From: an uncultured Pelagibacteraceae bacterium
GTDB lineage: Bacteria; Pseudomonadota; Alphaproteobacteria; Pelagibacterales; Pelagibacteraceae
Reading direction: 5' to 3'
Length of the DNA: 64,000 nt
NCBI GenBank assembly: GCA_902531175.1
Contig: CACADE010000003.1
Coordinates: 124,001-188,000, forward strand
Below, one piece after another: positions 1 through 64,000 of the stretch; position 1 is the stretch's first letter, and the number at the start of each line of letters is the position of its first letter. The notes beneath the pieces are model-generated. The model did not search any database. It saw only the letters and a list, made by a program, of their open reading frames with translations, and had not been told where the DNA came from. Both the position numbers and the translations under genes were made by a program.

Positions 1-1386
1 GACCCTGCTTTAGCTATTCATCCTCCAATTTTATATTTAGGTTATGTTGGAACATCTATTATCTTTTCAGCTTCACTTGCCTCAATGATTAGCGGAAATA
101 TTGGAGATAAGTGGGCAAGGCACATTAAAAAATGGGTTTTGGTATCTTGGGTATTTTTAACAATTGGTATTTTGCTTGGATCTATATGGGCATATTATGA
201 GCTGGGCTGGGGAGGTTTTTGGTTTTGGGATCCTGTAGAAAATGTTTCATTAATGCCATGGTTTTGCTTAACAGCGCTACTGCATACTGTAATTGTATTA
301 CAGAAAAGAAATTCGTTTAAAGAGTGGACTATTATTTTGTCAATTACAACTTTCTCACTGAGTATGAGTGGCACTTTTCTTGTTAGGTCTGGAATTTTAA
401 ATTCAATTCATACTTTTGCAAACGATCCATCAAGAGGGCTATATATATTAAGTTTTCTCTTTATCCTAATTTTGATGTCTATATTAATTTTCTTTTTTAA
501 TCAGAATAAAATATCAAACACAGCCAAAGAGAATTTTATTTTAAGTAAAGAGACTGCAATATTAGTGAATAACTGGTTTATGATGTTTTTTTTATCTGTT
601 GTTCTTGTTGGTACAATTTATCCAATTTTTCTTGAAGTTTTAAATGGTTCAAAAATTTCTGTTGGTCCGCCTTTTTATCATAATCTTTTAATACCCTTCT
701 TAATTCCTTTTTTAATATTCATGAGCTTTGGCCCAAGTTTGAAATGGATTAAAGATAAATTAAAAAAGTTTAACTATAATATTTTAATTATTTTTTTAGT
801 TTCACTACTTATTTCATATGTCATTTTAACAAAAACCGAAAATTCATTTCTGTTGTCTATTCCTCTGATAGTTTTGAGCATCTATCTTTTATTAGTAACA
901 ATTAAGGATTTTTTTGTTAGCAAATCCTCGATTAGCCAAAAAATTTCACATTTTGGTTTTAGCTTATTAATTACAAGTATCTTATTGAATGGACTTTTTT
1001 CTAATGAATTTAATTCAAATATGAAAGTAGGAGATGAAAGAATATTCAATGACAAAGTTGTAAAATTAAAAGAAGTTTATGTTAAAGATGTAGACAATTA
1101 TAAATCTCTTAAAGCTAGTTTTGAAGTTACGAATAAAAATTCCTCTTTTGCTTTATACCCAGAAGTTAGGATTTACCAGCAGCCTTTAACTATTACGAGT
1201 GAAGCAGATATTAAGACAACATTATTTTCAGATAATTTTTTAGTATTTAATATTTTAAAAGACGATGGCTATTATAACGTAAGATATCAATATAAACCCT
1301 TAATGATTTGGATATGGATCTCAACTATATTTATTGGTTTTGGTGGTTTATTAAGTGTTATTAGAAAAAATGAGCAAAAATATTAA
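1..1386 (+). CDS. ccmF: Cytochrome c-type biogenesis protein CcmF (3' part; start lies outside the window)
   Basis: CcmF is the integral-membrane core of the system I cytochrome c haem lyase, which joins haem to apocytochromes on the periplasmic side. The frame is open from base 1, so the true start is upstream; about 461 residues are present of a family total near 640. The tryptophan-rich haem-handling segment WGGFWFWDPVENVSLMPW is visible around bases 208-261, followed by many hydrophobic helices and a hydrophilic periplasmic domain near the C-terminus (about bases 1000-1290) before a final membrane helix. It overlaps ccmG by 17 nt, so the genes are probably translationally coupled. The reading frame is not broken. 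Confidence 0.95.
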   Translation, partial: DPALAIHPPILYLGYVGTSIIFSASLASMISGNIGDKWARHIKKWVLVSWVFLTIGILLGSIWAYYELGWGGFWFWDPVENVSLMPWFCLTALLHTVIVLQKRNSFKEWTIILSITTFSLSMSGTFLVRSGILNSIHTFANDPSRGLYILSFLFILILMSILIFFFNQNKISNTAKENFILSKETAILVNNWFMMFFLSVVLVGTIYPIFLEVLNGSKISVGPPFYHNLLIPFLIPFLIFMSFGPSLKWIKDKLKKFNYNILIIFLVSLLISYVILTKTENSFLLSIPLIVLSIYLLLVTIKDFFVSKSSISQKISHFGFSLLITSILLNGLFSNEFNSNMKVGDERIFNDKVVKLKEVYVKDVDNYKSLKASFEVTNKNSSFALYPEVRIYQQPLTITSEADIKTTLFSDNFLVFNILKDDGYYNVRYQYKPLMIWIWISTIFIGFGGLLSVIRKNEQKY

Positions 1387-1900
1387 ATTTTTAGGATTAC
1401 TACTAACATTAATAATAATTTTTATAATCTTGCTCAAGGGATTGAACGTATCGAAAGATTACTCTAACGAGAAATTAAAAAGTAAAATAGATTTTTCACT
1501 TAATGCAAAAAAACTATTTTCTGATGAAATAATTAATATTTCAGACTTATTTGATAAAAATAGTCCTTCTGTAGTAAATATTTGGGCATCTTGGTGTGCA
1601 CCATGTAGAGAAGAGCATCAGTTTTTAATGAAATTAAAAGATATGAACATAAATATAATTGGAATTAATTATAAAGACAGTCCAAAAAATGCGAAAAATT
1701 TTTTAAGCTCACTTGGAAATCCTTATTCAGAAGTTATTACCGATAATGATGGAACAAAATCAATAGAATTCGGAGCTATTGGTGTTCCTGAAACTTTTAT
1801 CATAAGTGGTAAAACAAATGAGATAATTAAAAAGTATATTGGTCCATTGACAAGCGACAATTTAATAGAAATAAAAAATTTATTAAAAAAAAATGCTTAA
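1370..1900 (+). CDS. ccmG: Thiol:disulfide interchange protein CcmG/DsbE
   Basis: A membrane-anchored periplasmic thioredoxin-like protein that reduces the CXXCH cysteines of apocytochrome c. The N-terminus has one hydrophobic anchor (LLLTLIIIFIILLKG), and the thioredoxin fold carries WCAPC with Cys76 and Cys79, followed by the cis-proline region GVPETF. I chose ATG 1370 (176 residues); a GTG five codons upstream at 1355 is possible but lies deeper in ccmF and adds no recognisable sequence. The gene overlaps both neighbours, ccmF by 17 nt and ccmH by 8 nt, which marks one ccmFGH operon. Confidence 0.93.
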   Translation: MSKNIKFLGLLLTLIIIFIILLKGLNVSKDYSNEKLKSKIDFSLNAKKLFSDEIINISDLFDKNSPSVVNIWASWCAPCREEHQFLMKLKDMNINIIGINYKDSPKNAKNFLSSLGNPYSEVITDNDGTKSIEFGAIGVPETFIISGKTNEIIKKYIGPLTSDNLIEIKNLLKKNA

Positions 1901-2252
1901 AATTTTAAAATTAATATTGCTGCTATATTTTAGTTTTAATTTTTCCTATGCGAATGAAATAAATACCAAAGTAGATCAAATTACAAAAAACTTAAGGTGT
2001 TTAATATGCCAAGGTCAATCTGTTTACGACTCTCAGTCCGATTTTGCTATAAGTATGAAGCTTGTTGTAAAAAATAAGATTGATGAAGGTAAAGAAGAAG
2101 AAGAAATATATGATTATTTAAAAAATAAATATGGAGAATGGATTGTTTATGATCCAGAATTAAATCAAAATACAATTTTACTTTGGTTAATACCTTTGAT
2201 TTTATTCATTTTTGGTGGTCTTTTAATTGTTAGAAAAGTATCTATAAAGTAA
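1893..2252 (+). CDS. ccmH: Cytochrome c biogenesis protein CcmH (short CcmL-type)
   Basis: CcmH is a membrane-anchored periplasmic oxidoreductase that works with CcmF and CcmG to present reduced apocytochrome c to the haem lyase. At 119 residues it corresponds to the N-terminal module of E. coli CcmH only. A signal peptide (to about residue 20) is followed by the hallmark LRCLICQGQS with Cys36 and Cys39, a short helical domain, and a C-terminal membrane helix (LLWLIPLILFIFGGLLIV). The TPR-containing CcmI part is not adjacent; a different gene follows. It overlaps the end of ccmG by 8 nt. Confidence 0.93.
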   Translation: MLKILKLILLLYFSFNFSYANEINTKVDQITKNLRCLICQGQSVYDSQSDFAISMKLVVKNKIDEGKEEEEIYDYLKNKYGEWIVYDPELNQNTILLWLIPLILFIFGGLLIVRKVSIK

Positions 2253-2262
2253 CAAAATTTTT

Positions 2263-2823
2263 ATGAAATTAATTATTAAACTTTTAACGATAATAATAAT
2301 TACTACTACTTACTGTCATAGCGAACAAAATGATAATAACTCAGGCACATATTATAAAATTGGTGTTTTTGATCATGTACACGAAACAGATATGCTAGCT
2401 ATTAACAAAAAGAAAATAACTGAAAATAAAATTAATGTAAATTTTCTAGGAGAATTAACTCAAGTTTATGATTTAATGTTATTTTATGATTCAGATGAGT
2501 CATTAACTTTAGATAATCAAAGTAATAAAAAAAATAGAGAAGAATATGCTTTTTATGTTTCAACAGGACTTCAGAAGGAGTTTAATCCAAGTAAAGGATT
2601 TTTTATCGTACCAAGTTTTAGTATTGGTTTATACAATGAATTTGATCAAGGAAAAGACATGGGGTCTCCACTGGAGTTTAAAAGCGAAATAGAGTTTAAT
2701 TTTGCAATTAAAAATAATCTTATGTTTGGTGTTACATTTAATCATATTTCAAATGCTAATATAGGAAGTAAAAATCCAGGTTCTGACTCAATTTTTGTCG
2801 GATTTAAAAGTGAATTAAATTAA
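2263..2823 (+). CDS. PagL-like lipid A 3-O-deacylase (acyloxyacyl hydrolase family)
   Basis: Probable outer-membrane beta-barrel esterase that trims a fatty acid from lipid A. A signal peptide (residues 1-20) precedes about 165 residues of alternating beta-barrel sequence. The C-terminal part has the PagL-type active-site block HISNANIGSKNPGSDS with His161 and Ser163. In characterised PagL the third catalytic residue is a Glu 14 positions after the His; here that position is Asp175. The length (186) fits the family. It starts 10 nt after ccmH and may be read through from that operon, though a functional link to cytochrome maturation is not obvious. The family call rests on the motif and barrel-like sequence, so it is moderately sure. 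Confidence 0.7.
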   Translation: MKLIIKLLTIIIITTTYCHSEQNDNNSGTYYKIGVFDHVHETDMLAINKKKITENKINVNFLGELTQVYDLMLFYDSDESLTLDNQSNKKNREEYAFYVSTGLQKEFNPSKGFFIVPSFSIGLYNEFDQGKDMGSPLEFKSEIEFNFAIKNNLMFGVTFNHISNANIGSKNPGSDSIFVGFKSELN

Positions 2824-2836
2824 TATAATTTTAGTT

Positions 2837-3991
2837 ATGAGATTAAAAGACTGTCATAATTTTTACGATTTTAGAAAGTTAGCAAAGCAAAAGCTTCCAT
2901 CTCCAATATTTCATTATATTGATGGGGCGGCAGATGACGAAATAACTTATGCAAGAAATAGTAGTGCATTTAATGATGTTGACTTAGTTCCAAATGTCTT
3001 AAGAGGTGTTGAAAATGTGGATTTGTCGACAACTATTTTTGGAAAAAAATTAGATTTGCCTTTTTATTGTTCTCCAACAGCTCTGCAAAGGTTATTCCAT
3101 TACGAAGGAGAAAGAGCGGTTGGAAAAGCTGCAAAGAAGTTTAATACGATGTTTGGTGTTTCGGCATTGGCTACAGTTAGTGTTGAGGAAATTTCATCTT
3201 TAATAGACACACCAAAAATGTTTCAATTTTATTTCCATAAAGACAGAGGATTAAATGACTCTTGTTTAGAACGAGCAAAAGCAGCAAAATTTGATGTGAT
3301 GGCTTTAACTGTTGATACGATAACAGGGGGAAATCGTGAAAGAGATTTAAGAACTGGATTTACATCACCTCCAAAATTAACACTTTCGAGTTTGTTTAGT
3401 TTTGCCACAAAACCAATGTGGGGAATAAATTATTTAACCAAAGGAAAATTTGAACTACCACATCTTCAAGATTTTGTTAAAGAAGGAACTGACACAAATA
3501 CTTCAATAGGTAATTATTTTTCTACTATGTTGGATCAATCTATGAACTGGGACGACGCTGAAAAATTGTGCTCTCAGTGGGGTGGCCATTTTGCGCTTAA
3601 GGGAGTTATGAGTGTTGAAGATGCTAAAAGAGCAGTTGATATCGGATGCACTGGTATAATGGTATCAAATCATGGAGGAAGACAACTTGATGGATCTAGA
3701 TCACCTTTCGATCAATTAGCTGAAATTGTTGATGCAGTTGGTGATAAGTTAGATGTTATTTGTGAAGGTGGATTTCAAAGAGGAACTCATATGTTAAAAG
3801 CTTTATCTATGGGTGCAAAAGCTTGTGCTGGTGGAAGATTATATCTTTATGCTTTAGCTGCAGCAGGTCAAGAAGGTGTTGAGAGAGCACTTAACTTATA
3901 TAAAACTGAATTAGTAAGAGACATGAAATTAATGGGCTGCACAAAGATCAGTGATCTTAATCGAAATAATTTAAGATTCCGAAATGCATGA
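2837..3991 (+). CDS. FMN-dependent alpha-hydroxy-acid dehydrogenase (LldD/glycolate oxidase family), copy 1
   Basis: Oxidises an L-2-hydroxy acid (lactate or glycolate type) to the 2-oxo acid using FMN. The 384-residue TIM-barrel protein keeps the family catalytic residues: the N-terminal FHYIDGAADDE tyrosine, QFYFHKD tyrosine, LTVDT aspartate, FALKGV lysine, and SNHGGRQLDG with the base His and Arg. The phosphate-binding region differs from the usual DGGxRRG: it reads CEGGFQRG (Asp to Glu, Arg to Gln), although the following GGRLYLY keeps the Gly-Arg. No membrane-binding segment is obvious. It overlaps the next gene, a close paralogue, by 4 nt (ATGA). The exact substrate cannot be read from sequence. 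Confidence 0.88.
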   Translation: MRLKDCHNFYDFRKLAKQKLPSPIFHYIDGAADDEITYARNSSAFNDVDLVPNVLRGVENVDLSTTIFGKKLDLPFYCSPTALQRLFHYEGERAVGKAAKKFNTMFGVSALATVSVEEISSLIDTPKMFQFYFHKDRGLNDSCLERAKAAKFDVMALTVDTITGGNRERDLRTGFTSPPKLTLSSLFSFATKPMWGINYLTKGKFELPHLQDFVKEGTDTNTSIGNYFSTMLDQSMNWDDAEKLCSQWGGHFALKGVMSVEDAKRAVDIGCTGIMVSNHGGRQLDGSRSPFDQLAEIVDAVGDKLDVICEGGFQRGTHMLKALSMGAKACAGGRLYLYALAAAGQEGVERALNLYKTELVRDMKLMGCTKISDLNRNNLRFRNA

Positions 3992-5139
3992 GCTTAAAGA
4001 ATTGTTATAATTTTGAAGATTTTAGAAAGCTAGCCAAAAAAAAACTTCCAGCTCCAATTTTTCATTACATTGATGGTGGTGCAGATGATGAAACCACTTT
4101 AAAAAGAAATACAAATTCATTTGATGATTGTGACTTAATCCCTAATATTCTTAGAAGCGTAGGAGAACCAGATTTATCAACCACAGTTTTTGGTAGAAAA
4201 ATAGATATGCCAATTTTTTTATCACCTACTGCTATGCAAAGTTTATATCATCCTGATGGAGATAAAGCTTCAGCTAGAGCTGCAGAAAAATTTGGTACCA
4301 TGTATAGTATGTCGACAATGGCTTCATTTTCGATTGAAGAAATTGCTAACATATCAAGTGGACCAAAATTATTTCAACTTTATATCCATAAAGATAAATC
4401 ATTTACTGATGATTTGATTGATAGGTGTAAAAGAGCAAACTTTGACGGTTTATGCTTAACTGTTGATACTTTGGTTGCAGGAAATAGAGAAAGAGATCAC
4501 AGAACTGGTTTTACAACTCCTCCTAAATTCACATTAGAAAGTATAATGAATTTCGCGATGAGACCAGGATGGTTATTCAGATATTTTACGAATAAGAAAT
4601 TTGAACTTGCAAATATTAAACACAAAACTGACAAGGGAACTAACATTACAAAATCCGTAATAGATTATGTTAATGAACAGTATGATCCACAAATGAATTG
4701 GGAAGATGCAGAATACTGTATAAAAAAGTGGGACGGACCTTTTGCCTTGAAGGGTGTAATGTCTGTAGAGGATGCAAAGAGAGCAGTTGATATTGGTTGT
4801 ACAGCAATAATAATATCAAATCATGGAGGAAGACAACTTGATGGATCTAGAACTCCTTTTGATCAACTAAAGGCTATTTCAGATGCTGTGGGTGATAAAC
4901 TTGAGATAATTTTAGATGGAGGTGTTAGACGGGGAACTCACGTTCTCAAGGCTTTAGCTGCAGGTGCTACTGCTTGTAGTTTTGGTAAAGCTTTTTTGTT
5001 CAGTTTAGGAGCAGGTGGCCAACAAGGAGTAGAGAGGCTGCTTCAAAATATGCACGATGAAATTAGAAGAAATATGATCCTTATGGGCTGCAAAAGTGTA
5101 AAAGAGTTAGATAGATCAAAGATAATTTACCGAAATTAA
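3988..5139 (+). CDS. FMN-dependent alpha-hydroxy-acid dehydrogenase (LldD/glycolate oxidase family), copy 2
   Basis: Tandem paralogue of the preceding gene (383 residues) with the same N-terminal signature (FHYIDGGADDE) and all catalytic residues: QLYIHKD, LTVDT, FALKGV and SNHGGRQLDG. In contrast to copy 1 it has a canonical phosphate-binding DGGVRRG, but the usual Gly-Arg before the last helix reads FGKAFLF, with Lys. The two copies share a 38-nt stretch with no mismatch over the catalytic His-Arg loop (3663-3700 and 4814-4851). Start ATG 3988 overlaps the upstream stop. Likely roles are oxidation of lactate, glycolate or a related hydroxy acid feeding the respiratory chain; the two copies may differ in substrate. 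Confidence 0.88.
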   Translation: MSLKNCYNFEDFRKLAKKKLPAPIFHYIDGGADDETTLKRNTNSFDDCDLIPNILRSVGEPDLSTTVFGRKIDMPIFLSPTAMQSLYHPDGDKASARAAEKFGTMYSMSTMASFSIEEIANISSGPKLFQLYIHKDKSFTDDLIDRCKRANFDGLCLTVDTLVAGNRERDHRTGFTTPPKFTLESIMNFAMRPGWLFRYFTNKKFELANIKHKTDKGTNITKSVIDYVNEQYDPQMNWEDAEYCIKKWDGPFALKGVMSVEDAKRAVDIGCTAIIISNHGGRQLDGSRTPFDQLKAISDAVGDKLEIILDGGVRRGTHVLKALAAGATACSFGKAFLFSLGAGGQQGVERLLQNMHDEIRRNMILMGCKSVKELDRSKIIYRN

Positions 5140-5228
5140 ATATTTTTTATAAATAATTTTTATTATTATTTTCACTTTAAATAAATAGACATGAAGTTGC
5201 TTTTCAGTTAGTTTGTCGACGAAAAATT

Positions 5229-6398
5229 ATGATTGAATTAGCAAAAGCATTAGATCGTTTAGGAACTGAGAGTGCATTTTCTGTTCTAGCAGAAGCAAAA
5301 AAATTAGAAGCACAAGGCAAACCTATGATCCATTTAGGTCTAGGACAACCTGACTTTAAAACTCCAAAACATGTTGTTGAAGCTGCAAAAAAAGCTCTAG
5401 ATGACGGTCATCATGGTTATGTTTTATCAAATGGAATTCCAGAATGTCGAGAAGCTGTCGCAAGATGGGTCAAGAGACTTTACAATGCTGATATTGATCC
5501 AAATAGAGTTTTAATAATGCCAGGTGGTAAACCTACAATGTATTATGCAATTACTTGTTATGGTGAACCAGGTGTTGAAATAATTCATCCAACTCCAGCT
5601 TTTCCAATTTATGAGTCAATGATTAATTATTCTGGAGCAAAAGCTGTTCCATATGATTTAACTGAGGATAAAGATTTAAAATTTGATCCAGACAAAATTC
5701 TGTCTTTAATAACTGACAAAACTAGACTTTTAATTCTAATAAATCCAAACAACCCAACTGGAAGCTTTGTTGAAAAACCTGCAATTGACTACTTAGCAAA
5801 AGAATTAGAAAAACATCCGCAGGTCACAATTTTAAGTGATGAAATTTATAGTAGACAAATTTTTGATTATAAAGAAATGCCAACTTTCTTTAACTATCCT
5901 AATTTAAGAGACAGATTAATTGTTCTTGAGGGTTGGAGTAAAGCATATTCTATGACTGGATGGAGACTTGGTTGGAGTTACTGGCCAGAGCATTTGGTTG
6001 AACATGTAAACAAACTTTTGATTAATAGTGTATCATGTGTAAATGCAGCAGCCCAATATGCTGGTATAGCCGCATTAGATGGTCCAGAAGATTCTATTAA
6101 AGATATGTTAGACAAATTTACATTAAGAAGAAATTTAATTCACAAAGGATTAAATGATTTACCAGGAGTTGAGTGTAGTTTGCCGGGAGGAGCTTTCTAT
6201 GCTTTTCCGAATATAAAAGGGACTGGCATGAATGGATCTGAGTTTTGCAAAAAAGCTATGCATGAAGCTGGAGTTGCGATTGTTCCTGGCACTGCGTTTG
6301 GTAAAACTTGTAATGATTACGTTAGATTTAGTTTTGCTGCATCTAGAGATAATATAATGCAAGCCTTAGAAAATATAGGCAAGATGCTTTCTAAATAA
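5229..6398 (+). CDS. PLP-dependent class I/II aminotransferase (aspartate aminotransferase-like)
   Basis: A 389-residue fold-type I aminotransferase. Visible features are LGLGQPDFKTP near residue 37, the NPNNPTGSF segment that contacts PLP, SDEIYSRQIF (aspartate pairing with the pyridine nitrogen), EGWSKAYSMTGWRLGW with the Schiff-base lysine, and YVRFSFAAS with the C-terminal arginine that binds the substrate carboxylate. Given hydroxy-acid oxidases on one side and a D-2-hydroxyacid dehydrogenase on the other, a role in interconverting 2-oxo acids (for example glyoxylate or pyruvate) and amino acids is plausible but inferred. An 89-bp gap upstream suggests its own promoter. Confidence 0.85.
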   Translation: MIELAKALDRLGTESAFSVLAEAKKLEAQGKPMIHLGLGQPDFKTPKHVVEAAKKALDDGHHGYVLSNGIPECREAVARWVKRLYNADIDPNRVLIMPGGKPTMYYAITCYGEPGVEIIHPTPAFPIYESMINYSGAKAVPYDLTEDKDLKFDPDKILSLITDKTRLLILINPNNPTGSFVEKPAIDYLAKELEKHPQVTILSDEIYSRQIFDYKEMPTFFNYPNLRDRLIVLEGWSKAYSMTGWRLGWSYWPEHLVEHVNKLLINSVSCVNAAAQYAGIAALDGPEDSIKDMLDKFTLRRNLIHKGLNDLPGVECSLPGGAFYAFPNIKGTGMNGSEFCKKAMHEAGVAIVPGTAFGKTCNDYVRFSFAASRDNIMQALENIGKMLSK

Positions 6399-6435
6399 AC
6401 TGTATTTTTAATCAATATTTTTGTATTATTAAAGA

Positions 6436-7809
6436 ATGAACGAAACCGTCCAAGCAGAATTAAAAAAGATATTTAACGGAAGATTTTCTACCTCAGAATC
6501 TACTCGTGCAAATTATGCAAGAGGGGAAGATACCTATAACCCAATATTATCAAAGGCAGTTGTATTTCCAGAAACTAATGAAGAAGTTTCAAAAATTCTA
6601 AAAATTTGTAATGAGCATAAAATTCCAGTGGTTCCATTTGGAACCGGCACATCTCTTGAAGGCCATGTTGTTGGAAATCAAAATGGTATTACGATTTCTT
6701 TAGAAAAAATGAATAAAGTTTTAAGTGTAAATGCTGAGGATTTTGACTGCAGGGTGCAAGCAAATGTAACAAGAAAGCAATTAAATGAATATTTAAGAGA
6801 AGATGGAGTATTTTTTCCAATAGATCCTGGTGCAGATGCTGCACTCGGTGGAATGGCATCTACTTCAGCTTCAGGAACAATGGCAGTGAAATATGGAACA
6901 ATGAGAACAGTTATTTCTGGCTTAACAGTTGTTTTACCAAATGGAGACATAATTAAAACCGGTGCAAGAACTAAAAAAACTTCCGCGGGATATAACTTAA
7001 CTAATTTGTTTATTGGATCTGAGGGAACATTAGGAATTATTACAGAAGTTCAATTAAGACTATCACCAATACCTGAAAGCATAATGAGTGCAGTTTGCTA
7101 TTTTCCAGATTTAGACTCAGCAGTAAAGACAGCGCAAGAAGTTATTCAGTACGGTGTTCCAATTGCAAGAATTGAAATGTTAAACAAAGACCAAATGGAA
7201 ATTAGCATTAAATATTCAAAGCTAGAAAACATCAAAGCATCACCAACTTTATTCTTTGAATTCCATGGTAGTGAACTATCAAATAACGAGTCTATAAAAA
7301 TTGTTGAGGAATTATCAAAAAATAATGGTGGAAGTGATTTTCAATGGGCATCTTCTCCTGAAGAACAAAAAATATTATGGAAAGCAAGGCATGATGTTTA
7401 CTATTCAGTAAAAGCTTTAGGTCATGACATGAAAGTGTATTCTACAGATGTTTGTGTACCAATTTCAAAGTTAGTAGAGTGCATTTCATGGGCGGAAAAA
7501 GAAGTAAAAAAATTAGGTCTAACTGCACCAATGGTTGGTCATGTTGGAGATGGAAATTTTCACTCCATAATATTGTATGATCCTGATGATGAAGAAAAAC
7601 AAAAAAAAATTAGACAGTATAGCGATGATCTAATTAACAAAGCTTTAGAGTTAGAGGGAACAATTACAGGAGAACATGGAATTGGTCTTCAAAAGAAACA
7701 TTACCTATTAAGAGAGCATCCAGATAATTTGCCAGTGATGAAAGCTATTAAAAGAAGTATTGATGTAAACAATATCATGAATCCTGGTAAGGTTTTTGAT
7801 CTAAATTAA
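6436..7809 (+). CDS. FAD-linked oxidase, GlcD / D-lactate dehydrogenase type
   Basis: A 457-residue flavoprotein of the VAO/PCMH family that oxidises a D-2-hydroxy acid (D-lactate or glycolate type). The FAD-binding half contains VPFGTGTSLEGH (residues about 67-78) and a GIITEVQLRL segment; the C-terminal cap has GHVGDGNFH, which supplies metal-binding histidines in D-lactate dehydrogenases, and GEHGIGLQKK near the end. It carries no Fe-S motif and no adjacent GlcE/GlcF partner, so it resembles the single-subunit D-lactate dehydrogenase rather than the three-subunit glycolate oxidase. It is 12 nt from the next gene, a D-2-hydroxyacid dehydrogenase. Confidence 0.85.
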   Translation: MNETVQAELKKIFNGRFSTSESTRANYARGEDTYNPILSKAVVFPETNEEVSKILKICNEHKIPVVPFGTGTSLEGHVVGNQNGITISLEKMNKVLSVNAEDFDCRVQANVTRKQLNEYLREDGVFFPIDPGADAALGGMASTSASGTMAVKYGTMRTVISGLTVVLPNGDIIKTGARTKKTSAGYNLTNLFIGSEGTLGIITEVQLRLSPIPESIMSAVCYFPDLDSAVKTAQEVIQYGVPIARIEMLNKDQMEISIKYSKLENIKASPTLFFEFHGSELSNNESIKIVEELSKNNGGSDFQWASSPEEQKILWKARHDVYYSVKALGHDMKVYSTDVCVPISKLVECISWAEKEVKKLGLTAPMVGHVGDGNFHSIILYDPDDEEKQKKIRQYSDDLINKALELEGTITGEHGIGLQKKHYLLREHPDNLPVMKAIKRSIDVNNIMNPGKVFDLN

Positions 7810-7820
7810 TCCAAAACAAA

Positions 7821-8774
7821 ATGAAAAAAATTTTAATCACGAGAAGGCTTTTAAGATCTTGTGAGGATAAAGCTAAAGAATTATTTGATGCTAATTTTAA
7901 TTTAAATGATGAACTCTACTCTCAAAAAAAGCTAATAGAGATGAGTGCAGGCTGTGATGGTATTTTATCTGCTCTAACAGACAAGCTTGATGCAGAAACA
8001 ATTAATCAATTACCTGAGAGTGTAAAAATTATATCAAATTTTGCTGTAGGTTTTGGAAATATAGATTTAGAAGCTGCAAAGAAAAGAGGGATTGCAGTAA
8101 CAAACACGCCAGATGTTTTAACTGATGCTACTGCAGAAATTGGAGTTTTATTGATATTAGGTGCATGCAGAAGAGCATCTGAAGGAATTGAAAAAGCTAG
8201 AGAAGGTGGCTGGGTTTGGTCAGCTGATATGTTGATTGGTAAACAATTAACGGGCACTAGACTTGGAATACTTGGCATGGGTAGAATTGGTCAAAAAATA
8301 GCTAAAATAGCTAAATCTTTAGGTATGATAATTCATTATCACAATCGTTCAAAATTAAGCGAAGAAAAAGAACAAGGTGCAACTTACCACGATAACTTAA
8401 ATGATTTGATGAAAGTCTCTGATGTCCTTTCGGTATGTTGTCCTGCATCTAAAGAGACAATAAATTTAATCAATAAAGATACACTAGAACTATTACCAAA
8501 AGGTGCAGTCGTGACCAATGTTGCAAGAGGAGATATTATTGAAGATGAAGCTTTAATAGATGCTTTGGAAAGAAGAAAAGTTTATGCAGTCGGGCTAGAT
8601 GTATACAAAAATGAACCAAATTTAAATCCAGGATATCTTAAACACAAAAGTGCTTTTATTCTTCCTCATTTAGGTAGTGCAACTAAAGAAACTAGAACTG
8701 CAATGGCCAATCTGGCCATAGATAATATGGATGAGTTTTTCAAAACAGGAGACTGCAAAAACAAAGTAAATTAA
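7821..8774 (+). CDS. D-isomer-specific 2-hydroxyacid dehydrogenase (glyoxylate/hydroxypyruvate reductase-like)
   Basis: A 317-residue NAD(P)H-dependent reductase of 2-oxo acids. The Rossmann motif GMGRIGQKIAK lies near residue 153; catalytic residues are the Arg in VARGDI, the Glu in YKNEPN and the His in LPHLGSAT. The FAVGFGNIDLEAAKKRGI segment is typical of the glyoxylate/hydroxypyruvate/D-glycerate subgroup. It is probably co-transcribed with the preceding D-hydroxy-acid oxidase (12-nt gap), so the cell would hold both reducing and oxidising enzymes for related substrates. Substrate preference among glyoxylate, hydroxypyruvate and others is not decidable here. Confidence 0.87.
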   Translation: MKKILITRRLLRSCEDKAKELFDANFNLNDELYSQKKLIEMSAGCDGILSALTDKLDAETINQLPESVKIISNFAVGFGNIDLEAAKKRGIAVTNTPDVLTDATAEIGVLLILGACRRASEGIEKAREGGWVWSADMLIGKQLTGTRLGILGMGRIGQKIAKIAKSLGMIIHYHNRSKLSEEKEQGATYHDNLNDLMKVSDVLSVCCPASKETINLINKDTLELLPKGAVVTNVARGDIIEDEALIDALERRKVYAVGLDVYKNEPNLNPGYLKHKSAFILPHLGSATKETRTAMANLAIDNMDEFFKTGDCKNKVN

Positions 8775-8879
8775 CAATCTGAAGTTGTAATTGGTAATTA
8801 AAATTATTCTAACTTTCTAGACATATTTTTTATTTCAATTTAAAATTTATTTATAAAAAATAAATTTAGAAAGGAAATA

Positions 8880-9941
8880 ATGAAAGCACAGGTTTTACAT
8901 AAGTATGACCCAGAAATGAAAGCAGATGTTTGGGTCACAGGTGAAGAGTTACCAAATCCTAAAATTGAGAAAGCAAGCGATGTGATTGTTAAAATTGGAG
9001 CTGCAGGTGTTTGTAGAACTGATTTGCATATAATTGAAGGAGTTTGGAAGCACATTACAGATCAAAATAACGATCTGTTGCCGATGGTAATGGGACATGA
9101 GAACGCTGGATGGATAGAGGAAGTTGGTAAAGATGTTACAGGATTTAAAAAAGGTGATGCAGTTATTTTACACCCTAAAGTTTCTGGCACAGGAGGAACA
9201 TGCTTAGATTGTAGAAGAGGAAACGATATGCATGCTGAAGATCCAATTTTTGCAGGTTTGAATGTAAAACACGGGGGATATTCAGAATTACTTCAAACTA
9301 GCGTAAGAAATCTAATAAAAATTCCAAAAGTTTTAGGTCCAATAGACGTTGCGCCATTTTCAGACGCAGGTTTGACTGCTTACAGAGTTGTAAAAAAAGC
9401 TACTAGACACCTTCTGCCAGGTGAAAATTGTGTAATCATAGGTGCTGGTGGATTAGGACATATAGCAATTCAATGTATGAAAGCAATGTGTGCTGCAAAT
9501 ATTATTGTTGTTGAAAAAGCAAAAGCACCTTTAGAACATGCAATGGAACTAGGAGCTGACCATGGGGTTTTAATAGATGGTAATGAAATTGAAAAAGTAA
9601 AAGAACTTACAAAAGGAAAAGGTGCAGAGGCTGTTATAGATTTTGTTGGTGAAAAAGGTTCTACGCCAATGGGAATTAAAATGACCAAAGCAACTGGGAC
9701 TTTCTATATTGTAGGTTACGGAGAAGAAATAAGAGTTTTGGCGATTGATATGATCGATCAAGAAAAAAGTATAGTTGGAAGCTTAGTAGGTACATGGGCT
9801 GAATTATATGAATTAATGGAACTAGCAGATAAAGGTTTAGTAAAACTTTCAATGAAAGAATACAAACTTGAAGAAGCTAATAAAGCACTACATGATTTAA
9901 ATGATGGTAAGATTAAAGGTCGTGCAGTGTTAGTTCCATAA
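8880..9941 (+). CDS. Zinc-type medium-chain alcohol dehydrogenase, degenerate structural zinc site
   Basis: A 353-residue NAD(P)-dependent MDR alcohol dehydrogenase. Catalytic zinc ligands are visible as Cys in AGVCRTDLH and the His-Glu of GHENAG; the nucleotide-binding motif is GAGGLGHIA. The structural-zinc lobe reads GTGGTCLDCRRGNDMHAED: only two of the usual four cysteines remain, with Gly at the first and Ala at the fourth position. A good ribosome site (AGAAAGGA) precedes ATG 8880, and the 105-bp upstream gap contains an AT-only inverted repeat around 8842-8865. It is 24 nt upstream of an ABC binding protein and may act on the imported compound or on an aldehyde derived from it. Confidence 0.85.
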   Translation: MKAQVLHKYDPEMKADVWVTGEELPNPKIEKASDVIVKIGAAGVCRTDLHIIEGVWKHITDQNNDLLPMVMGHENAGWIEEVGKDVTGFKKGDAVILHPKVSGTGGTCLDCRRGNDMHAEDPIFAGLNVKHGGYSELLQTSVRNLIKIPKVLGPIDVAPFSDAGLTAYRVVKKATRHLLPGENCVIIGAGGLGHIAIQCMKAMCAANIIVVEKAKAPLEHAMELGADHGVLIDGNEIEKVKELTKGKGAEAVIDFVGEKGSTPMGIKMTKATGTFYIVGYGEEIRVLAIDMIDQEKSIVGSLVGTWAELYELMELADKGLVKLSMKEYKLEEANKALHDLNDGKIKGRAVLVP

Positions 9942-9965
9942 TTAACAACAAAGAGAGGAAAAAAG

Positions 9966-11501
9966 ATGAAGACAATAAAAACTTGCGTAACCGCTCTAAT
10001 ATCAGCTTTGTTGGTATTTAGTCCTGTTGCGTATGCTGATAAGTGGAGTGATCAGTTTCCACATATCAAAGCAACTGGGGATATTCCTGGTGATTGTTCT
10101 TACGAGTCTATGTCTAAGAAAAACTATAAAGGCAAGACGCTTAAGATTAATACACATGCTGTACCAGTCATGGGAGAGCCAACAGCTCTACATGCTGAGC
10201 AGTTCGCTAAACTTACTGGAGCAAAAGTTGATGTTACTCATACACCAGCAGGTGACTTATATGCGAAAGCAATGGTACCATTTCAAGCTGGACAAGCTCC
10301 ATATGACATCGTTTTTGGATTTTCAAACTTCATTAACGATTGGAGAAGATACTTAGAGCCAGTTCCAAAGAAATATGTTGAGATGAAACAAATGAAAGAC
10401 GTTACTCCGTCTCACATCGGTGTAGCATCTTGGGATGGTGTTATGTATCAGTTTCCGGTTGATGGAGACAGACATTATCTAAAATATAGAAAAGATGTAA
10501 TTGATAATCCTGAGTACCAAAAACAATATAAGGAAGCTACTGGTAAAGAACTAAGAGTTCCTCAAACTTGGAAAGAGTATGGAGAAATGGCAGCTTACTT
10601 TAATAATTGGGACTGGGATGGAGATGGCGAGAAAGAATACGGATCCGCTGAAGTAATGAAAAAAGACGATCTAATGTATGCTGCTTTCTATTCAAGATCT
10701 GCTGCTTACTCAAAAAATCCTAAAACACCTGGTGGTTTTTTCTTTGATTTAGAAACTATGAAACCACTAATTAACAATCCAGGTTTTGTTGAAGCTTTAA
10801 CTGACTGGGTTGAGGCAACTAAATATGTTCCTCCAGGAGGAATAAATTTTGGTTTAGGTGATGAAATTGGATCATTTGGTGGAGGACAAACTTTGTTTAG
10901 TTTTTCATGGGATGATGCATTTGTTGCTGCTATGCAACCAGATAGTCCAATAAACAATAAAGTTGGTGCTGCACAGTTACCAGGAGCAATGAAAGTTTGG
11001 AATAGAAAAACTAACTCTTGGGATGAAGGCTTTAACCAAGCTCCTTTCTTCGTATGGGGATGGGCAGTTGGAGTAGCTAAGAAAAGTAAAGAGAAAGAAA
11101 TGGCTTTCGATTACCTATGTTTCTTTGCTAACGAAGCTAACCACCAAGCAGATATTGGAATTGGTAGATTTGGTGTAAACCCATTTAGAAATGATGACTT
11201 TAAAGTTGATGTATGGACACAAATTGGTTGGGATAAAGATATTGCTCAATCATATGTTGATACTCTTGCACAAATGGAACAAAGTAAAAATAGAGTATTT
11301 CCATTAAGAGTTCCTGGAACTTTTGAGTTTAATGCTGCATTGGCTACTGCTGCTGCAAAAGCATTAGCTGGTCAATTATCTCCACAAGCTGCTTTAGACG
11401 AAGCTGCTAAACAGTGGGAAGATATACTTAACAGAGTAGGAAAAGATAACGTAAGAAAAGCCTATGCTGTTGGTGTAGCAATGGAAGATAATAAGCAATA
11501 A
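9966..11501 (+). CDS. ABC transporter periplasmic binding protein, family 1 (CUT1 sugar/polyol type)
   Basis: The 511-residue ligand-capture protein of an importer encoded by the next four genes. A Sec signal peptide ends near residue 24 (PVAYA/DKW). The mature protein is a large family 1 solute-binding protein, as used for oligosaccharides, glycerol phosphate and polyols. Residues 216-221 (DWDGDG) match the first half of an EF-hand calcium loop DxDxDG, which may be structural. An AAAGAGG ribosome site precedes the start. A strong stem-loop terminator at 11514-11541 separates it from the permeases, consistent with the binding protein being made in excess. The ligand is unknown. Confidence 0.9.
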   Translation: MKTIKTCVTALISALLVFSPVAYADKWSDQFPHIKATGDIPGDCSYESMSKKNYKGKTLKINTHAVPVMGEPTALHAEQFAKLTGAKVDVTHTPAGDLYAKAMVPFQAGQAPYDIVFGFSNFINDWRRYLEPVPKKYVEMKQMKDVTPSHIGVASWDGVMYQFPVDGDRHYLKYRKDVIDNPEYQKQYKEATGKELRVPQTWKEYGEMAAYFNNWDWDGDGEKEYGSAEVMKKDDLMYAAFYSRSAAYSKNPKTPGGFFFDLETMKPLINNPGFVEALTDWVEATKYVPPGGINFGLGDEIGSFGGGQTLFSFSWDDAFVAAMQPDSPINNKVGAAQLPGAMKVWNRKTNSWDEGFNQAPFFVWGWAVGVAKKSKEKEMAFDYLCFFANEANHQADIGIGRFGVNPFRNDDFKVDVWTQIGWDKDIAQSYVDTLAQMEQSKNRVFPLRVPGTFEFNAALATAAAKALAGQLSPQAALDEAAKQWEDILNRVGKDNVRKAYAVGVAMEDNKQ

Positions 11502-11513
11502 TTTTGTAAAACT

Positions 11514-11541
11514 TGTGGCCGTTTTTTAACGGCCACATTTT
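11514..11541 (+). terminator. Stem-loop terminator between the binding protein and permease genes
   Basis: A perfect 10-bp stem (TGTGGCCGTT at 11514-11523 with AACGGCCACA at 11528-11537), a TTTT loop, then TTTT. It is GC-rich in an AT-rich setting. Partial termination here would lower permease and ATPase expression relative to the binding protein; alternatively the hairpin protects the 3' end of the binding-protein mRNA. Confidence 0.85.
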
Positions 11542-11562
11542 AAAATAATCCAAAAAAAAATT

Positions 11563-12429
11563 ATGAATTTTAAACACAAGTTTGTTTTTTTATTCCCAGG
11601 ATTGTTTGTACTTATTGGGATTCTAATCTTTCCAATTATTTTTACTATTAGATTAAGTCTTTCTGGATGGAATAGTTATACCCCAGAAATGAACTTCATA
11701 GGTATTACGAATTATATAAGGTTATTTACTGATGACCCGAGGTTTTGGGAGTCCTTTTTTAGGTTAAGTTTTTTATCTGTTACCACAGTTATTCTTCAAT
11801 ATGTTATCGGATTTGCTCTAGCGATGATGGTTTGGAGAGAAATAAAATTTAAAAGATTTTTTAGAGTAATTTTTCTAGTACCCATGATGACAACTCCAGT
11901 AATTATGACAGTTATTTGGAGAACATTTTTTCATGAGTCCCTCGGCCCTGTAAATGATTTGTTAGGTGGATTAGGAGTAAAACCTATTTTATGGTTGAGT
12001 GATCCAGTTATTGCAAAGTTTACTGTTATAATTGTTGAGGTTTGGCAATGGACACCGTTTATGTTTTTGCTATTACTAGCTGGACTTTTATCACTTCCAA
12101 AAGAACCCTTCTTAGCAGCCGCTATAGATGGAGCAAGTCCATTTAGAAAATTTGTTTATGTAACTTTTCCTTTGATGGCTCCAATATCAATTGGAGCAAT
12201 AATAATAAGACTTATCGAGGCATCAAAAATAATGGATACAGTATTTGTTTTGACTTCAGGAGGGCCAGGTACTGCAACTGAGACGTCAAGTTTTTATATT
12301 TATATTAAAGGATTAAGAGAATTTCAGATGGGTTATGCAGCAACCTTATCTTTTACTTATCTTGTCATAATGATTATCAGTTTAACGATAATAGCTAAAG
12401 TTTTAACCAAATTAATGATCAAAGAATAA
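11563..12429 (+). CDS. ABC transporter permease, CUT1 type (MalF/UgpA-like)
   Basis: A 288-residue inner-membrane permease with about six transmembrane helices. The cytoplasmic EAA loop that docks on the ATPase is visible as AAAIDGASPFRKFVYVTFPLMAP (about residues 186-208), with the conserved Gly and the downstream Pro. It starts 62 nt after the binding-protein stop, beyond a terminator, and lies 4 nt before its partner permease. It would form half of a heterodimeric membrane channel. Confidence 0.9.
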   Translation: MNFKHKFVFLFPGLFVLIGILIFPIIFTIRLSLSGWNSYTPEMNFIGITNYIRLFTDDPRFWESFFRLSFLSVTTVILQYVIGFALAMMVWREIKFKRFFRVIFLVPMMTTPVIMTVIWRTFFHESLGPVNDLLGGLGVKPILWLSDPVIAKFTVIIVEVWQWTPFMFLLLLAGLLSLPKEPFLAAAIDGASPFRKFVYVTFPLMAPISIGAIIIRLIEASKIMDTVFVLTSGGPGTATETSSFYIYIKGLREFQMGYAATLSFTYLVIMIISLTIIAKVLTKLMIKE

Positions 12430-12433
12430 CTCT

Positions 12434-13282
12434 ATGAGCAAACTTTACACTTTTCTTAAATATTTCTTTATTACATTTTGGACTGTATTTGTCGTTGCAC
12501 CATTTCTGTGGGCTGTATCAACATCTTTTAAAGACTTCCAATCTGTAAATAGTAAAGTAACTTATATACCTTGGTTAGATTTCGAACCAACACTGGAGGG
12601 TTGGAGAGTTTTAATTAAGTCTCCTGCTAAAGGTGGAGTAGATATTGTTGAGCCTTATTTTAATAGTATTTTTGTAACCTGTACTGCTAGTTTAATAAGT
12701 ATTGTTCTTGGTACTCTTGCTGCCTATGCACTATCAAGATTTACCTTTAAAGCCGGATTTGTAAGAAACAACGATATTACTTTTTTCTTCATTTCACAAA
12801 GAATCATGCCTCCAATTGTATTATCAATTCCTTTCTTTATTTTTCTAAGCACAATAGGATTGCTTGATAGTTTATTAGGTCTAGTGGTCGTATATATCGT
12901 TTTATTGATGCCAATTGCTGTTTGGATTATGGTAGATTTTTTTAATAGAGTTCCAAAAGAATTAGATGAGACTGCATTAATTGACGGGTGTAATCCCTAT
13001 CAAGCTTTCTATAAAGTTGTTTTACCAAATTCAATACCTGGATTAATTGTTGCGGGAATGTTTTGTATTATTTTTGGATGGATAGATTTCTTTTTTGCAT
13101 TTATTTTGACATTTACTGAAGTACAATTGTTACCTGTAAAAGTTGTTGCACTTAATTCATCAATAACACCATGGTGGAGCCTTTCGGCATCAGCTTTAGT
13201 CTCAGTTGCACCATTAATAATCGTTGCATTTATAGTTGAGAGATATCTATCAAAAGGAAATTTATCAGGAGCATTAAAATAA
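12434..13282 (+). CDS. ABC transporter permease, CUT1 type (MalG/UgpE-like)
   Basis: The second permease half (282 residues, about six helices). Its EAA loop reads ETALIDGCNPYQAFYKVVLP (about residues 177-196). The last codon overlaps the first base of the downstream ATPase start (TAATG), indicating translational coupling. MalG-type permeases normally end with a cytoplasmic tail that contacts the ATPase dimer; here the tail is short (YLSKGNLSGALK). Confidence 0.9.
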   Translation: MSKLYTFLKYFFITFWTVFVVAPFLWAVSTSFKDFQSVNSKVTYIPWLDFEPTLEGWRVLIKSPAKGGVDIVEPYFNSIFVTCTASLISIVLGTLAAYALSRFTFKAGFVRNNDITFFFISQRIMPPIVLSIPFFIFLSTIGLLDSLLGLVVVYIVLLMPIAVWIMVDFFNRVPKELDETALIDGCNPYQAFYKVVLPNSIPGLIVAGMFCIIFGWIDFFFAFILTFTEVQLLPVKVVALNSSITPWWSLSASALVSVAPLIIVAFIVERYLSKGNLSGALK

Positions 13283-14361
13283 TGAATTTAATTGGAGAGA
13301 AAATTTCTTATAAACCTGATGAGCAATTTCATTTAAACGATGTCTCGTTTAATTTTAAAAAAGGTAATTTGTATACCATTTTAGGCAGAACTTTATCTGG
13401 CAAAACGACTCTTTTAAAAACAATTGCAGGATTATTAAATCCAGATCAAGGCTCAATTTCTTTTGAGGAAAAAGACTTTATTAAAATACCAGTTTGGGAA
13501 AGAAATGTTGCTATGGTCTATCAACAATTTATTAATTACCCTCATTTAAATGTTTATGAAAACATAACTTTTCCATTAGAACAAAGAAAATTAAGTCCTG
13601 AGCAAATAAAAAAAGATGTAGATGAAGCTCTAAAAACTGTTGGATTAGTTGGATTTGAAAATAGAAAAATTCAGGAATTATCTGGCGGACAGCAACAAAG
13701 AGTTGCGCTTGCAAGATCACTTGCAAAAAAAGCAAAAATTTTATTGCTGGACGAACCGTTAGTTAATTTAGATTATAAACTTAGAGAGCAATTAAGAGAA
13801 GAATTTAAAAGAATTTTCTCAGAAGGACTTTCCCAAGATACAATTTTAATTTACTCAACAACAGATCCTCAAGAAGTAATGGAACTAAATGGAGAAGTAA
13901 TTGTTTTAGATGAAGGGAGGGTATTACAAAAAGGGCCTGCCAAAGAGATTTTTGAAAATCCATCTAATTTAAAAGTTGCAGAAATATCAAATGATCCACC
14001 AATGAATGTTCTGAAGGGTTCAAAAAATTCAAAAAATCTGAACTTTGAGAATATTTCTCTAGAAATTCCAAATCATTTTAAGAATTTAGAAGATAAAGAT
14101 TATAATTTTGGAATTAGAGCTTCAGAGATAAAACTTGATGAAAATGGTGAAGAATTCGAAATAGAATTGGCAGAGATTAGTGGTTCAGAAACATTGCTTC
14201 ACTTAAAAAGAGGAAATTCAAAATTAATTGCTTTAATCGAGGAAGTAATGAATTTTAAAATTCATGAGAAAGTAAAAATAAATTTTAATGCAAATAAGTT
14301 TTATGCTTTTGGAGAAGATGAAAAATTAGTTTCGTCGCCATATGGAGGAACAAATGGCTAA
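13282..14361 (+). CDS. ABC transporter ATPase 1 (UgpC/MalK-like) lacking the H-loop histidine
   Basis: One of two ATP-binding subunits (359 residues). Walker A is GRTLSGKT (35-42), the Q-loop VYQQF is present, the signature LSGGQ (133-137) is intact, and Walker B LLLDEP keeps the catalytic Glu. The switch (H-loop) segment, normally YVTHDQ, reads YSTTDP, so the His is Thr194. Residues from about 240 onward form a TOBE-like regulatory domain. It overlaps the next ATPase start by 8 nt. The intact signature here and intact H-loop in the partner would make one functional composite ATP site. Confidence 0.92.
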   Translation: MNLIGEKISYKPDEQFHLNDVSFNFKKGNLYTILGRTLSGKTTLLKTIAGLLNPDQGSISFEEKDFIKIPVWERNVAMVYQQFINYPHLNVYENITFPLEQRKLSPEQIKKDVDEALKTVGLVGFENRKIQELSGGQQQRVALARSLAKKAKILLLDEPLVNLDYKLREQLREEFKRIFSEGLSQDTILIYSTTDPQEVMELNGEVIVLDEGRVLQKGPAKEIFENPSNLKVAEISNDPPMNVLKGSKNSKNLNFENISLEIPNHFKNLEDKDYNFGIRASEIKLDENGEEFEIELAEISGSETLLHLKRGNSKLIALIEEVMNFKIHEKVKINFNANKFYAFGEDEKLVSSPYGGTNG

Positions 14362-15427
14362 AATTGATTTATCAAATATCTCTCATACTTATAATCCTCT
14401 AGATCCAAAACCAACATATGCTCTTAATCCGTTTTCAATGACTTGGGAAAATGGCAAGCGGTATGCAATTTTGGGACCTTCTGGGTGTGGAAAAACCACG
14501 ATGTTAAACATTGTTTCTGGATTAGTGAGGCCATCCAAAGGTGAAATATTATTCGATGAAACACCTGTGACTGATTTAAAAACAGAAGATAGAAATATTG
14601 CCCAGGTTTTCCAGTTCCCAGTAATTTACAATACAATGACTGTTTATGATAATTTAGCGTTTCCACTAAGATGCAGGGAATTTACAAAAGAAAAAATTGA
14701 AGAAAGAGTAAAAGCAGTTTCAGATACTTTAAATTTATCTTCATTTTTAAACTCACCAGCAAGAAAATTAACGGCTGATCAAAAACAACTTATCTCTTTA
14801 GGTAGAGGGTTGGTTCGAGAAGACGTTGCAGCTGTTTTAATGGACGAACCTCTTACGGTTATAGACCCAGATTTAAAATTTAGACTTCGAAGAAACTTAA
14901 AAGAAATCAATGAACAATATAAAACAACATTGGTTTATGTAACTCATGATCAAAACGAAGCTATGACTTTTGCAGAAAATATAATTGTTATGGATCAAGG
15001 TGAAATCGTACAAGTTGGATTGCCAAAAGATTTATTTGAAAAACCTAAAACAACTTTTGTAGGTTATTTTATTGGCTCCCCTGCAATGAATATCTTTCAT
15101 TCAACTGTTTCTTCTGATCATGAAGTAAAAATTAATGATACTACAATTAAGACAAATTCAAATTTAGGAAATTTAAAAGATAAAAATGTTAAACTGGGTA
15201 TTAGATCCGAGTTCATAGAATTGGCTGAAAAAGAAAAAAGTAATACAGTTAAAATTAAACTTACAAGAGTTGAGGACTTTGGTAATTTTAAGCTCCTTAC
15301 AGGAAAAATGGGTGATTTAGTGATTAAGTCAAAAGTAGAAAGAGAAAAACCCATTCCAGATGGAGAATTAAATTTATATTTTCCACCAGAGAAATGTTGC
15401 GTTTATTCTGACGAAAAATTAGTTTAA
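14354..15427 (+). CDS. ABC transporter ATPase 2 (UgpC/MalK-like) with degenerate signature motif
   Basis: Partner ATPase, 357 residues from ATG 14354, which has GGAGG six bases upstream; an in-frame ATG at 14342 would add four residues but overlaps that ribosome site. Walker A is GPSGCGKT (41-48), the Q-loop VFQF is present, and Walker B VLMDEP and the H-loop YVTHDQ (His198) are intact. The signature normally LSGGQ reads LTADQ (139-143), losing both glycines. A C-terminal TOBE-like domain follows residue 240. Two separate, complementary ATPases recall the GlpS/GlpT pair of rhizobial glycerol importers, an analogy rather than proof of substrate. Confidence 0.92.
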   Translation: MAKIDLSNISHTYNPLDPKPTYALNPFSMTWENGKRYAILGPSGCGKTTMLNIVSGLVRPSKGEILFDETPVTDLKTEDRNIAQVFQFPVIYNTMTVYDNLAFPLRCREFTKEKIEERVKAVSDTLNLSSFLNSPARKLTADQKQLISLGRGLVREDVAAVLMDEPLTVIDPDLKFRLRRNLKEINEQYKTTLVYVTHDQNEAMTFAENIIVMDQGEIVQVGLPKDLFEKPKTTFVGYFIGSPAMNIFHSTVSSDHEVKINDTTIKTNSNLGNLKDKNVKLGIRSEFIELAEKEKSNTVKIKLTRVEDFGNFKLLTGKMGDLVIKSKVEREKPIPDGELNLYFPPEKCCVYSDEKLV

Positions 15428-15434
15428 GAGATAA

Positions 15435-16733
15435 ATGAAACTCCTAAATTTATCAGCACAACAACTTTTAAAAAAACTTAAAAATAAACAATTAACTTCC
15501 GTTGAACTTTGTAAAGCATATATCAATCAAAAAAAAAAATATGATAAGAATATTCAAGCTTGGGAATATTTTAATGAAAAAAAACTCCTAAGTGATGCAA
15601 AAAAATCTGATAATCAGAGAAAAAAATTAAAATCTTTAGGAGTTTTGCATGGTCTACCAGTAGCACTTAAAGATATTATCTCAACATCTGAAATGCCAAC
15701 AAAATATGGTGCAAGAATAAATTTAAAAAAAAAGAATAATTCAGATGCTAAAATTGTTGAGCTCTTAAAAAAGGCTGGAGCAATAATTATGGGCAAAACT
15801 GTAACTTGTGAATTAGCTTTCTTATCGCCATCAAAAACCAAAAATCCACATGATTATTCAAGAACACCAGGAGGTTCATCTAGTGGTTCTGCAGCTGTTA
15901 TTGCATCTGATATGGCACCATTATCAATTGGAACTCAAACGGGTGGATCTGTAATCAGGCCAGCCTCTTATTGTGGAGTTGTTGGTTATAAACCTACCTA
16001 TGGATTAATTTCTAGAAATGGTATTTTGCAAACATCATATAATTTAGATCAAGTCGGAGTATTTGGAAAAACAATTAGTGATGTAGCACTATTATCGAAA
16101 GTTTTGTTTGCTAGAGACGATGCAGATGAAACAACAACAAATATTAATTTTCTTAATAAAAAAATTAAAATAAAAAAATCAAAATTTGTTTTTTATAAAA
16201 CCAAACGCTGGAGAAATGTTGACAGTATTTCAAAAAAATCATTTAACAAATTTATTTTAAATAATAAAAAAATAGTAAAGGTTGAAACTGCTCCTAAATA
16301 TTTTGAAGATATGATTGATTGTCATACAATTATATATGAGACAGAGATGGCTCAAAATTTCCATCATTATTACAAAACTTCAAAAGGAAAACTTTCTATA
16401 GAAATTAAGAGAGCAATTATTAACGGAATAAAACATTCGGCAAAAGATTATGCTTTAGCTTTAGATGCGATGAGAACATACTCAAAAAACTTAGATAGTA
16501 TATTTGAAAGGTTTGATGCAATTATAACGCCAAGTAGTTGTGGAATTGCTGACAAAGGATTTAAGACAACTGGGAGTCCAGAATTTAATAAGATTTGGTC
16601 TCTTGCACATGTGCCCTGCATTTCACTGCCAATTTTAAAAGGCGAAAAAAATTTGCCTTTAGGAGTTCAAATTATAGGCAAACAATTTGAAGATCTAAGC
16701 ATGTTAAACCATGCCAAAATATTCAATAATTAA
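15435..16733 (+). CDS. Amidase-signature-family hydrolase
   Basis: A 432-residue amidase-signature enzyme with the Ser-Ser-Lys triad: Lys in VALKDIIS, the Gly/Ser-rich GGSSSGSAA, and TQTGGSVIRPASYCG holding the bridging and nucleophile serines. It starts 8 nt after ATPase 2, so it belongs to the importer operon and may hydrolyse an amide brought in by it. It is shorter than GatA (about 480 residues) and not next to gatB/gatC, so a tRNA amidotransferase role is unlikely. No signal peptide, hence cytoplasmic. Confidence 0.85.
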   Translation: MKLLNLSAQQLLKKLKNKQLTSVELCKAYINQKKKYDKNIQAWEYFNEKKLLSDAKKSDNQRKKLKSLGVLHGLPVALKDIISTSEMPTKYGARINLKKKNNSDAKIVELLKKAGAIIMGKTVTCELAFLSPSKTKNPHDYSRTPGGSSSGSAAVIASDMAPLSIGTQTGGSVIRPASYCGVVGYKPTYGLISRNGILQTSYNLDQVGVFGKTISDVALLSKVLFARDDADETTTNINFLNKKIKIKKSKFVFYKTKRWRNVDSISKKSFNKFILNNKKIVKVETAPKYFEDMIDCHTIIYETEMAQNFHHYYKTSKGKLSIEIKRAIINGIKHSAKDYALALDAMRTYSKNLDSIFERFDAIITPSSCGIADKGFKTTGSPEFNKIWSLAHVPCISLPILKGEKNLPLGVQIIGKQFEDLSMLNHAKIFNN

Positions 16734-16750
16734 AGATAATTCATAAACAT

Positions 16751-16769
16751 TTACAATCATAGATTGTAA
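16751..16769. promoter_or_regulatory. Palindrome in the gap before the TRAP operon, possible operator
   Basis: TTACAATC (16751-16758), a 3-bp ATA centre, and GATTGTAA (16762-16769) form a perfect 8-bp inverted repeat. It lies between the amidase stop and a terminator-like hairpin, about 90 bp upstream of the TRAP binding-protein gene. It could be a dimeric regulator site or part of the 3' end structure of the amidase mRNA. Confidence 0.4.
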
Positions 16770-16771
16770 TT

Positions 16772-16794
16772 AAGTGAAAAATCCTCACTTTTTT
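16772..16794 (+). terminator. Probable terminator after the amidase gene
   Basis: AAGTGA (16772-16777) pairs with TCACTT (16785-16790) across a 7-nt loop and is followed by further T residues to 16794. The stem is only 6 bp, but the position, just after the ABC-amidase operon, fits an intrinsic terminator. Confidence 0.6.
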
Positions 16795-16859
16795 AAAATG
16801 ACTCTAAGAAACATATGTGCTTTAAATGCGTCAGTTAATTAACTTAAAGAGGAGAAATA

Positions 16860-17990
16860 ATGATTAAAGAAAAAAAACTATTGAAGGGTAAAACTCCTTC
16901 AAGACGTAAATTCTTTAAGGCTGCTGCTGCGACTGGTGTTGCTGCTGTAGCTGCATCATCTTTAGCTGCTCCAGCCGTTGCCAAAGAAAGAATTGAAGCT
17001 TCTATGGTAGCTACATGGGGAAGAGATTTCCCAGGTTTAGGAACTGGTGCGCAAAGATTTGCTCAAAGAATTACAGACATGAGTGATGGAAGAATTCAAG
17101 TCACTTACTATGCAGCAAACGAGAGGGTTAAAGCGTTTGACTCATTTGATGAAGTTGCTTCAGGTAACTCGCAAATGTATCACGCTGCTGACTACTACTG
17201 GGTTAAAAAAGATCCAGCTTGGGGTTACTTTACAGCTGTACCTTTCGGTTTCACTTACACTGAAATGAACGCATGGATTAGATTTGCTGGTGGTCAACAA
17301 TTATGGGATGAACTATCAGACAAATTCGGTCTAAAAAACTTTATGTGTGGAAGCACAGGAGTTCAAATGGGTGGATGGTTTAACAAGAAAATTAGAAGCC
17401 CTAATGACTTCAAAGGTCTTAAAATGCGTATGCCTGGATTAGGTGGACAAGTTATCGGTAAACTTGGAGGATCTCCAGTTTCACTTCCTGGTGGACAAAT
17501 TTACGAAAACCTTGTTTCTGGTGCAATTGATGCAACAGAGTGGGTAGGTCCATGGAATGATGAAGCTATGAAATTCCAAGAAGCTGCTAAATACTACTAC
17601 TATCCTGGAATGCACGAGCCAGGATCTATGTTAGCATGTGGTACTAACAAATCTTGGTTTACAAGCTTATCAAAATCAGATCAGCTATTAATTGAAGCTG
17701 CAGCTGCGATGGAAAATGACGTTATGATGTCAGAGTACAACGCTAAAAATGGTGCTGCGCTTGCAAGATTAATAAACGATCATGGTGTTAAACTAGAGAA
17801 GTTTAGCGACAAAGTTTATGATGGTTTTGCTAAAGCTGCTAATGAAGTATTTGAGGAAACAAGAGCAAGCAGTGGTCTCGCTGAGAGAATCCACTCTAGT
17901 TTCTTACAGGCTAGAAAAGACATTGGTTCTTGGACCAACTTGTCTGACTCACCTTACATTTCTCAAAGAAACAGAGCATTAGGAATGTAA
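16860..17990 (+). CDS. dctP: TRAP transporter substrate-binding protein (TakP/2-oxo-acid type) with a Tat signal
   Basis: Periplasmic binding protein (376 residues) of a tripartite ATP-independent transporter. The N-terminus carries a twin-arginine signal (PSRRKFFKAAAATG), so it is probably exported folded. The ligand region MRMPGLGGQVIGKLGG, then LPGGQIYENLVSGAIDATEWVGPWND and KYYYYPGMHEPG, closely resembles the TakP group that binds 2-oxo acids such as pyruvate: the Arg in MRMPG salt-bridges the ligand carboxylate. A strong ribosome site (AAGAGGAG) precedes ATG, and a strong terminator follows. With hydroxy-acid and oxo-acid enzymes upstream, uptake of a small 2-oxo or 2-hydroxy monocarboxylate is the best inference. 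Confidence 0.9.
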   Translation: MIKEKKLLKGKTPSRRKFFKAAAATGVAAVAASSLAAPAVAKERIEASMVATWGRDFPGLGTGAQRFAQRITDMSDGRIQVTYYAANERVKAFDSFDEVASGNSQMYHAADYYWVKKDPAWGYFTAVPFGFTYTEMNAWIRFAGGQQLWDELSDKFGLKNFMCGSTGVQMGGWFNKKIRSPNDFKGLKMRMPGLGGQVIGKLGGSPVSLPGGQIYENLVSGAIDATEWVGPWNDEAMKFQEAAKYYYYPGMHEPGSMLACGTNKSWFTSLSKSDQLLIEAAAAMENDVMMSEYNAKNGAALARLINDHGVKLEKFSDKVYDGFAKAANEVFEETRASSGLAERIHSSFLQARKDIGSWTNLSDSPYISQRNRALGM

Positions 17991-18010
17991 TCTAACTAAA
18001 TTTAGTTATT

Positions 18011-18040
18011 AAAGGGCCCTTAATTGGGCCCTTTTTTTTT
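18011..18040 (+). terminator. Intrinsic terminator after the TRAP binding protein gene
   Basis: AAAGGGCCC (18011-18019), loop TTAATT, then GGGCCC followed by nine T residues (18032-18040). Stem of six GC pairs extended by A-T pairs. As in the ABC operon, it sits between the binding-protein gene and the membrane-subunit genes, so it likely sets their expression ratio. Confidence 0.92.
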
Positions 18041-18078
18041 AAACAAAAACGAGTATTACTTAGGTATTTTAAAATACT

Positions 18079-19068
18079 ATGGTGACAAAAAATTCAAATC
18101 TTTCTCTATATCTTAGAATAATCAGTTATTCAGTTTTAGCTTTTACTTTAGCATTTCTTATTAATAATGTTTTAACAGTTTGGAGTGATTGGCCAGGAAT
18201 AAAAAAAATTTTTTCGCATCATGAGATGTTTGGATATAAGAAAAAAGCTCTAGAGGGATCTGATTTAAATTATGGTTATATGCAAATTGGATTGTATTTG
18301 ATTTGTATTGCTGCAGTCGTTTTTTATGTTTTTAAAACATATAGCCAAACTTTGGAGCAAGATTCAAAAATTTTATCAAGATTTTCAGCATATCTTGTTA
18401 GATCATCATTTTGGGCAGTATTTTTAGTTGGCGTAGCTGACTTTGTTATATCTTTTATGGTTGTTGAAAGATTATGGGAAGCAATCTTCAGTCCTGAAGT
18501 AAAAGCATTGATGGTTAAAGCCCCAGTCAGAATTACTTATATTCACTTTCCAATAATATTAATTTCTTTCGTGATTGGATATTTTACGAAATCAGTTGGC
18601 TTTATTTGGCTAGCAGTATTGGTTGTAGTAAGTGAATTCGTAATCGTATTATCAAGATTTATATTTTCATACGAACAAGCATTTCAAGGGGATCTAGTTA
18701 GATTTTGGTATGCTGCACTTTATTTGTTTGCTAGTGCATACGCCTTAATTCATGAAGGGCACGTAAGAGTTGATGTACTCTATTCTTCTTTTAGTGAAAA
18801 AAAGAAGGCATGGACAAATATGGTTGGATCGGCAGTTCTAGGAGTACCACTTACATTAATAGTTATATTTTTAGGTCTTAACGGAAAAGCCAGCATAATA
18901 AATGGTCCTGTTGTAGCTTTTGAAGTTACGCAACAAGGATCTAATGGTCTTTATCTTTTATATTTGATGGCTGTTTATCTAGCTGTTTTTGCTGTTACGA
19001 TGCTAATTCAATTTACTAGTTATTTTATGGAAAGTAGTCACAAAATTTTAAAAGGTGTCAAAAATTAA
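18079..19068 (+). CDS. dctQ: TRAP transporter small membrane subunit DctQ, enlarged
   Basis: Small integral-membrane component of the TRAP system, 329 residues against about 160-230 in most DctQ proteins. The typical DctQ region is the C-terminal half, including LIHEGHVRVDVLYSSFSEKKKAW, where the Glu/His-rich loop and RVD motif are characteristic. The N-terminal half adds roughly four further hydrophobic helices (for example VLAFTLAFLINNVLTVW and LIGLY-like segments to about residue 150). It begins 89 nt after the binding-protein stop, past a terminator, and is 3 nt upstream of dctM. Confidence 0.85.
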   Translation: MVTKNSNLSLYLRIISYSVLAFTLAFLINNVLTVWSDWPGIKKIFSHHEMFGYKKKALEGSDLNYGYMQIGLYLICIAAVVFYVFKTYSQTLEQDSKILSRFSAYLVRSSFWAVFLVGVADFVISFMVVERLWEAIFSPEVKALMVKAPVRITYIHFPIILISFVIGYFTKSVGFIWLAVLVVVSEFVIVLSRFIFSYEQAFQGDLVRFWYAALYLFASAYALIHEGHVRVDVLYSSFSEKKKAWTNMVGSAVLGVPLTLIVIFLGLNGKASIINGPVVAFEVTQQGSNGLYLLYLMAVYLAVFAVTMLIQFTSYFMESSHKILKGVKN

Positions 19069-19071
19069 ATT

Positions 19072-21735
19072 ATGGAAACATTCTTTTTAGCTGTTCTAGT
19101 TGTGATAATGATTGTTGCTCTTGCATCGGGTTACCCGGTTGCTTTTGCACTTCCTGGTTCAGCTATAATTGCAATTGGTTTAGCTGCATTTTTTGGCTAC
19201 ATCTTCGAGGGAGACTCCAGTGCCTTTTTTGCTGTAGATGGACCCATAGAATGGCTCGTTGCTGGTATTACAAATTTTAGGAGTAATTACTGGGATGTAG
19301 AGACAGATACTTTGATAGCAATTCCTTTATTTATATTCATGGGAATTATGCTTCAAAAATCAAAAATTGCTGAAGACTTATTAATAACAATGGGCCAATT
19401 ATTTGGACCAATTCCTGGTGGTTTAGGAATTTCAGTTATATTTGTTGGAGCTCTATTAGCAGCAACGACTGGTATCGTTGGAGCAACTGTAATTGCGATG
19501 GGACTAATTTCGTTACCAACAATGTTAAATAACAAGTATGACAGACAACTTGCTAGTGGAATAGTTTGTTCATCAGGAACATTAGGTCAAATTATTCCTC
19601 CATCAATTGTTTTAATTATTATTGCTGACCAGTTGGCAAGTGCATCTGATGTTGCAAACAACTTAAGACAAAATGATTATAAAGCCTTAACTGGTGAATT
19701 TAATATGCCAGGTGAATTTAGAGTAGGTTCATCAAGTGCAGGTGATATGTTCTTAGGAGCACTTTTACCAGGTCTTGTTTTAGTTGCTCTTTATATGATC
19801 TATGTGTTTATTTTTGCTAGAATAAAGAAAGGTGTTGCACCACCAGTTCCATTTAAAGGAAATTTTGATTTAAAATTTTGGTTAAGAGTAGTTGTAATTA
19901 TCATACCACCACTTGCATTAATATTCGCTGTATTAGGTTCAATTTTAATGGGTATTGCTACTGTAAACCAAGCAGGTTCAATTGGAGCAATTGGTGCCAC
20001 TTTGATGGCTGGTTATAGATTATATGAAGGAAAGAAAAGTGCTTTCTATCCTTTAATTTTAATTATTGGATCTCTAATTCCAATTACATTCTTTGCATCA
20101 AATTATGAATTAAATGTAAAAAATTTGGAGGAAAGAGATTTAAGTGCAATCTTTATAACCGCTTTCTTTGTGGTCATACTTGTATACGGAATAGGTTGGA
20201 GTTTTTGGAGAACTTTTAAAACAGAAAATGTTTTAAAAGAAGTTGTAACAGAAACTTGTGTGACTACTTCAATGGTATTTATTATCCTTTTAGGAGCAGC
20301 AATGCTTACTTCAGGATTTAGAGCTTTTGGGGGAGAAGAATTAGTAAGAGACTTTTTACAAGATTTACCGGGTGGTTTTTGGACACAATTTGTTGTTGTG
20401 ATGATTGTAATTTTCTTGCTAGGATTTTTCTTAGACTTTATTGAAATTGCAGTTGTTGTTGTTCCAATAATTGCACCAATATTATTAGCTGAAACAGGGG
20501 CTAACGTCACAGCCGTTTGGTTGGGAGTTATGATTGGTGTTAACTTGCAGACTTCCTTCTTAACGCCGCCATTTGGATTTGCACTCTTTTATTTGAAAGG
20601 TGTAGCTCCTAAAATTGTTAAAACACTTGATATTTGGAAAGGTGTTGTGCCTTTTATAATTCTTCAGCTTATAGGATTGGGAATAGTCGGTGCATACCCT
20701 AGCTTAGTAAATTATCTACCAAATAGAGTATATTTAACTTCGAATGTTGCTCCTCCACCAATGAATCCTAAATTACAGTACTGTTTGCAAGAGTACAAAT
20801 TTGCAAGATTTGATTCAAACGGTGAGACAATTAAAAATGCAATATTAAAATTCCAATCTGAGGCTCCAACTAATCTGCCAGATGATAAAATGGAAATTTT
20901 AGAAGATCATTTTGATAGTGCACTAGGAACTTTTGCTCTAGTCGATAAATTAAAAAAAGTTGAGGTCGAATACAATGCATATGCTGTTGATTATAGGGAT
21001 CTGCATTTCACTGTTAGAAAGAAGCAAAAGAAAATACTTAAATTAAATAAAAAAATAGAAAAATATAAAGCAGAGATTAGAAATTTAGATGATGACGAAT
21101 TAGATGAGAAAAACAAAATAGAATTAAGAATTGAGGATGTAAAACTTGAAATTGAGGAAATTCAAAACTCAATTCCAGATACTTGGCAAGCTAAGAATTC
21201 AGAATTCGACAAAATAAATAAAGCTAAAAATACAACAACAAAAAGATATAGAAAGAATGTAGATGAAGCCTACGATCTACTTGATCAGTTCGCAATGTTC
21301 ATAAACGATGGAGTAAAACTTCAAGAAGTATCAAAAGATATTAAACAGTTAGATTATTTTATAGCTATGGAAAGCAATACAAAAGTATATGAAAGATCAG
21401 TTACAATTATGGATGGATTGTTTGACAAGTTGAGTGAGATCTCTGGAATGGATGAATTTTTAAATAGTGTAGATGATTTATTATCAATGGTTGACTCAGA
21501 CGAACTTGATCCAATGGCGATTAGAACAAAATCAAAAGAAGTTGTTGAGTTATTCAATAAAGAAGTTAGCTGGAGAGCAAATGCTAAAGAAAACTTAATG
21601 CCAAAACTTGAGGAATATAATAATGCAATCAAAGAAACAATTGGACTAAGGTTGCAGTCTAAACTAACAAAAGAGCAAGCTATCTATGTATCTAAATGTA
21701 ATTCAATACATAGAGATATTTCACTAAATTTTTAA
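19072..21735 (+). CDS. dctM: TRAP transporter large permease DctM with long C-terminal coiled-coil extension
   Basis: The 12-helix symporter subunit, 887 residues against about 430-600 in common homologues. The membrane domain extends to about residue 550, with PLFIFMGIMLQKS, ATTGIVGATVIAMG and NLQTSFLTPPFGFALFYLKG typical of DctM; a soluble loop interrupts it around residue 205-225. From about residue 560 to the end there is a hydrophilic, largely helical region of about 325 residues with a Lys/Glu heptad-like stretch (KKQKKILKLNKKIEKYKAEI) and no hydrophobic helices, predicted cytoplasmic. The stop overlaps the stop of the convergent minus-strand gene. The tail's function is unknown to me. 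Confidence 0.88.
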   Translation: METFFLAVLVVIMIVALASGYPVAFALPGSAIIAIGLAAFFGYIFEGDSSAFFAVDGPIEWLVAGITNFRSNYWDVETDTLIAIPLFIFMGIMLQKSKIAEDLLITMGQLFGPIPGGLGISVIFVGALLAATTGIVGATVIAMGLISLPTMLNNKYDRQLASGIVCSSGTLGQIIPPSIVLIIIADQLASASDVANNLRQNDYKALTGEFNMPGEFRVGSSSAGDMFLGALLPGLVLVALYMIYVFIFARIKKGVAPPVPFKGNFDLKFWLRVVVIIIPPLALIFAVLGSILMGIATVNQAGSIGAIGATLMAGYRLYEGKKSAFYPLILIIGSLIPITFFASNYELNVKNLEERDLSAIFITAFFVVILVYGIGWSFWRTFKTENVLKEVVTETCVTTSMVFIILLGAAMLTSGFRAFGGEELVRDFLQDLPGGFWTQFVVVMIVIFLLGFFLDFIEIAVVVVPIIAPILLAETGANVTAVWLGVMIGVNLQTSFLTPPFGFALFYLKGVAPKIVKTLDIWKGVVPFIILQLIGLGIVGAYPSLVNYLPNRVYLTSNVAPPPMNPKLQYCLQEYKFARFDSNGETIKNAILKFQSEAPTNLPDDKMEILEDHFDSALGTFALVDKLKKVEVEYNAYAVDYRDLHFTVRKKQKKILKLNKKIEKYKAEIRNLDDDELDEKNKIELRIEDVKLEIEEIQNSIPDTWQAKNSEFDKINKAKNTTTKRYRKNVDEAYDLLDQFAMFINDGVKLQEVSKDIKQLDYFIAMESNTKVYERSVTIMDGLFDKLSEISGMDEFLNSVDDLLSMVDSDELDPMAIRTKSKEVVELFNKEVSWRANAKENLMPKLEEYNNAIKETIGLRLQSKLTKEQAIYVSKCNSIHRDISLNF

Positions 21736-22751
21736 ACTGTTAATTTATCAATTAATTCTGATCTTGTGTAAAGACCCAAGTCTTCTGCCTTGGACTTTAA
21801 TTTTTCATTAATCTCTTTTAATTTTGGAACATTTAAATCAAGCTTATTTGCAATTTCTATAATTGAACCAATTATTGGATCTATTTCTAGTGGTTTGCCA
21901 GCATTTAAATCTTGAGCGGTCGAAGGTCTATGTCCTATAATTGAGACTCCACCCTTAATTCGATCCTCAATTGATATATTGAATTTAACTCCGATTTTTT
22001 CTCCAACTTGTTGGCACTCCTGCATTAAAACTTTTATTAAATTGTAAGTTTCAGGATCATTACCCATTTCATCCATAGTTTTATTTGTTAGAGCACTTAC
22101 TGGGTTGAATGAACAATTCCCCCATAGTTTCACCCAAATTTCGTCTCTTAAATTTTTCTTCTGAGGAGCTTTTAAACCGCCTTCTATGAATAAACTTGAA
22201 ATTATTTTTAGTCTTTCTGATCTGGTTCCATCTGGTTCACCTAAAGAAAATCGTTCACCATTACCATTATGTTTAATAACACCTGGCTCTAATATCTGAC
22301 AAGCTGGATAAACTACACAACCAATTGCTCTTTCAGGTCCTAGAGTTTGCCATATTTTTCCACCTGGATCCACACTTTCAACTATTTGATTGTCTAATTT
22401 GGTACCCGTATTAGCTTTATGAAAGTACCACCAAGGCAATCCATTAATGGCGCATATAATTGAAGTTTTTTTACCCATAATTGGTTTTAAGCTTTCTGAA
22501 ATTTTACTAATAGCGTTAGCTTTTACAGAAATAATTATGAAATCTTGTTCATCCAAATCTTTAGGATTGTCTGTTACATCAAATTTAAAATTAACTTTAT
22601 TATCATCTCTTATAAAAGTTAATCCATTTTGCTCTATTGCTTTTTTATGTTCTCCTCTTGCAATTAAAGAGACTTGTGCGTTTGTTTTTTTTAAACTTGT
22701 AGCAATAAATCCACCAATAGACCCAGCTCCAAATATACAAATTTTAGTCAT
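21732..22751 (-). CDS. Ketopantoate reductase family (PanE/ApbA) protein
   Basis: A 339-residue NADPH-dependent oxidoreductase. The N-terminal Rossmann motif GAGSIGGFIATSL (residues about 8-20) and the C-terminal helical domain with KLWGNCSFNPVSALT match 2-dehydropantoate 2-reductase. Family members often act on other 2-oxo acids, so assignment to pantothenate synthesis is not secure, especially as it is linked to a CoA ligase: its start overlaps the stop of the upstream minus-strand ligase gene by one base. Its stop overlaps that of dctM in convergent orientation by 4 nt, with no room for a separate terminator. Confidence 0.82.
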   Translation of the reverse strand: MTKICIFGAGSIGGFIATSLKKTNAQVSLIARGEHKKAIEQNGLTFIRDDNKVNFKFDVTDNPKDLDEQDFIIISVKANAISKISESLKPIMGKKTSIICAINGLPWWYFHKANTGTKLDNQIVESVDPGGKIWQTLGPERAIGCVVYPACQILEPGVIKHNGNGERFSLGEPDGTRSERLKIISSLFIEGGLKAPQKKNLRDEIWVKLWGNCSFNPVSALTNKTMDEMGNDPETYNLIKVLMQECQQVGEKIGVKFNISIEDRIKGGVSIIGHRPSTAQDLNAGKPLEIDPIIGSIIEIANKLDLNVPKLKEINEKLKSKAEDLGLYTRSELIDKLTV

Positions 22752-24259
22752 TAGTTCACTAATCCAAACTTTTTAGCTAAAGTATTTCTTTGTAGTTTAC
22801 CTGTTGCACCTTTAGGAATTTCATTTACAAAAAATATTTTCTTTGGAATTTTAAATTTTGCAAGTTTTTCATTTGCATACATTTTTATATCATCTTCAGT
22901 ACACTTCATGCCCTCTTTTATGATTATTGCGGTAGCTATATCTTCCCCAAGCATTTTATCTTCATATCCAAAGCAAACAGCTTGCTCAATATTTGGATGA
23001 TCCATAAGAATGTTATCGACTTCTAAAGGTGAAATCTTTTCACCACCTTTATTAATTATTTCCTTCAATCTTCCTGAGATTTTTAGATAACCATCTTTAT
23101 CAAAATATCCCTGATCTCCTGTTCTAAACCAACCATTTGAAAAGCTATTTTTATTTGCATCTGGATTATTTTCATATCCGGAAGTAACATTTTCACCCCT
23201 AATGCAAACTTCTCCCTCTTCTCCTTGATTTAAAATCTTGTTATTAGTATCCATAATACAAACTTCTGGCCCAGCAGGAATTCCTACAAAGCCAGGTTTT
23301 TGGGACTTAGGCGGTAAAGGATTTGAGGTCATTTGATGAGTAGCTTCCGTCATCCCATATGCTTCTATTACTGGACAATTAAATACCTCATTTAGTTTTT
23401 CAAATACAGCTGGAGGTAGAGATGCTGATGATGATCTTAAAAATCTAAGATTTAATTGTTTAGCAGTTTCTAGATTTTTATCTGCTCTCATCAATATTGC
23501 TTGATGCATTGTTGGTACTCCAGAATACCAAGTTATTTTCTCTCTTTTTGCATTATCTAAAAATTTTAATGCATTAAATCCACTACTTGCACATACAGAT
23601 GCCCCTACCTTCATAGAGGCTGCAAGAACTGCAATTAAGCCATGTATATGAAATAATGGCATAATATTTAGACAATGATCTTTATCAGTTAAATTAAGAC
23701 TTTTGGAGATATTATCTGCTGAAGAAAAAATATTTTTATTTGTTAATGGAACAATCTTAGGTCTTGATGTAGTGCCCGAAGTATGCAGCACAAGAGCTTC
23801 ATGATCTTCGCCTGGCAAAACATAATCACTGCTTTTTTCAAAAAGATTGAAATCTCCGCTTAAAGTATTTCCGTCTGATTTTATTTCGCAAACAGGAATT
23901 TTTAATTTATTTGCGACTTCTACTACTGGATTTTTAGAATTTTTCTCTACAATCACTATCTTTGGTTTTAAATCCTCTAGGTAAAATTCGAATTCTTCAG
24001 ATTTATAGTTAGGGTTTAAAGGTGCAGCAGACATGTAGCTTGAAATCGCCAAAAAACTAGTTGCCATGTAAGGACCGTTTGGCAAAACTATTGCTGCACG
24101 ATCTTTATTATTAATACCATTACCTGATAATTGTTTTGAAATTCTTTCTATTAATGATTTTAAATCAACAAATTTTAGTGGAGAACTACTTTCAGATGTT
24201 ATTGCAATTCGATTATCATTTTGTGTTTCTATAATATTTCTAACAATTCTAGAGTTCAT
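22751..24259 (-). CDS. AMP-forming acyl-CoA ligase resembling oxalyl-CoA synthetase
   Basis: A 502-residue ANL-family ligase that adenylates a carboxylic acid and transfers it to CoA. The P-loop reads LHTSGTTSRPK, the A5 region IEAYGMTEATHQMTSNPLPP, and the hinge FRTGDQGYFDKDGYL with GRLKEIINKGGEKISP, followed by catalytic Lys in PKGATGKLQRN. From family knowledge, the TEATHQMTSNPLP and GDQGYFDxDGYL wording is that of the plant/yeast oxalyl-CoA synthetase branch (AAE3/Pcs60). No oxalyl-CoA decarboxylase lies in the window, so the substrate call is tentative. It is 5 nt downstream of the gamma-glutamyltransferase gene and overlaps the reductase gene by 1 nt. Confidence 0.82.
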   Translation of the reverse strand: MNSRIVRNIIETQNDNRIAITSESSSPLKFVDLKSLIERISKQLSGNGINNKDRAAIVLPNGPYMATSFLAISSYMSAAPLNPNYKSEEFEFYLEDLKPKIVIVEKNSKNPVVEVANKLKIPVCEIKSDGNTLSGDFNLFEKSSDYVLPGEDHEALVLHTSGTTSRPKIVPLTNKNIFSSADNISKSLNLTDKDHCLNIMPLFHIHGLIAVLAASMKVGASVCASSGFNALKFLDNAKREKITWYSGVPTMHQAILMRADKNLETAKQLNLRFLRSSSASLPPAVFEKLNEVFNCPVIEAYGMTEATHQMTSNPLPPKSQKPGFVGIPAGPEVCIMDTNNKILNQGEEGEVCIRGENVTSGYENNPDANKNSFSNGWFRTGDQGYFDKDGYLKISGRLKEIINKGGEKISPLEVDNILMDHPNIEQAVCFGYEDKMLGEDIATAIIIKEGMKCTEDDIKMYANEKLAKFKIPKKIFFVNEIPKGATGKLQRNTLAKKFGLVN

Positions 24260-24264
24260 TTAAA

Positions 24265-25848
24265 TTAATAACCTTTTGCGTATCCATCTTTTCTTGGATC
24301 TGAACCGCCAACTAAATTTCCTTTTTCTCTATCTATTTGAATTGCTTGTCCACCTCCATGAGTACCATCTATATACTCAACATTATGACCGACTTCTTTT
24401 AAATTATTAAAAATTTTTTCATCAATACTTTTCTCTAATTTATAAATGTTATTGAAATGGAAAGCTCTAGGAAATGAAATGGCTTGTTGAGGAGTTAAGT
24501 TATAATCAATAATGCTATTTAAAACATGAACTTGTCCAACAGGTTGATATTGTCCCCCCATTACTCCATAAGACAATTCACATTCTCCTTTGTTGTTCAT
24601 AACTATTCCAGGAATTATGGTATGTAGTGGTCTTTTTAATCCCTGAATACAATTAGGATGACCTTCCTCAACTCTAAAATTAGTTCCTCTATTGTGAAGA
24701 ACCACTCCAGATTTATCACCTGTTATTCCAGATCCAAAAGCATAGCAAACAGAATTTATTATTGAAACTACATTTAAATCTCTGTCTACCACGCTTAAAT
24801 AAACTGTTTCAGGATGGTTTGGAATATTTAGATCTCCTACATCTGCGCAGCCATTAATAGATATATTTTTTGAAATATTATCTATATTTTGTTCACTTAA
24901 TATTTTTTTCAAATCTAAATCTACAAATTCTGGATCACCAATATTTTCCTCTTTAAGTTTATATGCCTGCTTTGTAACTTCTGCTTCAAGATGAAATCTT
25001 TCAAATGAATTCACATCATATTTTTCAATACCTAACTTTTCTAATAACTTCATCATTATTAAAACTGTTATTCCAGGTCCGCTCGGAGGACATTGATGTA
25101 TGATAATATCTCTATATCTATCTGATAAAGTGTCTGATTTAATAGTTTTTTGCTTATGGAAATCTTCAATTGTATGTAAGCCTCCAAACTCTTTTAAAGT
25201 TTTAACTAAATCTTCAGCAATTGATCCTTCATAAAATTCTTTAACTCCATTTTTTGAAATTTTTTCGAGAGTCTCTCCAAGTGCAGGATTTTTATTTACC
25301 TCATTAAATTGATAACTTTTACCATTATTTAGCATATGTTTTCTAGAATATGGGTTATCGTTTAATTTATTAAATACGTTGCTCCAGGCGTTAGCAACAA
25401 CTTTAGTCACTTTAAAACCATTCTTTGCAATATCTATACCTTTGTGAAACAACTCCTCAAAATCGAGTTTTCCAAAATCATTATGAATTGAATTCCAAGC
25501 ATCTAATGCACCAGGAATAGTTACTGCGTGAGGACTTGTTAATCCAATTTTATCTATATTCTTTTCCTTGAAATAATCAAAATTCGCTTTTGCTGGAGCA
25601 ATACCTGATCCATTATATGAAACAGGGCCTTTTCCATTCATTTTTATTATTGCAAAACAATCTCCACCTATACTTGTGGCATTAGGCTCTGCAACAGACA
25701 GAACAACAGAAGCTGCAATAGCTGCATCAACTGCATTTCCACCTTTTTGTAATATTCTAAGAGCTTCTTCTGTAGCTAATGGATGTGATGTTGCGGCCAT
25801 ACCATTTGAAGAAATGGCATCTTTATCTTTTGTTGAATGATTATTCAT
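24265..25848 (-). CDS. ggt: Gamma-glutamyltransferase family protein
   Basis: A 527-residue Ntn-hydrolase that would self-cleave into two subunits and hydrolyse or transfer gamma-glutamyl groups. The nucleophile after autoprocessing is Thr348 in ETVYLSVVDRD, matching the catalytic Thr of E. coli GGT by position relative to the SVVD motif. The C-terminal GSDPRKDGYAKGY is family-typical. There is no signal peptide (MNNHSTKDKDAISSNGMAATSHPLA), so it should be cytoplasmic, unlike glutathione-degrading periplasmic GGT; it fits the cytoplasmic YwrD-like or acylase-like branch. First gene of a minus-strand trio with an acyl-CoA ligase and a reductase, starting only 30 bp from a divergent transporter gene. 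Confidence 0.87.
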   Translation of the reverse strand: MNNHSTKDKDAISSNGMAATSHPLATEEALRILQKGGNAVDAAIAASVVLSVAEPNATSIGGDCFAIIKMNGKGPVSYNGSGIAPAKANFDYFKEKNIDKIGLTSPHAVTIPGALDAWNSIHNDFGKLDFEELFHKGIDIAKNGFKVTKVVANAWSNVFNKLNDNPYSRKHMLNNGKSYQFNEVNKNPALGETLEKISKNGVKEFYEGSIAEDLVKTLKEFGGLHTIEDFHKQKTIKSDTLSDRYRDIIIHQCPPSGPGITVLIMMKLLEKLGIEKYDVNSFERFHLEAEVTKQAYKLKEENIGDPEFVDLDLKKILSEQNIDNISKNISINGCADVGDLNIPNHPETVYLSVVDRDLNVVSIINSVCYAFGSGITGDKSGVVLHNRGTNFRVEEGHPNCIQGLKRPLHTIIPGIVMNNKGECELSYGVMGGQYQPVGQVHVLNSIIDYNLTPQQAISFPRAFHFNNIYKLEKSIDEKIFNNLKEVGHNVEYIDGTHGGGQAIQIDREKGNLVGGSDPRKDGYAKGY

Positions 25849-25878
25849 AATAGAACTGTAATTTCATAAAAAATATAA

Positions 25879-27087
25879 ATGATCAATAAAATAAATAAAA
25901 GTATTCTAATTTTTTCTGTATTTGCCTTTGGCTTTTTTATATCAAATTTACTGAGATCAATTACCGCAACATTAACACCTGCTCTTTCAACTGAATTCAA
26001 TTTAAGTGCCGCAAATCTTGGACTTTTAGCTGGAGGATATTTTCTAGGGTTTTCGCTCATGCAAATTCCTACCGGTATGTTATTAGATAGATTTGGTCCA
26101 AAAAAAGTTATCGGATATTTATTAATCATTGCTCTTATTGGAACTATTTCATTTGCTTTTGCTAAAAGTTTTGCAGGTTTATTAATTTCTAGAATTTTCA
26201 TTGGTGTAGGTGTTGCTGCTTGTTTAATGGGTCCTTTAACTGGTTATAGAGTATGGTTTGAAGAAAAATATCAACAACGTGCAAATTCATGGATGTTGAT
26301 GGTTGCAAATTTTGGATTTGTTGCATCAACTCTACCAGTTCAAATTTTATTACCAATAATTGGTTGGCGATCTATTTTTTTAATTATAGCCTCTTTAATT
26401 TTGATAAGCATAATATTAATATCAATTTTAATACCTTCGTGGGAAACTAAGAGGGATGAAGACCAAAATAATAATCTTCAAAATCTTTCCCACATATGGA
26501 AAAATAAATTCTTTATTAGCTTAGTACCGCTTGCATTTTTTAATTATGGAGGCGTTCAAGCAATACAAACATTGTGGGCTGGACCATGGATGCTAAATGT
26601 AACAGGTTATGATGCAATACAAAGTGCGACAGGTTTATTTTGGATAAATGTAACTATGCTTTTTTCTTTTTTAATATGGGGATATTTTTTGCCAAAACTA
26701 TCTTCCAAGGGAATTGACAGTATGAGAATTGTAAAATTTACACTTCCTGTAAGTTATATAATTTTATTTTTAATAGTCATAATGGGAGACAAAGCTGGTG
26801 CAACCATGTTCACTCTTTATATTTTATCATCAATAGTAATTTCTTTAACCCAACCAGCAATAGCATTAAATTTTCCTACTAAACTAGCAGGAAAATCTTT
26901 AACTTCATTCAATGTATTTTTATTTTCTGGTACTTTTTTTGTACAATGGATAATTGGTTTAATAATAGATTTTTCCAGAAATTTAGGTGCTACTATTACA
27001 ATGAGCTATCAAATTTCTTTTTCAATTTTTTTATTTTTATGCATTTTAAGTTACTTATTTTTTTTAATATTAAATAAAAATGAATAA
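25879..27087 (+). CDS. Major facilitator superfamily transporter
   Basis: A 402-residue membrane protein with about 12 helices. The loop 2-3 signature reads PTGMLLDRFGPKKV (about residues 71-84), typical of MFS carriers with a D-R-x-G motif. The substrate is unknown. Divergent to ggt with only 30 bp between starts, so control may be shared. It overlaps the next gene by 8 nt, suggesting an operon of two transporters and a hydrolase. Confidence 0.9.
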   Translation: MINKINKSILIFSVFAFGFFISNLLRSITATLTPALSTEFNLSAANLGLLAGGYFLGFSLMQIPTGMLLDRFGPKKVIGYLLIIALIGTISFAFAKSFAGLLISRIFIGVGVAACLMGPLTGYRVWFEEKYQQRANSWMLMVANFGFVASTLPVQILLPIIGWRSIFLIIASLILISIILISILIPSWETKRDEDQNNNLQNLSHIWKNKFFISLVPLAFFNYGGVQAIQTLWAGPWMLNVTGYDAIQSATGLFWINVTMLFSFLIWGYFLPKLSSKGIDSMRIVKFTLPVSYIILFLIVIMGDKAGATMFTLYILSSIVISLTQPAIALNFPTKLAGKSLTSFNVFLFSGTFFVQWIIGLIIDFSRNLGATITMSYQISFSIFLFLCILSYLFFLILNKNE

Positions 27088-27982
27088 AAATTTTATCGGA
27101 TATTTTCTATTATTATTTCAGCCACTTTTTATGGCTAGTAATTTAATTGTAGCAAGAGGTGGTGTTGATGATGTTCCTCCCATATCTTTATCTTTTTGGA
27201 GATGGTTTATTTTTTTCATTATTTTATTCGTCCTAAATTATAAGTATTTAGTTGATAATTTTCAGACTATTAAAAAAGAGAGTAAAAGAAGTTTTTTTCT
27301 AGGTTTGATGGGATGTGGTGTTTGTGGAATATTTCCATATATGGCTGGTTCATCTACAACCATTGTTAATATGGGAATTCTTTATACTTCTTCACCAATA
27401 TTTATAATTTTAATCTCATATTTTCTTTTTAAAGATAAGATAAATATTTTCCAATTTATTGGCTTACTTTTTTGTCTAGTTGGAGTGTTTGCAGTAATTT
27501 TAAAGGGCGATATCAATTTACTTCTTGAATTAAAATTTGCTTCTGGAGATTTTTGGATGTTAGGAGCAGCATTAGGCTGGGCAATTTATACAGTTATGCT
27601 TTTTCAATGGAATTCAGAACTTAAATTTTTTCCAAGACTAACAATTATATCTTTCTTTGGTTTTTTATCTATTTTGCCTTTTTATTTTATAGAGCATTTT
27701 TATTTTGAAAAAACTTTATTTAATGAAGAATTTTATTATTGGATTTTGTTTGCAGCAATTTCTCCAGGTATAATCGCTTTCTCACTATACACATTAACTA
27801 TTAAATATTTAGGACCATCAACAACTGGTTTCACGCTATACCTCTATACAATTTATGGAGCTTTTTATGGAATAATATTTTTTTCAGAGATTTTGGAAAA
27901 TTATCATTTAATAGGTACCATATTTGTGTTTTTTGGCATTTATTTGGTAAGAAGAAAAAGTAAAAATGAAATTAAAGCCTAA
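27080..27982 (+). CDS. EamA/DMT-superfamily membrane transporter
   Basis: A 300-residue protein with about ten hydrophobic helices arranged as two repeats. The first EamA unit includes FRW-type sequence SFWRWFIFF near residue 40, and the second ends with GTIFVFFGIYLVRRK, a usual terminus. Such proteins export or import small metabolites. It overlaps both neighbours (8 nt with the MFS gene, 17 nt with the hydrolase gene). The substrate cannot be read from the sequence. Confidence 0.88.
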   Translation: MNKNFIGYFLLLFQPLFMASNLIVARGGVDDVPPISLSFWRWFIFFIILFVLNYKYLVDNFQTIKKESKRSFFLGLMGCGVCGIFPYMAGSSTTIVNMGILYTSSPIFIILISYFLFKDKINIFQFIGLLFCLVGVFAVILKGDINLLLELKFASGDFWMLGAALGWAIYTVMLFQWNSELKFFPRLTIISFFGFLSILPFYFIEHFYFEKTLFNEEFYYWILFAAISPGIIAFSLYTLTIKYLGPSTTGFTLYLYTIYGAFYGIIFFSEILENYHLIGTIFVFFGIYLVRRKSKNEIKA

Positions 27983-28778
27983 AATGTTATTTGCAAAAAT
28001 TCTGTTTTATATTTTTATTATTTACTTTGTAGTTTCTCTAATAGTTTATTTTTATCAAAGAAAATTATTATACCATCCTGGAGAAAATAATTATTTAGAT
28101 GAGGGACCTCTATCTCACAAAATCGAAAAAGTAACTATTCAATCTGATAATGATCTAGTTGGATGGTATTACAAAAAAAATAATAACTCTAAAACTTTGC
28201 TTTTTTTTCACGGAAATGCTGGAAAATTAGATAATAGAATTTATAAACTAAATGAGTTTGCAGATTTAGATTTAAACTATTTAATTTTTGCATATAGAGG
28301 CTTTAGTGGAAACAAAGGCAAACCAACAGAAATTGGACTTTACAAAGATGCAATTAAAGCCAAAGAATGGCTTAATCAAAACAATATAGAAGATAAAGAT
28401 ATTGTTCTCTATGGAGAGTCTCTTGGCACTGCTGTAGCAATAGAGACCGCAAGTAAGAATTTATTTGCAGGTATAATATTAGAGTCCCCATTTACATCCA
28501 TGGAGATTTTGGCACAAAAATATTACCCATATCTTCCTGCAAAAATTATTTTAAAAGATAAATACAAATCCATTGAAAAAATTAACAAAATAAAGTTTCC
28601 CATGCATGTGATGCACGGAAAAAAGGATAATATTGTGCCATTTTATATGGGTGAAGAAATATTTAATAAATATGGTGGAGTTAAGTCAAATTATTTTAAT
28701 GACAACGATGATCATATGATGGAATTTAATAAAGGTTTAATTCAATCAATCGATAATTTTATAAAAAGTTTAAATTAA
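27966..28778 (+). CDS. Membrane-anchored alpha/beta hydrolase (BEM46/YfhR-like)
   Basis: A 270-residue serine hydrolase with an N-terminal membrane helix (ILFYIFIIYFVVSLIVYFY), so it is anchored to the inner membrane. The oxyanion HGNAGKLDNR segment, nucleophile elbow GESLG (Ser152), acid in HGKKDNIVPF (about Asp220) and late His in DDHMMEF are all present. Family members are esterases or thioesterases of uncertain substrate. An internal ATG at residue 7 is an alternative start; the first ATG overlaps the upstream transporter gene by 17 nt. Confidence 0.85.
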   Translation: MKLKPKMLFAKILFYIFIIYFVVSLIVYFYQRKLLYHPGENNYLDEGPLSHKIEKVTIQSDNDLVGWYYKKNNNSKTLLFFHGNAGKLDNRIYKLNEFADLDLNYLIFAYRGFSGNKGKPTEIGLYKDAIKAKEWLNQNNIEDKDIVLYGESLGTAVAIETASKNLFAGIILESPFTSMEILAQKYYPYLPAKIILKDKYKSIEKINKIKFPMHVMHGKKDNIVPFYMGEEIFNKYGGVKSNYFNDNDDHMMEFNKGLIQSIDNFIKSLN

Positions 28779-28826
28779 GACATAATTTAAACAAATCCAC
28801 ATCACTTTTAAATTATAATTTTAGAT

Positions 28827-29390
28827 ATGTTTAAATTTCTTTTATTACTTTTTTTATTAATATTGCCAACAAAACTTAGTTCAGAAATAAATAATGAGTA
28901 CTATGATAACAATTATTTCCATATTGGAAAAATGAACTCTTACAATAGCGAGTTCACTCTATATTTTAAAACACGGAAGAAAGCTATTTTAGCAAAGGGA
29001 GAATTTTCTAATTATATCAATGATTTTCCACAGGACTTATACTTATATGATAAAAATTTAAATAAAGATTACCCTTTGATTTCATATGACTGGTTTCCAA
29101 AAAAAGTAAAAAAAATTTCAAAAAAATATAATTACCCACTTTTCCCAGAGGATTTTGCTTACTATTTATTAAATGACAACAACACTTTAATTTTGATAAG
29201 TGCAAAAAAAAATTTTTATGAAAATTTAAAATATGACATAAAAAATAATAAGCTAGAAATTGCTAAGACTTCTGGCAAATTAAATTTTATAATCTCTTCT
29301 TATGCTGAAAACTGTGGTTATAAATCTCTAAAAAATAATTTTGAGTGCAACATTTATAAACCTTTAATTTCTAAAAATTTGCTTAATTAA
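28827..29390 (+). CDS. Exported protein of unknown function
   Basis: A 187-residue protein with a clear N-terminal signal (FKFLLLLFLLILPTKLSSE) and a hydrophilic, Lys/Asn/Tyr-rich mature part. Two cysteines near the end (ENCGYKSLKNNFECNIYKP) could form a disulfide. I do not recognise a family. Its 3' end overlaps the convergent ftsY gene by 8 nt. The 48-bp upstream gap contains only AT-rich sequence with a small palindrome. Confidence 0.7.
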   Translation: MFKFLLLLFLLILPTKLSSEINNEYYDNNYFHIGKMNSYNSEFTLYFKTRKKAILAKGEFSNYINDFPQDLYLYDKNLNKDYPLISYDWFPKKVKKISKKYNYPLFPEDFAYYLLNDNNTLILISAKKNFYENLKYDIKNNKLEIAKTSGKLNFIISSYAENCGYKSLKNNFECNIYKPLISKNLLN

Positions 29391-30300
29391 CTTGGGTAAA
29401 TGCACTTGCAAACTTCTCAGCTTCAAATATTTGTAAGTCATCCTCTTTTTCTCCAAGCCCGAGACCAACAATAGGTACTTTATATTTCTTTGAAATCGCA
29501 ATTAATATTCCACCTTTTGCAGTTCCATCAAGTTTTGTCATTATGATGCCTGTGATTGGAAGTAATTTATTAAATTCTTCGAGTTGATTAATTATATTTT
29601 GTCCCGATGTTGCATCTAAAACTAAGATAACCTCGTGAGGTGCTGTTTCATCACTTTTTTTAATTACATTCCCTATTTTTTTTAATTCATCCATTAAATT
29701 CTTTTTATTTTGTAATCTTCCTGCCGTGTCTACTATTACTTGATTTATGTTTTGACTTTGAGCTATTTCCATTGCTTTAAAAGCAACTGAAGCCGGATCA
29801 GAACCAGGATCTGATTTTACAATTTTAGCATCAACCCTGTTAGCCCATTCTTCTAATTGATCAATAGCAGCTGCTCTAAATGTATCGCATGCTGAAAAAA
29901 GAACTTTATTATTATTTTGTATAAATATTTTTCCTAATTTTCCAATAGTAGTTGTCTTACCAACTCCATTAACACCTGAAACTAGTATTATATTTGTCTT
30001 TTCCTTTTTTAAAAAAAAATCTTTTTTTTCTAGGGGTGTCATTAGTTCTAAAATATAATTATTTAGTATTTCGAAAACTTCCTTGATTGGATCATTTTTA
30101 GGATCAATCTTTTTTTGAGCAATTATAGATTTTATCTCTGATGCTGCATCTATGCCCACATCTGAGCCGATCAAGAATTCTTCTATTTTATCAAGAGTTG
30201 CATCGTCAATTTCTTTCTTAACTATTATTTCTTTAAGGCCTGATGCTATATTGCTTGCACTTCTTTTAAATCCGATTTTAAATTTTTCAAAAATACCCAT
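29383..30300 (-). CDS. ftsY: Signal recognition particle receptor FtsY
   Basis: SRP receptor GTPase (305 residues) that docks Ffh-ribosome complexes at the membrane. The NG domain is complete: N-domain helices to about residue 95, G1 GVNGVGKTTTIGKL, DTFRAAA, DTAGRLQNKKNL, and TKLDGTAKGG. It lacks the long acidic A domain of E. coli FtsY and starts almost directly at the N domain (MGIFEKFKIGFKRSASNIAS), so membrane targeting relies on the N-terminal amphipathic helix. It is downstream of dapF with a 1-nt overlap and close to ffh, its functional partner. Confidence 0.95.
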   Translation of the reverse strand: MGIFEKFKIGFKRSASNIASGLKEIIVKKEIDDATLDKIEEFLIGSDVGIDAASEIKSIIAQKKIDPKNDPIKEVFEILNNYILELMTPLEKKDFFLKKEKTNIILVSGVNGVGKTTTIGKLGKIFIQNNNKVLFSACDTFRAAAIDQLEEWANRVDAKIVKSDPGSDPASVAFKAMEIAQSQNINQVIVDTAGRLQNKKNLMDELKKIGNVIKKSDETAPHEVILVLDATSGQNIINQLEEFNKLLPITGIIMTKLDGTAKGGILIAISKKYKVPIVGLGLGEKEDDLQIFEAEKFASAFTQVN

Positions 30301-31124
30301 TATATTTTGATATTAATCTTTTCAATTTCAGATACAGGACCTCTCATTTTTATATTTAATTCATTATCAATTTGAATATTTAAAATTCCTGTTGAAAATT
30401 CTATTTTTGAATTACTGTTTTGTAGTTGATTTAAATTAGCTGCGACTGCTGTTGCACATGCTGCAGTCCCGCAAGCTTTTGTTAAACCTGCACCCCTCTC
30501 CCAAACTTTAATTTTGTAATGTTTTTCACTAATTTTTTGAGCTATTGTGACATTACATTTTTCAGGGAAAACTTCATGATTTTCTATTAATGGTCCATAT
30601 TTTTTTAAATTTATTTTTTCTATATCTTCACAAAAATATACTACATGAGGGTTACCAACATTCACTGCAATACCACCATTAATTTTATTTCCGTCAATAT
30701 CAATCATACCAAGTGATAGATTTTTAGTATCAAGATTTTTACTTAAAGGAATTTTGTTCCACTCTAAATTTGGAGTTCCAATTATCGTTTCAACATCTTT
30801 ATTATTAAGAACTTTAGATTTTAATATTTTTGAGGATACCAAAATTTCAATTTCTTTTTTATTTTTTTCAATACTTAGTAAATAAGCAACACATCTAGTT
30901 CCATTTCCACATGCATCTGAGCGGCTTCCATCCGAGTTAAAAAAAGCAACATCAGCATCAGCTTTTTGACTTTTGTTTATGTAGATCAACTGATCGCACC
31001 CTATGAAATCTCTGTCACAAATTTTTAAGATTTGGTCATTTGATAAGTTTAAACTATTTATCCTCTGATCAATAATAACAAAGTCGTTACCTAATCCATC
31101 CATTTTAAATGCTTCAAATTCCAT
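30300..31124 (-). CDS. dapF: Diaminopimelate epimerase
   Basis: Interconverts LL- and meso-diaminopimelate for lysine and peptidoglycan synthesis. The 274-residue protein has the two catalytic cysteines in DACGNGTRC and KACGTAACAT, and FKMDGLGNDF near the N-terminus. ATG 31124 gives MEFEAFKMDGLGND; the internal Met at residue 8 is a less likely start. Divergent from ffh, with a 159-bp intergenic region that is almost filled by the ffh promoter and leader RNA. It is co-transcribed with ftsY. Confidence 0.95.
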   Translation of the reverse strand: MEFEAFKMDGLGNDFVIIDQRINSLNLSNDQILKICDRDFIGCDQLIYINKSQKADADVAFFNSDGSRSDACGNGTRCVAYLLSIEKNKKEIEILVSSKILKSKVLNNKDVETIIGTPNLEWNKIPLSKNLDTKNLSLGMIDIDGNKINGGIAVNVGNPHVVYFCEDIEKINLKKYGPLIENHEVFPEKCNVTIAQKISEKHYKIKVWERGAGLTKACGTAACATAVAANLNQLQNSNSKIEFSTGILNIQIDNELNIKMRGPVSEIEKINIKI

Positions 31125-31147
31125 ATAAATAATACTTAACTTATTTA

Positions 31148-31173
31148 TTGACTTTTTGAACCTCTAATATAAT
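31148..31173 (+). promoter_or_regulatory. Putative promoter for the ffh operon
   Basis: A perfect TATAAT at 31168-31173 with TTGACT at 31148-31153. The 14-bp spacing is shorter than the usual 17, so the -35 assignment is weak. A start 6-8 nt after the -10 would put transcription near 31180, just before the structured leader. Confidence 0.5.
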
Positions 31174-31179
31174 TTACGC

Positions 31180-31283
31180 GAACTTCCGCAAAATACAGCA
31201 ATTTGCGGTGTCTTTGGAAACAAAGAGATCGACACCAGTCAGCGAGGGTTCGCCCACTGGTGCGATACTTGCTGTGCGAAATT
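31180..31283 (+). ncRNA. Structured 5' leader RNA upstream of ffh (candidate cis-regulatory element)
   Basis: About 100 nt, GC-rich for this genome, ending at the ffh start codon (31284). Pairings seen: GGTGTC 31207-31212 with GACACC 31231-31236, and inside it TCTTTG/CAAAGA closed by a GAAA loop (31217-31220); CAGT 31236-31239 with ACTG 31256-31259, and inside it GGG/CCC around TTCG (31249-31252); ACAGCAA 31195-31201 with TTGCTGT 31269-31275; TTC-CGC 31184-31189 with GCGAA 31276-31280. An alternative stem, CCGCAAA 31186-31192 with TTTGCGG 31202-31208, is exclusive with the closing stem but leaves ACAGCAA in its loop, free to form a pseudoknot with TTGCTGT. It does not contain the GGAAGG/AGCAG core of 4.5S SRP RNA. 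I vaguely recall an ffh-associated Pelagibacter RNA motif but cannot confirm identity. Confidence 0.7.
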
Positions 31284-32642
31284 ATGTTTGAAAATTTAAC
31301 TAATAAATTTGAAGAAATTTTTTCTTCATTAAAAAAAGCTCCTTCTCTTGATGAAAAGCAAGTTGACGAGGGTTTAAAAGGTATAAGGTTGGCTTTGTTA
31401 GAAGCCGATGTTTCATTAGACGTAGTTAAGGAGTTTATTAGTAGAGTTAAGCCCAAAGCGCTAGGTCAGGAAATTATAAGATCAACTTCTCCCGGGGATA
31501 TGGTTGTAAAAATCGTTTATGACGAAATAGTATCTTTTTTAGGTGATAAGAATTCTGAAATCTCCCTTAATGCTGTCCCTCCAGTTCCAATCATGTTAGT
31601 TGGATTGCAAGGTTCAGGAAAAACCACAACAACCTCAAAATTAGCAAAATTTTTAGAAAAAAATAATAAGAAAAAAGTAATGATGGCTAGTTTAGACGTT
31701 TACAGACCTGCCGCGCAAGAGCAATTGAGACTTTTGGGTGAACAAAATAATATTGAAACTTTGCCAATTATAGAGGGCCAGCTTCCAGCTGATATTTGTA
31801 GAAGAGCTTTAAGTGCTGCAAATTTAAATGGTTGTGAAGTAGTTTTATTTGATACCGCTGGAAGAACACAAATAGATTTTCAAATGATGAATGAAATCAA
31901 GCAAATTGAAACTATTATTAATCCTGCAGAAACTATACTAGTAGCAGATTCTCTAACAGGTCAAGTTGCTGCTAATGTAGCCAAGGAATTTAAAAATACA
32001 GTAAATTTGAGCGGTATTATACTTACAAGAGCAGATGGAGATGGAAGAGGTGGAGCAGCATTGAGTATGAAATATGTTGCTGAAGTACCCATAAAGTTTC
32101 TTGGTGTTGGAGAAAAAATTGAGAATTTTGAAGTTTTCCATCCTGATCGAATTGCAAATAGAATTTTGGGAATGGGAGATATCGTTTCCTTAGTTGAAAA
32201 AGCTTCAGAAGATTTAGATCAAGAAAATTTAAAGAAAACAGAAGAGAAACTTAAAAAAGGTCAATTCTCGATGGAAGATTATCTTTCTCAATTACGTCAA
32301 ATGAAAAAGATGGGTGGAATAGAAGGCATAATGTCATTTCTCCCTGGAGTTTCAAAAATTAAATCACAAATGGACCAATCAGGAATAGATGAAAAAATTA
32401 TAACTCAAAATGAAGCTGTTATTTTATCAATGACAAAGCAAGAAAGAGAAAATCCTAAAATTATAAATGGATCAAGAAAAAAAAGAATTGCTAATGGCTC
32501 AGGTACAGACATTGCCACTATCAATAAGTTGTTAAAACAATTTAAGATGATGTCAGAAATGATGAAAAAAATGTCTAAAGGAAATATGAAAGGAATGGCG
32601 GATAAAGGGATCCCGCCTGAACTATTTAATCAATTAAAATAA
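31284..32642 (+). CDS. ffh: Signal recognition particle protein Ffh
   Basis: The SRP54 GTPase that binds signal peptides and 4.5S RNA. From ATG 31284 it is 452 residues (MFENLTNKFEEIFSSLKK), the usual length. The G domain has GLQGSGKTTTTSKLAKFL, DTAGRTQIDFQMM and RADGDGRGGAALSMK; the C-terminal M domain is rich in Met (QFKMMSEMMKKMSKGNMKGM). An in-frame upstream start at 31203 would add 27 residues encoded by the structured leader and unlike any Ffh, so it is rejected. There is no Shine-Dalgarno; the closing stem of the leader lies where one would be. Confidence 0.96.
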   Translation: MFENLTNKFEEIFSSLKKAPSLDEKQVDEGLKGIRLALLEADVSLDVVKEFISRVKPKALGQEIIRSTSPGDMVVKIVYDEIVSFLGDKNSEISLNAVPPVPIMLVGLQGSGKTTTTSKLAKFLEKNNKKKVMMASLDVYRPAAQEQLRLLGEQNNIETLPIIEGQLPADICRRALSAANLNGCEVVLFDTAGRTQIDFQMMNEIKQIETIINPAETILVADSLTGQVAANVAKEFKNTVNLSGIILTRADGDGRGGAALSMKYVAEVPIKFLGVGEKIENFEVFHPDRIANRILGMGDIVSLVEKASEDLDQENLKKTEEKLKKGQFSMEDYLSQLRQMKKMGGIEGIMSFLPGVSKIKSQMDQSGIDEKIITQNEAVILSMTKQERENPKIINGSRKKRIANGSGTDIATINKLLKQFKMMSEMMKKMSKGNMKGMADKGIPPELFNQLK

Positions 32643-32656
32643 AGGAGATATAAGTA

Positions 32657-33103
32657 ATGTTAAAAATGAGACTATCAATGGGAGGTACTAAAAAAAGGCC
32701 AGTATATAAAATTGTTGTGGCTGATAGTAGATTTCCAAGAGACGGAAGGTTTATAGAAAAATTAGGTTTTTATAATCCGTTATTACCTAAGGATAAAAAG
32801 GAAAGAATTGGCTTAGATTCCGAGCGAATTAAATATTGGTTAGGTCAAGGAGCTCAGCCAACAACAAGAGTTGCAAGGTTATTGGGAGAAAACGATATAA
32901 TGCCAATGCCTGAAAAAGGAAACAATCCTCAAAAAGCAATTCCTAAAAAAGATAGAAAAAAAGCTGACGAAGGTGGAGAAGCGAAACCAGAAGGAGATGT
33001 ATCTAAACCAGCAGAAGCACCTAAGGAAGAAGCTAAGCCAGCAGAAGCACCTAAGGAAGAAGCTAAGCCAGCAGAAGCACCAAAGGAAGAAGAAAAAAAA
33101 TAA
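32657..33103 (+). CDS. rpsP: 30S ribosomal protein S16 with repetitive acidic/basic C-terminal tail
   Basis: S16 (148 residues; core about 85-90). The core [25 protein letters not shown] is canonical; after about residue 105 the tail becomes low-complexity Lys/Glu/Pro/Ala and ends in three [10 protein letters not shown]-type units (residues 117-146). AAAGGAGAT 8 nt upstream of ATG is a good ribosome site. The trmD start overlaps its stop by one base. The expected intervening gene rimM is not present here. Confidence 0.95.
33005..33094 (+). repeat. Three tandem 30-bp repeats within rpsP
   Basis: Units 33005-33034, 33035-33064 and 33065-33094 each encode [10 protein letters not shown] (the last ends in E). 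Units 1 and 2 differ at one base and unit 3 at a few, indicating recent slippage or unequal crossover. Confidence 0.95.
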
Positions 33104-33798
33104 TGTTAGAAGCTCGTATATTCACACTATATCCAGATTTTTTTCCAGGCTATTTAGGCCAAGGTATTTTTGGTAAAGCACTATCAGAGAATAAATGGAA
33201 AATAGATACTGTGGATATAAGAGAGTATGCATTTGATAAGCATAAAACTGTTGATGACACTCCTTATGGAGGAGGTGAAGGTATGTTAATGAAAGCAGAT
33301 GTATTAGCAAAATCAATAGATAAGAATGTTAAAGATGGCGAAAAGATTATTTATCTAAGTCCAAAGGGTAAGTTGTTCAATCATCAATTAGCAAAACAAC
33401 TATCTCAAGAAAAAACAATAAATATAATTTGTGGACACTTTGAAGGAGTTGATGAAAGATTGTTAAAAACAAGAAATATTGAGGAAGTAAGTATAGGAGA
33501 CTTTGTTTTATCTGGAGGTGAAGGAGCTTCGTTTGTAATTCTTGATGCAATTTTAAGATTTATTCCTGGTATTCTTGGTAATACAAATTCAGCTAAAGAA
33601 GAAAGTTTTGAAAACGGACTTTTAGAGTATCCTCAATTTACAAAACCTCAAATATGGGAGGAAAAAAGTGTTCCAGATGTGCTATTATCAGGCGATCACG
33701 CCAAAATTAAAGACTGGCGTTTATCTCAATCTGAGGCTATAACACGCGACCGAAGACCGGATTTGTGGCAATTATATAAAAAGACTAAAGAGAATTAA
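33103..33798 (+). CDS. trmD: tRNA (guanine-N1)-methyltransferase TrmD
   Basis: Methylates G37 next to the anticodon in tRNAs reading CNN codons, preventing frameshifting. The 231-residue protein shows the SPOUT trefoil-knot region [28 protein letters not shown], and [29 protein letters not shown], as well as an EYPQFTKP segment in the linker. Its start overlaps the rpsP stop by 1 nt (TAATG), and rplS follows after 1 nt. Normal gene order except for missing rimM. Confidence 0.95.
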
Positions 33799-33799
33799 A

Positions 33800-34381
33800 A
33801 TGAAGACAATTGAAGAAATTAATCAATCTAAAGTAAAAAAAATTATTTCTGAGAGAAAGCATCCAGAATTTTTCCCAGGTGATATTGTTAAAGTAGGAGT
33901 TAGAATAACTGAAGGAAAAAGAGATCGTATTCAATATTTTGAAGGTGTGTGTATTGCAAAAAAAAATAGAGATATCAATTCTTCTTTTACTGTAAGAAAA
34001 ATTTCTTTTGGTGAGGGTGTGGAAAGAACATTTGCTTTATATAGTCCGATTGTAGATACAATTAAAGTTGTAAGGTCAGGAAAAGTTAGAAGAGCCAAGT
34101 TATATTATTTGAGAGATAGAACAGGTAAATCCGCAAGAATTGCAGAAAAAATTAAAAAGAAAATAGGTATAGATGTCGAAACTAAGATTCACGAAGTAAC
34201 AGAAGAAAATGTTATGCCTGATACAGAGCAAAAAACAGCAGACAGCCCACAAGATACCAATAAAGATGCTCCAAAAGTAGAAGCAAAAAAACCAGAAGAT
34301 AAAAAAGAAACTAAAGAAGAAACCCCATCAGTAGAAAAAAAAACTGATGAAAAAAAAGAAAATCCTGAAGTAAAAAAATAA
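33800..34381 (+). CDS. rplS: 50S ribosomal protein L19 with charged C-terminal extension
   Basis: L19 (193 residues; usual about 115-130). The core [22 protein letters not shown] and the [23 protein letters not shown] segment are canonical. Residues from about 135 to the end form a low-complexity Lys/Glu/Asp/Pro tail ([20 protein letters not shown] and onward), presumably disordered on the ribosome surface. Last gene of the ffh-rpsP-trmD-rplS group; leuC starts 9 nt downstream. Confidence 0.95.
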
Positions 34382-34390
34382 TTTTTTACA

Positions 34391-35794
34391 ATGCCTCAAA
34401 CTATATACGATAAAATATGGAATGATCATCTTGTTCATCAACAAGAAGATGGGACTTCACTTCTATTTGTTGATAGACATTTAATTCATGAAGTTACTAG
34501 TCCACAAGCATTTGAAGGTTTAAGAAATTCTAATAGAAAAGTTAGACAACCTTCTTTAACTTTAGCAGTAGCAGATCACAATGTTCCAACAACGGATAGA
34601 TCAGTTCCTATTACTGACAAAGATTCAAAAATACAAATCGAGACACTAGAAAAAAACTGTGCAGAATTCGGAATAAATCTTTTTGGAATGAACGATAAAA
34701 GACAAGGAATAGTTCATATTATTGGTCCAGAACAGGGATTTACTCAACCTGGAACTATTATCGTTTGTGGTGATAGTCACACTGCTACTCACGGAGCATT
34801 TGGTGCATTAGCATTCGGAATTGGAACTTCGGAAGTGGAACATGTCTTGGCAACACAGACTTTAGTTCAAAAAAAATCAAAAAATTTTAGAATAAACGTT
34901 AATGGATCTCTTCCTGTTGGAGTAACATCTAAGGATGTAATATTACAAATAATCGGAAAAATTGGTACAGCTGGTGGAACTGGTTATGTAATTGAATATG
35001 CTGGAAACTTAATTTCGAATTTAAGTGTCGAGCAAAGAATGACGATTTGCAATATGACAATTGAAGGTGGAGCAAGGGCTGGATTAATAGAGCCAGATGA
35101 AAAAGTTTTTAATTATTTAAAAGGTAAACCAATGTCTCCAAAGAATTCAAATTGGGACAAAGCATTAGAATATTGGAGTAAATTAAAGTCTGATGGTGAT
35201 GCAGTATTTGACAAAGAAATCAGTCTTGAGGGCAAAGATATTAAACCAATGGTAACTTGGGGAACTTCGCCTCAGGATGTAGTAGATATTGATGGAATTG
35301 TTCCCGATCCTGAAAATGAGCAAAACGAAGACAGAAAAAATTCTATTAACAGGTCATTAAAATATATGGGTTTAAAGCCGAAAACTAAAATAAAAGATAT
35401 TAGAATTGATAAAGTTTTTATTGGAAGTTGCACAAATGGAAGAATTGAAGATTTAAGAGAAGCTGCAAAAATATTAAAAGATAAAAAAATTGCTTCTCAT
35501 GTAAATGCAATGATAGTTCCTGGTTCAGGATTAGTAAAACAACAAGCAGAGCAAGAAGGTTTAGATGTAATATTTAAAAATTCTGGATTTGAATGGCGTG
35601 AGCCAGGTTGCTCAATGTGTTTAGCTATGAATGCAGATAAGTTGAAGCCAGAAGAAAGATGTGCATCAACATCAAATAGAAATTTCGAAGGAAGACAAGG
35701 ACGAGGTGGAAGAACTCATTTAGTTAGTCCAGCTATGGCTGCTGCAGCTGCTATATCTGGAAATTTAGATGATGTAAGAAAATACAATAGTTAA
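34391..35794 (+). CDS. leuC: 3-isopropylmalate dehydratase large subunit
   Basis: Fe-S isomerase of leucine synthesis (467 residues), converting 2- to 3-isopropylmalate with LeuD. Cluster-binding cysteines are seen in [15 protein letters not shown] and [36 protein letters not shown] is the aconitase signature. It is separated from rplS by 9 nt and leuD begins at the base after its stop, so leucine genes are physically joined to the ribosomal operon. Confidence 0.97.
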
Positions 35795-36400
35795 ATGAAC
35801 AAATTCTCAACATTAAAAAGTATTCCTGCATATTTACCAATTGTAAATATCGATACAGATATGATTATTCCAAAGCAATTTTTAAAAACAATAAAAAGAA
35901 CAGGACTTGGAAAAAATTTATTTTATGAAATGAGATATGACGAAGAAGGTAAAGTAATAGATGACTTTATCTTAAATAAATCTCCATATGATAATTCTAA
36001 GATTTTAATTGCAGGGAATAATTTTGGATGTGGATCATCTAGAGAACATGCGCCATGGGCACTTTTAGACTTTGGTATCACTTGCGTTATAAGTACTAGT
36101 TACGCAGATATATTTTATAATAATTGTTTTAAAAATGGAATATTGCCTATTAAAGTTAATGATGAACAGATAAAAGAACTTTCTGAATATTCTAATAGAC
36201 AAGAAGAAATTGCAATAAATTTACCAGATCAAAAAATAATTTTTGGGAATAAAGAAATCAAATTTGAATTAGATGAATTTAAAAAAAAATGTTTAATTGA
36301 GGGACTAGATGATATTGCACTGTCTTTGGAAAAGTCTAATAAAATAATTTCATTTGAAGAAAAATTAAAATCCACAAAGCCTTGGATATTTAATGATTAA
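35795..36400 (+). CDS. leuD: 3-isopropylmalate dehydratase small subunit
   Basis: Swivelling domain partner of LeuC (201 residues). [22 protein letters not shown] at the N-terminus and [20 protein letters not shown] are diagnostic, as is the [16 protein letters not shown] segment. Starts directly after leuC and overlaps leuB by 8 nt. Confidence 0.97.
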
Positions 36401-37502
36401 AGTCAAAAAAAGAAAATTCTTATTATTACCAGGTGATGGTATTGGTCCCGAGGTTATTGGTGAAGTTAAAAAAATTATAACTTGGTTTAATGTAAATAAA
36501 TCTCTTGATTTTGATATGGAAGAGGCCTTAGTTGGAGGAGCATCTTACGACAAGCACGGAACACCGATTACAGATGAAGTATTTTATAAATCATTAGAAT
36601 GTGAAGCAGTCATTTTAGGAGCTGTGGGTGGACCAAAATATGATAATTTAGATTTTTCCAAAAGACCTGAGAGAGCTCTTCTTAAGCTAAGAAAAGAATT
36701 AAAATTATTTGCAAATTTGAGGCCTGCAATTTGTTTTAAACAATTAGTTGAGGCATCTACCCTAAAACCTGAAATCGTATCAGGTCTAGACATCATGATT
36801 GTTAGAGAATTGACAGGTGGCATTTATTTTGGTGAGCCGAGAGGCATTAAGCCAATTGATAATGGTGAACGTAAAGGAATAAACACTCATACTTATACTT
36901 CATCAGAAATTAAAAGAGTTGCTAGAGTTGCATTCGATCTAGCAAAGAAGAGAAACAATAAAGTTACTTCCTGTGAAAAATCGAATGTTATGGAAGCAGG
37001 TCAATTATGGAAAGAGGAAGTTCAAAATCTTCACGATAAAGAATTTAAAGATGTTGAGTTAAATCATATGCTTGCAGATAATTGTGCAATGCAACTTTTG
37101 AGAAATCCAAAGCAATTTGATGTAATTGTGACAGATAATTTGTTTGGTGATATGTTGTCAGATGAAGCATCTATGCTGACGGGATCTTTAGGTTTATTAC
37201 CCTCAGCTTCTTTGGGTGCAAAAAATAAAGATGGTGAAATGAGAGCAATGTATGAGCCTGTTCATGGATCTGCTCCAGATATTGCTGGAAAAGGAATTGC
37301 AAATCCAATTGCAACCATCTTGAGTTTTGCAATGGCCCTGAGGTACTCCCTTGACTTAGATAAAGAGGCTGATGACTTAGAAAAAGCAGTGCAAAATGTA
37401 CTAGATGATGGGTTAAGAACTAGAGATATTATGTCAAAAGGAACAAAAGAAATTTCAACTTCTGGTATGGGAGATGCGATTATTGCATATTTGCAAAAAT
37501 AA
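36393..37502 (+). CDS. leuB: 3-isopropylmalate dehydrogenase
   Basis: NAD-dependent oxidative decarboxylase producing 2-ketoisocaproate (369 residues). The PGDGIGPEV start, [10 protein letters not shown] with its tyrosine, and [28 protein letters not shown] with metal-binding aspartates and the IPMDH signature are all present, as is [18 protein letters not shown] for adenine binding. It ends the leuCDB group; a 32-bp gap separates it from dmdC. Confidence 0.96.
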
Positions 37503-37534
37503 AAAAATTAACTTAATTTGATACTATTAAATTT

Positions 37535-39295
37535 ATGACTGTTTATTCCGCACCTGTGAAAGATATGATGTTCTTATTTGAACATCTAAAAGATAATAAA
37601 AATTATAACGAAATTGAAAAATATAAAGAAGTCACTTCTGATTTAGTAAAAGATATCTTAGAGGAAGCTGCAAAAATTAATGAAGAAATGCTTCTTCCTT
37701 TAGCAAAAGCTGGAGACGAAAATCCTTGTGTCTATGAAAATGGAGTAGTCAGAACTCCTCCAGGTTATAAAGAGGCATATTCAAAATTTATAGAAGATGG
37801 ATGGGTATCTTTAACTTGTGATCCAAAATATGGTGGTCAAGGAATGCCAAAAACTGTAAGTGCTTTTTTTGATGAAATGCTTTCATCATCAAGTTTATCT
37901 TTTAAATTATATAGTGAATTAAGTATAGGTGCATACAATTGTATTTTGAGTCATGCAACTGAAGAAATCAAAAACACATATCTTCCTAAAATTGTTGAGG
38001 GTAAATGGAGTGGGACAATGTGTTTAACAGAGCCTCAATGTGGAACAGATTTAGGATTAATAAAAACAAAGGCAATTAAAAATGAAAATGGTACTTATAA
38101 TATAAGTGGACAAAAAATCTTTATTACTTCTGGTGACCACGATTTAACTGAAAATATTATACACCTTGTTTTAGCAAGAACGCAGGACGCACCAAAAGGA
38201 ACGAAGGGAATAAGTTTATTTTTAGTACCAAAATATGAAATTAATGATGATGGATCAATTGGTCCAAGAAACGGCGTCAATACTGTTTCAATTGAATCAA
38301 AAATGGGTATTAAAGGTTCACCCGCATGTGTATTAAGTTTTGATGATGCCAAAGGGTATATGATCGGACCAGAGAACAAAGGCTTAAATTCTATGTTTAC
38401 AATGATGAACTTAGAAAGAATCGTTGTCGGTATACAAGGATTAGGTCTATCTGAAACAGCTTATCAAACTGCTTTAAGTTATTCTAAAGAGAGAAAACAA
38501 GGTAAATCAAATAATAATTCTAATGGAGAAACAGATTTAATTATTAAGCACGCAGATATTCGAAGAAGTTTATTAAATATGAAGTCTATAATTGAGGGAG
38601 AAAGATCCTTATCTTTTTGGATGGCTCAGCAGGTAGATGTAAGCTTAAGTCATAGTTCAGAGGAAGTAAAAAAAGATGCATCGGATATTGTAGGTCTTAT
38701 GACCCCAGTAATTAAGTCATTTTTTACAGATATGGGTATGGAAATAACCAATGAAGCAATTCAGGTTTTTGGTGGCTATGGTTATACCAAAGACCAAGGG
38801 ATAGAACAATTATTTAGAGATAATAGAATTACACCTATTTACGAAGGAACTAATTCTGTACAGGCAATTGATTTTGTATTTAGAAAAATTAGTCAGAAAA
38901 AAGTTTTTGAAAATTTTATGAAATATGTAGATACAGAAATTCAAAATTGTTCAAAAGTAGACAATTTAAATGAACATGTAAAAAAAATATCTGAATTAAA
39001 AAATATATTATCAGATTTCACGGACTGGATATCTCCTAATGGCAATACGCCAAAAGACGATATAAGCGCATCATGTAACGATTATTTAAGATTTTTTGGT
39101 TATTTTTGTCTTTCATTTATATGGCTAAAAACAATGAGAAAAAGCTATGAAAATTTGGAAAACAATAAAGAGTTTTATGAAGATAAATTAAATACAGGAA
39201 ATTATTATTTTGACAAAATTTTGCCTAGAGCTGAGAGCCATTATAAATCTGCTATTTCTGGTAGTAAATATACTATGAGCGCAAAATTTAACTGA
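37535..39295 (+). CDS. dmdC: 3-methylmercaptopropionyl-CoA dehydrogenase (acyl-CoA dehydrogenase family)
   Basis: Third enzyme of DMSP demethylation, oxidising methylmercaptopropionyl-CoA to methylthioacryloyl-CoA. At 586 residues it has the long DmdC/FadE type architecture. Visible are MCLTEPQCGTDLG (FAD/substrate), GGYGYTKDQGIEQLFRDNRI, and IYEGTNSVQA with the catalytic base Glu, then a C-terminal helical extension. The family alone would allow other acyl-CoA dehydrogenases; linkage to dmdB (1-nt overlap) and dmdA supports DmdC. Confidence 0.88.
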   Translation: MTVYSAPVKDMMFLFEHLKDNKNYNEIEKYKEVTSDLVKDILEEAAKINEEMLLPLAKAGDENPCVYENGVVRTPPGYKEAYSKFIEDGWVSLTCDPKYGGQGMPKTVSAFFDEMLSSSSLSFKLYSELSIGAYNCILSHATEEIKNTYLPKIVEGKWSGTMCLTEPQCGTDLGLIKTKAIKNENGTYNISGQKIFITSGDHDLTENIIHLVLARTQDAPKGTKGISLFLVPKYEINDDGSIGPRNGVNTVSIESKMGIKGSPACVLSFDDAKGYMIGPENKGLNSMFTMMNLERIVVGIQGLGLSETAYQTALSYSKERKQGKSNNNSNGETDLIIKHADIRRSLLNMKSIIEGERSLSFWMAQQVDVSLSHSSEEVKKDASDIVGLMTPVIKSFFTDMGMEITNEAIQVFGGYGYTKDQGIEQLFRDNRITPIYEGTNSVQAIDFVFRKISQKKVFENFMKYVDTEIQNCSKVDNLNEHVKKISELKNILSDFTDWISPNGNTPKDDISASCNDYLRFFGYFCLSFIWLKTMRKSYENLENNKEFYEDKLNTGNYYFDKILPRAESHYKSAISGSKYTMSAKFN

Positions 39296-40923
39296 TGAAT
39301 AAATATAATCAGAACTTAGATAAAAATCCTTCAAATTATGTCCCGTTAACACCGCTTAGCTTTCTAGAAAGAGCAAAAGACATTTATCCAAATTATGAGG
39401 CTTTAGTATATGAAACAAAATCTTTCACATGGACTGAAGTATTTAACAGGTGCACCAAATTTGCAAGTGCACTAGAGAAAATTGGTATTGTTGAAGGAGA
39501 CACAGTTTCAGTTATGACCTTTAATACTCCAGAGATTTTTGAAGCACATTATTCTGTTCCTATGACAGGAGCCGTTTTAAATACAATTAATTCAAGACTT
39601 GATGCAAAAACTGTTGCCTATATTTTAGAACATAGTGAAGCAAAAGTATTAATAATAGATAGACAATTGCATGCAGTTGCAGAAAAGGCTTTATCAACTT
39701 TAAAAGAAAAACCAATCGTAATTGATGTTCAAGATGATTTTGCAGACCAATCCTTGTTAAAAAAAATTGGAGATAGAGAATATGAGGAATTTTTAAGCAC
39801 TGGTGATGAAAATTATATTTGGAAAAAACCAAAGGATGAATGGCAAGCAATTTCTTTAAGTTATACGTCTGGAACAACCGGAAATCCAAAAGGTGTTGTT
39901 TATCATCATAGAGGTTCTTATTTAATGTCAACAGGTAGTGCTGTTGCTTGGAATATGCCAAATAGATTAAATTTTTTAACAGTTGTACCAATGTTCCACT
40001 GTAATGGATGGGGGTACCCGTGGACAATACCAATGTTAAATGGAAAAACAGTTTGTTTAAGAGCTATTGATGTAAAAAAAATATTTGAATTAATTGAAAA
40101 GCACGACATTACCCATTTTGGAGGGGCACCTATTGTACTTAATATGATAACAGGTGCATCACAAAATGATATCAAAGAATTAAAAAACAAAGTTTATGTT
40201 TTAACTGCTGGAGCACCACCTCCAAGTATTATTTTCAAAAAAATGAAAGCATTAGGATTTGAGGTAATGCATGTCTATGGTTTAACAGAAACATATGGAC
40301 ATGTTTTACAATGTGCTTGGAATGATGAATGGAATGGTTTTGAAGAAGACAAAATTAATGAAATTAAAGCAAGACAAGGTGTGAGATTTCCAAACACAGA
40401 AGGAGTGGTTGTTTTAGATCCAGAAACTATGAAACCCGTACCTATGGATGGAGAAACCATTGGCGAGATAATGATCAAAGGTAATGTTGTTATGAAAGGG
40501 TATTTTAAAGACAAAGAGGCCACTGAAAAGGCTATGAAAGATGGATGGTTTCACTCTGGTGATTTGGCAGTTATTTATCCAGATGGATACATCAAGGTTA
40601 AAGATAGGTCGAAAGATATTATTATTTCAGGTGGAGAGAATATTTCTTCTATCGAAATCGAAAACACACTTTCTAAGCACCCAGCTGTTTCAATTGTTGC
40701 TGTAGTAGCAAAACCAGATGAGAAATGGGGAGAAGTTCCATGCGCATTTATAGAGAAAGTGGCAGATAAAGAGACAAATGAAAAAGAATTAATCGATTTT
40801 TGTAGAGAAACTCTAGCAGGGTTCAAAATTCCAAAAAAAATAGACTTCTGTGAACTTCCAAAAACATCAACAGGTAAAATCCAAAAATTTGAATTAAGAA
40901 AAAGAGCTAAGGAACTTACTTAG
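39295..40923 (+). CDS. dmdB: 3-methylmercaptopropionyl-CoA ligase
   Basis: ANL-family CoA ligase (542 residues) that activates 3-methylmercaptopropionate produced by DmdA. Motifs: LSYTSGTTGNPKGVVYHHRG (P-loop), VYGLTETYGH (A5), GWFHSGDLAVIYPDGY with KDRSKDIIISGGENISS (hinge), and terminal PKTSTGKIQKFELR (catalytic Lys). It overlaps dmdC by 1 nt. Medium-chain fatty acid ligases share this architecture, so the specific call depends on context. Confidence 0.87.
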   Translation: MNKYNQNLDKNPSNYVPLTPLSFLERAKDIYPNYEALVYETKSFTWTEVFNRCTKFASALEKIGIVEGDTVSVMTFNTPEIFEAHYSVPMTGAVLNTINSRLDAKTVAYILEHSEAKVLIIDRQLHAVAEKALSTLKEKPIVIDVQDDFADQSLLKKIGDREYEEFLSTGDENYIWKKPKDEWQAISLSYTSGTTGNPKGVVYHHRGSYLMSTGSAVAWNMPNRLNFLTVVPMFHCNGWGYPWTIPMLNGKTVCLRAIDVKKIFELIEKHDITHFGGAPIVLNMITGASQNDIKELKNKVYVLTAGAPPPSIIFKKMKALGFEVMHVYGLTETYGHVLQCAWNDEWNGFEEDKINEIKARQGVRFPNTEGVVVLDPETMKPVPMDGETIGEIMIKGNVVMKGYFKDKEATEKAMKDGWFHSGDLAVIYPDGYIKVKDRSKDIIISGGENISSIEIENTLSKHPAVSIVAVVAKPDEKWGEVPCAFIEKVADKETNEKELIDFCRETLAGFKIPKKIDFCELPKTSTGKIQKFELRKRAKELT

Positions 40924-40988
40924 ATTTCTTTCAAATAAACAACTTACTTTCTTTACAAATAGATGAAAAGATGACACTAAGCTAAAAA

Positions 40989-42098
40989 ATGAAAAACTTT
41001 TCTATTGCAAAATCAAGAAGACTTAGAGGTACGCCTTATACATCAAGAATTGAAAAACAAGGTGTTACAGCTTACACAATATACAATCATATGTTGCTTC
41101 CTGCTGCATTTGGTTCTTTAGAAGACTCATATCATCATTTAAAAGAGCATGTTCAAGTTTGGGATGTGGCTGCTGAAAGACAAGTAGAGATTACTGGAAA
41201 AGATGCTGCAAAATTGGTTCAACTTATGACTTGTAGAGATCTTTCGAAATCAAAAGATGGAAGATGTTATTATTGTCCAATCATAGATGATAATGCTGGA
41301 TTAATTAATGATCCAGTTGTTCTAAGATTTAATGAGAATAAATGGTGGGTTTCTATTGCAGATACGGATGTAATCTTATTTGCAAAAGGATTGGCAATTG
41401 GAAATAAATTTGATGTTAATATTATCGAACCCGAAGTTGACATTATGGCTGTGCAAGGGCCTAAATCTTTTAAATTGATGGAAAAAGTTTTTGGAGAAAA
41501 GATAACAAAATTAAAATTTTTTGGTTTTGATTATTTTGATTTTGCAGGAGCCAAACATTTAATTGCTCAATCAGGATGGTCTAAACAAGGTGGATATGAA
41601 ATTTATGTAGAGAATAATGAGGCGGGTTTAAAACTATACGATCATTTATTTGAAATTGGAGATGAGTTTAATATTAGAGCAGGATGTCCTAATTTAATTG
41701 AACGTATCGAAAGTGGATTACTTTCTCAAGGAAACGATATGGACAATGGAGACAACCCATACGAATGTGGCTTTGATAAATATATTAATATTGATAGTGA
41801 TGTTGAATTTTTAGGAAAAGAGCAATTAAAAAAAATAAAGTCTGAAGGAATTAAAAGAAAACTAATGGGCGTTAAAATTGATACTGATAAAATAAGCGTA
41901 ACTGGTTCAATGAATTTAACAGATGAAAAAAATAATATAATCGGAGAACTACGATCAGGTTGTTACAATCCAACTTTTAAACAGGTAATTGGTATAGCTA
42001 TGATAAAAAAACCATATTTTGAAGCAAAGCAAACATTCAAAATTGATATAAATGGTAATAGTTTTAACGGAACAGTTTGCGATTTACCTTTCATTTAG
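40989..42098 (+). CDS. dmdA: Dimethylsulfoniopropionate demethylase DmdA
   Basis: Tetrahydrofolate-dependent demethylase that takes a methyl group from DMSP, giving 5-methyl-THF and 3-methylmercaptopropionate. The 369-residue GcvT-like protein has [17 protein letters not shown] at its N-terminus, [33 protein letters not shown], and the C-terminal barrel domain. These match my knowledge of Pelagibacter DmdA rather than glycine-cleavage GcvT, which has a different N-terminus. It is 65 bp downstream of dmdB; that gap has no obvious hairpin or riboswitch. Confidence 0.93.
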
Positions 42099-42112
42099 TA
42101 TAAATCTTTAAA

Positions 42113-43123
42113 ATGACTAATATAGCTATCATCGGTGCAACCGGTAATGTTGGAAGAAAGACACTAGAAGTTATAGAAAAAAAGGATATTAAATTTAATA
42201 ACCTTTTTTTAGTAGCTTCTTCTAATAGTGCTGGAAAAAAAATAAGTTTTAAGGGCAAAGATTATGAAGTCCATGATCTTGAAAAATACGATTTTTCAAA
42301 TGCAAATATAACTTTTTTTGCAGCAGGTGGTAAAATTGCAGAACAATATGCAGAAAGTGCAGCAAAATTAACAACTGTAATTGATAATTCTAGTTTTTTT
42401 AGAATGGATCCTGACGTTCCACTTATTGTACCTCAAGTGAATGCAGAAAAAATTAATGAAATGAAAAAAAATATTGTGGCAAATCCTAATTGCTCAACAG
42501 CTCAGTTAGTATTAGCTCTTAAACCATTACATGATTTATATAAAATAAAAAGAGTAATAGTTTCCACCTATCAATCTGTTTCTGGAGGCGGAAAAGCACC
42601 TATGGATGAATTGATTGAACAAACTAAATCTTATCTTGATGGAAATTCTGTTGAATCTAAAAATTTTACTAAACAAATAGCTTTCAATATCATTCCTCAC
42701 ATTGATGTTTTTTCGGATGATGGATATACAAAAGAAGAATTGAAAATGACTAATGAAACAAAAAAAATACTGGACAATAATATAGAGCTAACAGCTACGT
42801 GCGTTAGAATTCCTGTTCTTGTATCACATTCAGAATCAGTAAATATAGAGTTTGAAAATCCTTATTCTCTAGAACAAATCAGAGAAGCATTAAATAATGC
42901 TGATGGTTGTAGCGTTATAGATAAAAGAGAAAATGGAGGATATAGTACACCAATAGAAGCAACTGGTAGTGATGAAACATTTATCTCAAGAATTAGAGAT
43001 GATAAAACAAAAGAGAATTCAATTAATTTGTGGATCGTTTCAGATAACCTATTAAGAGGCGCCGCATTAAATTCTGTTGAAATTGCAGAAACAATAATGA
43101 AAGCAAATCAAAATGGAAAATAA
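42113..43123 (+). CDS. asd: Aspartate-semialdehyde dehydrogenase
   Basis: Reduces aspartyl phosphate to the semialdehyde for lysine, threonine, methionine and diaminopimelate synthesis. 336 residues; NADP-binding GATGNVGRKTLEVI at the start, catalytic Cys127 in NPNCSTAQLVLAL, SVSGGGKAPMDEL, and VPVLVSHSES-like RIPVLVSHSE region with the general-base His. It overlaps sdhC by 11 nt, a compact join between amino acid synthesis and the TCA operon. Confidence 0.95.
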   Translation: MTNIAIIGATGNVGRKTLEVIEKKDIKFNNLFLVASSNSAGKKISFKGKDYEVHDLEKYDFSNANITFFAAGGKIAEQYAESAAKLTTVIDNSSFFRMDPDVPLIVPQVNAEKINEMKKNIVANPNCSTAQLVLALKPLHDLYKIKRVIVSTYQSVSGGGKAPMDELIEQTKSYLDGNSVESKNFTKQIAFNIIPHIDVFSDDGYTKEELKMTNETKKILDNNIELTATCVRIPVLVSHSESVNIEFENPYSLEQIREALNNADGCSVIDKRENGGYSTPIEATGSDETFISRIRDDKTKENSINLWIVSDNLLRGAALNSVEIAETIMKANQNGK

Positions 43124-43493
43124 TCCTTTATCTCCTCATATTCAAATTTATAGATGGCATGTTTCATCTTTAGTTTCAATATCTCATAGAATTACAGGAA
43201 TAATAAATATATTAGCAATAACTTTAATTTGTATCTTTTTTATTTTTTTTTCATTTAGCGAAGGAAGTCATGAATTTATAAAATTATTCCTCCAATCTTT
43301 TATTGGGAAATTTTTCATCTTGGGTATTACATGGTCTTTTAGTTTTCAAATCTTAAGTGAGATAAGACATTTAATTATGGATTTTGGTTATGGATTTGAG
43401 TTAAAAACCACAAAAATTACTGGCTTAATTGTAATATTTGGATCTTTTATATTAACCGTTTCAATTTATTTAATAGGACGAAATTTATTTTAA
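43113..43493 (+). CDS. sdhC: Succinate dehydrogenase cytochrome b556 subunit
   Basis: Membrane anchor of complex II (126 residues, three helices). The N-terminal SPHIQIYRWHVSSLVSISHRITGI contains the conserved Ser and Arg near the quinone site, and the His in RHLIMDFGYG is a haem b ligand candidate. It overlaps asd by 11 nt and sdhD by 1 nt. Confidence 0.94.
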   Translation: MENNPLSPHIQIYRWHVSSLVSISHRITGIINILAITLICIFFIFFSFSEGSHEFIKLFLQSFIGKFFILGITWSFSFQILSEIRHLIMDFGYGFELKTTKITGLIVIFGSFILTVSIYLIGRNLF

Positions 43494-43822
43494 TGAGAGC
43501 AGTAACAAAAAAATGGGTATTTTTAAAAGTGAGTTCTCTCATATTAATACCTTTGATGTTATGGTTTGCTTTAAATTTGGTTAGTATTTATGACAAAAGC
43601 TACTTAGAGATATTAACTTTTCTAACTTCTCAACCTTCAAAGTTTATATTTAGTCTTTTTCTTATTTTTGCTTACTTTTTCTCGGCATTAAGCATCAGCG
43701 AGGTTTTTGAAGACTATATTAAAGATGAAAAAATCAAAAATGCCGCAAACAAAGCTTTAAATTTTTTTGCTATAACAATTCCTTTAATTACAATATTTGC
43801 AGTATTTAAAATAACTATATGA
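43493..43822 (+). CDS. sdhD: Succinate dehydrogenase membrane anchor subunit
   Basis: Second membrane anchor of complex II (109 residues, three hydrophobic helices: [33 protein letters not shown], and a C-terminal helix). The usual His/Asp-Tyr haem-quinone pocket is replaced here by [14 protein letters not shown], where DYI resembles the conserved Asp-Tyr. Haem ligation by this subunit is uncertain because the usual His is not evident. Overlaps sdhA by 4 nt. Confidence 0.88.
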
Positions 43823-45594
43823 AATCTTATAATATTATAGATCATGAATACGATGTCGTTGTCCTTGGCGCTGGAGGTTCTGGCCTAAGAGCTGCGGTTG
43901 GCTTAAGTGAAGCTGGATTAAAAACTGCATGCATTTCTAAAGTCTTTCCAACCAGAAGTCATACATCAGCTGCCCAAGGTGGAATTTCAGCAGCCCTTGG
44001 AAACATGGGAGAAGACGATTGGCGTTGGCATATGTACGATACTGTAAAAGGAGCAGATTGGTTAGGCGATCAAGATAGTATTGAATATTTGTGTAAGGAA
44101 GCTCCAAAAGCAGTACTAGAATTAGAAAAGTATGGTGTTCCTTTTAGTAGAACAGAAGATGGAAAAATTTATCAAAGACCATTTGGTGGAATGACAAAAA
44201 ATTATGGAAATGGAATTGTACAAAGAACTTGTGCTGCAGCAGACAGAACTGGTCATGCAATTCTCCATACATTATATGGTCAAGCACTTAAACATAATAC
44301 AGAATTTTTTATTGAATATTTTGCATTAGACTTAATTATGAAAGATGGACAATGCAAAGGTTTAATTGCTTGGAATTTAAATGATGGAACAATTCATCGT
44401 TTTAGATCTCACATAACAATTATAGCCACAGGGGGATATGGGAAGGTGTATTACTCAGCAACATCTGCACATACTTGTACTGGTGATGGTAATGCAATGG
44501 TATTAAGAGCTGGATTACCTCTTCAAGATATGGAGTTTGTACAATTTCACCCAACAGGAATATATGGACACGGAACACTTATTTCTGAAGGTGTAAGAGG
44601 TGAAGGTGGATATTTGGTAAACTCTAAAGGTGAAAGATTTATGGAGAGATATGCTCCCAACGCTAAAGATCTTGCTTCGAGAGATGTAGTTAGCAGATCA
44701 ATGTCTATTGAAATCAATGAGGGAAGAGGTGTTGGTAAAGATCAAGACCATGTTCATTTATATTTAAGTCATTTAGATAAAAAAGTTATTGAAGATAGAT
44801 TGCCAGGCATTACTGAGGCAGCAAGATTATTTGCAAATGTAGATGTAACCAAAGAACCGATACCAGTTGTTCCAACAGTTCATTATAATATGGGTGGTAT
44901 ACCAACAAATTATAAAGCTGAAGTTTTAACAGTAAATGGATCTCAAAAAACAGTCCCAGGTTTGATGGCGATTGGTGAGGCTGCGTGCGTATCTGTTCAT
45001 GGAGCAAATAGATTAGGTTCAAATTCACTTATTGACTTGGTTGTTTTTGGAAGAGCAGCAGCAAAGAGAGCAGCGGAATTGGTAAAACCTGGAACGCCTC
45101 ACGAAGAAGTTAGTGAAAGCGAAACTGAAAAATGTCTAAATAGATTTGATAAACTAAGGTATGCAGAGGGAGATAATGGAACTGCTGAACTTAGACTGGC
45201 GATGCAAAAAACAATGCAGTCTAAATGTGCTGTATTTAGAACTGAAAAGAATCTTAAAGAGGGTGTAGATGAGATCAGAAAAACATATGACGGCATGGAA
45301 TCGATTTCTGTTAAAGATAAATCGTTGGTATTCAATACTGATTTAGTTGAGACTTTAGAATTTGATAATTTAATTAGACAAGCGATAACAACTGTAGATT
45401 CTGCATATCACAGAAAAGAAAGCAGGGGAGCTCATGCTCGTGAAGATTATCCGAAAAGAAATGATGAAAAATTTATGAAACATACATTATCTTGGTGTGA
45501 TGGAAAAAATACTAAAATTGAATACAGAGATGTACATACTTCAACATTAACAAATGAAGTCCAATATTTTCCTCCACAAGAAAGAGTGTATTAA
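43819..45594 (+). CDS. sdhA: Succinate dehydrogenase flavoprotein subunit
   Basis: Oxidises succinate with covalently bound FAD (591 residues). Motifs: [18 protein letters not shown] (FAD), [20 protein letters not shown] with the FAD-linking His, [34 protein letters not shown] and [21 protein letters not shown]. Length and motifs are standard. Overlaps sdhD by 4 nt and sdhB by 1 nt. Confidence 0.98.
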
Positions 45595-46367
45595 TGGTTC
45601 AATTAAATTTACCACAAAACTCAAAAGTTAATAAAGGTAAATATTTTAAAGACAAAACTGGTTCAAAGAATATCAGAAAAGTAAATGTTTACAGATGGGA
45701 TCCATCAACTGGAGAGAACCCAAGAATAGACACATATGAAGTAGACATGGATAATTGTCCATCTAAAGTTTTAGACATACTAAATAAAATTAAAAACGAA
45801 ATTGATCCAACACTTGCATATAGAAGATCTTGTGCGCATGGAGTTTGTGGTTCTTGTGCAATGAATATGGGTGGAAAAAATGGTCTTGCATGTACTAAGC
45901 CACATGCAGAAATTAAGGGAGATATAGATATATACCCTTTGCCTCACTTAAAAGTAAAAAAAGATTTAATAGGAGACTTAAGTGGATTATATAAACAATA
46001 CCAATCCATTGAACCTTGGTTAAAAAATAATTCAAAAAGTGAAACAACAGAAATTCATCAATCTCCAGAAGATAGAGCTAAACTTGATGGAGCTTATGAA
46101 TGTATAATGTGTGCTTGTTGTTCTACTTCATGTCCTAGTTATTGGTGGAATGGCGATAAGTATTTAGGTCCTGCAGTTTTATTACAAGCTTATAGATGGA
46201 TAATGGATAGCAGAGACGAAGATAGAAAGGAAAGACTTCAAAAGGTTGCAGATGAACTTAAGCTTTATAGATGCCACACGATTTTGAACTGCACTAACGC
46301 ATGTCCAAAAGGATTAAATCCAGCAAAAGCTATTGCTGAGATAAAGAAAATGCTTGCAACCACATAA
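45594..46367 (+). CDS. sdhB: Succinate dehydrogenase iron-sulfur subunit
   Basis: Electron-transfer subunit (257 residues) with three clusters: 2Fe-2S in [15 protein letters not shown] and the later Cys of NGLACTK, 4Fe-4S in [16 protein letters not shown], and 3Fe-4S in [17 protein letters not shown]. All ligands are present. Overlaps sdhA by 1 nt; 20 bp before mmsA. Confidence 0.98.
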
Positions 46368-46387
46368 TTACTTATTTAAATACATCC

Positions 46388-48848
<2,461 letters not shown>

Positions 48849-48851
48849 TTA

Positions 48852-50012
48852 ATGAATATTCACGAACACCAAGCAAAGAATATACTTAGAAAATATGGAG
48901 CTAAAGTTCCGGATGGAGTTTATGCTCTAGATGTAAATGAATTATTGGAAAAAGCTAAAAATCTTAAAACTGATAAATATGTGTTGAAAGCACAAATTCA
49001 TGCTGGAGGCAGAGGTAAAGCTGGTGGAGTTAAAATAGTAAATGATTTAAAAAGTCTTGAAACAGAGGCAAAATCCTTGCTTGGAAAAAAATTAATCACT
49101 CATCAGACAGGACCTAGCGGAAGAATTGTTAAAAGATTATATGTCGAAGTTTCATCTAACATTGATAAAGAGTTTTATTTGTCTTGTGTTGTAGATCGTG
49201 CGAGCTCAAAGATAGCTTTTATCTCAAGTGATCAAGGGGGTATGGATATAGAAGAAGTCGCAATCAAATCTCCTGAGAAAATTTTAACAACAAAAGTAGA
49301 TTTAGATAACGAAATATCTGATGAAAATTGTAATAAAATAATAAGTATTTTTAATTTAGATGAAGAAACAAAAGAACAAGGAATTAGTCTAATCAAGTCC
49401 ATATACAAATTATTTATAGAAACCGATGCTAATTTAATCGAAATTAATCCTTTAATTTTAACAAAAGAAAAAGAGTTGATTTGTTTAGATGCAAAAATGA
49501 ATTTTGATGGAAATGCTTTATTCAGACATCCAGAGCTAATTGAGTTGAGAGACCTCAATGAAGAAGAAGAAACAGAGATAGAAGCTAGCAAGCATGATTT
49601 AGCATATATTAAACTTGATGGAACAATTGGATGCATGGTTAATGGAGCTGGGCTTGCAATGGCAACTATGGACATAATTAAATTATATGGAAAGGAACCA
49701 GCAAATTTTTTAGATGTTGGTGGTGGGGCTTCTAAAGAAAAAGTGGCAGCTGCTTTTAAAATAATTTTATCAGATAAAAATGTTAAAGGAATATTGATTA
49801 ATATTTTTGGCGGAATAATGAGATGTGATGTTCTTGCCCAAGGTGTTGTGGATGCAGCAAAAGAAATAAAAATGAATGTTCCTTTAGTTGTAAGATTGGC
49901 CGGAACAAATTTTGAAGAGGGAAAAAAAATACTTGATAATTCAGGTCTTGAGTTAATTTCTGCTTCTGATTTATCAGATGCTGCTAAAAAAATTGTAGAG
50001 GCTATTAAATAA
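48852..50012 (+). CDS. sucC: Succinyl-CoA synthetase beta subunit
   Basis: ATP-grasp subunit (386 residues) of the substrate-level phosphorylation step. [16 protein letters not shown] at the N-terminus, [16 protein letters not shown] for nucleotide binding, [10 protein letters not shown] with metal ligands, and [17 protein letters not shown] in the CoA ligase-like domain. sucD starts at the base after the stop. Confidence 0.97.
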
Positions 50013-50888
50013 ATGTCAGTTTTAGTTAATAAAAACACAAAGTTAATTTGCCAAGGTTTTACGGGTAGTCACGGAACTTTTCATTCAGAGCAAGCAATTA
50101 AATATGGAACAAATTTAGTCGGAGGAGTTACACCAAAAAAAGGTGGTCAAACTCATCTAGATAGACCAGTATTTAATACAGTAAAGGAAGCAGTCGATGA
50201 AACTGGTGCCAACGCAACTATGATTTATGTTCCTGCGAAATTTGCATCCGCAGCAATCATAGAGGCCATTGAAGCTAACTTAGAATTAATCGTTTGTATC
50301 ACTGAGGGTATACCAGTTCTTGATATGATTAAGGTCAAAAAAAAGTTACTTAATTCAAAATCAAGATTAATCGGTCCCAATTGTCCAGGGATAATTACGC
50401 CTGATGAATGCAAGATCGGAATAATGCCAGGAAATATACATAAAAAGGGTTCTGTTGGTATTGTATCAAGATCTGGAACTTTGACCTATGAGGCTGTAGC
50501 ACAAACTACAGAGAATGATTTGGGACAATCAACATGTATAGGTATAGGTGGTGATCCAATAAATGGTACGAACTTCATTGATTGTTTAGATTTATTTTTA
50601 AAGGATGAGGAAACTAAATCAATTTTAATGATTGGTGAAATAGGAGGATCAGCTGAAGAAGAAGCAGCTGAATTTGTAAAAAATCATGAAATAAAAAAAC
50701 CCATGGTTGGTTTTATTGCAGGTGTTACAGCACCACCGGGTAGAAGAATGGGACATGCAGGCGCCATAATATCAGGTGGCAAAGGTGGGGCCAAAGATAA
50801 GATCAAAAAAATGGAAGATTGTGGTATAGAAGTTGCCACATCCCCTTCAGAAATTGGAAAAACATTGTTAAATAAATTGTCTAATTGA
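50013..50888 (+). CDS. sucD: Succinyl-CoA synthetase alpha subunit
   Basis: CoA-binding subunit (291 residues) carrying the phosphorylated His248 in [30 protein letters not shown] and [18 protein letters not shown] are conserved N-terminal features; [20 protein letters not shown] is diagnostic. A 30-bp AT-rich gap precedes sucA. Confidence 0.97.
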
Positions 50889-50918
50889 AAACAAAATTTA
50901 GTATTATATTAAAATAAA

Positions 50919-53816
50919 ATGAGCTTTCCTAAAAATCTGGAATATAAAAAAACATCATTTCTAAATAAAGCTAATAGTGCATTTATTGAGGAAATGTATG
51001 TAAAATTTATAAATAAAGATCCATCTCTATCTGAAAGTTGGATTGAATATTTCTCAGGTGTAGATGAGGATATGAAGATATTAGTCGATGAGATAAATGG
51101 ACCGTCGTGGAAACCTTTCTCAAAAAAAATTAATATAGAAGATGTTGAGAAAACAGCTAAAGAAAATGAAAAAAACAAAGATAATTCTAGCAAGTTTAAT
51201 TTTCAAGTAATTGCAAATTCAAATAAAAATTCAATAAGTGCCGTAGCCTTGATAAGAGCTTATCGCTTAAGGGGACATCTATTATCAAAATTAGATCCTT
51301 TAGAATTGATGAAGTCAGAATATTTAGACGAATTACATCCTGAGTACTATGGTTTTAAAAAAGAAGATTATGACAAAGAAATTTTTCTAAACGGAATAAT
51401 AAATAAAAAAAGTGCAAATATCAGAGAAATACTGAAGTTTTTAAAAAAAACTTATTGTGGTCCCATAGGTTATGAATACATGCATATTTCAAATCCAACT
51501 GAGAGAATGTGGTTTAGAGATAGAGTTGAAAAAGACGAGAATGCACTCAAGTTTACAAAAAATGGAAAGCAAGCAATTTTAAATAAATTAATACAAGCAG
51601 AGGGATTTGAAAAATTTTTAAACACAAAATATGTTGGTACTAAAAGATTTGGTTTAGATGGTGGAGAAAGTTTAATACCTGCTCTTGAGCAAATTATAAA
51701 AATCGGAGGACAATCCAAAATAAAAGAAGTTAAAATAGGAATGTCACATAGAGGAAGACTAAATGTCTTAGCAAACGTTTTACAAAAGTCTTATAAAAGA
51801 ATTTTTAATGAATTTGCTGGTGAAATGGATGGTTCAGAAGATGGTGCTGGAGATGTCAAATACCATTTAGGAGCCTCATCTGATAGAGAATTTGATGGAA
51901 ATCCTGTACACGTTAGTTTAACAGATAATCCTTCACATTTAGAGGCAGTTAATCCTGTTGTTCTTGGCCAAACTAGAGCTAAACAATTTTTTCACCAAGA
52001 CAAACAAAGAAATAAAGTTATACCAATATTAATTCACGGAGATGCTGCATTTGCAGGGCAAGGAATAGTAGCAGAGTGTTTTGCGATGTCCGGACTTCCT
52101 GGTCATAACACTGGAGGGACAATCCATATTATTGTTAACAACCAAATTGGATTTACAACAAGTCCTAGATTTGCGCGATCTTCCCCTTATCCTTCTGACG
52201 TAGGTAAAATGGTTGATGCACCAATCATCCATGTTAATGGAGATGATCCTGAGGCAGTTGTTTACGCAACTAGAATAGCAACTGAGTTTAGATTAAAATT
52301 TAATAGAGATGTTGTAATTGATTTAATATGTTACAGAAGATTTGGACATAATGAGGGAGATGAGCCATCTTTCACCCAACCACTTATGTACAAAAAAATT
52401 AGATCTCATCCATCTACAATTAAAATTTATGGTGAAAAGCTAGTAAATGAAGGACTTTTTACGAAACAAGATTTAGATCAACAAATTATTGATTTTAAAA
52501 ATTTATTAGATGATCAATTTAAAAATGCGAAAGATTATAAACCTAAAATTAGGTGGTTTGAGGGAACTTGGTCGAGATATAAACCCGAAAGAGGTAAAGA
52601 TAAAAGAGGTGTAACTGGATCAGATTTGAAAATTTTAAATAATATTTCTGACAGAATACATGTTTTTCCAACTGATAAAAATATTCACAAAACCATAACA
52701 AAAATTATGGAAAATAGAAAAAAAACTATTAATGAAGGCTCAGGAATTGATTGGGCAACAGCTGAGTCTTTGGCATTTGGTTCATTATTAGTTGAAGGTT
52801 ATCCAGTTAGGTTAGTAGGTCAGGACTCAGGTAGAGGTACCTTTAGTCAAAGACACTCAGTTTTAAGAAATCAAATTGATAATTCAAGGTACATACCTTT
52901 AAACAATATATCTAGTAACCAAAAAAATTTTGAAATTGTAGATAGTTTTTTATCTGAACTTGCAGTTTTAGGATTTGAATATGGATACAGTTTAGTAGAA
53001 CCGAATACATTGACAATTTGGGAAGCTCAATTTGGAGATTTTGCAAATGGTGCACAAGTAATTATTGATCAATTTATATCATCTGGTGAAAGAAAGTGGA
53101 AAAGAGCATCAGGACTGGTTATGTTATTACCCCATGGTTATGAAGGACAAGGTCCAGAGCACTCTTCTGCGAGATTAGAGAGATTTTTACAATTATGTGC
53201 AAATGATAATTTACAAGTTATGAATTGTACTACACCTGCAAATTATTTTCATGCTTTAAGAAGACAGATGCACCGTGATTTTAGAAAACCTTTAATTATA
53301 ATGACACCTAAGTCACTTTTAAGAAATAAATATTGTGTATCAAATTTAGAAGATTTTAGTAAAAAAAATTCTTTTCATAGAGTGCTATGGGATCATGCTA
53401 GAGATACTAAGCAAAAAGGTTTTATTAAGTTAAAAGAAGATAAAAAAATTAGAAAAGTAATATTATGCTCTGGAAAAATTTATTTTGATCTTCTCGCGGC
53501 AAGAGAGAAACTAAAAATCAATGATGTGATTTTGTATAGAATTGAACAACTATATCCTTTCCCTGCAAAAAGTTTGGTTAAAGAGCTAAAACCATTTGCA
53601 AAAAATTCAAAATTTTATTGGTGCCAAGAGGAGCCCAAAAATATGGGTGCTTGGTTTGCTGTTAGAGATTATATACAATGGACATTAGAGACTATTAAGG
53701 CTAAAAACAATACAATTTCTTACATTGGAAGAAGTCCAGATGCTACACCTGCTACAGGTTATGCAAGAAGACATAATTCTGAACAACAAGAAATTATAAA
53801 TAAAGTATTTGAATAA
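50919..53816 (+). CDS. sucA: 2-oxoglutarate dehydrogenase E1 component
   Basis: Thiamine-diphosphate decarboxylase of the 2-oxoglutarate dehydrogenase complex (965 residues). The N-terminal FIEEMYVKFINKDPSLSESW segment, GMSHRGRLNVLANVL, HGDAAFAGQGIVAE and VNNQIGFTT (ThDP binding), RRFGHNEGDEPSFTQP, QDSGRGTFSQRHSV, and LLPHGYEGQGPEHSSARLER are canonical. Full length, no frame break. It may have its own promoter in the 30-bp gap upstream, but I cannot define one firmly. Confidence 0.98.
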   Translation: MSFPKNLEYKKTSFLNKANSAFIEEMYVKFINKDPSLSESWIEYFSGVDEDMKILVDEINGPSWKPFSKKINIEDVEKTAKENEKNKDNSSKFNFQVIANSNKNSISAVALIRAYRLRGHLLSKLDPLELMKSEYLDELHPEYYGFKKEDYDKEIFLNGIINKKSANIREILKFLKKTYCGPIGYEYMHISNPTERMWFRDRVEKDENALKFTKNGKQAILNKLIQAEGFEKFLNTKYVGTKRFGLDGGESLIPALEQIIKIGGQSKIKEVKIGMSHRGRLNVLANVLQKSYKRIFNEFAGEMDGSEDGAGDVKYHLGASSDREFDGNPVHVSLTDNPSHLEAVNPVVLGQTRAKQFFHQDKQRNKVIPILIHGDAAFAGQGIVAECFAMSGLPGHNTGGTIHIIVNNQIGFTTSPRFARSSPYPSDVGKMVDAPIIHVNGDDPEAVVYATRIATEFRLKFNRDVVIDLICYRRFGHNEGDEPSFTQPLMYKKIRSHPSTIKIYGEKLVNEGLFTKQDLDQQIIDFKNLLDDQFKNAKDYKPKIRWFEGTWSRYKPERGKDKRGVTGSDLKILNNISDRIHVFPTDKNIHKTITKIMENRKKTINEGSGIDWATAESLAFGSLLVEGYPVRLVGQDSGRGTFSQRHSVLRNQIDNSRYIPLNNISSNQKNFEIVDSFLSELAVLGFEYGYSLVEPNTLTIWEAQFGDFANGAQVIIDQFISSGERKWKRASGLVMLLPHGYEGQGPEHSSARLERFLQLCANDNLQVMNCTTPANYFHALRRQMHRDFRKPLIIMTPKSLLRNKYCVSNLEDFSKKNSFHRVLWDHARDTKQKGFIKLKEDKKIRKVILCSGKIYFDLLAAREKLKINDVILYRIEQLYPFPAKSLVKELKPFAKNSKFYWCQEEPKNMGAWFAVRDYIQWTLETIKAKNNTISYIGRSPDATPATGYARRHNSEQQEIINKVFE

Positions 53817-55091
53817 ATGAGTGAAAAAATATTAGTTCCAGTTTTGGGAGAAAGTATTACAGAGGCTACGGTCACGAAATGGTTAAAGAAAAAGGGTGAT
53901 AACGTAGTTGCTGATGAAGCTGTAGTAGAATTAGAAACTGACAAAGTAAACTTAGAAGTTCCTGCACCTGCGAGTGGTGTTATATCAGAGATCAATTCAA
54001 AAGATGGTGATACAGTCGAAGTTGGAACTGTATTAGGAATGATTTCAGAAGGTGGTGCTCTTAAAGAAGAAAAGGAAGCTGAGCCGGTTAAAGGAAACGT
54101 TGAAAAAAATAATGTAATAAATTTAGAAATCGAAAAGAAAAAAGATACAAAAAAAACTCAAGAACCTTTATTGCTTGACGAAGAACCATTGGTATTAACT
54201 GACGAAGTTAAAGAAACCAAGCCTATTAAACAAAATAAAACACTTTCTCCTGCTGTAAGAAAAATGGTTGTTGAAAATAAAATTAATTTAGATGAAGTAA
54301 AAGGGACAGGTAAAGATGGTAGAATTTTAAAAGGTGATTTAATAAGTTTAATGGGAGCTAACCCTCAACCTAACGAAAGAAAAATTCAATACGGCGAAGA
54401 AGAACGAATTAAAATGTCAAGACTAAGACAAACGATTGCTAAACGTTTAAAAGAGGCTCAAAATAATGCAGCTATGCTTACAACGTTTAATGAGGTTGAT
54501 ATGTCAAATATAATTTCAATGAGAAAAGATAACCAGGAAGATTTCCAAAATAGTTATGGAATTAAACTTGGCTTCATGTCCTTTTTTGTGAAAGCTTGTA
54601 TAGTAGGATTAAAATTATTTCCTGCAATAAATGCTGAAGTTGAAAATGATGAAATGGTTTACAAAAATTATTATAATGTGAGCTTTGCAGTAGGAACTGA
54701 AAAAGGATTAGTAGTTCCAGTATTAAAAAATGCAGATGAAATGTCTTTTGCTGACATTGAAAAAAACATAAAAGATCTGTCAGACAAAGCAAAAAATGGC
54801 AGTCTTACCATAGAGGATCTTCAAGGGGGAACGTTTACAATTAGCAACGGAGGTGTTTATGGATCAATGTTATCTACTCCTATTTTAAACCCTCCACAAT
54901 CAGCAGTTCTTGGAATGCATAATATTGTTGAAAGACCTGTTGTTGTTGATGGTGAGATAAAAGCTAGACCTGTAATGTTTTTAGCATTGTCTTATGATCA
55001 TAGAATAATTGATGGAAAAGAATCTGTGAGTTTTTTAAAAACTGTTAAAGAAAACTTAGAAGATCCAAGAAGGTTATTTTTAAATTTATAA
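53817..55091 (+). CDS. sucB: 2-oxoglutarate dehydrogenase E2, dihydrolipoyl succinyltransferase
   Basis: Core acyltransferase (424 residues): one lipoyl domain with Lys43 in [11 protein letters not shown], a charged linker (about 85-140), an E1/E3-binding segment [32 protein letters not shown], and the catalytic domain ending in [11 protein letters not shown] with His395. Starts one base after the sucA stop. Confidence 0.97.
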
Positions 55092-55092
55092 T

Positions 55093-56490
55093 ATGTCAGA
55101 AAAATTTGATGTTACAGTAATTGGTGGTGGTCCTGGTGGTTATGTTTGTGCAATTAGATTGTCTCAACTTGGACTTAAAACAGCATGCATAGAGTCTAGA
55201 GGATCTCTAGGAGGGACATGTTTAAATATTGGATGCATCCCATCAAAAAGTTTACTTAATTTATCTGAAAAATTTCACAGTGCTAAAAATTTTGAAAAAA
55301 TTGGAATCGAGACTGGAGAAATAAAACTCAATTTAGATAAAATGATGAAAAATAAAGACAAAGCTGTAACAGTTTTGACTAAAGGAGTTGAATTTTTATT
55401 CAAAAAAAACAAGGTCACTTATTTTAAAGGCAAAGGTTCATTTGAGAACAAGAATTCAATAAAAATTGAAGGCTTGGAAGGCACTAAAATAATTCAAACT
55501 GATAAAACAATAATCAGTACAGGATCAGAGCCAGTTTCATTGCCTGGAGTAGATTTTGATGAAGAGAGAATTCTTTCTTCAACTGGAGCCCTATCTATTC
55601 CCAAACTCCCAAATAAAATGATTGTTGTTGGTGGAGGATATATAGGTTTGGAAATGGGATCAGTTTGGTCAAGACTTGGCACTGAAGTCACAGTCGTTGA
55701 ATTTTTAGATCATATCACGCCTGGAATGGATCGAGATATTTCAAATGAATTTATGAAAATATTAAAGAAACAAGGTATAAAATTCAACCTTAATACTAAA
55801 GTTGATAAAATAACTAAAAACTCTAACGGTGTGACGGTTGAGACTTCACAAAATGATGGCCAAAAAGTTAAACATGATGTTGATGTTGTTTTAATTTCTG
55901 TAGGAAGAAGACCTTATACTAAAAACTTAAATTTAGATAAAGTTGGTGTAAAGTTAGATGAAAAAGGAAGAGTTAAAGTAAATAAAAATTTTGAAACGAA
56001 TGTTAAAAATATTTATGCAATAGGTGATGTTATTGATGGCCCAATGTTAGCCCATAAAGCTGAAGAGGAAGGAATTGCTGTTGCAGAATTAATAGCAGGT
56101 CAATCAGGTCATGTTAATTATGATATTATTCCTGGAGTTGTTTATACATCTCCCGAAGTCGCTTATGTTGGCAAAAGCGAAGAGCAATTAAAAAAAGAAA
56201 ACATAGGGTACAAAATTGGTAAATTTCCTTTTATGGCAAATTCAAGAGCCAAAGCAATTGATGAGCCAGAGGGTTTTGTAAAAATTTTGGCAGACCAATC
56301 AACTGATAAAGTGCTTGGTGTACATATTATTGGTCCTCATGCAGGAGAAATGATAGCTGAGATGGCTGTCGCAATGGAATTTGGAGCTAGTTCTGAAGAT
56401 ATTGCAAGAACATGTCACGCACACCCAACATTTTCTGAAGCTATAAAAGAAGCAGCATTATCAGTAGATAAAAGACAAATTCACTCTTAA
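55093..56490 (+). CDS. lpdA: Dihydrolipoyl dehydrogenase (E3); its 3' end is the apparent insertion site of the downstream island
   Basis: FAD disulfide oxidoreductase (465 residues) regenerating lipoamide. GGGPGGYVCAIRLSQLG (FAD), GGTCLNIGCIPSK with redox Cys43 and Cys48, GGGYIGLEMGSVWSRLG (NAD), and CHAHPTFSEA with the catalytic His. The last codons (KRQIHS-stop) occur again at 61203-61223 at the far end of the accessory island, so integration at this 3' end is inferred; the reading frame here is intact and full length. Confidence 0.97.
   Translation: MSEKFDVTVIGGGPGGYVCAIRLSQLGLKTACIESRGSLGGTCLNIGCIPSKSLLNLSEKFHSAKNFEKIGIETGEIKLNLDKMMKNKDKAVTVLTKGVEFLFKKNKVTYFKGKGSFENKNSIKIEGLEGTKIIQTDKTIISTGSEPVSLPGVDFDEERILSSTGALSIPKLPNKMIVVGGGYIGLEMGSVWSRLGTEVTVVEFLDHITPGMDRDISNEFMKILKKQGIKFNLNTKVDKITKNSNGVTVETSQNDGQKVKHDVDVVLISVGRRPYTKNLNLDKVGVKLDEKGRVKVNKNFETNVKNIYAIGDVIDGPMLAHKAEEEGIAVAELIAGQSGHVNYDIIPGVVYTSPEVAYVGKSEEQLKKENIGYKIGKFPFMANSRAKAIDEPEGFVKILADQSTDKVLGVHIIGPHAGEMIAEMAVAMEFGASSEDIARTCHAHPTFSEAIKEAALSVDKRQIHS
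56470..56490 (+). repeat. Left copy of a 21-bp direct repeat (lpdA 3' end), candidate attL core
   Basis: The last 21 bases of lpdA including its TAA match 61203-61223 at 19 of 21 positions, in the same reading frame and with the same stop. One mismatch changes Arg to Ser and the other is silent (Ile). A target-gene 3' end repeated at both borders of an accessory block is the classical result of site-specific integration. Confidence 0.75.
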
Positions 56491-56494
56491 ACTA

Positions 56495-56517
56495 TAGGAT
56501 TATACAGTAAGATCCTA
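56495..56517 (+). terminator. Hairpin just after lpdA, weak terminator candidate
   Basis: TAGGAT (56495-56500) pairs with ATCCTA (56512-56517) across an 11-nt loop, a few bases after the lpdA stop. No T-run follows directly, so termination is uncertain. If the island inserted here, this sequence belongs to the element rather than to the original operon end. Confidence 0.3.
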
Positions 56518-56620
56518 AATTATCCTTTTATATCAATAAGAATAATCAAATTTTCAAAATAAATAACTCTTTTTAAATTTATTGTGGTTCCTAACTTATT
56601 TTAATTATTAAATCGCGCTT

Positions 56621-56673
56621 CTTGGTACGATCTTGGTACAGAGCCAAAAATTCTCTTGGTACATTCTTGGTAC
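56621..56673 (+). repeat. Four CTTGGTAC repeats in two 11-bp-spaced pairs (left cluster)
   Basis: CTTGGTAC at 56621-56628, 56632-56639, 56655-56662 and 56666-56673. Start spacings are 11, 23 and 11 bp, close to one and two helical turns, as expected for adjacent protein-binding sites on one face of DNA. The second pair is within a 19-bp sequence (56654-56672) repeated exactly at 61119-61137. Confidence 0.9.
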
Positions 56674-56710
56674 GGGTATGTATTTGACTCTCAGTTAGAC
56701 TCATTGTTCA

Positions 56711-56740
56711 GGATTTAGTAATATTGGATTATGAAAAAAC
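56711..56740 (+). promoter_or_regulatory. Duplicated -10/start-codon module, copy 1 (before the protease gene)
   Basis: GGATTTAGTAATATTGGATT followed by ATGAAAAA. A TAATAT -10 candidate (56719-56724) ends 6 bases before the ATG, so the transcript may be leaderless; no Shine-Dalgarno is visible. Nearly the same sequence occurs at 57890-57919. Confidence 0.45.
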
Positions 56741-57867
56741 TTTTAGGCATCATGGTTCTGAGTTTGCTATTGAGTGGAACAACATACGGTGAAGTAATTG
56801 AAATAAACAAATGTCTTAAAAATAGATATTCTTATGAAACAAACTGGTACGATTTAAGTGATGATATAGAAGATATAATCTTTTCATCTAATTTTTCTAC
56901 TGGAGTACTTACTTGGACAAAAATTTATACCGCAAACACAAGTATTAAGAATGTTTTAGGAAAAAAAATGACCAGAGAGACTATTTCTATAGGTATTGAG
57001 ACTTATACAAAAAAAGAGATTATAGCAAGATCCTACACTATTGATAGACCAGCTTCTAGAGAGTTAATGATTAATCCTAATGATAATACAGCTATACATA
57101 GAGAAATTATAATAAATCTGGAAAATAATACTGTCACTGAAATCATAAATCCTGGTGGTAAGATTGTATTTGATACTATTAAGCATAATTGGTTAGATAA
57201 AAGTATTAACGATGAAAGAGTCGTAGTATATCAATGTGATCCAATAGAAAGTGATGGCGGCAGTAACAATTCAGGATCAAGCGGAACAGCTTTTTTTGTT
57301 TCTAATAAAGGGCATCTTTTAACTAATAATCATGTTGTTGAAGGATGTAATATTTCTAAAATAACTTACAACAACAAAGATTATGATGTTAGACTTTTGG
57401 CAACTGACAAAAATCTAGATCTTGCTTTATTAAAAGTTAATTTAAAAAATAAATCATATATTGATTTTGCAAGAGATGAACCTATGAAAATGCAAAAAGT
57501 TTATGTGGGAGGATATCCTTTGGGAAAAGGTTTAAGTGATGATTTAAAAATTTCATCTGGCATTGTAAGTTCATTAAAAGGATTTGAGGATAATTCTAAT
57601 GAAATTCAAATAGATGCAGCGATTAATCCTGGTAATAGTGGGGGACCTATAATTAACGAAGATGGAGAGCTTGTTGCAATTGCTGTATCTGGTTTAGCAA
57701 AAGATCAAACGGAGGGAATCAATTTTGGCATAAAAGCTTCAGCAGCTGAAAGATTTTTAAAATCAAATAATTTTAAAGCAAATAAATCCATATACTCATT
57801 CTCAAAAAAAAATGAACAGTTATTAAGAATATTAGAAGAATCAACTGTTTACACTTTTTGCAATTAA
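56731..57867 (+). CDS. Secreted trypsin-like serine protease with an N-terminal two-cysteine domain
   Basis: A 378-residue exported protein: signal peptide (1-20), an N-terminal domain of about 150 residues bounded by Cys in EINKCLKN and YQCDP, a Ser/Gly linker (SDGGSNNSGSSG), then an HtrA-like protease domain. The triad is His201 in TNNHVVEGC, Asp230 in NLDLALLKV and Ser303 in NPGNSGGP. There is no PDZ domain; only about 40 residues follow the core. The N-terminal domain layout (E-V-x-x-x-x-C near the signal cleavage site, x-C-acidic at the end) resembles two other small exported proteins of this island. The target is unknown. First gene of the island. Confidence 0.88.
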   Translation: MKKLLGIMVLSLLLSGTTYGEVIEINKCLKNRYSYETNWYDLSDDIEDIIFSSNFSTGVLTWTKIYTANTSIKNVLGKKMTRETISIGIETYTKKEIIARSYTIDRPASRELMINPNDNTAIHREIIINLENNTVTEIINPGGKIVFDTIKHNWLDKSINDERVVVYQCDPIESDGGSNNSGSSGTAFFVSNKGHLLTNNHVVEGCNISKITYNNKDYDVRLLATDKNLDLALLKVNLKNKSYIDFARDEPMKMQKVYVGGYPLGKGLSDDLKISSGIVSSLKGFEDNSNEIQIDAAINPGNSGGPIINEDGELVAIAVSGLAKDQTEGINFGIKASAAERFLKSNNFKANKSIYSFSKKNEQLLRILEESTVYTFCN

Positions 57868-57889
57868 AGCTTCGTTGTTTCTAATTTTG

Positions 57890-57919
57890 GGATTTGGTAC
57901 TATTGGATTATGAAAAACT
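57890..57919 (+). promoter_or_regulatory. Duplicated -10/start-codon module, copy 2 (before the membrane-protein gene)
   Basis: GGATTTGGTACTATTGGATT followed by ATGAAAAAC. TACTAT (57898-57903) sits 6 bases before the ATG, again compatible with leaderless transcription. It differs from copy 1 at two positions before the start codon and contains TTTGGTAC, one base short of the island's CTTGGTAC repeat. Confidence 0.45.
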
Positions 57920-58380
57920 TTGATTATAAATTTTTAATTTACTCTATTATTTCAGGGATACTCGCATTTGGATTTTATTATTTAACTAAAATAATTTCTT
58001 TAGGATATGTCGCATTTTGGTTGGCTGTCGGTGCATTAATTAGTAATCTGCTTTTAACATTTAAAATAAACCACTTTGACGTTCACAATAACTTTAGTTT
58101 TAAGAAATTTTTTAATGGAGATTACTCTTTAGCAACTTCTTTCTGGGGTATTTATATAATTTCTTATTTTATATTAATTGGTCCTATAGTTGTTTTTGTT
58201 ATTCCAGTGTTTGCAATTGAAATTATAAGTATAATAATTGGATTAGTATTATTAGTTGGTGTTTATAATTCTGCAAGAAAATATAAAGGAAAGAAATTAT
58301 GGAAAATTCTGACTTACTTATTAATAGCTATTAGAGCTCTTGGATTAATTTATAATTTAACAATTTATTTAAATAGTTAG
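57910..58380 (+). CDS. Small integral-membrane protein of unknown function
   Basis: 156 residues with four or five hydrophobic helices (FLIYSIISGILAFGFYYLTKII; VAFWLAVGALISNLLLTF; a long FILIGPIVVFVIPVFAIEII-type stretch; and a C-terminal helix) linked by short Lys-rich loops. No catalytic or transporter motif is recognised. It is 42 bp after the protease gene and shares its upstream start module. The next gene starts 5 nt after its stop. Confidence 0.75.
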   Translation: MKNFDYKFLIYSIISGILAFGFYYLTKIISLGYVAFWLAVGALISNLLLTFKINHFDVHNNFSFKKFFNGDYSLATSFWGIYIISYFILIGPIVVFVIPVFAIEIISIIIGLVLLVGVYNSARKYKGKKLWKILTYLLIAIRALGLIYNLTIYLNS

Positions 58381-58385
58381 TTACA

Positions 58386-58844
58386 ATGAAAAGACGTATT
58401 AGTGATAAAGAGACCATCAAACTAATACCTAAGAATAAGAGATTAATAGAAGGTATAAATGCAACAGGTGATGATATTATGGGCTTATACTATGTTGTGA
58501 TGCTCTATAACTTATCAATGGCTTTAGAAAAAAAGATATTTAAGAAGCCTACTAAACTAATTAAGTGGTGCCACAATGAGCATCAAAAAACTATCAAATC
58601 TATTAAAAGTCCACACAGTCAATTCGTATGGTCAAATATGAATGATGGAATATTTTATACACTAGACGGCGTACAGGTTACACTTAGACATATTTTAAGG
58701 AGTTCTAATCACAGCAAACCCACCATAGATGCTACTAATAATTTTATTTTTAGTGCTATTGAGAGATTAGAAGAGGGTGGAACTATGGAAGACTCTTGGG
58801 AAACTTTTAATCAGATACAGGATAAATACATACGAATGGAATAA
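58386..58844 (+). CDS. Cytoplasmic protein of unknown function
   Basis: 152 residues, no signal peptide or membrane helix, basic N-terminus (MKRRISDKETIKLIPKNKRL), mixed helical character. Several His, Cys and Trp residues lie centrally (KWCHNEHQKTIK, SPHSQFVWSNMNDG), which could suggest metal binding but match no motif I know. Tightly placed between neighbours: 5 nt after the membrane-protein gene and directly abutting the next start. Confidence 0.65.
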   Translation: MKRRISDKETIKLIPKNKRLIEGINATGDDIMGLYYVVMLYNLSMALEKKIFKKPTKLIKWCHNEHQKTIKSIKSPHSQFVWSNMNDGIFYTLDGVQVTLRHILRSSNHSKPTIDATNNFIFSAIERLEEGGTMEDSWETFNQIQDKYIRME

Positions 58845-59333
58845 ATGAAAAAATTTGGCTTAGTTTTATTAATTATATTTTTATCAAATGCTGCTTTTGC
58901 AGAAGTCGTTGATTTAGCCTGTACGTTTAAAGATAGAAAGTTTTATGCAGGGCTAGATTTTAAAAATTCTAAATGGTTGAATGAAGGTGGATCAGGAACT
59001 TATATGTATGCTACTAAAGAAATAATTTATACAGTTAAACGTAATAGAAATGAAACTGACATAACTCATTTCCTTTGGTCGCTTTCTAGAATAACTGGTG
59101 TAGGTAAAATTAAAGGTTACAAATTAACTGAGGAAGAATTAGATTTAATTGATCAGAAACAATTAGATGATATTTTTAAAAAAGGGATTGGTGATCTAAA
59201 TAAAAAAAGTTTAGTTCCTGCTAGGAATGAATCTGCTGCAAAAACATTTACTGAGTATTTATTGAATAGATCAGGAGATCCTCTCACAACTCAATTTGAA
59301 TGTGAGAAAGCAGAAACAAAATATAAGTTCTAA
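58845..59333 (+). CDS. Small exported protein with two cysteines, unknown function
   Basis: 162 residues with a signal peptide ending FAEVVDLACTF (cleavage near residue 19, Cys soon after) and a C-terminal QFECEKAE. The Cys pair near the two ends of the mature chain suggests a disulfide-clasped domain. The N-terminal EVVDLACTFKDRKFY resembles EVIEINKCLKNRYSY of the island protease. Starts at the base after the preceding stop. Confidence 0.68.
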   Translation: MKKFGLVLLIIFLSNAAFAEVVDLACTFKDRKFYAGLDFKNSKWLNEGGSGTYMYATKEIIYTVKRNRNETDITHFLWSLSRITGVGKIKGYKLTEEELDLIDQKQLDDIFKKGIGDLNKKSLVPARNESAAKTFTEYLLNRSGDPLTTQFECEKAETKYKF

Positions 59334-59401
59334 TGAACTTTATAGACAAATAGTTTAAGATTTGGTCATAATCTAATCAAATTTAAAGGTTATTGTTAAT
59401 T

Positions 59402-59770
59402 ATGACTAGATTAGTTTTTATCTTTGTATTTATAATTTACCCTACAATTGTTACTGCAGACCAAGGAATAAATTTAACATGTATTAACATGCTTTCGAAT
59501 TTGGGTAAAATATATAAACCAGTTAATTACAGACTTGATTCAATGTCATTTGAATATTTCGATGAAAATCAAAATAAAATTATTAGTATCCCAACAAAAA
59601 ATTTAGAGTTTGGAGATGACTATTTTGTTGTAAAACTTAGATATTTTGATTTAGGGTTTCAAAAAATAATATTTGATGGTGATGATGAGCCCACAATTAC
59701 AATGTCTAAGTATGACTTTATTAATAGTAAATTCATTGACCATTATAAGTGTGATATAAGCAAATCATAA
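59402..59770 (+). CDS. Small exported protein with two cysteines, unknown function
   Basis: 122 residues from ATG 59402; an upstream in-frame TTG at 59393 is less likely because the ATG begins a clean signal peptide (MTRLVFIFVFIIYPTIVTA). The mature protein starts DQGINLTCINM and ends HYKCDISKS, the same one-Cys-at-each-end plan as its neighbour and as the N-terminal domain of the protease. The rest is beta-rich with many Asp, Phe and Tyr residues. Two bases before the next start. Confidence 0.65.
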   Translation: MTRLVFIFVFIIYPTIVTADQGINLTCINMLSNLGKIYKPVNYRLDSMSFEYFDENQNKIISIPTKNLEFGDDYFVVKLRYFDLGFQKIIFDGDDEPTITMSKYDFINSKFIDHYKCDISKS

Positions 59771-59772
59771 TC

Positions 59773-60333
59773 GTGTTTAATATATTTAGAAAAAATGAAT
59801 ATGAAATAATTTCTATAAAAATAAAAAATAAAAATTATAAAATTACAGAGAAATTAAATAAGAAAGAATTCAAAAAATTCATAAAGTTAGGTTCGAAAAA
59901 ACAAAAAGAATATTTAAAAAAATTAATTGAAGGAATATCCGGTACAGATTATTTTGCTCAAGTATTTGGTTATACTTTTGGTTTTGAAGATCTTCCACAA
60001 TTTAACTACATATTATCAGTTAGCGAAGATAATTATAATTTAAGTGTTGCTGGAAAAGATGAATATTTTGGATTTAGATGTGATTACCTATTAAGTGAAA
60101 ATGTTTTTTGTTTAAGTTTAAGAACCAAAGAAGAGAATGAAAAAGAACATGTGGAATTAAAAAACATATTGGGACAAGCAAGTAAACAAGTATTAAATGC
60201 TTATGAAAAAAATACCATGAAATACGAAACCACAAAAAAAGCAAAAAAACTTCATGATGAAATGATTTCGACAGATTATCTAAATGAGTTTAGTTATGAC
60301 AAGATGAAGAAAAACCCAATGAGGGTAATATGA
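59773..60333 (+). CDS. Cytoplasmic protein of unknown function (GTG start)
   Basis: 186 residues beginning GTG (MFNIFRKNEYEIISIKIKNKN). Highly charged, Lys/Glu-rich at both ends with a more ordered middle (YFAQVFGYTFGFEDLPQFNYIL). No motif recognised. GTG is accepted because the frame lacks an ATG until much later and the position is directly after the upstream stop; overlaps the next gene by 4 nt. Confidence 0.6.
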   Translation: MFNIFRKNEYEIISIKIKNKNYKITEKLNKKEFKKFIKLGSKKQKEYLKKLIEGISGTDYFAQVFGYTFGFEDLPQFNYILSVSEDNYNLSVAGKDEYFGFRCDYLLSENVFCLSLRTKEENEKEHVELKNILGQASKQVLNAYEKNTMKYETTKKAKKLHDEMISTDYLNEFSYDKMKKNPMRVI

Positions 60334-60608
60334 AAAAAAAAGATTATTCCAAGAGAGATTATAATAAAAAAATCTATCTTACAGGAGACAAGAAGGATTT
60401 GAGAAAATCCTTCCCCAAATGGACAATGATTGCTTGGGCTTTAATTGATTTTGCAATTGGAGTAGGTTTAATTTGGTATGCCATAAATCATATAGAAAAT
60501 ATTTTAATTTATTATTTATTATTTATTTGTGGGCTGTTCTGTTTTATGATGTGTTACGTTCATTTAAGCTATCTTTGGGGTGGAAATATTTGGCGGTCGA
60601 GTAAATAA
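60330..60608 (+). CDS. Small two-helix membrane protein, unknown function
   Basis: 92 residues: a basic hydrophilic N-terminus (about 33 residues, MKKKDYSKRDYNKKIYL), then two hydrophobic helices (IAWALIDFAIGVGLIWYAI and ILIYYLLFICGLFCFMM). Overlaps the upstream gene by 4 nt and the downstream gene by 1 nt, so these three are translationally coupled. Confidence 0.65.
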   Translation: MKKKDYSKRDYNKKIYLTGDKKDLRKSFPKWTMIAWALIDFAIGVGLIWYAINHIENILIYYLLFICGLFCFMMCYVHLSYLWGGNIWRSSK

Positions 60609-61027
60609 TGGTATTTGGATTATTTGAAAAAAAAGAGGCTAAACTCATTAGAGCAGAAGCTATACGTACGCTTGAACATGCCAATATGCTAAGTGACAAA
60701 GATAGAACGAGAGTAGCAAAAAGTTTATTTACCAAAGTAATAAAATGTATTTCTCAAATTGATGGTGTTCCACAAGGTCCAAAGTTAGATAAAATAATGA
60801 AGAAACAATTAAGTGATGCCACTAAACAAAGACAGAAAAATGTTACACACTTAGAGGAAAGTAATCCAAAATGGATCGAAAGTGCATTGTTAGAAAGTTT
60901 CTTGATGATGAATAGCGGAGTATATGGTTCTAAACTTTCACAAGATAGTATCTTAATAGGAAATTGGTGTAGAGAAAATATGTCTCAAAAAGATTTGGAA
61001 AAGTTTGAAAAAAAACTTAGTAAATAA
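60608..61027 (+). CDS. Cytoplasmic helical protein of unknown function
   Basis: 139 residues, mainly helical and charged (MVFGLFEKKEAKLIRAEAIRTL; ending KDLEKFEKKLSK). The N-terminal F-G-L-F-E-K-K-E pattern recalls N-I-F-R-K-N-E of the protein two genes upstream; this may be chance. No known domain. Last intact gene of the island. Confidence 0.62.
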   Translation: MVFGLFEKKEAKLIRAEAIRTLEHANMLSDKDRTRVAKSLFTKVIKCISQIDGVPQGPKLDKIMKKQLSDATKQRQKNVTHLEESNPKWIESALLESFLMMNSGVYGSKLSQDSILIGNWCRENMSQKDLEKFEKKLSK

Positions 61028-61042
61028 TTTTTTTAATCACTT

Positions 61043-61050
61043 GTACCAAG
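61043..61050 (-). repeat. Inverted copy of the CTTGGTAC repeat
   Basis: GTACCAAG on the plus strand reads CTTGGTAC on the minus strand. It lies 16 bp after the last island gene and is the only copy I saw in this orientation. Confidence 0.8.
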
Positions 61051-61118
61051 ATTTAAAATGAAATAAGATTTTAAAATATGTTGAGAATGCTAGAATTTAT
61101 TAATCACTTATTCATATT

Positions 61119-61138
61119 TCTTGGTACATTCTTGGTAT
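61119..61138 (+). repeat. Right cluster of the CTTGGTAC repeat
   Basis: CTTGGTAC at 61120-61127 and the one-mismatch CTTGGTAT at 61131-61138, again spaced 11 bp. Positions 61119-61137 (TCTTGGTACATTCTTGGTA) are identical to 56654-56672, a 19-bp direct repeat about 4.5 kb away. Confidence 0.9.
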
Positions 61139-61223
61139 GGAAAGAAGAGAGTTACGATTGCCTCTAAAAGTGGATTGTATCAATGGTTCTGTGTGTATGT
61201 TAAAAAGTCAAATACACTCTTAA
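61137..61223 (+). pseudogene. Short open frame ending in a copy of the LpdA C-terminus
   Basis: A 28-codon frame starting inside the right repeat cluster and ending KSQIHS-stop, against KRQIHS-stop of LpdA. It is probably not a functional gene but the right-hand attachment region, where a residual lpdA 3' end is preserved in frame. Confidence 0.45.
61203..61223 (+). repeat. Right copy of the 21-bp direct repeat, candidate attR core
   Basis: Matches the lpdA 3' end (56470-56490) at 19 of 21 bases, including the TAA. Beyond the repeat the sequences differ completely on the outer side (taataatta here against actatagga there), as expected at an element border. The native methyltransferase gene ends 4 bp further on. 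Confidence 0.75.
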
Positions 61224-61226
61224 TAA

Positions 61227-61871
61227 TTATTTTTCTACATTCAATAAAGCAAATCTTTTAAATTTTTCTTCAAGTTTTATTTTATTATTATTTGCAAAGT
61301 CTTTTATTGCTTTTTCAACACTTTCAATTTTTGTAATACCTGCAAAATCATCACAAACAATTCTAGAATTATTTTTCATGTTGTCATAAAGTTTCTGTAA
61401 ATCACTTAAAACTGTATCGTAACTATGGCCTCCATCTAAAAATACGAAATCAATTTCACTTAAAGGAACTTTTTCTAAAGTCACCCTTGTGTCTCCTTCT
61501 ATTAGCTCAATATTTTGCGAAAATTTCTTTAAAAAATTTTGAACAGATATCTTTGAATTTAAATTTTCTTTTTTTATGAAATTATAATAGATAGTTTTAA
61601 GTGGATTCGAAAACTTTTGATTTTCAAGAAATTTAGGTTCGATCTCATCTACACTTGATGTTTTAGTTGATCCAAATAAATCTAATCCGTAATATCTAAA
61701 ATCACTACCAAAATTTGTCTTTAATAATTCACATATATTTCTTGATGTAACACCACAAAAAACACCGATTTCTAATACATTTTTTGGCTTGTATTCCTCA
61801 ACTAAACTCAAAAAATTATCCCCATAAGGTTTTTTTAAACCTGATTTTCTCCAGTAATAATTATATTTCAT
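61227..61871 (-). CDS. Class I SAM-dependent methyltransferase
   Basis: 214 residues. The SAM-binding motif I is VLEIGVFCGVTSRNI (about residues 35-49), and FVFLDGGHSYDTVLSDLQ (about 130-147) is the acidic/His post-motif region typical of the Methyltransf_24 group, which methylates small molecules or sugars. Convergent with the island and divergent from priA, whose start is about 50 bp away. It lies just outside the proposed island border. The substrate is unknown. Confidence 0.8.
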   Translation of the reverse strand: MKYNYYWRKSGLKKPYGDNFLSLVEEYKPKNVLEIGVFCGVTSRNICELLKTNFGSDFRYYGLDLFGSTKTSSVDEIEPKFLENQKFSNPLKTIYYNFIKKENLNSKISVQNFLKKFSQNIELIEGDTRVTLEKVPLSEIDFVFLDGGHSYDTVLSDLQKLYDNMKNNSRIVCDDFAGITKIESVEKAIKDFANNNKIKLEEKFKRFALLNVEK

Positions 61872-61922
61872 TTGATCTATTTATATATTTTTAAGATATA
61901 AAAAAACTAAAATTAAATATTT

Positions 61923-63878
61923 ATGAAATATCCAGTTTTGTTGCCAAATATATTTGATTATCCTTTTACCTATGAAAGTAATATTAAATTAAAAGCAGGA
62001 GATTATGTAAAAGTTCCATTTGGTAAGAAAAATATTATTGGTGTAATTTGGGATTTTTTTGAAGAAAAGAATAATAAGGAATTTAAATTAAAATCTATAA
62101 TTGAAAAAATTCAAATTGAACCACTAAGTAAAAAGACAATGAATTTTCTAAAGTGGTTTTCTAATTACAATCTTGTACCCCTAGGAATGTGTTTAAAACT
62201 ACATTTGATTAATGACGAAAATTTAAAAATAAAAAATGACAGCGATCTATTAAAATATGCTCTATCAAGCAAAAAAGAAAGTTATCAACTTTCTGAAGAG
62301 CAAGATAAGGCTTATAAAGAGTTATCTAAAAATGATAGCAGTTTTAGAGTTCATTTACTGCAAGGTACAACCGGTTCAGGAAAAACAATAGTTTATTTTA
62401 AAGCTATTGAAAAAATTATAAATATAGGATTGCAAGCTCTAATTTTATTACCAGAAATAGGACTAACAAATGAATTTGAAAAAAAATTTAAATCTTATTT
62501 TGGATTTGAAGCTGCAGTTTGGCATTCAAAAGTCAGCCCAAAAAAAAGAAAAATTATATGGAATGGATTATCAGCAGGAAAAATTAAAGTAGTACTTGGA
62601 GCAAGATCATCCTTATTTCTGCCATTCAAAAAATTAGGTTTGATAACTGTAGATGAAGAGCACGATCAATCTTATAAACAAGATGAAGGAATTATCTATA
62701 ATGCTAGAGATATGGCAATATCAAGAGCTAAACACGAAAATATTCCAATAAATTTAGTAACTGCAGTTCCATCAATCGAAACATATGAAAATATTAAAAT
62801 TAAAAAATATAATTACTCAAGATTGCTTAATCGATATAAGGGTGCAAATTTACCTAAACACCATGTTATCGATCTTTATCAAAATCAACTAGCGACCAAA
62901 AGTTCTATATCTCTCAAAACTCTTGAAAAAGTAAAAGAACATTTAAATAAAAAAGATCAAGTTCTCTTTTTCATAAATAGAAGAGGTTTTGCACCCTATG
63001 TTTTATGTAAAAAATGTTTAAATGTTTTTACATGCCCAAGGTGTTCTATAAATTTAGTATTTCACAAAAATAAAAAAATTCTTTTGTGTCATTACTGTGG
63101 ATATAATTCAAAATTAAATAGAGATTGTAAAAAAGGAAATGTTTGTGAGTTTGTATTTAGTGGACCTGGGGTAGAAAAAATTGCAGAGGAAGTTAAAAAC
63201 CTTTTTCCTAATAAAAAAACAATAATTTTTTCTAGCGACACAATGAATAAAGCATCTGGCAAAGATAAATTGAATAAAATTATATCTGGTGAAATAGATA
63301 TTCTTGTAGGCACTCAGTTAATATCAAAAGGATTTCACTTTCCAAAATTGAATTGTATTATTGTATTAGATATTGATTTAACTTCTCAAGGACACGATCT
63401 TAGGAGCACTGAAAAAAATTTACAACTTTACCATCAGTTATCAGGAAGAGCAGGTAGAACCGGCAAACCGGCTAATATTTATTTCCAAACATACAATTTA
63501 AAACCAGAAGTTATAAATCAAATTACAAATGAAGATCCTTTTAAATTTCTAGAAAATGAATTAAATTTAAGAAAGAGGAATAATCTACCACCCTACGAAA
63601 GATTTATCGCTTTAATCTTATCTTCATCAAATGAAAAAAAACTTGATATAGATGCCGTAAAACTTAAAAATATTTTATCAAAATCTATAGATGCAAAAAT
63701 TTTAGGACCAGTAAATGCTCCAATATATAGAATTAATCAAAAATTCAGAAATAGACTATTAATAAGGGCAAAAAAAACATCTAATGTTCAGAAAAAATTG
63801 AAAGATGTATTGAAAGATTTTCAACTCTCCAAAGGAATGAAACTTTCAGTTGATGTTGACCCCATCAGCTTCAATTAG
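61923..63878 (+). CDS. priA: Primosomal protein N' (PriA replication-restart helicase)
   Basis: 3'-5' helicase that reloads the replisome at stalled forks (651 residues, somewhat short for PriA). An N-terminal DNA-binding domain precedes Walker A GTTGSGKT (about residue 147) and the DEEH box TVDEEHDQSYKQDEG; motif III is TAVPSIET where ATPS is usual. The zinc-binding insertion has CKKC, CPRC and CHYC pairs, but the last pair is CKKGNVC, spaced five instead of two. RAGRTGKPANIYFQT is motif VI. Upstream of a probable atpH, as in many Alphaproteobacteria. Confidence 0.95.
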   Translation: MKYPVLLPNIFDYPFTYESNIKLKAGDYVKVPFGKKNIIGVIWDFFEEKNNKEFKLKSIIEKIQIEPLSKKTMNFLKWFSNYNLVPLGMCLKLHLINDENLKIKNDSDLLKYALSSKKESYQLSEEQDKAYKELSKNDSSFRVHLLQGTTGSGKTIVYFKAIEKIINIGLQALILLPEIGLTNEFEKKFKSYFGFEAAVWHSKVSPKKRKIIWNGLSAGKIKVVLGARSSLFLPFKKLGLITVDEEHDQSYKQDEGIIYNARDMAISRAKHENIPINLVTAVPSIETYENIKIKKYNYSRLLNRYKGANLPKHHVIDLYQNQLATKSSISLKTLEKVKEHLNKKDQVLFFINRRGFAPYVLCKKCLNVFTCPRCSINLVFHKNKKILLCHYCGYNSKLNRDCKKGNVCEFVFSGPGVEKIAEEVKNLFPNKKTIIFSSDTMNKASGKDKLNKIISGEIDILVGTQLISKGFHFPKLNCIIVLDIDLTSQGHDLRSTEKNLQLYHQLSGRAGRTGKPANIYFQTYNLKPEVINQITNEDPFKFLENELNLRKRNNLPPYERFIALILSSSNEKKLDIDAVKLKNILSKSIDAKILGPVNAPIYRINQKFRNRLLIRAKKTSNVQKKLKDVLKDFQLSKGMKLSVDVDPISFN

Positions 63879-63980
63879 CCCATTAAATCTTACCATTTTT
63901 CACAATCTGAGCCTTGAAGACTGATAATTCGTATGTTATCTAAGCGAAATTTTAAACATCTTCACAATTGAGAGTATAAA

Positions 63981-64000
63981 TTGAGCGAAAATAAAATATC
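63981..64000 (+). CDS. atpH: Possible start of the ATP synthase delta subunit gene (cut by window end)
   Basis: TTG at 63981 opens a frame MSENKI... with GAGAG 6 bases upstream. Only six codons are visible. The assignment rests on the conserved priA-atpHAGDC order of Alphaproteobacteria, not on sequence. The 102 bp between priA and this point hold no feature I can identify. Confidence 0.35.

Follow-up and report, generated by a model that had tools for sequence, protein, structure and literature searches.

The insertion between lpdA and priA

The window, by which the whole stretch of 64,000 nucleotides analysed is meant (genome G000), carries between lpdA and priA an integrated element with eight cargo genes. 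The features of the element and its neighbours are as follows, the names of the two flanking genes being taken from an earlier finding and assigned by eye:

55093 to 56490, plus strand: lpdA (dihydrolipoamide dehydrogenase); its final codons, left unaltered, form the attB target on the chromosome
56470 to 56490, plus strand: left core (attL), the host-derived lpdA tail; strand exchange would fall within the last 9 shared bases, CACTCTTAA
56491 to 61223, no strand: integrated element, 4,733 bp; the joined flanks align with G011 over 2,895 bp without gap
56621 to 56673, plus strand: array of four arm-type sites CTTGGTAC, starting at 56621, 56632, 56655 and 56666 (spacing 11, 23, 11)
56680 to 56689, minus strand: inner inverted copy of the element's core, GTATTTGACT versus AGTCAAATAC in attR
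56695 to 56733, plus strand: promoter-like leader (TTAGAC, 18 bases, TAATAT, 6 bases, ATG of the first cargo gene)
56731 to 57867, plus strand: cargo 1, trypsin-like serine protease, 378 aa (PF13365, 2.7e-29; phrog_9683 protease, 1.9e-12)
57910 to 58380, plus strand: cargo 2, 156 aa, membrane-like (weakly similar to a family of phage membrane proteins, 0.0006)
58386 to 58844, plus strand: cargo 3, 152 aa, no family match
58845 to 59333, plus strand: cargo 4, 162 aa, secreted-looking by eye, no family match
59402 to 59770, plus strand: cargo 5, 122 aa, secreted-looking by eye; its one match is weak (0.0085) and of unknown function
59773 to 60333, plus strand: cargo 6, 186 aa, no family above the curated cut-off
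60330 to 60608, plus strand: cargo 7, 92 aa, membrane-like by eye, no family above the curated cut-off
60608 to 61027, plus strand: cargo 8, 139 aa, no family above the curated cut-off
61043 to 61050, minus strand: arm-like site in reverse orientation, GTACCAAG, within a stretch shared with G036, G006 and G465a
61120 to 61138, plus strand: two right-end arm-type sites, CTTGGTAC and CTTGGTAT, starting at 61120 and 61131 (spacing 11), then GGAAAGA
61203 to 61223, plus strand: right core (attR), element-borne, ending in AGTCAAATACACTCTTAA
61227 to 61871, minus strand: host methyltransferase gene in the right flank, outside the element; empty relatives carry it too
61923 to 63878, plus strand: priA, the conserved right neighbour

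A preliminary description of this DNA had claimed that the 21-base tail of lpdA (56470–56490) is repeated at 61203–61223, that joining the repeats in a circle would give an attP-like layout with two sites on one side and four on the other, and that the interval lacks a recombinase gene. All three claims hold. The two tails match in 19 of 21 positions, the next-best matches in the window, both strands considered, being 16 of 21 (at 7691 and 17315); the right arm sites lie 65–83 bp before the right core and the left ones 131–183 bp past the lpdA stop; and no recombinase gene is present in the interval, the one PF00589 match of the genome being on another contig. lpdA retains its own codons; the insertion therefore comprises 56491–61223, and the core copy on the right belongs to the element.

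Empty sites after lpdA are found in four sister genomes (G011, G018, G039, G027), and their lpdA tail is identical to that at 56470–56490. When the flanks of the insertion are joined, they are 99.6% identical, ungapped, to G011 over the 2,895 bp, which argues that the insertion is recent. In G643, whose flanks are 98–99% identical to those of the window, a different element with another core and other cargo occupies the same insertion base. Empty sites and alternative cargo at the same point, for which the preliminary description had advised looking, both exist, and the flanks of the near-identical hosts resume at the same base despite their different attR cores. A copy of the 21-base tail without an island, which that description had named as evidence against its reading, was not seen: 28 lpdA–priA intervals measured 17–33 bp, and a scan of eight longer intervals, which of the four empty relatives covered G011 only, revealed no close tail copy there. 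With an empty site equal to the joined flanks, a direct repeat of the core and arm-type sites on both sides, the insertion has the features of a site-specific integrative element of the tyrosine-integrase kind. It should be noted that insertions without these att features are present in the lpdA–priA interval of G002, G019, G031, G005 and G012, those of G002 and G019 with sugar-modification genes, and show that the locus varies by other routes too.

Cores, arms and leader

The junctions of the elements are direct cores of 18–21 bp with separate arm sites, and the repeated arm-type sites would presumably be bound by an integrase. The right core of the window element is also found in elements whose hosts' own lpdA tail is GAGCAATACACTC. 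Taken singly, the 8-mer CTTGGTAC is common enough: the 1.3-Mb genome has 29 copies of it versus 25 of the reversed control. The letters of left and right arms agree in 0.81 of comparisons versus 0.69 after shuffling (P 1e-4, 12 elements), a shuffle that ignores relatedness; likewise, with relatedness uncontrolled, inner copies match the core of their own element at 9.06 of 10 positions versus 8.23 for shuffled cores (P 1.5e-4, 16 elements), the fit in G643 being poor (6/10). In G651 the left and right arms are of different types, and in G465 elements are arranged in tandem with a core at the junction. An integrase fragment before the right core was considered and dropped: an alignment of the right ends shows no conservation of reading frames (by eye), and a 46-aa ORF at this position gave no Pfam match.

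The leader at 56695–56733 is the only strict match to its pattern in the window on both strands, and it possibly yields a leaderless transcript. By pattern it was counted in 13 of 20 arrays; with G710, in which the copy lies further downstream, it stands just before the first gene in 14 of the 18 integrase-less arrays and in neither of the two integrase-bearing ones. The copy in G643, which has an altered start codon (by eye), was left out of the count, and G042, G574 and L095 lack the leader. A scan for consensus promoters gave no excess in the element (18 found versus 31.3 expected). The leader was not among its results, and the case for it is its conservation. Where present, the leader sets the first start codon 5–6 bases past a −10-like box.

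None of the eight cargo proteins belongs to an integrase, transfer, replication or packaging family in Pfam, PADLOC or PHROGs. Two have relatives in other elements: the protease resembles a 407-aa cargo protein of G482 (43% over 196 aa), and cargo 2 a protein in G042 and G574 (31% over 87 aa). For cargo 5, a TTG start at 59393 is also open.

Distribution of the array

Of 399 genomes of the genus Pelagibacter, 11 have the spaced array in its strict form, with up to 3 mismatches allowed, and 17 have it in its general form, with 1 mismatch at most; the control, reversed in the latter case, gave 0 each time. In 17 of 17 genomes lpdA lies directly upstream (16 by tblastn, G430 by eye). The exact array was found at 11 loci in a collection of 84,980 species, all titled Pelagibacteraceae; L095 and L098 are loci from this search and lie outside the 399-genome sample. 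Among the 57 genomes that are at least 90% complete, only that of the window (97%) has the array, the other 16 array genomes being 64–89% complete. The cargo differs among elements and includes type III restriction-modification systems, pilin-like proteins, a large helicase and proteases. Some elements look long resident: G042 and G574 are 89–91% identical both within the elements and in the neighbouring ends of lpdA and priA, with no break in level, and G465 and G651 are 95–97% identical outside the variable pilin part.

Integrase-bearing elements at lpdA

SAR11 integrases beside the array at the lpdA 3′ end, which the preliminary description had suggested as a check, were found in two of the 17 array genomes, G036 and G404, and none in the other 15. 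Absence from the latter is not proof, given the rarity of the integrase and a completeness of only 64–89% in the 16 array genomes besides that of the window. With the G036 integrase as query, the 399 genus genomes yielded G036 itself, G404 (60%) and G548 (27%, E 7e-37), the last without array and not counted as an lpdA element. G289, G223 and G185 from a profile search of 317 family genomes were not counted as lpdA elements either; G289 and G223 have related integrases at another site, near a tuf-like gene and without array. A search of all 17 array genomes with PF00589 returned the two integrases, a resident recombinase, one 425-aa frame in G404 and nothing else. With 25 and 20 bits, neither integrase reaches the PF00589 cut-off of 27.1 bits, although PHROGs calls both integrases. 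R315, K446-x-x-R449, H471 and Y481, which we take to be the catalytic set, are invariant in the three integrase sequences.

The elements of G036 and G404 are about 9 kb long, lie at lpdA and have, according to PHROGs, an integrase, a DNA polymerase and a terminase small subunit; in both, the arm array adjoins the integrase gene. The PHROGs scan covered every ORF called in G036 at a minimum of 45 aa, 14 in all, and part of G404. No structural protein was recognised among the 14, nine of which had no match and might include an unfamiliar one. The G036 element has the gene set of a phage satellite: integrase, replication gene and terminase small subunit, with no structural gene recognised. Candidate arm sites for the integrases of G036 and G404 are of the CTTGGTAC and CTTGGTTC types, each enzyme being expected to act on its own class of ends. 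For elements with the ACAATAC core (G042, G574, G482) and for CTTGGCAC arms, no partner with an integrase was found.

Both integrase-bearing elements have integrase-less partners with matching right ends, 99–100% identical in the best pairs. For example, the right ends of G404 and G643 are 100% identical at 71% identity of the host priA genes, those of G036 and G465a 99% at 76%, and those of G036 and the window element 92% at 69%. The converse case is G404 and G430, with right ends of 69% and priA of 95% identity. The attL and attR of the window element match those of an integrase-bearing element, as is required of a CIME.

Viral collections were also searched. Among 50,697 phage records, three match the G036 terminase small subunit at 27–30% identity, namely 023Pt_psg01 and two that are named as Pelagibacter phages, which is a lead to a possible helper; the G036 polymerase shows 23–26% identity to phage records in the 12 matches listed. 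Naming a helper via the polymerase was given up, all 929 phage records being below 60% identity. IMG/VR contained no relatives of the G036 integrase (7 pattern matches with the single sequence, 23 with a three-row profile) and no match to the right-end patterns or the circle junction; the integrase and the right end had no match in the phage records, and neither collection yielded a phage that could have donated the integrase directly. The sole arm-array match in IMG/VR, L062, lies inside an ORF of a gut-phage-like contig and was judged to be due to chance.

Proposed origin and movement of the element

The segment 56491–61223 is quite probably a non-autonomous integrative cassette that is moved in trans by a satellite-type tyrosine integrase. 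Such a cassette would consist of an attP-like site (core, four plus two arm-type sites and the inverted inner core copy), the promoter-like leader and the cargo, and would have no recombinase. Its entry would be a site-specific exchange inside the final nine bases of lpdA that leaves LpdA unchanged, and the enzyme acting in trans would be a tyrosine integrase, one of the G036 class in the case of the window and one of the G404 class for some other cassettes. The integrase-bearing elements, with their DNA polymerase and terminase small subunit, may spread in the capsids of a helper pelagiphage. Binding and action of the integrase, excision, packaging and leader-driven expression are what we infer from the sequences.

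The preliminary description had left the choice between a recombinase-made element mobilised in trans and a decayed one, a reading to which the empty sites, the alternative cargo and the array beside the integrase in two genomes lend support. That the integrase-less elements are decayed satellites or prophages (strict CIMEs), immobile, with ends kept by inertia and host genes acquired, is rather unlikely. It would agree with the 15 of 17 array genomes in which no integrase of this kind was found, with the mixed arm types of G651, which are expected from recombination inside a tandem, with some elements being as diverged as their surroundings, and with the CIMEs derived from ICEs and IMEs by decay and tandem accretion that are described in PMC5704250. 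However, queries with the G036 and G404 proteins detected no relics of integrase, polymerase or terminase in the integrase-less elements (12 loci and five found later), and the leader of 14 of the 18 arrays is lacking in the integrase-bearing elements; trans use therefore fits better than decay, although an ancestor of another kind may have decayed. Against decay also stand the agreement of the arm letters between ends, ends that are far more alike than their hosts in several pairs, and the recent insertion in the window, with flanks 99.6% identical to an empty relative. Weak matches were seen for short ORFs inside the ends, the G404 left-end ORF in G042 and the G404 right-end ORF in G000, G006, G465 and G643.

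Movement by the resident SAR11 tyrosine recombinase (a frame of about 325 aa), in the manner of Xer for Xer-exploiting elements, seems very unlikely. This recombinase is the only PF00589 match in the genome of the window, and its frame has 324–325 aa in 12 of the 17 genomes of the first PF00589 search and 298–325 aa in three of five later array genomes; however, it is present in genomes with elements (e.g., G006, G430) as well as without (G011, G018, G012) and thus does not track them. Moreover, short arm-site arrays beside an integrase gene, the arrangement in both integrase-bearing elements at lpdA, fit an arm-binding integrase and not a Xer site. Hardly credible at all is the exchange of the lpdA–priA interval by homologous recombination between SAR11 genomes with the repeats being incidental: the interval does have insertions without att features, such as the sugar-modification genes of G002 and G019, but the window insertion is base-precise, with the element core at the right and the host core at the left, the flanks of near-identical hosts with different attR cores begin again at one and the same base, the array proved specific, with 0 matches for the control, and varying boundaries are not seen in the bounded cases.

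Going beyond the single cassette moved in trans, we consider it possible, if somewhat short of an even chance, that there is a cassette economy at one chromosomal port of SAR11, in which a dedicated integrase-less class, equipped with matched arms, the inner core copy and in many cases the leader, is inserted, stacked and exchanged at the lpdA end by satellite integrases. If this is true, the cassettes would be passengers of a phage's parasite, an integron-like system made from lambda-type attachment sites, by which surface proteins (pilins) and phage defence are dealt out. SAR11 are very abundant ocean bacteria with small, streamlined genomes, and the finding defines a port, recognisable ends and candidate enzymes for their uptake of surface and defence genes, with which one can test whether pilin-like proteins and restriction systems are exchanged at one site. 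A further suggestion is that recombinase-free elements can make up a separate family around phage satellites, one that searches for integrase genes would miss.

Relation to known systems

The window element resembles the CIMEs of PMC5704250 in having no integrase, in attL and attR that match those of integrase-bearing elements and in tandem accretion at one target gene. CIMEs are defined there, however, as decay products of ICEs or IMEs, whereas the integrase-bearing relatives here look like phage satellites, the leader of 14 of the 18 arrays is absent from these relatives, and the cargo differs between elements. With phage satellites (PICI, PICMI), the elements of G036 and G404 share the integrase, the replication gene, the terminase small subunit and the size of about 9 kb; the window element differs in having no integrase, replication or packaging gene, and lpdA as a SAR11 target is not met with in the satellite papers listed. 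Integron cassettes (CALIN) and MITEs, as outlined in PMC11389934, likewise lack a recombinase and rely on one encoded elsewhere, and the cassettes are likewise small, tandem-capable cargo units; unlike them, the elements at lpdA have direct cores plus separate arm-type sites, a target at the lpdA end and often their own promoter-like leader. Tycheposons, finally, are cargo-carrying integrative elements of streamlined aquatic bacteria too, but as described in PMC10872708 they use tRNA-gene sites and have their own tyrosine recombinase, whereas the window element is inserted at a protein gene and carries none.

Insertion at lpdA and empty sites

The preliminary description claimed that the lpdA tail recurs as two 21-base copies, that arm sites (short repeated sites) lie beside these cores, and that no recombinase gene lies between them. 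Both copies and the arm sites are present as claimed, and the third point is upheld by gene calls and Pfam over the interval; on both window strands the tail matches at 19/21 or better at these two places only, the runners-up reaching 16/21. The element carries eight cargo ORFs. The first encodes a trypsin-like protease (Pfam), ORFs 2–8 have a Pfam family above cut-off in 0/7 cases, and PHROGs gave for these seven two matches, both weak.

Features of the window
56491–61223: element (4,733 bp), after the lpdA stop
56695: leader, a promoter-like stretch before the first cargo gene
61227–61871: methyltransferase gene, between lpdA and priA

Empty sites, which the description had proposed to seek in relatives, do exist. 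In the first genus sample, 6/61 genomes (the window's included) have an lpdA protein 98–100% identical to the window's, and in four of the remaining ones (G011, G018, G039 and G027, out of five) the lpdA stop runs directly into the window's right flank, the joined window flanks matching at 99.6, 99.4, 97.7 and 98.8%, respectively, over 2,895 bp without a gap. The site is also empty in the fifth, G010. The methyltransferase gene is found in the window and the four close relatives and is absent from G010, the next relative. Other cargo at the same point, likewise proposed for a check, is found in G643, whose genome around lpdA is almost identical to the window's (flanks 99.2 and 97.9%). Because these two elements, in one host background and at the same insertion base, differ in core as well as cargo, the core of attR (the right core) is element-borne.

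The lpdA-priA gap is 17–33 bp in 28/54 loci (28 genomes) and longer in 15/54 (two of these loci coming from one genome); 11/54 have no measurable gap, several because their genome is represented by another, longer locus. In G002 (L047) and G019 (L058) the interval holds sugar-modification clusters, with genes that by eye resemble those of aminotransferases, epimerases and glycosyltransferases, and no att features, so that it varies by another route too. In G032 (L044) and G035 (L045) a core-like GCACTCTTAA or GCGCTCTTAA stands directly before priA, and the insertion measures about 3.2 kb; a recognisable left array was not found in either insertion, and they are perhaps a more distant class of element.

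The array family and its cargo

In its general form (CTTGG four times, at 0, 11, 34 and 45, with at most one mismatch) the array was found in 17/399 genus genomes and in its strict form in 11/399, with 0 in the control for each. lpdA lies directly upstream in 17/17 array genomes (G430 by eye). Completeness is at least 90% in 57 of the genomes, and of these the window's alone carries the general array. In an 84,980-species collection the exact array occurs at 11 loci, all titled Pelagibacteraceae and, judged by isolate names, presumably single-cell genomes. Elements with both ends seen span 987–8,951 bp between the lpdA stop and the stop of the right core; a contig or locus end truncates those of G600, G582, G501 and L095. 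G465 has two copies stacked in tandem, a junction core being followed by a second complete array.

Cargo of related elements
G643 (L140), 1771–7203: type III R-M, methyltransferase (Mod) and restriction subunit (Res); integrase-less
G006: 1,531-aa SF1-type helicase resembling Mokosh and PDC-S37 models
G582: truncated relative of the G006 helicase
G465, G651, G535 (L141), L098: between one and five proteins whose N-termini are type IV pilin-like (one G465 protein checked by Pfam; G651, G535, L098 and the rest by similarity)
G501: prepilin peptidase, secretion ATPase, pilin-like proteins
G718: beta-lactamase-family match, below cut-off
G042 (G574 by similarity): PrsW protease; a second protein matches ligand-gated channels below threshold
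G482: trypsin-like protease, 43% identity over 196 aa with the window's
G710: small proteins, of which some look secreted by eye

The pilin-like genes of these cassettes (L087, that is G465, 1708–4222; L141; L088, that is G651; L098) are alike in their N-termini and differ in the remainder. The L095 element (4463–8000) encodes a large coiled-coil-like protein running off the locus, its right end lying beyond; the usual leader is absent there.

The leader pattern (TTAGAC, 16–19 bases, TANTNT, 5–6 bases, start codon) occurs once in the window, with both strands read, and nine times across 0.25 Mb of related sequence read likewise on both strands (sixteen stretches), always in an element's left end. 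It precedes cargo at 14/18 integrase-less arrays and 0/2 integrase-bearing ones. It may be the promoter of a leaderless message; it was not among the matches of a consensus promoter scan.

Element ends

Right ends (about 91 nt) and host priA, identity
G404 and G643: ends 100%, priA 71%
G036 and G465a (one of the G465 tandem): ends 99%, priA 76%
G036 and window: ends 92%, priA 69%
G404 and G430: ends just 69%, despite priA 95%

On these comparisons the ends track element class rather than host. Arm letters (CTTGGCAC in G465b, CTTGGTAA in G718 and CTTGGTTC in G404, for example) agree between left and right of an element at 0.81 versus 0.69 shuffled (P 1e-4; 12 elements from those bounded by that stage), in a shuffle that ignores relatedness. 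In G651 they are mixed between ends, and this element looks like a recombinant of a tandem such as the two-cassette one of G465. The inverted core copy inside the left end fits its own core at 9.06/10, versus 8.23/10 for shuffled cores (P 1.5e-4, 16 elements, relatedness again ignored by the shuffle); it is exact in 10 elements and scores 9 in G710, 8 in G042 and G574, 7 in G404 and G482, and 6 in G643.

Integrase-bearing elements

An integrase was found in 2/17 array genomes, G036 and G404, and none in 15/17. That of G036 begins some 100 bases beyond the final arm, which is the arrangement of SAR11 integrase and arms at an lpdA 3' end that the preliminary description had suggested looking for. 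As a query this integrase (509 aa) matched G036, G404 (60%) and G548 (27%) among the matches listed (23 rows) from a 399-genome genus sample, which by size and handle numbers fits that of the strict and general array searches, these two sharing the same 399 handles. A PF00589 search of 22 genomes (the 17 with the array plus five more) gave a resident recombinase in 15/22 and, besides it, the G036 and G404 integrases, both under cut-off; further PF00589 frames are of 425 aa in G404 and 464 aa in the empty relative G039. The sole PF00589 match of the window's genome is a 317-aa recombinase gene (L039, G000:C2) beside a glycosyltransferase-like gene, and frames of similar length occur in 15/22.

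In PHROGs, both elements match integrase and DNA polymerase as well as terminase small subunit; among the 14 called ORFs of G036 no structural family besides this packaging subunit was matched. The G036 terminase small subunit matches 3/50,697 phage records (HTVC023P, HTVC027P and 023Pt_psg01) at 27–30% identity. From this gene content the G036 and G404 elements are read as probable phage satellites. Related integrases occur in G289 (L144) and G223 (L145) at another site, within satellite-like gene runs close to genes resembling rRNA methyltransferase and tuf; the CTTGG array is absent from both loci.

Mechanism and known systems

The elements are inserted precisely at lpdA and share ends that are more alike than their hosts. 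Integrases of the G036 and G404 type would act in trans on the ends of integrase-less elements, and helper phages would carry the satellites. Against this reading, no integrase-bearing partner was found for two end classes, nor were copies found in viral collections; some elements look long-resident, and other insertions in the lpdA-priA interval lack these att and array features.

Among the matches listed from the open-licence PMC literature, no report of lpdA elements or pelagiphage satellites was found. Hypervariable regions of SAR11 are treated in PMC2217521, the main text of which contains no word starting with lpd, and further papers drawn on are PMC10872708, PMC12416821, PMC13230959 and PMC12324425. 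The known systems for comparison are CIME (sections of PMC5704250) and helper-dependent elements (portions of PMC11389934), among which some rely on a further element of this kind.
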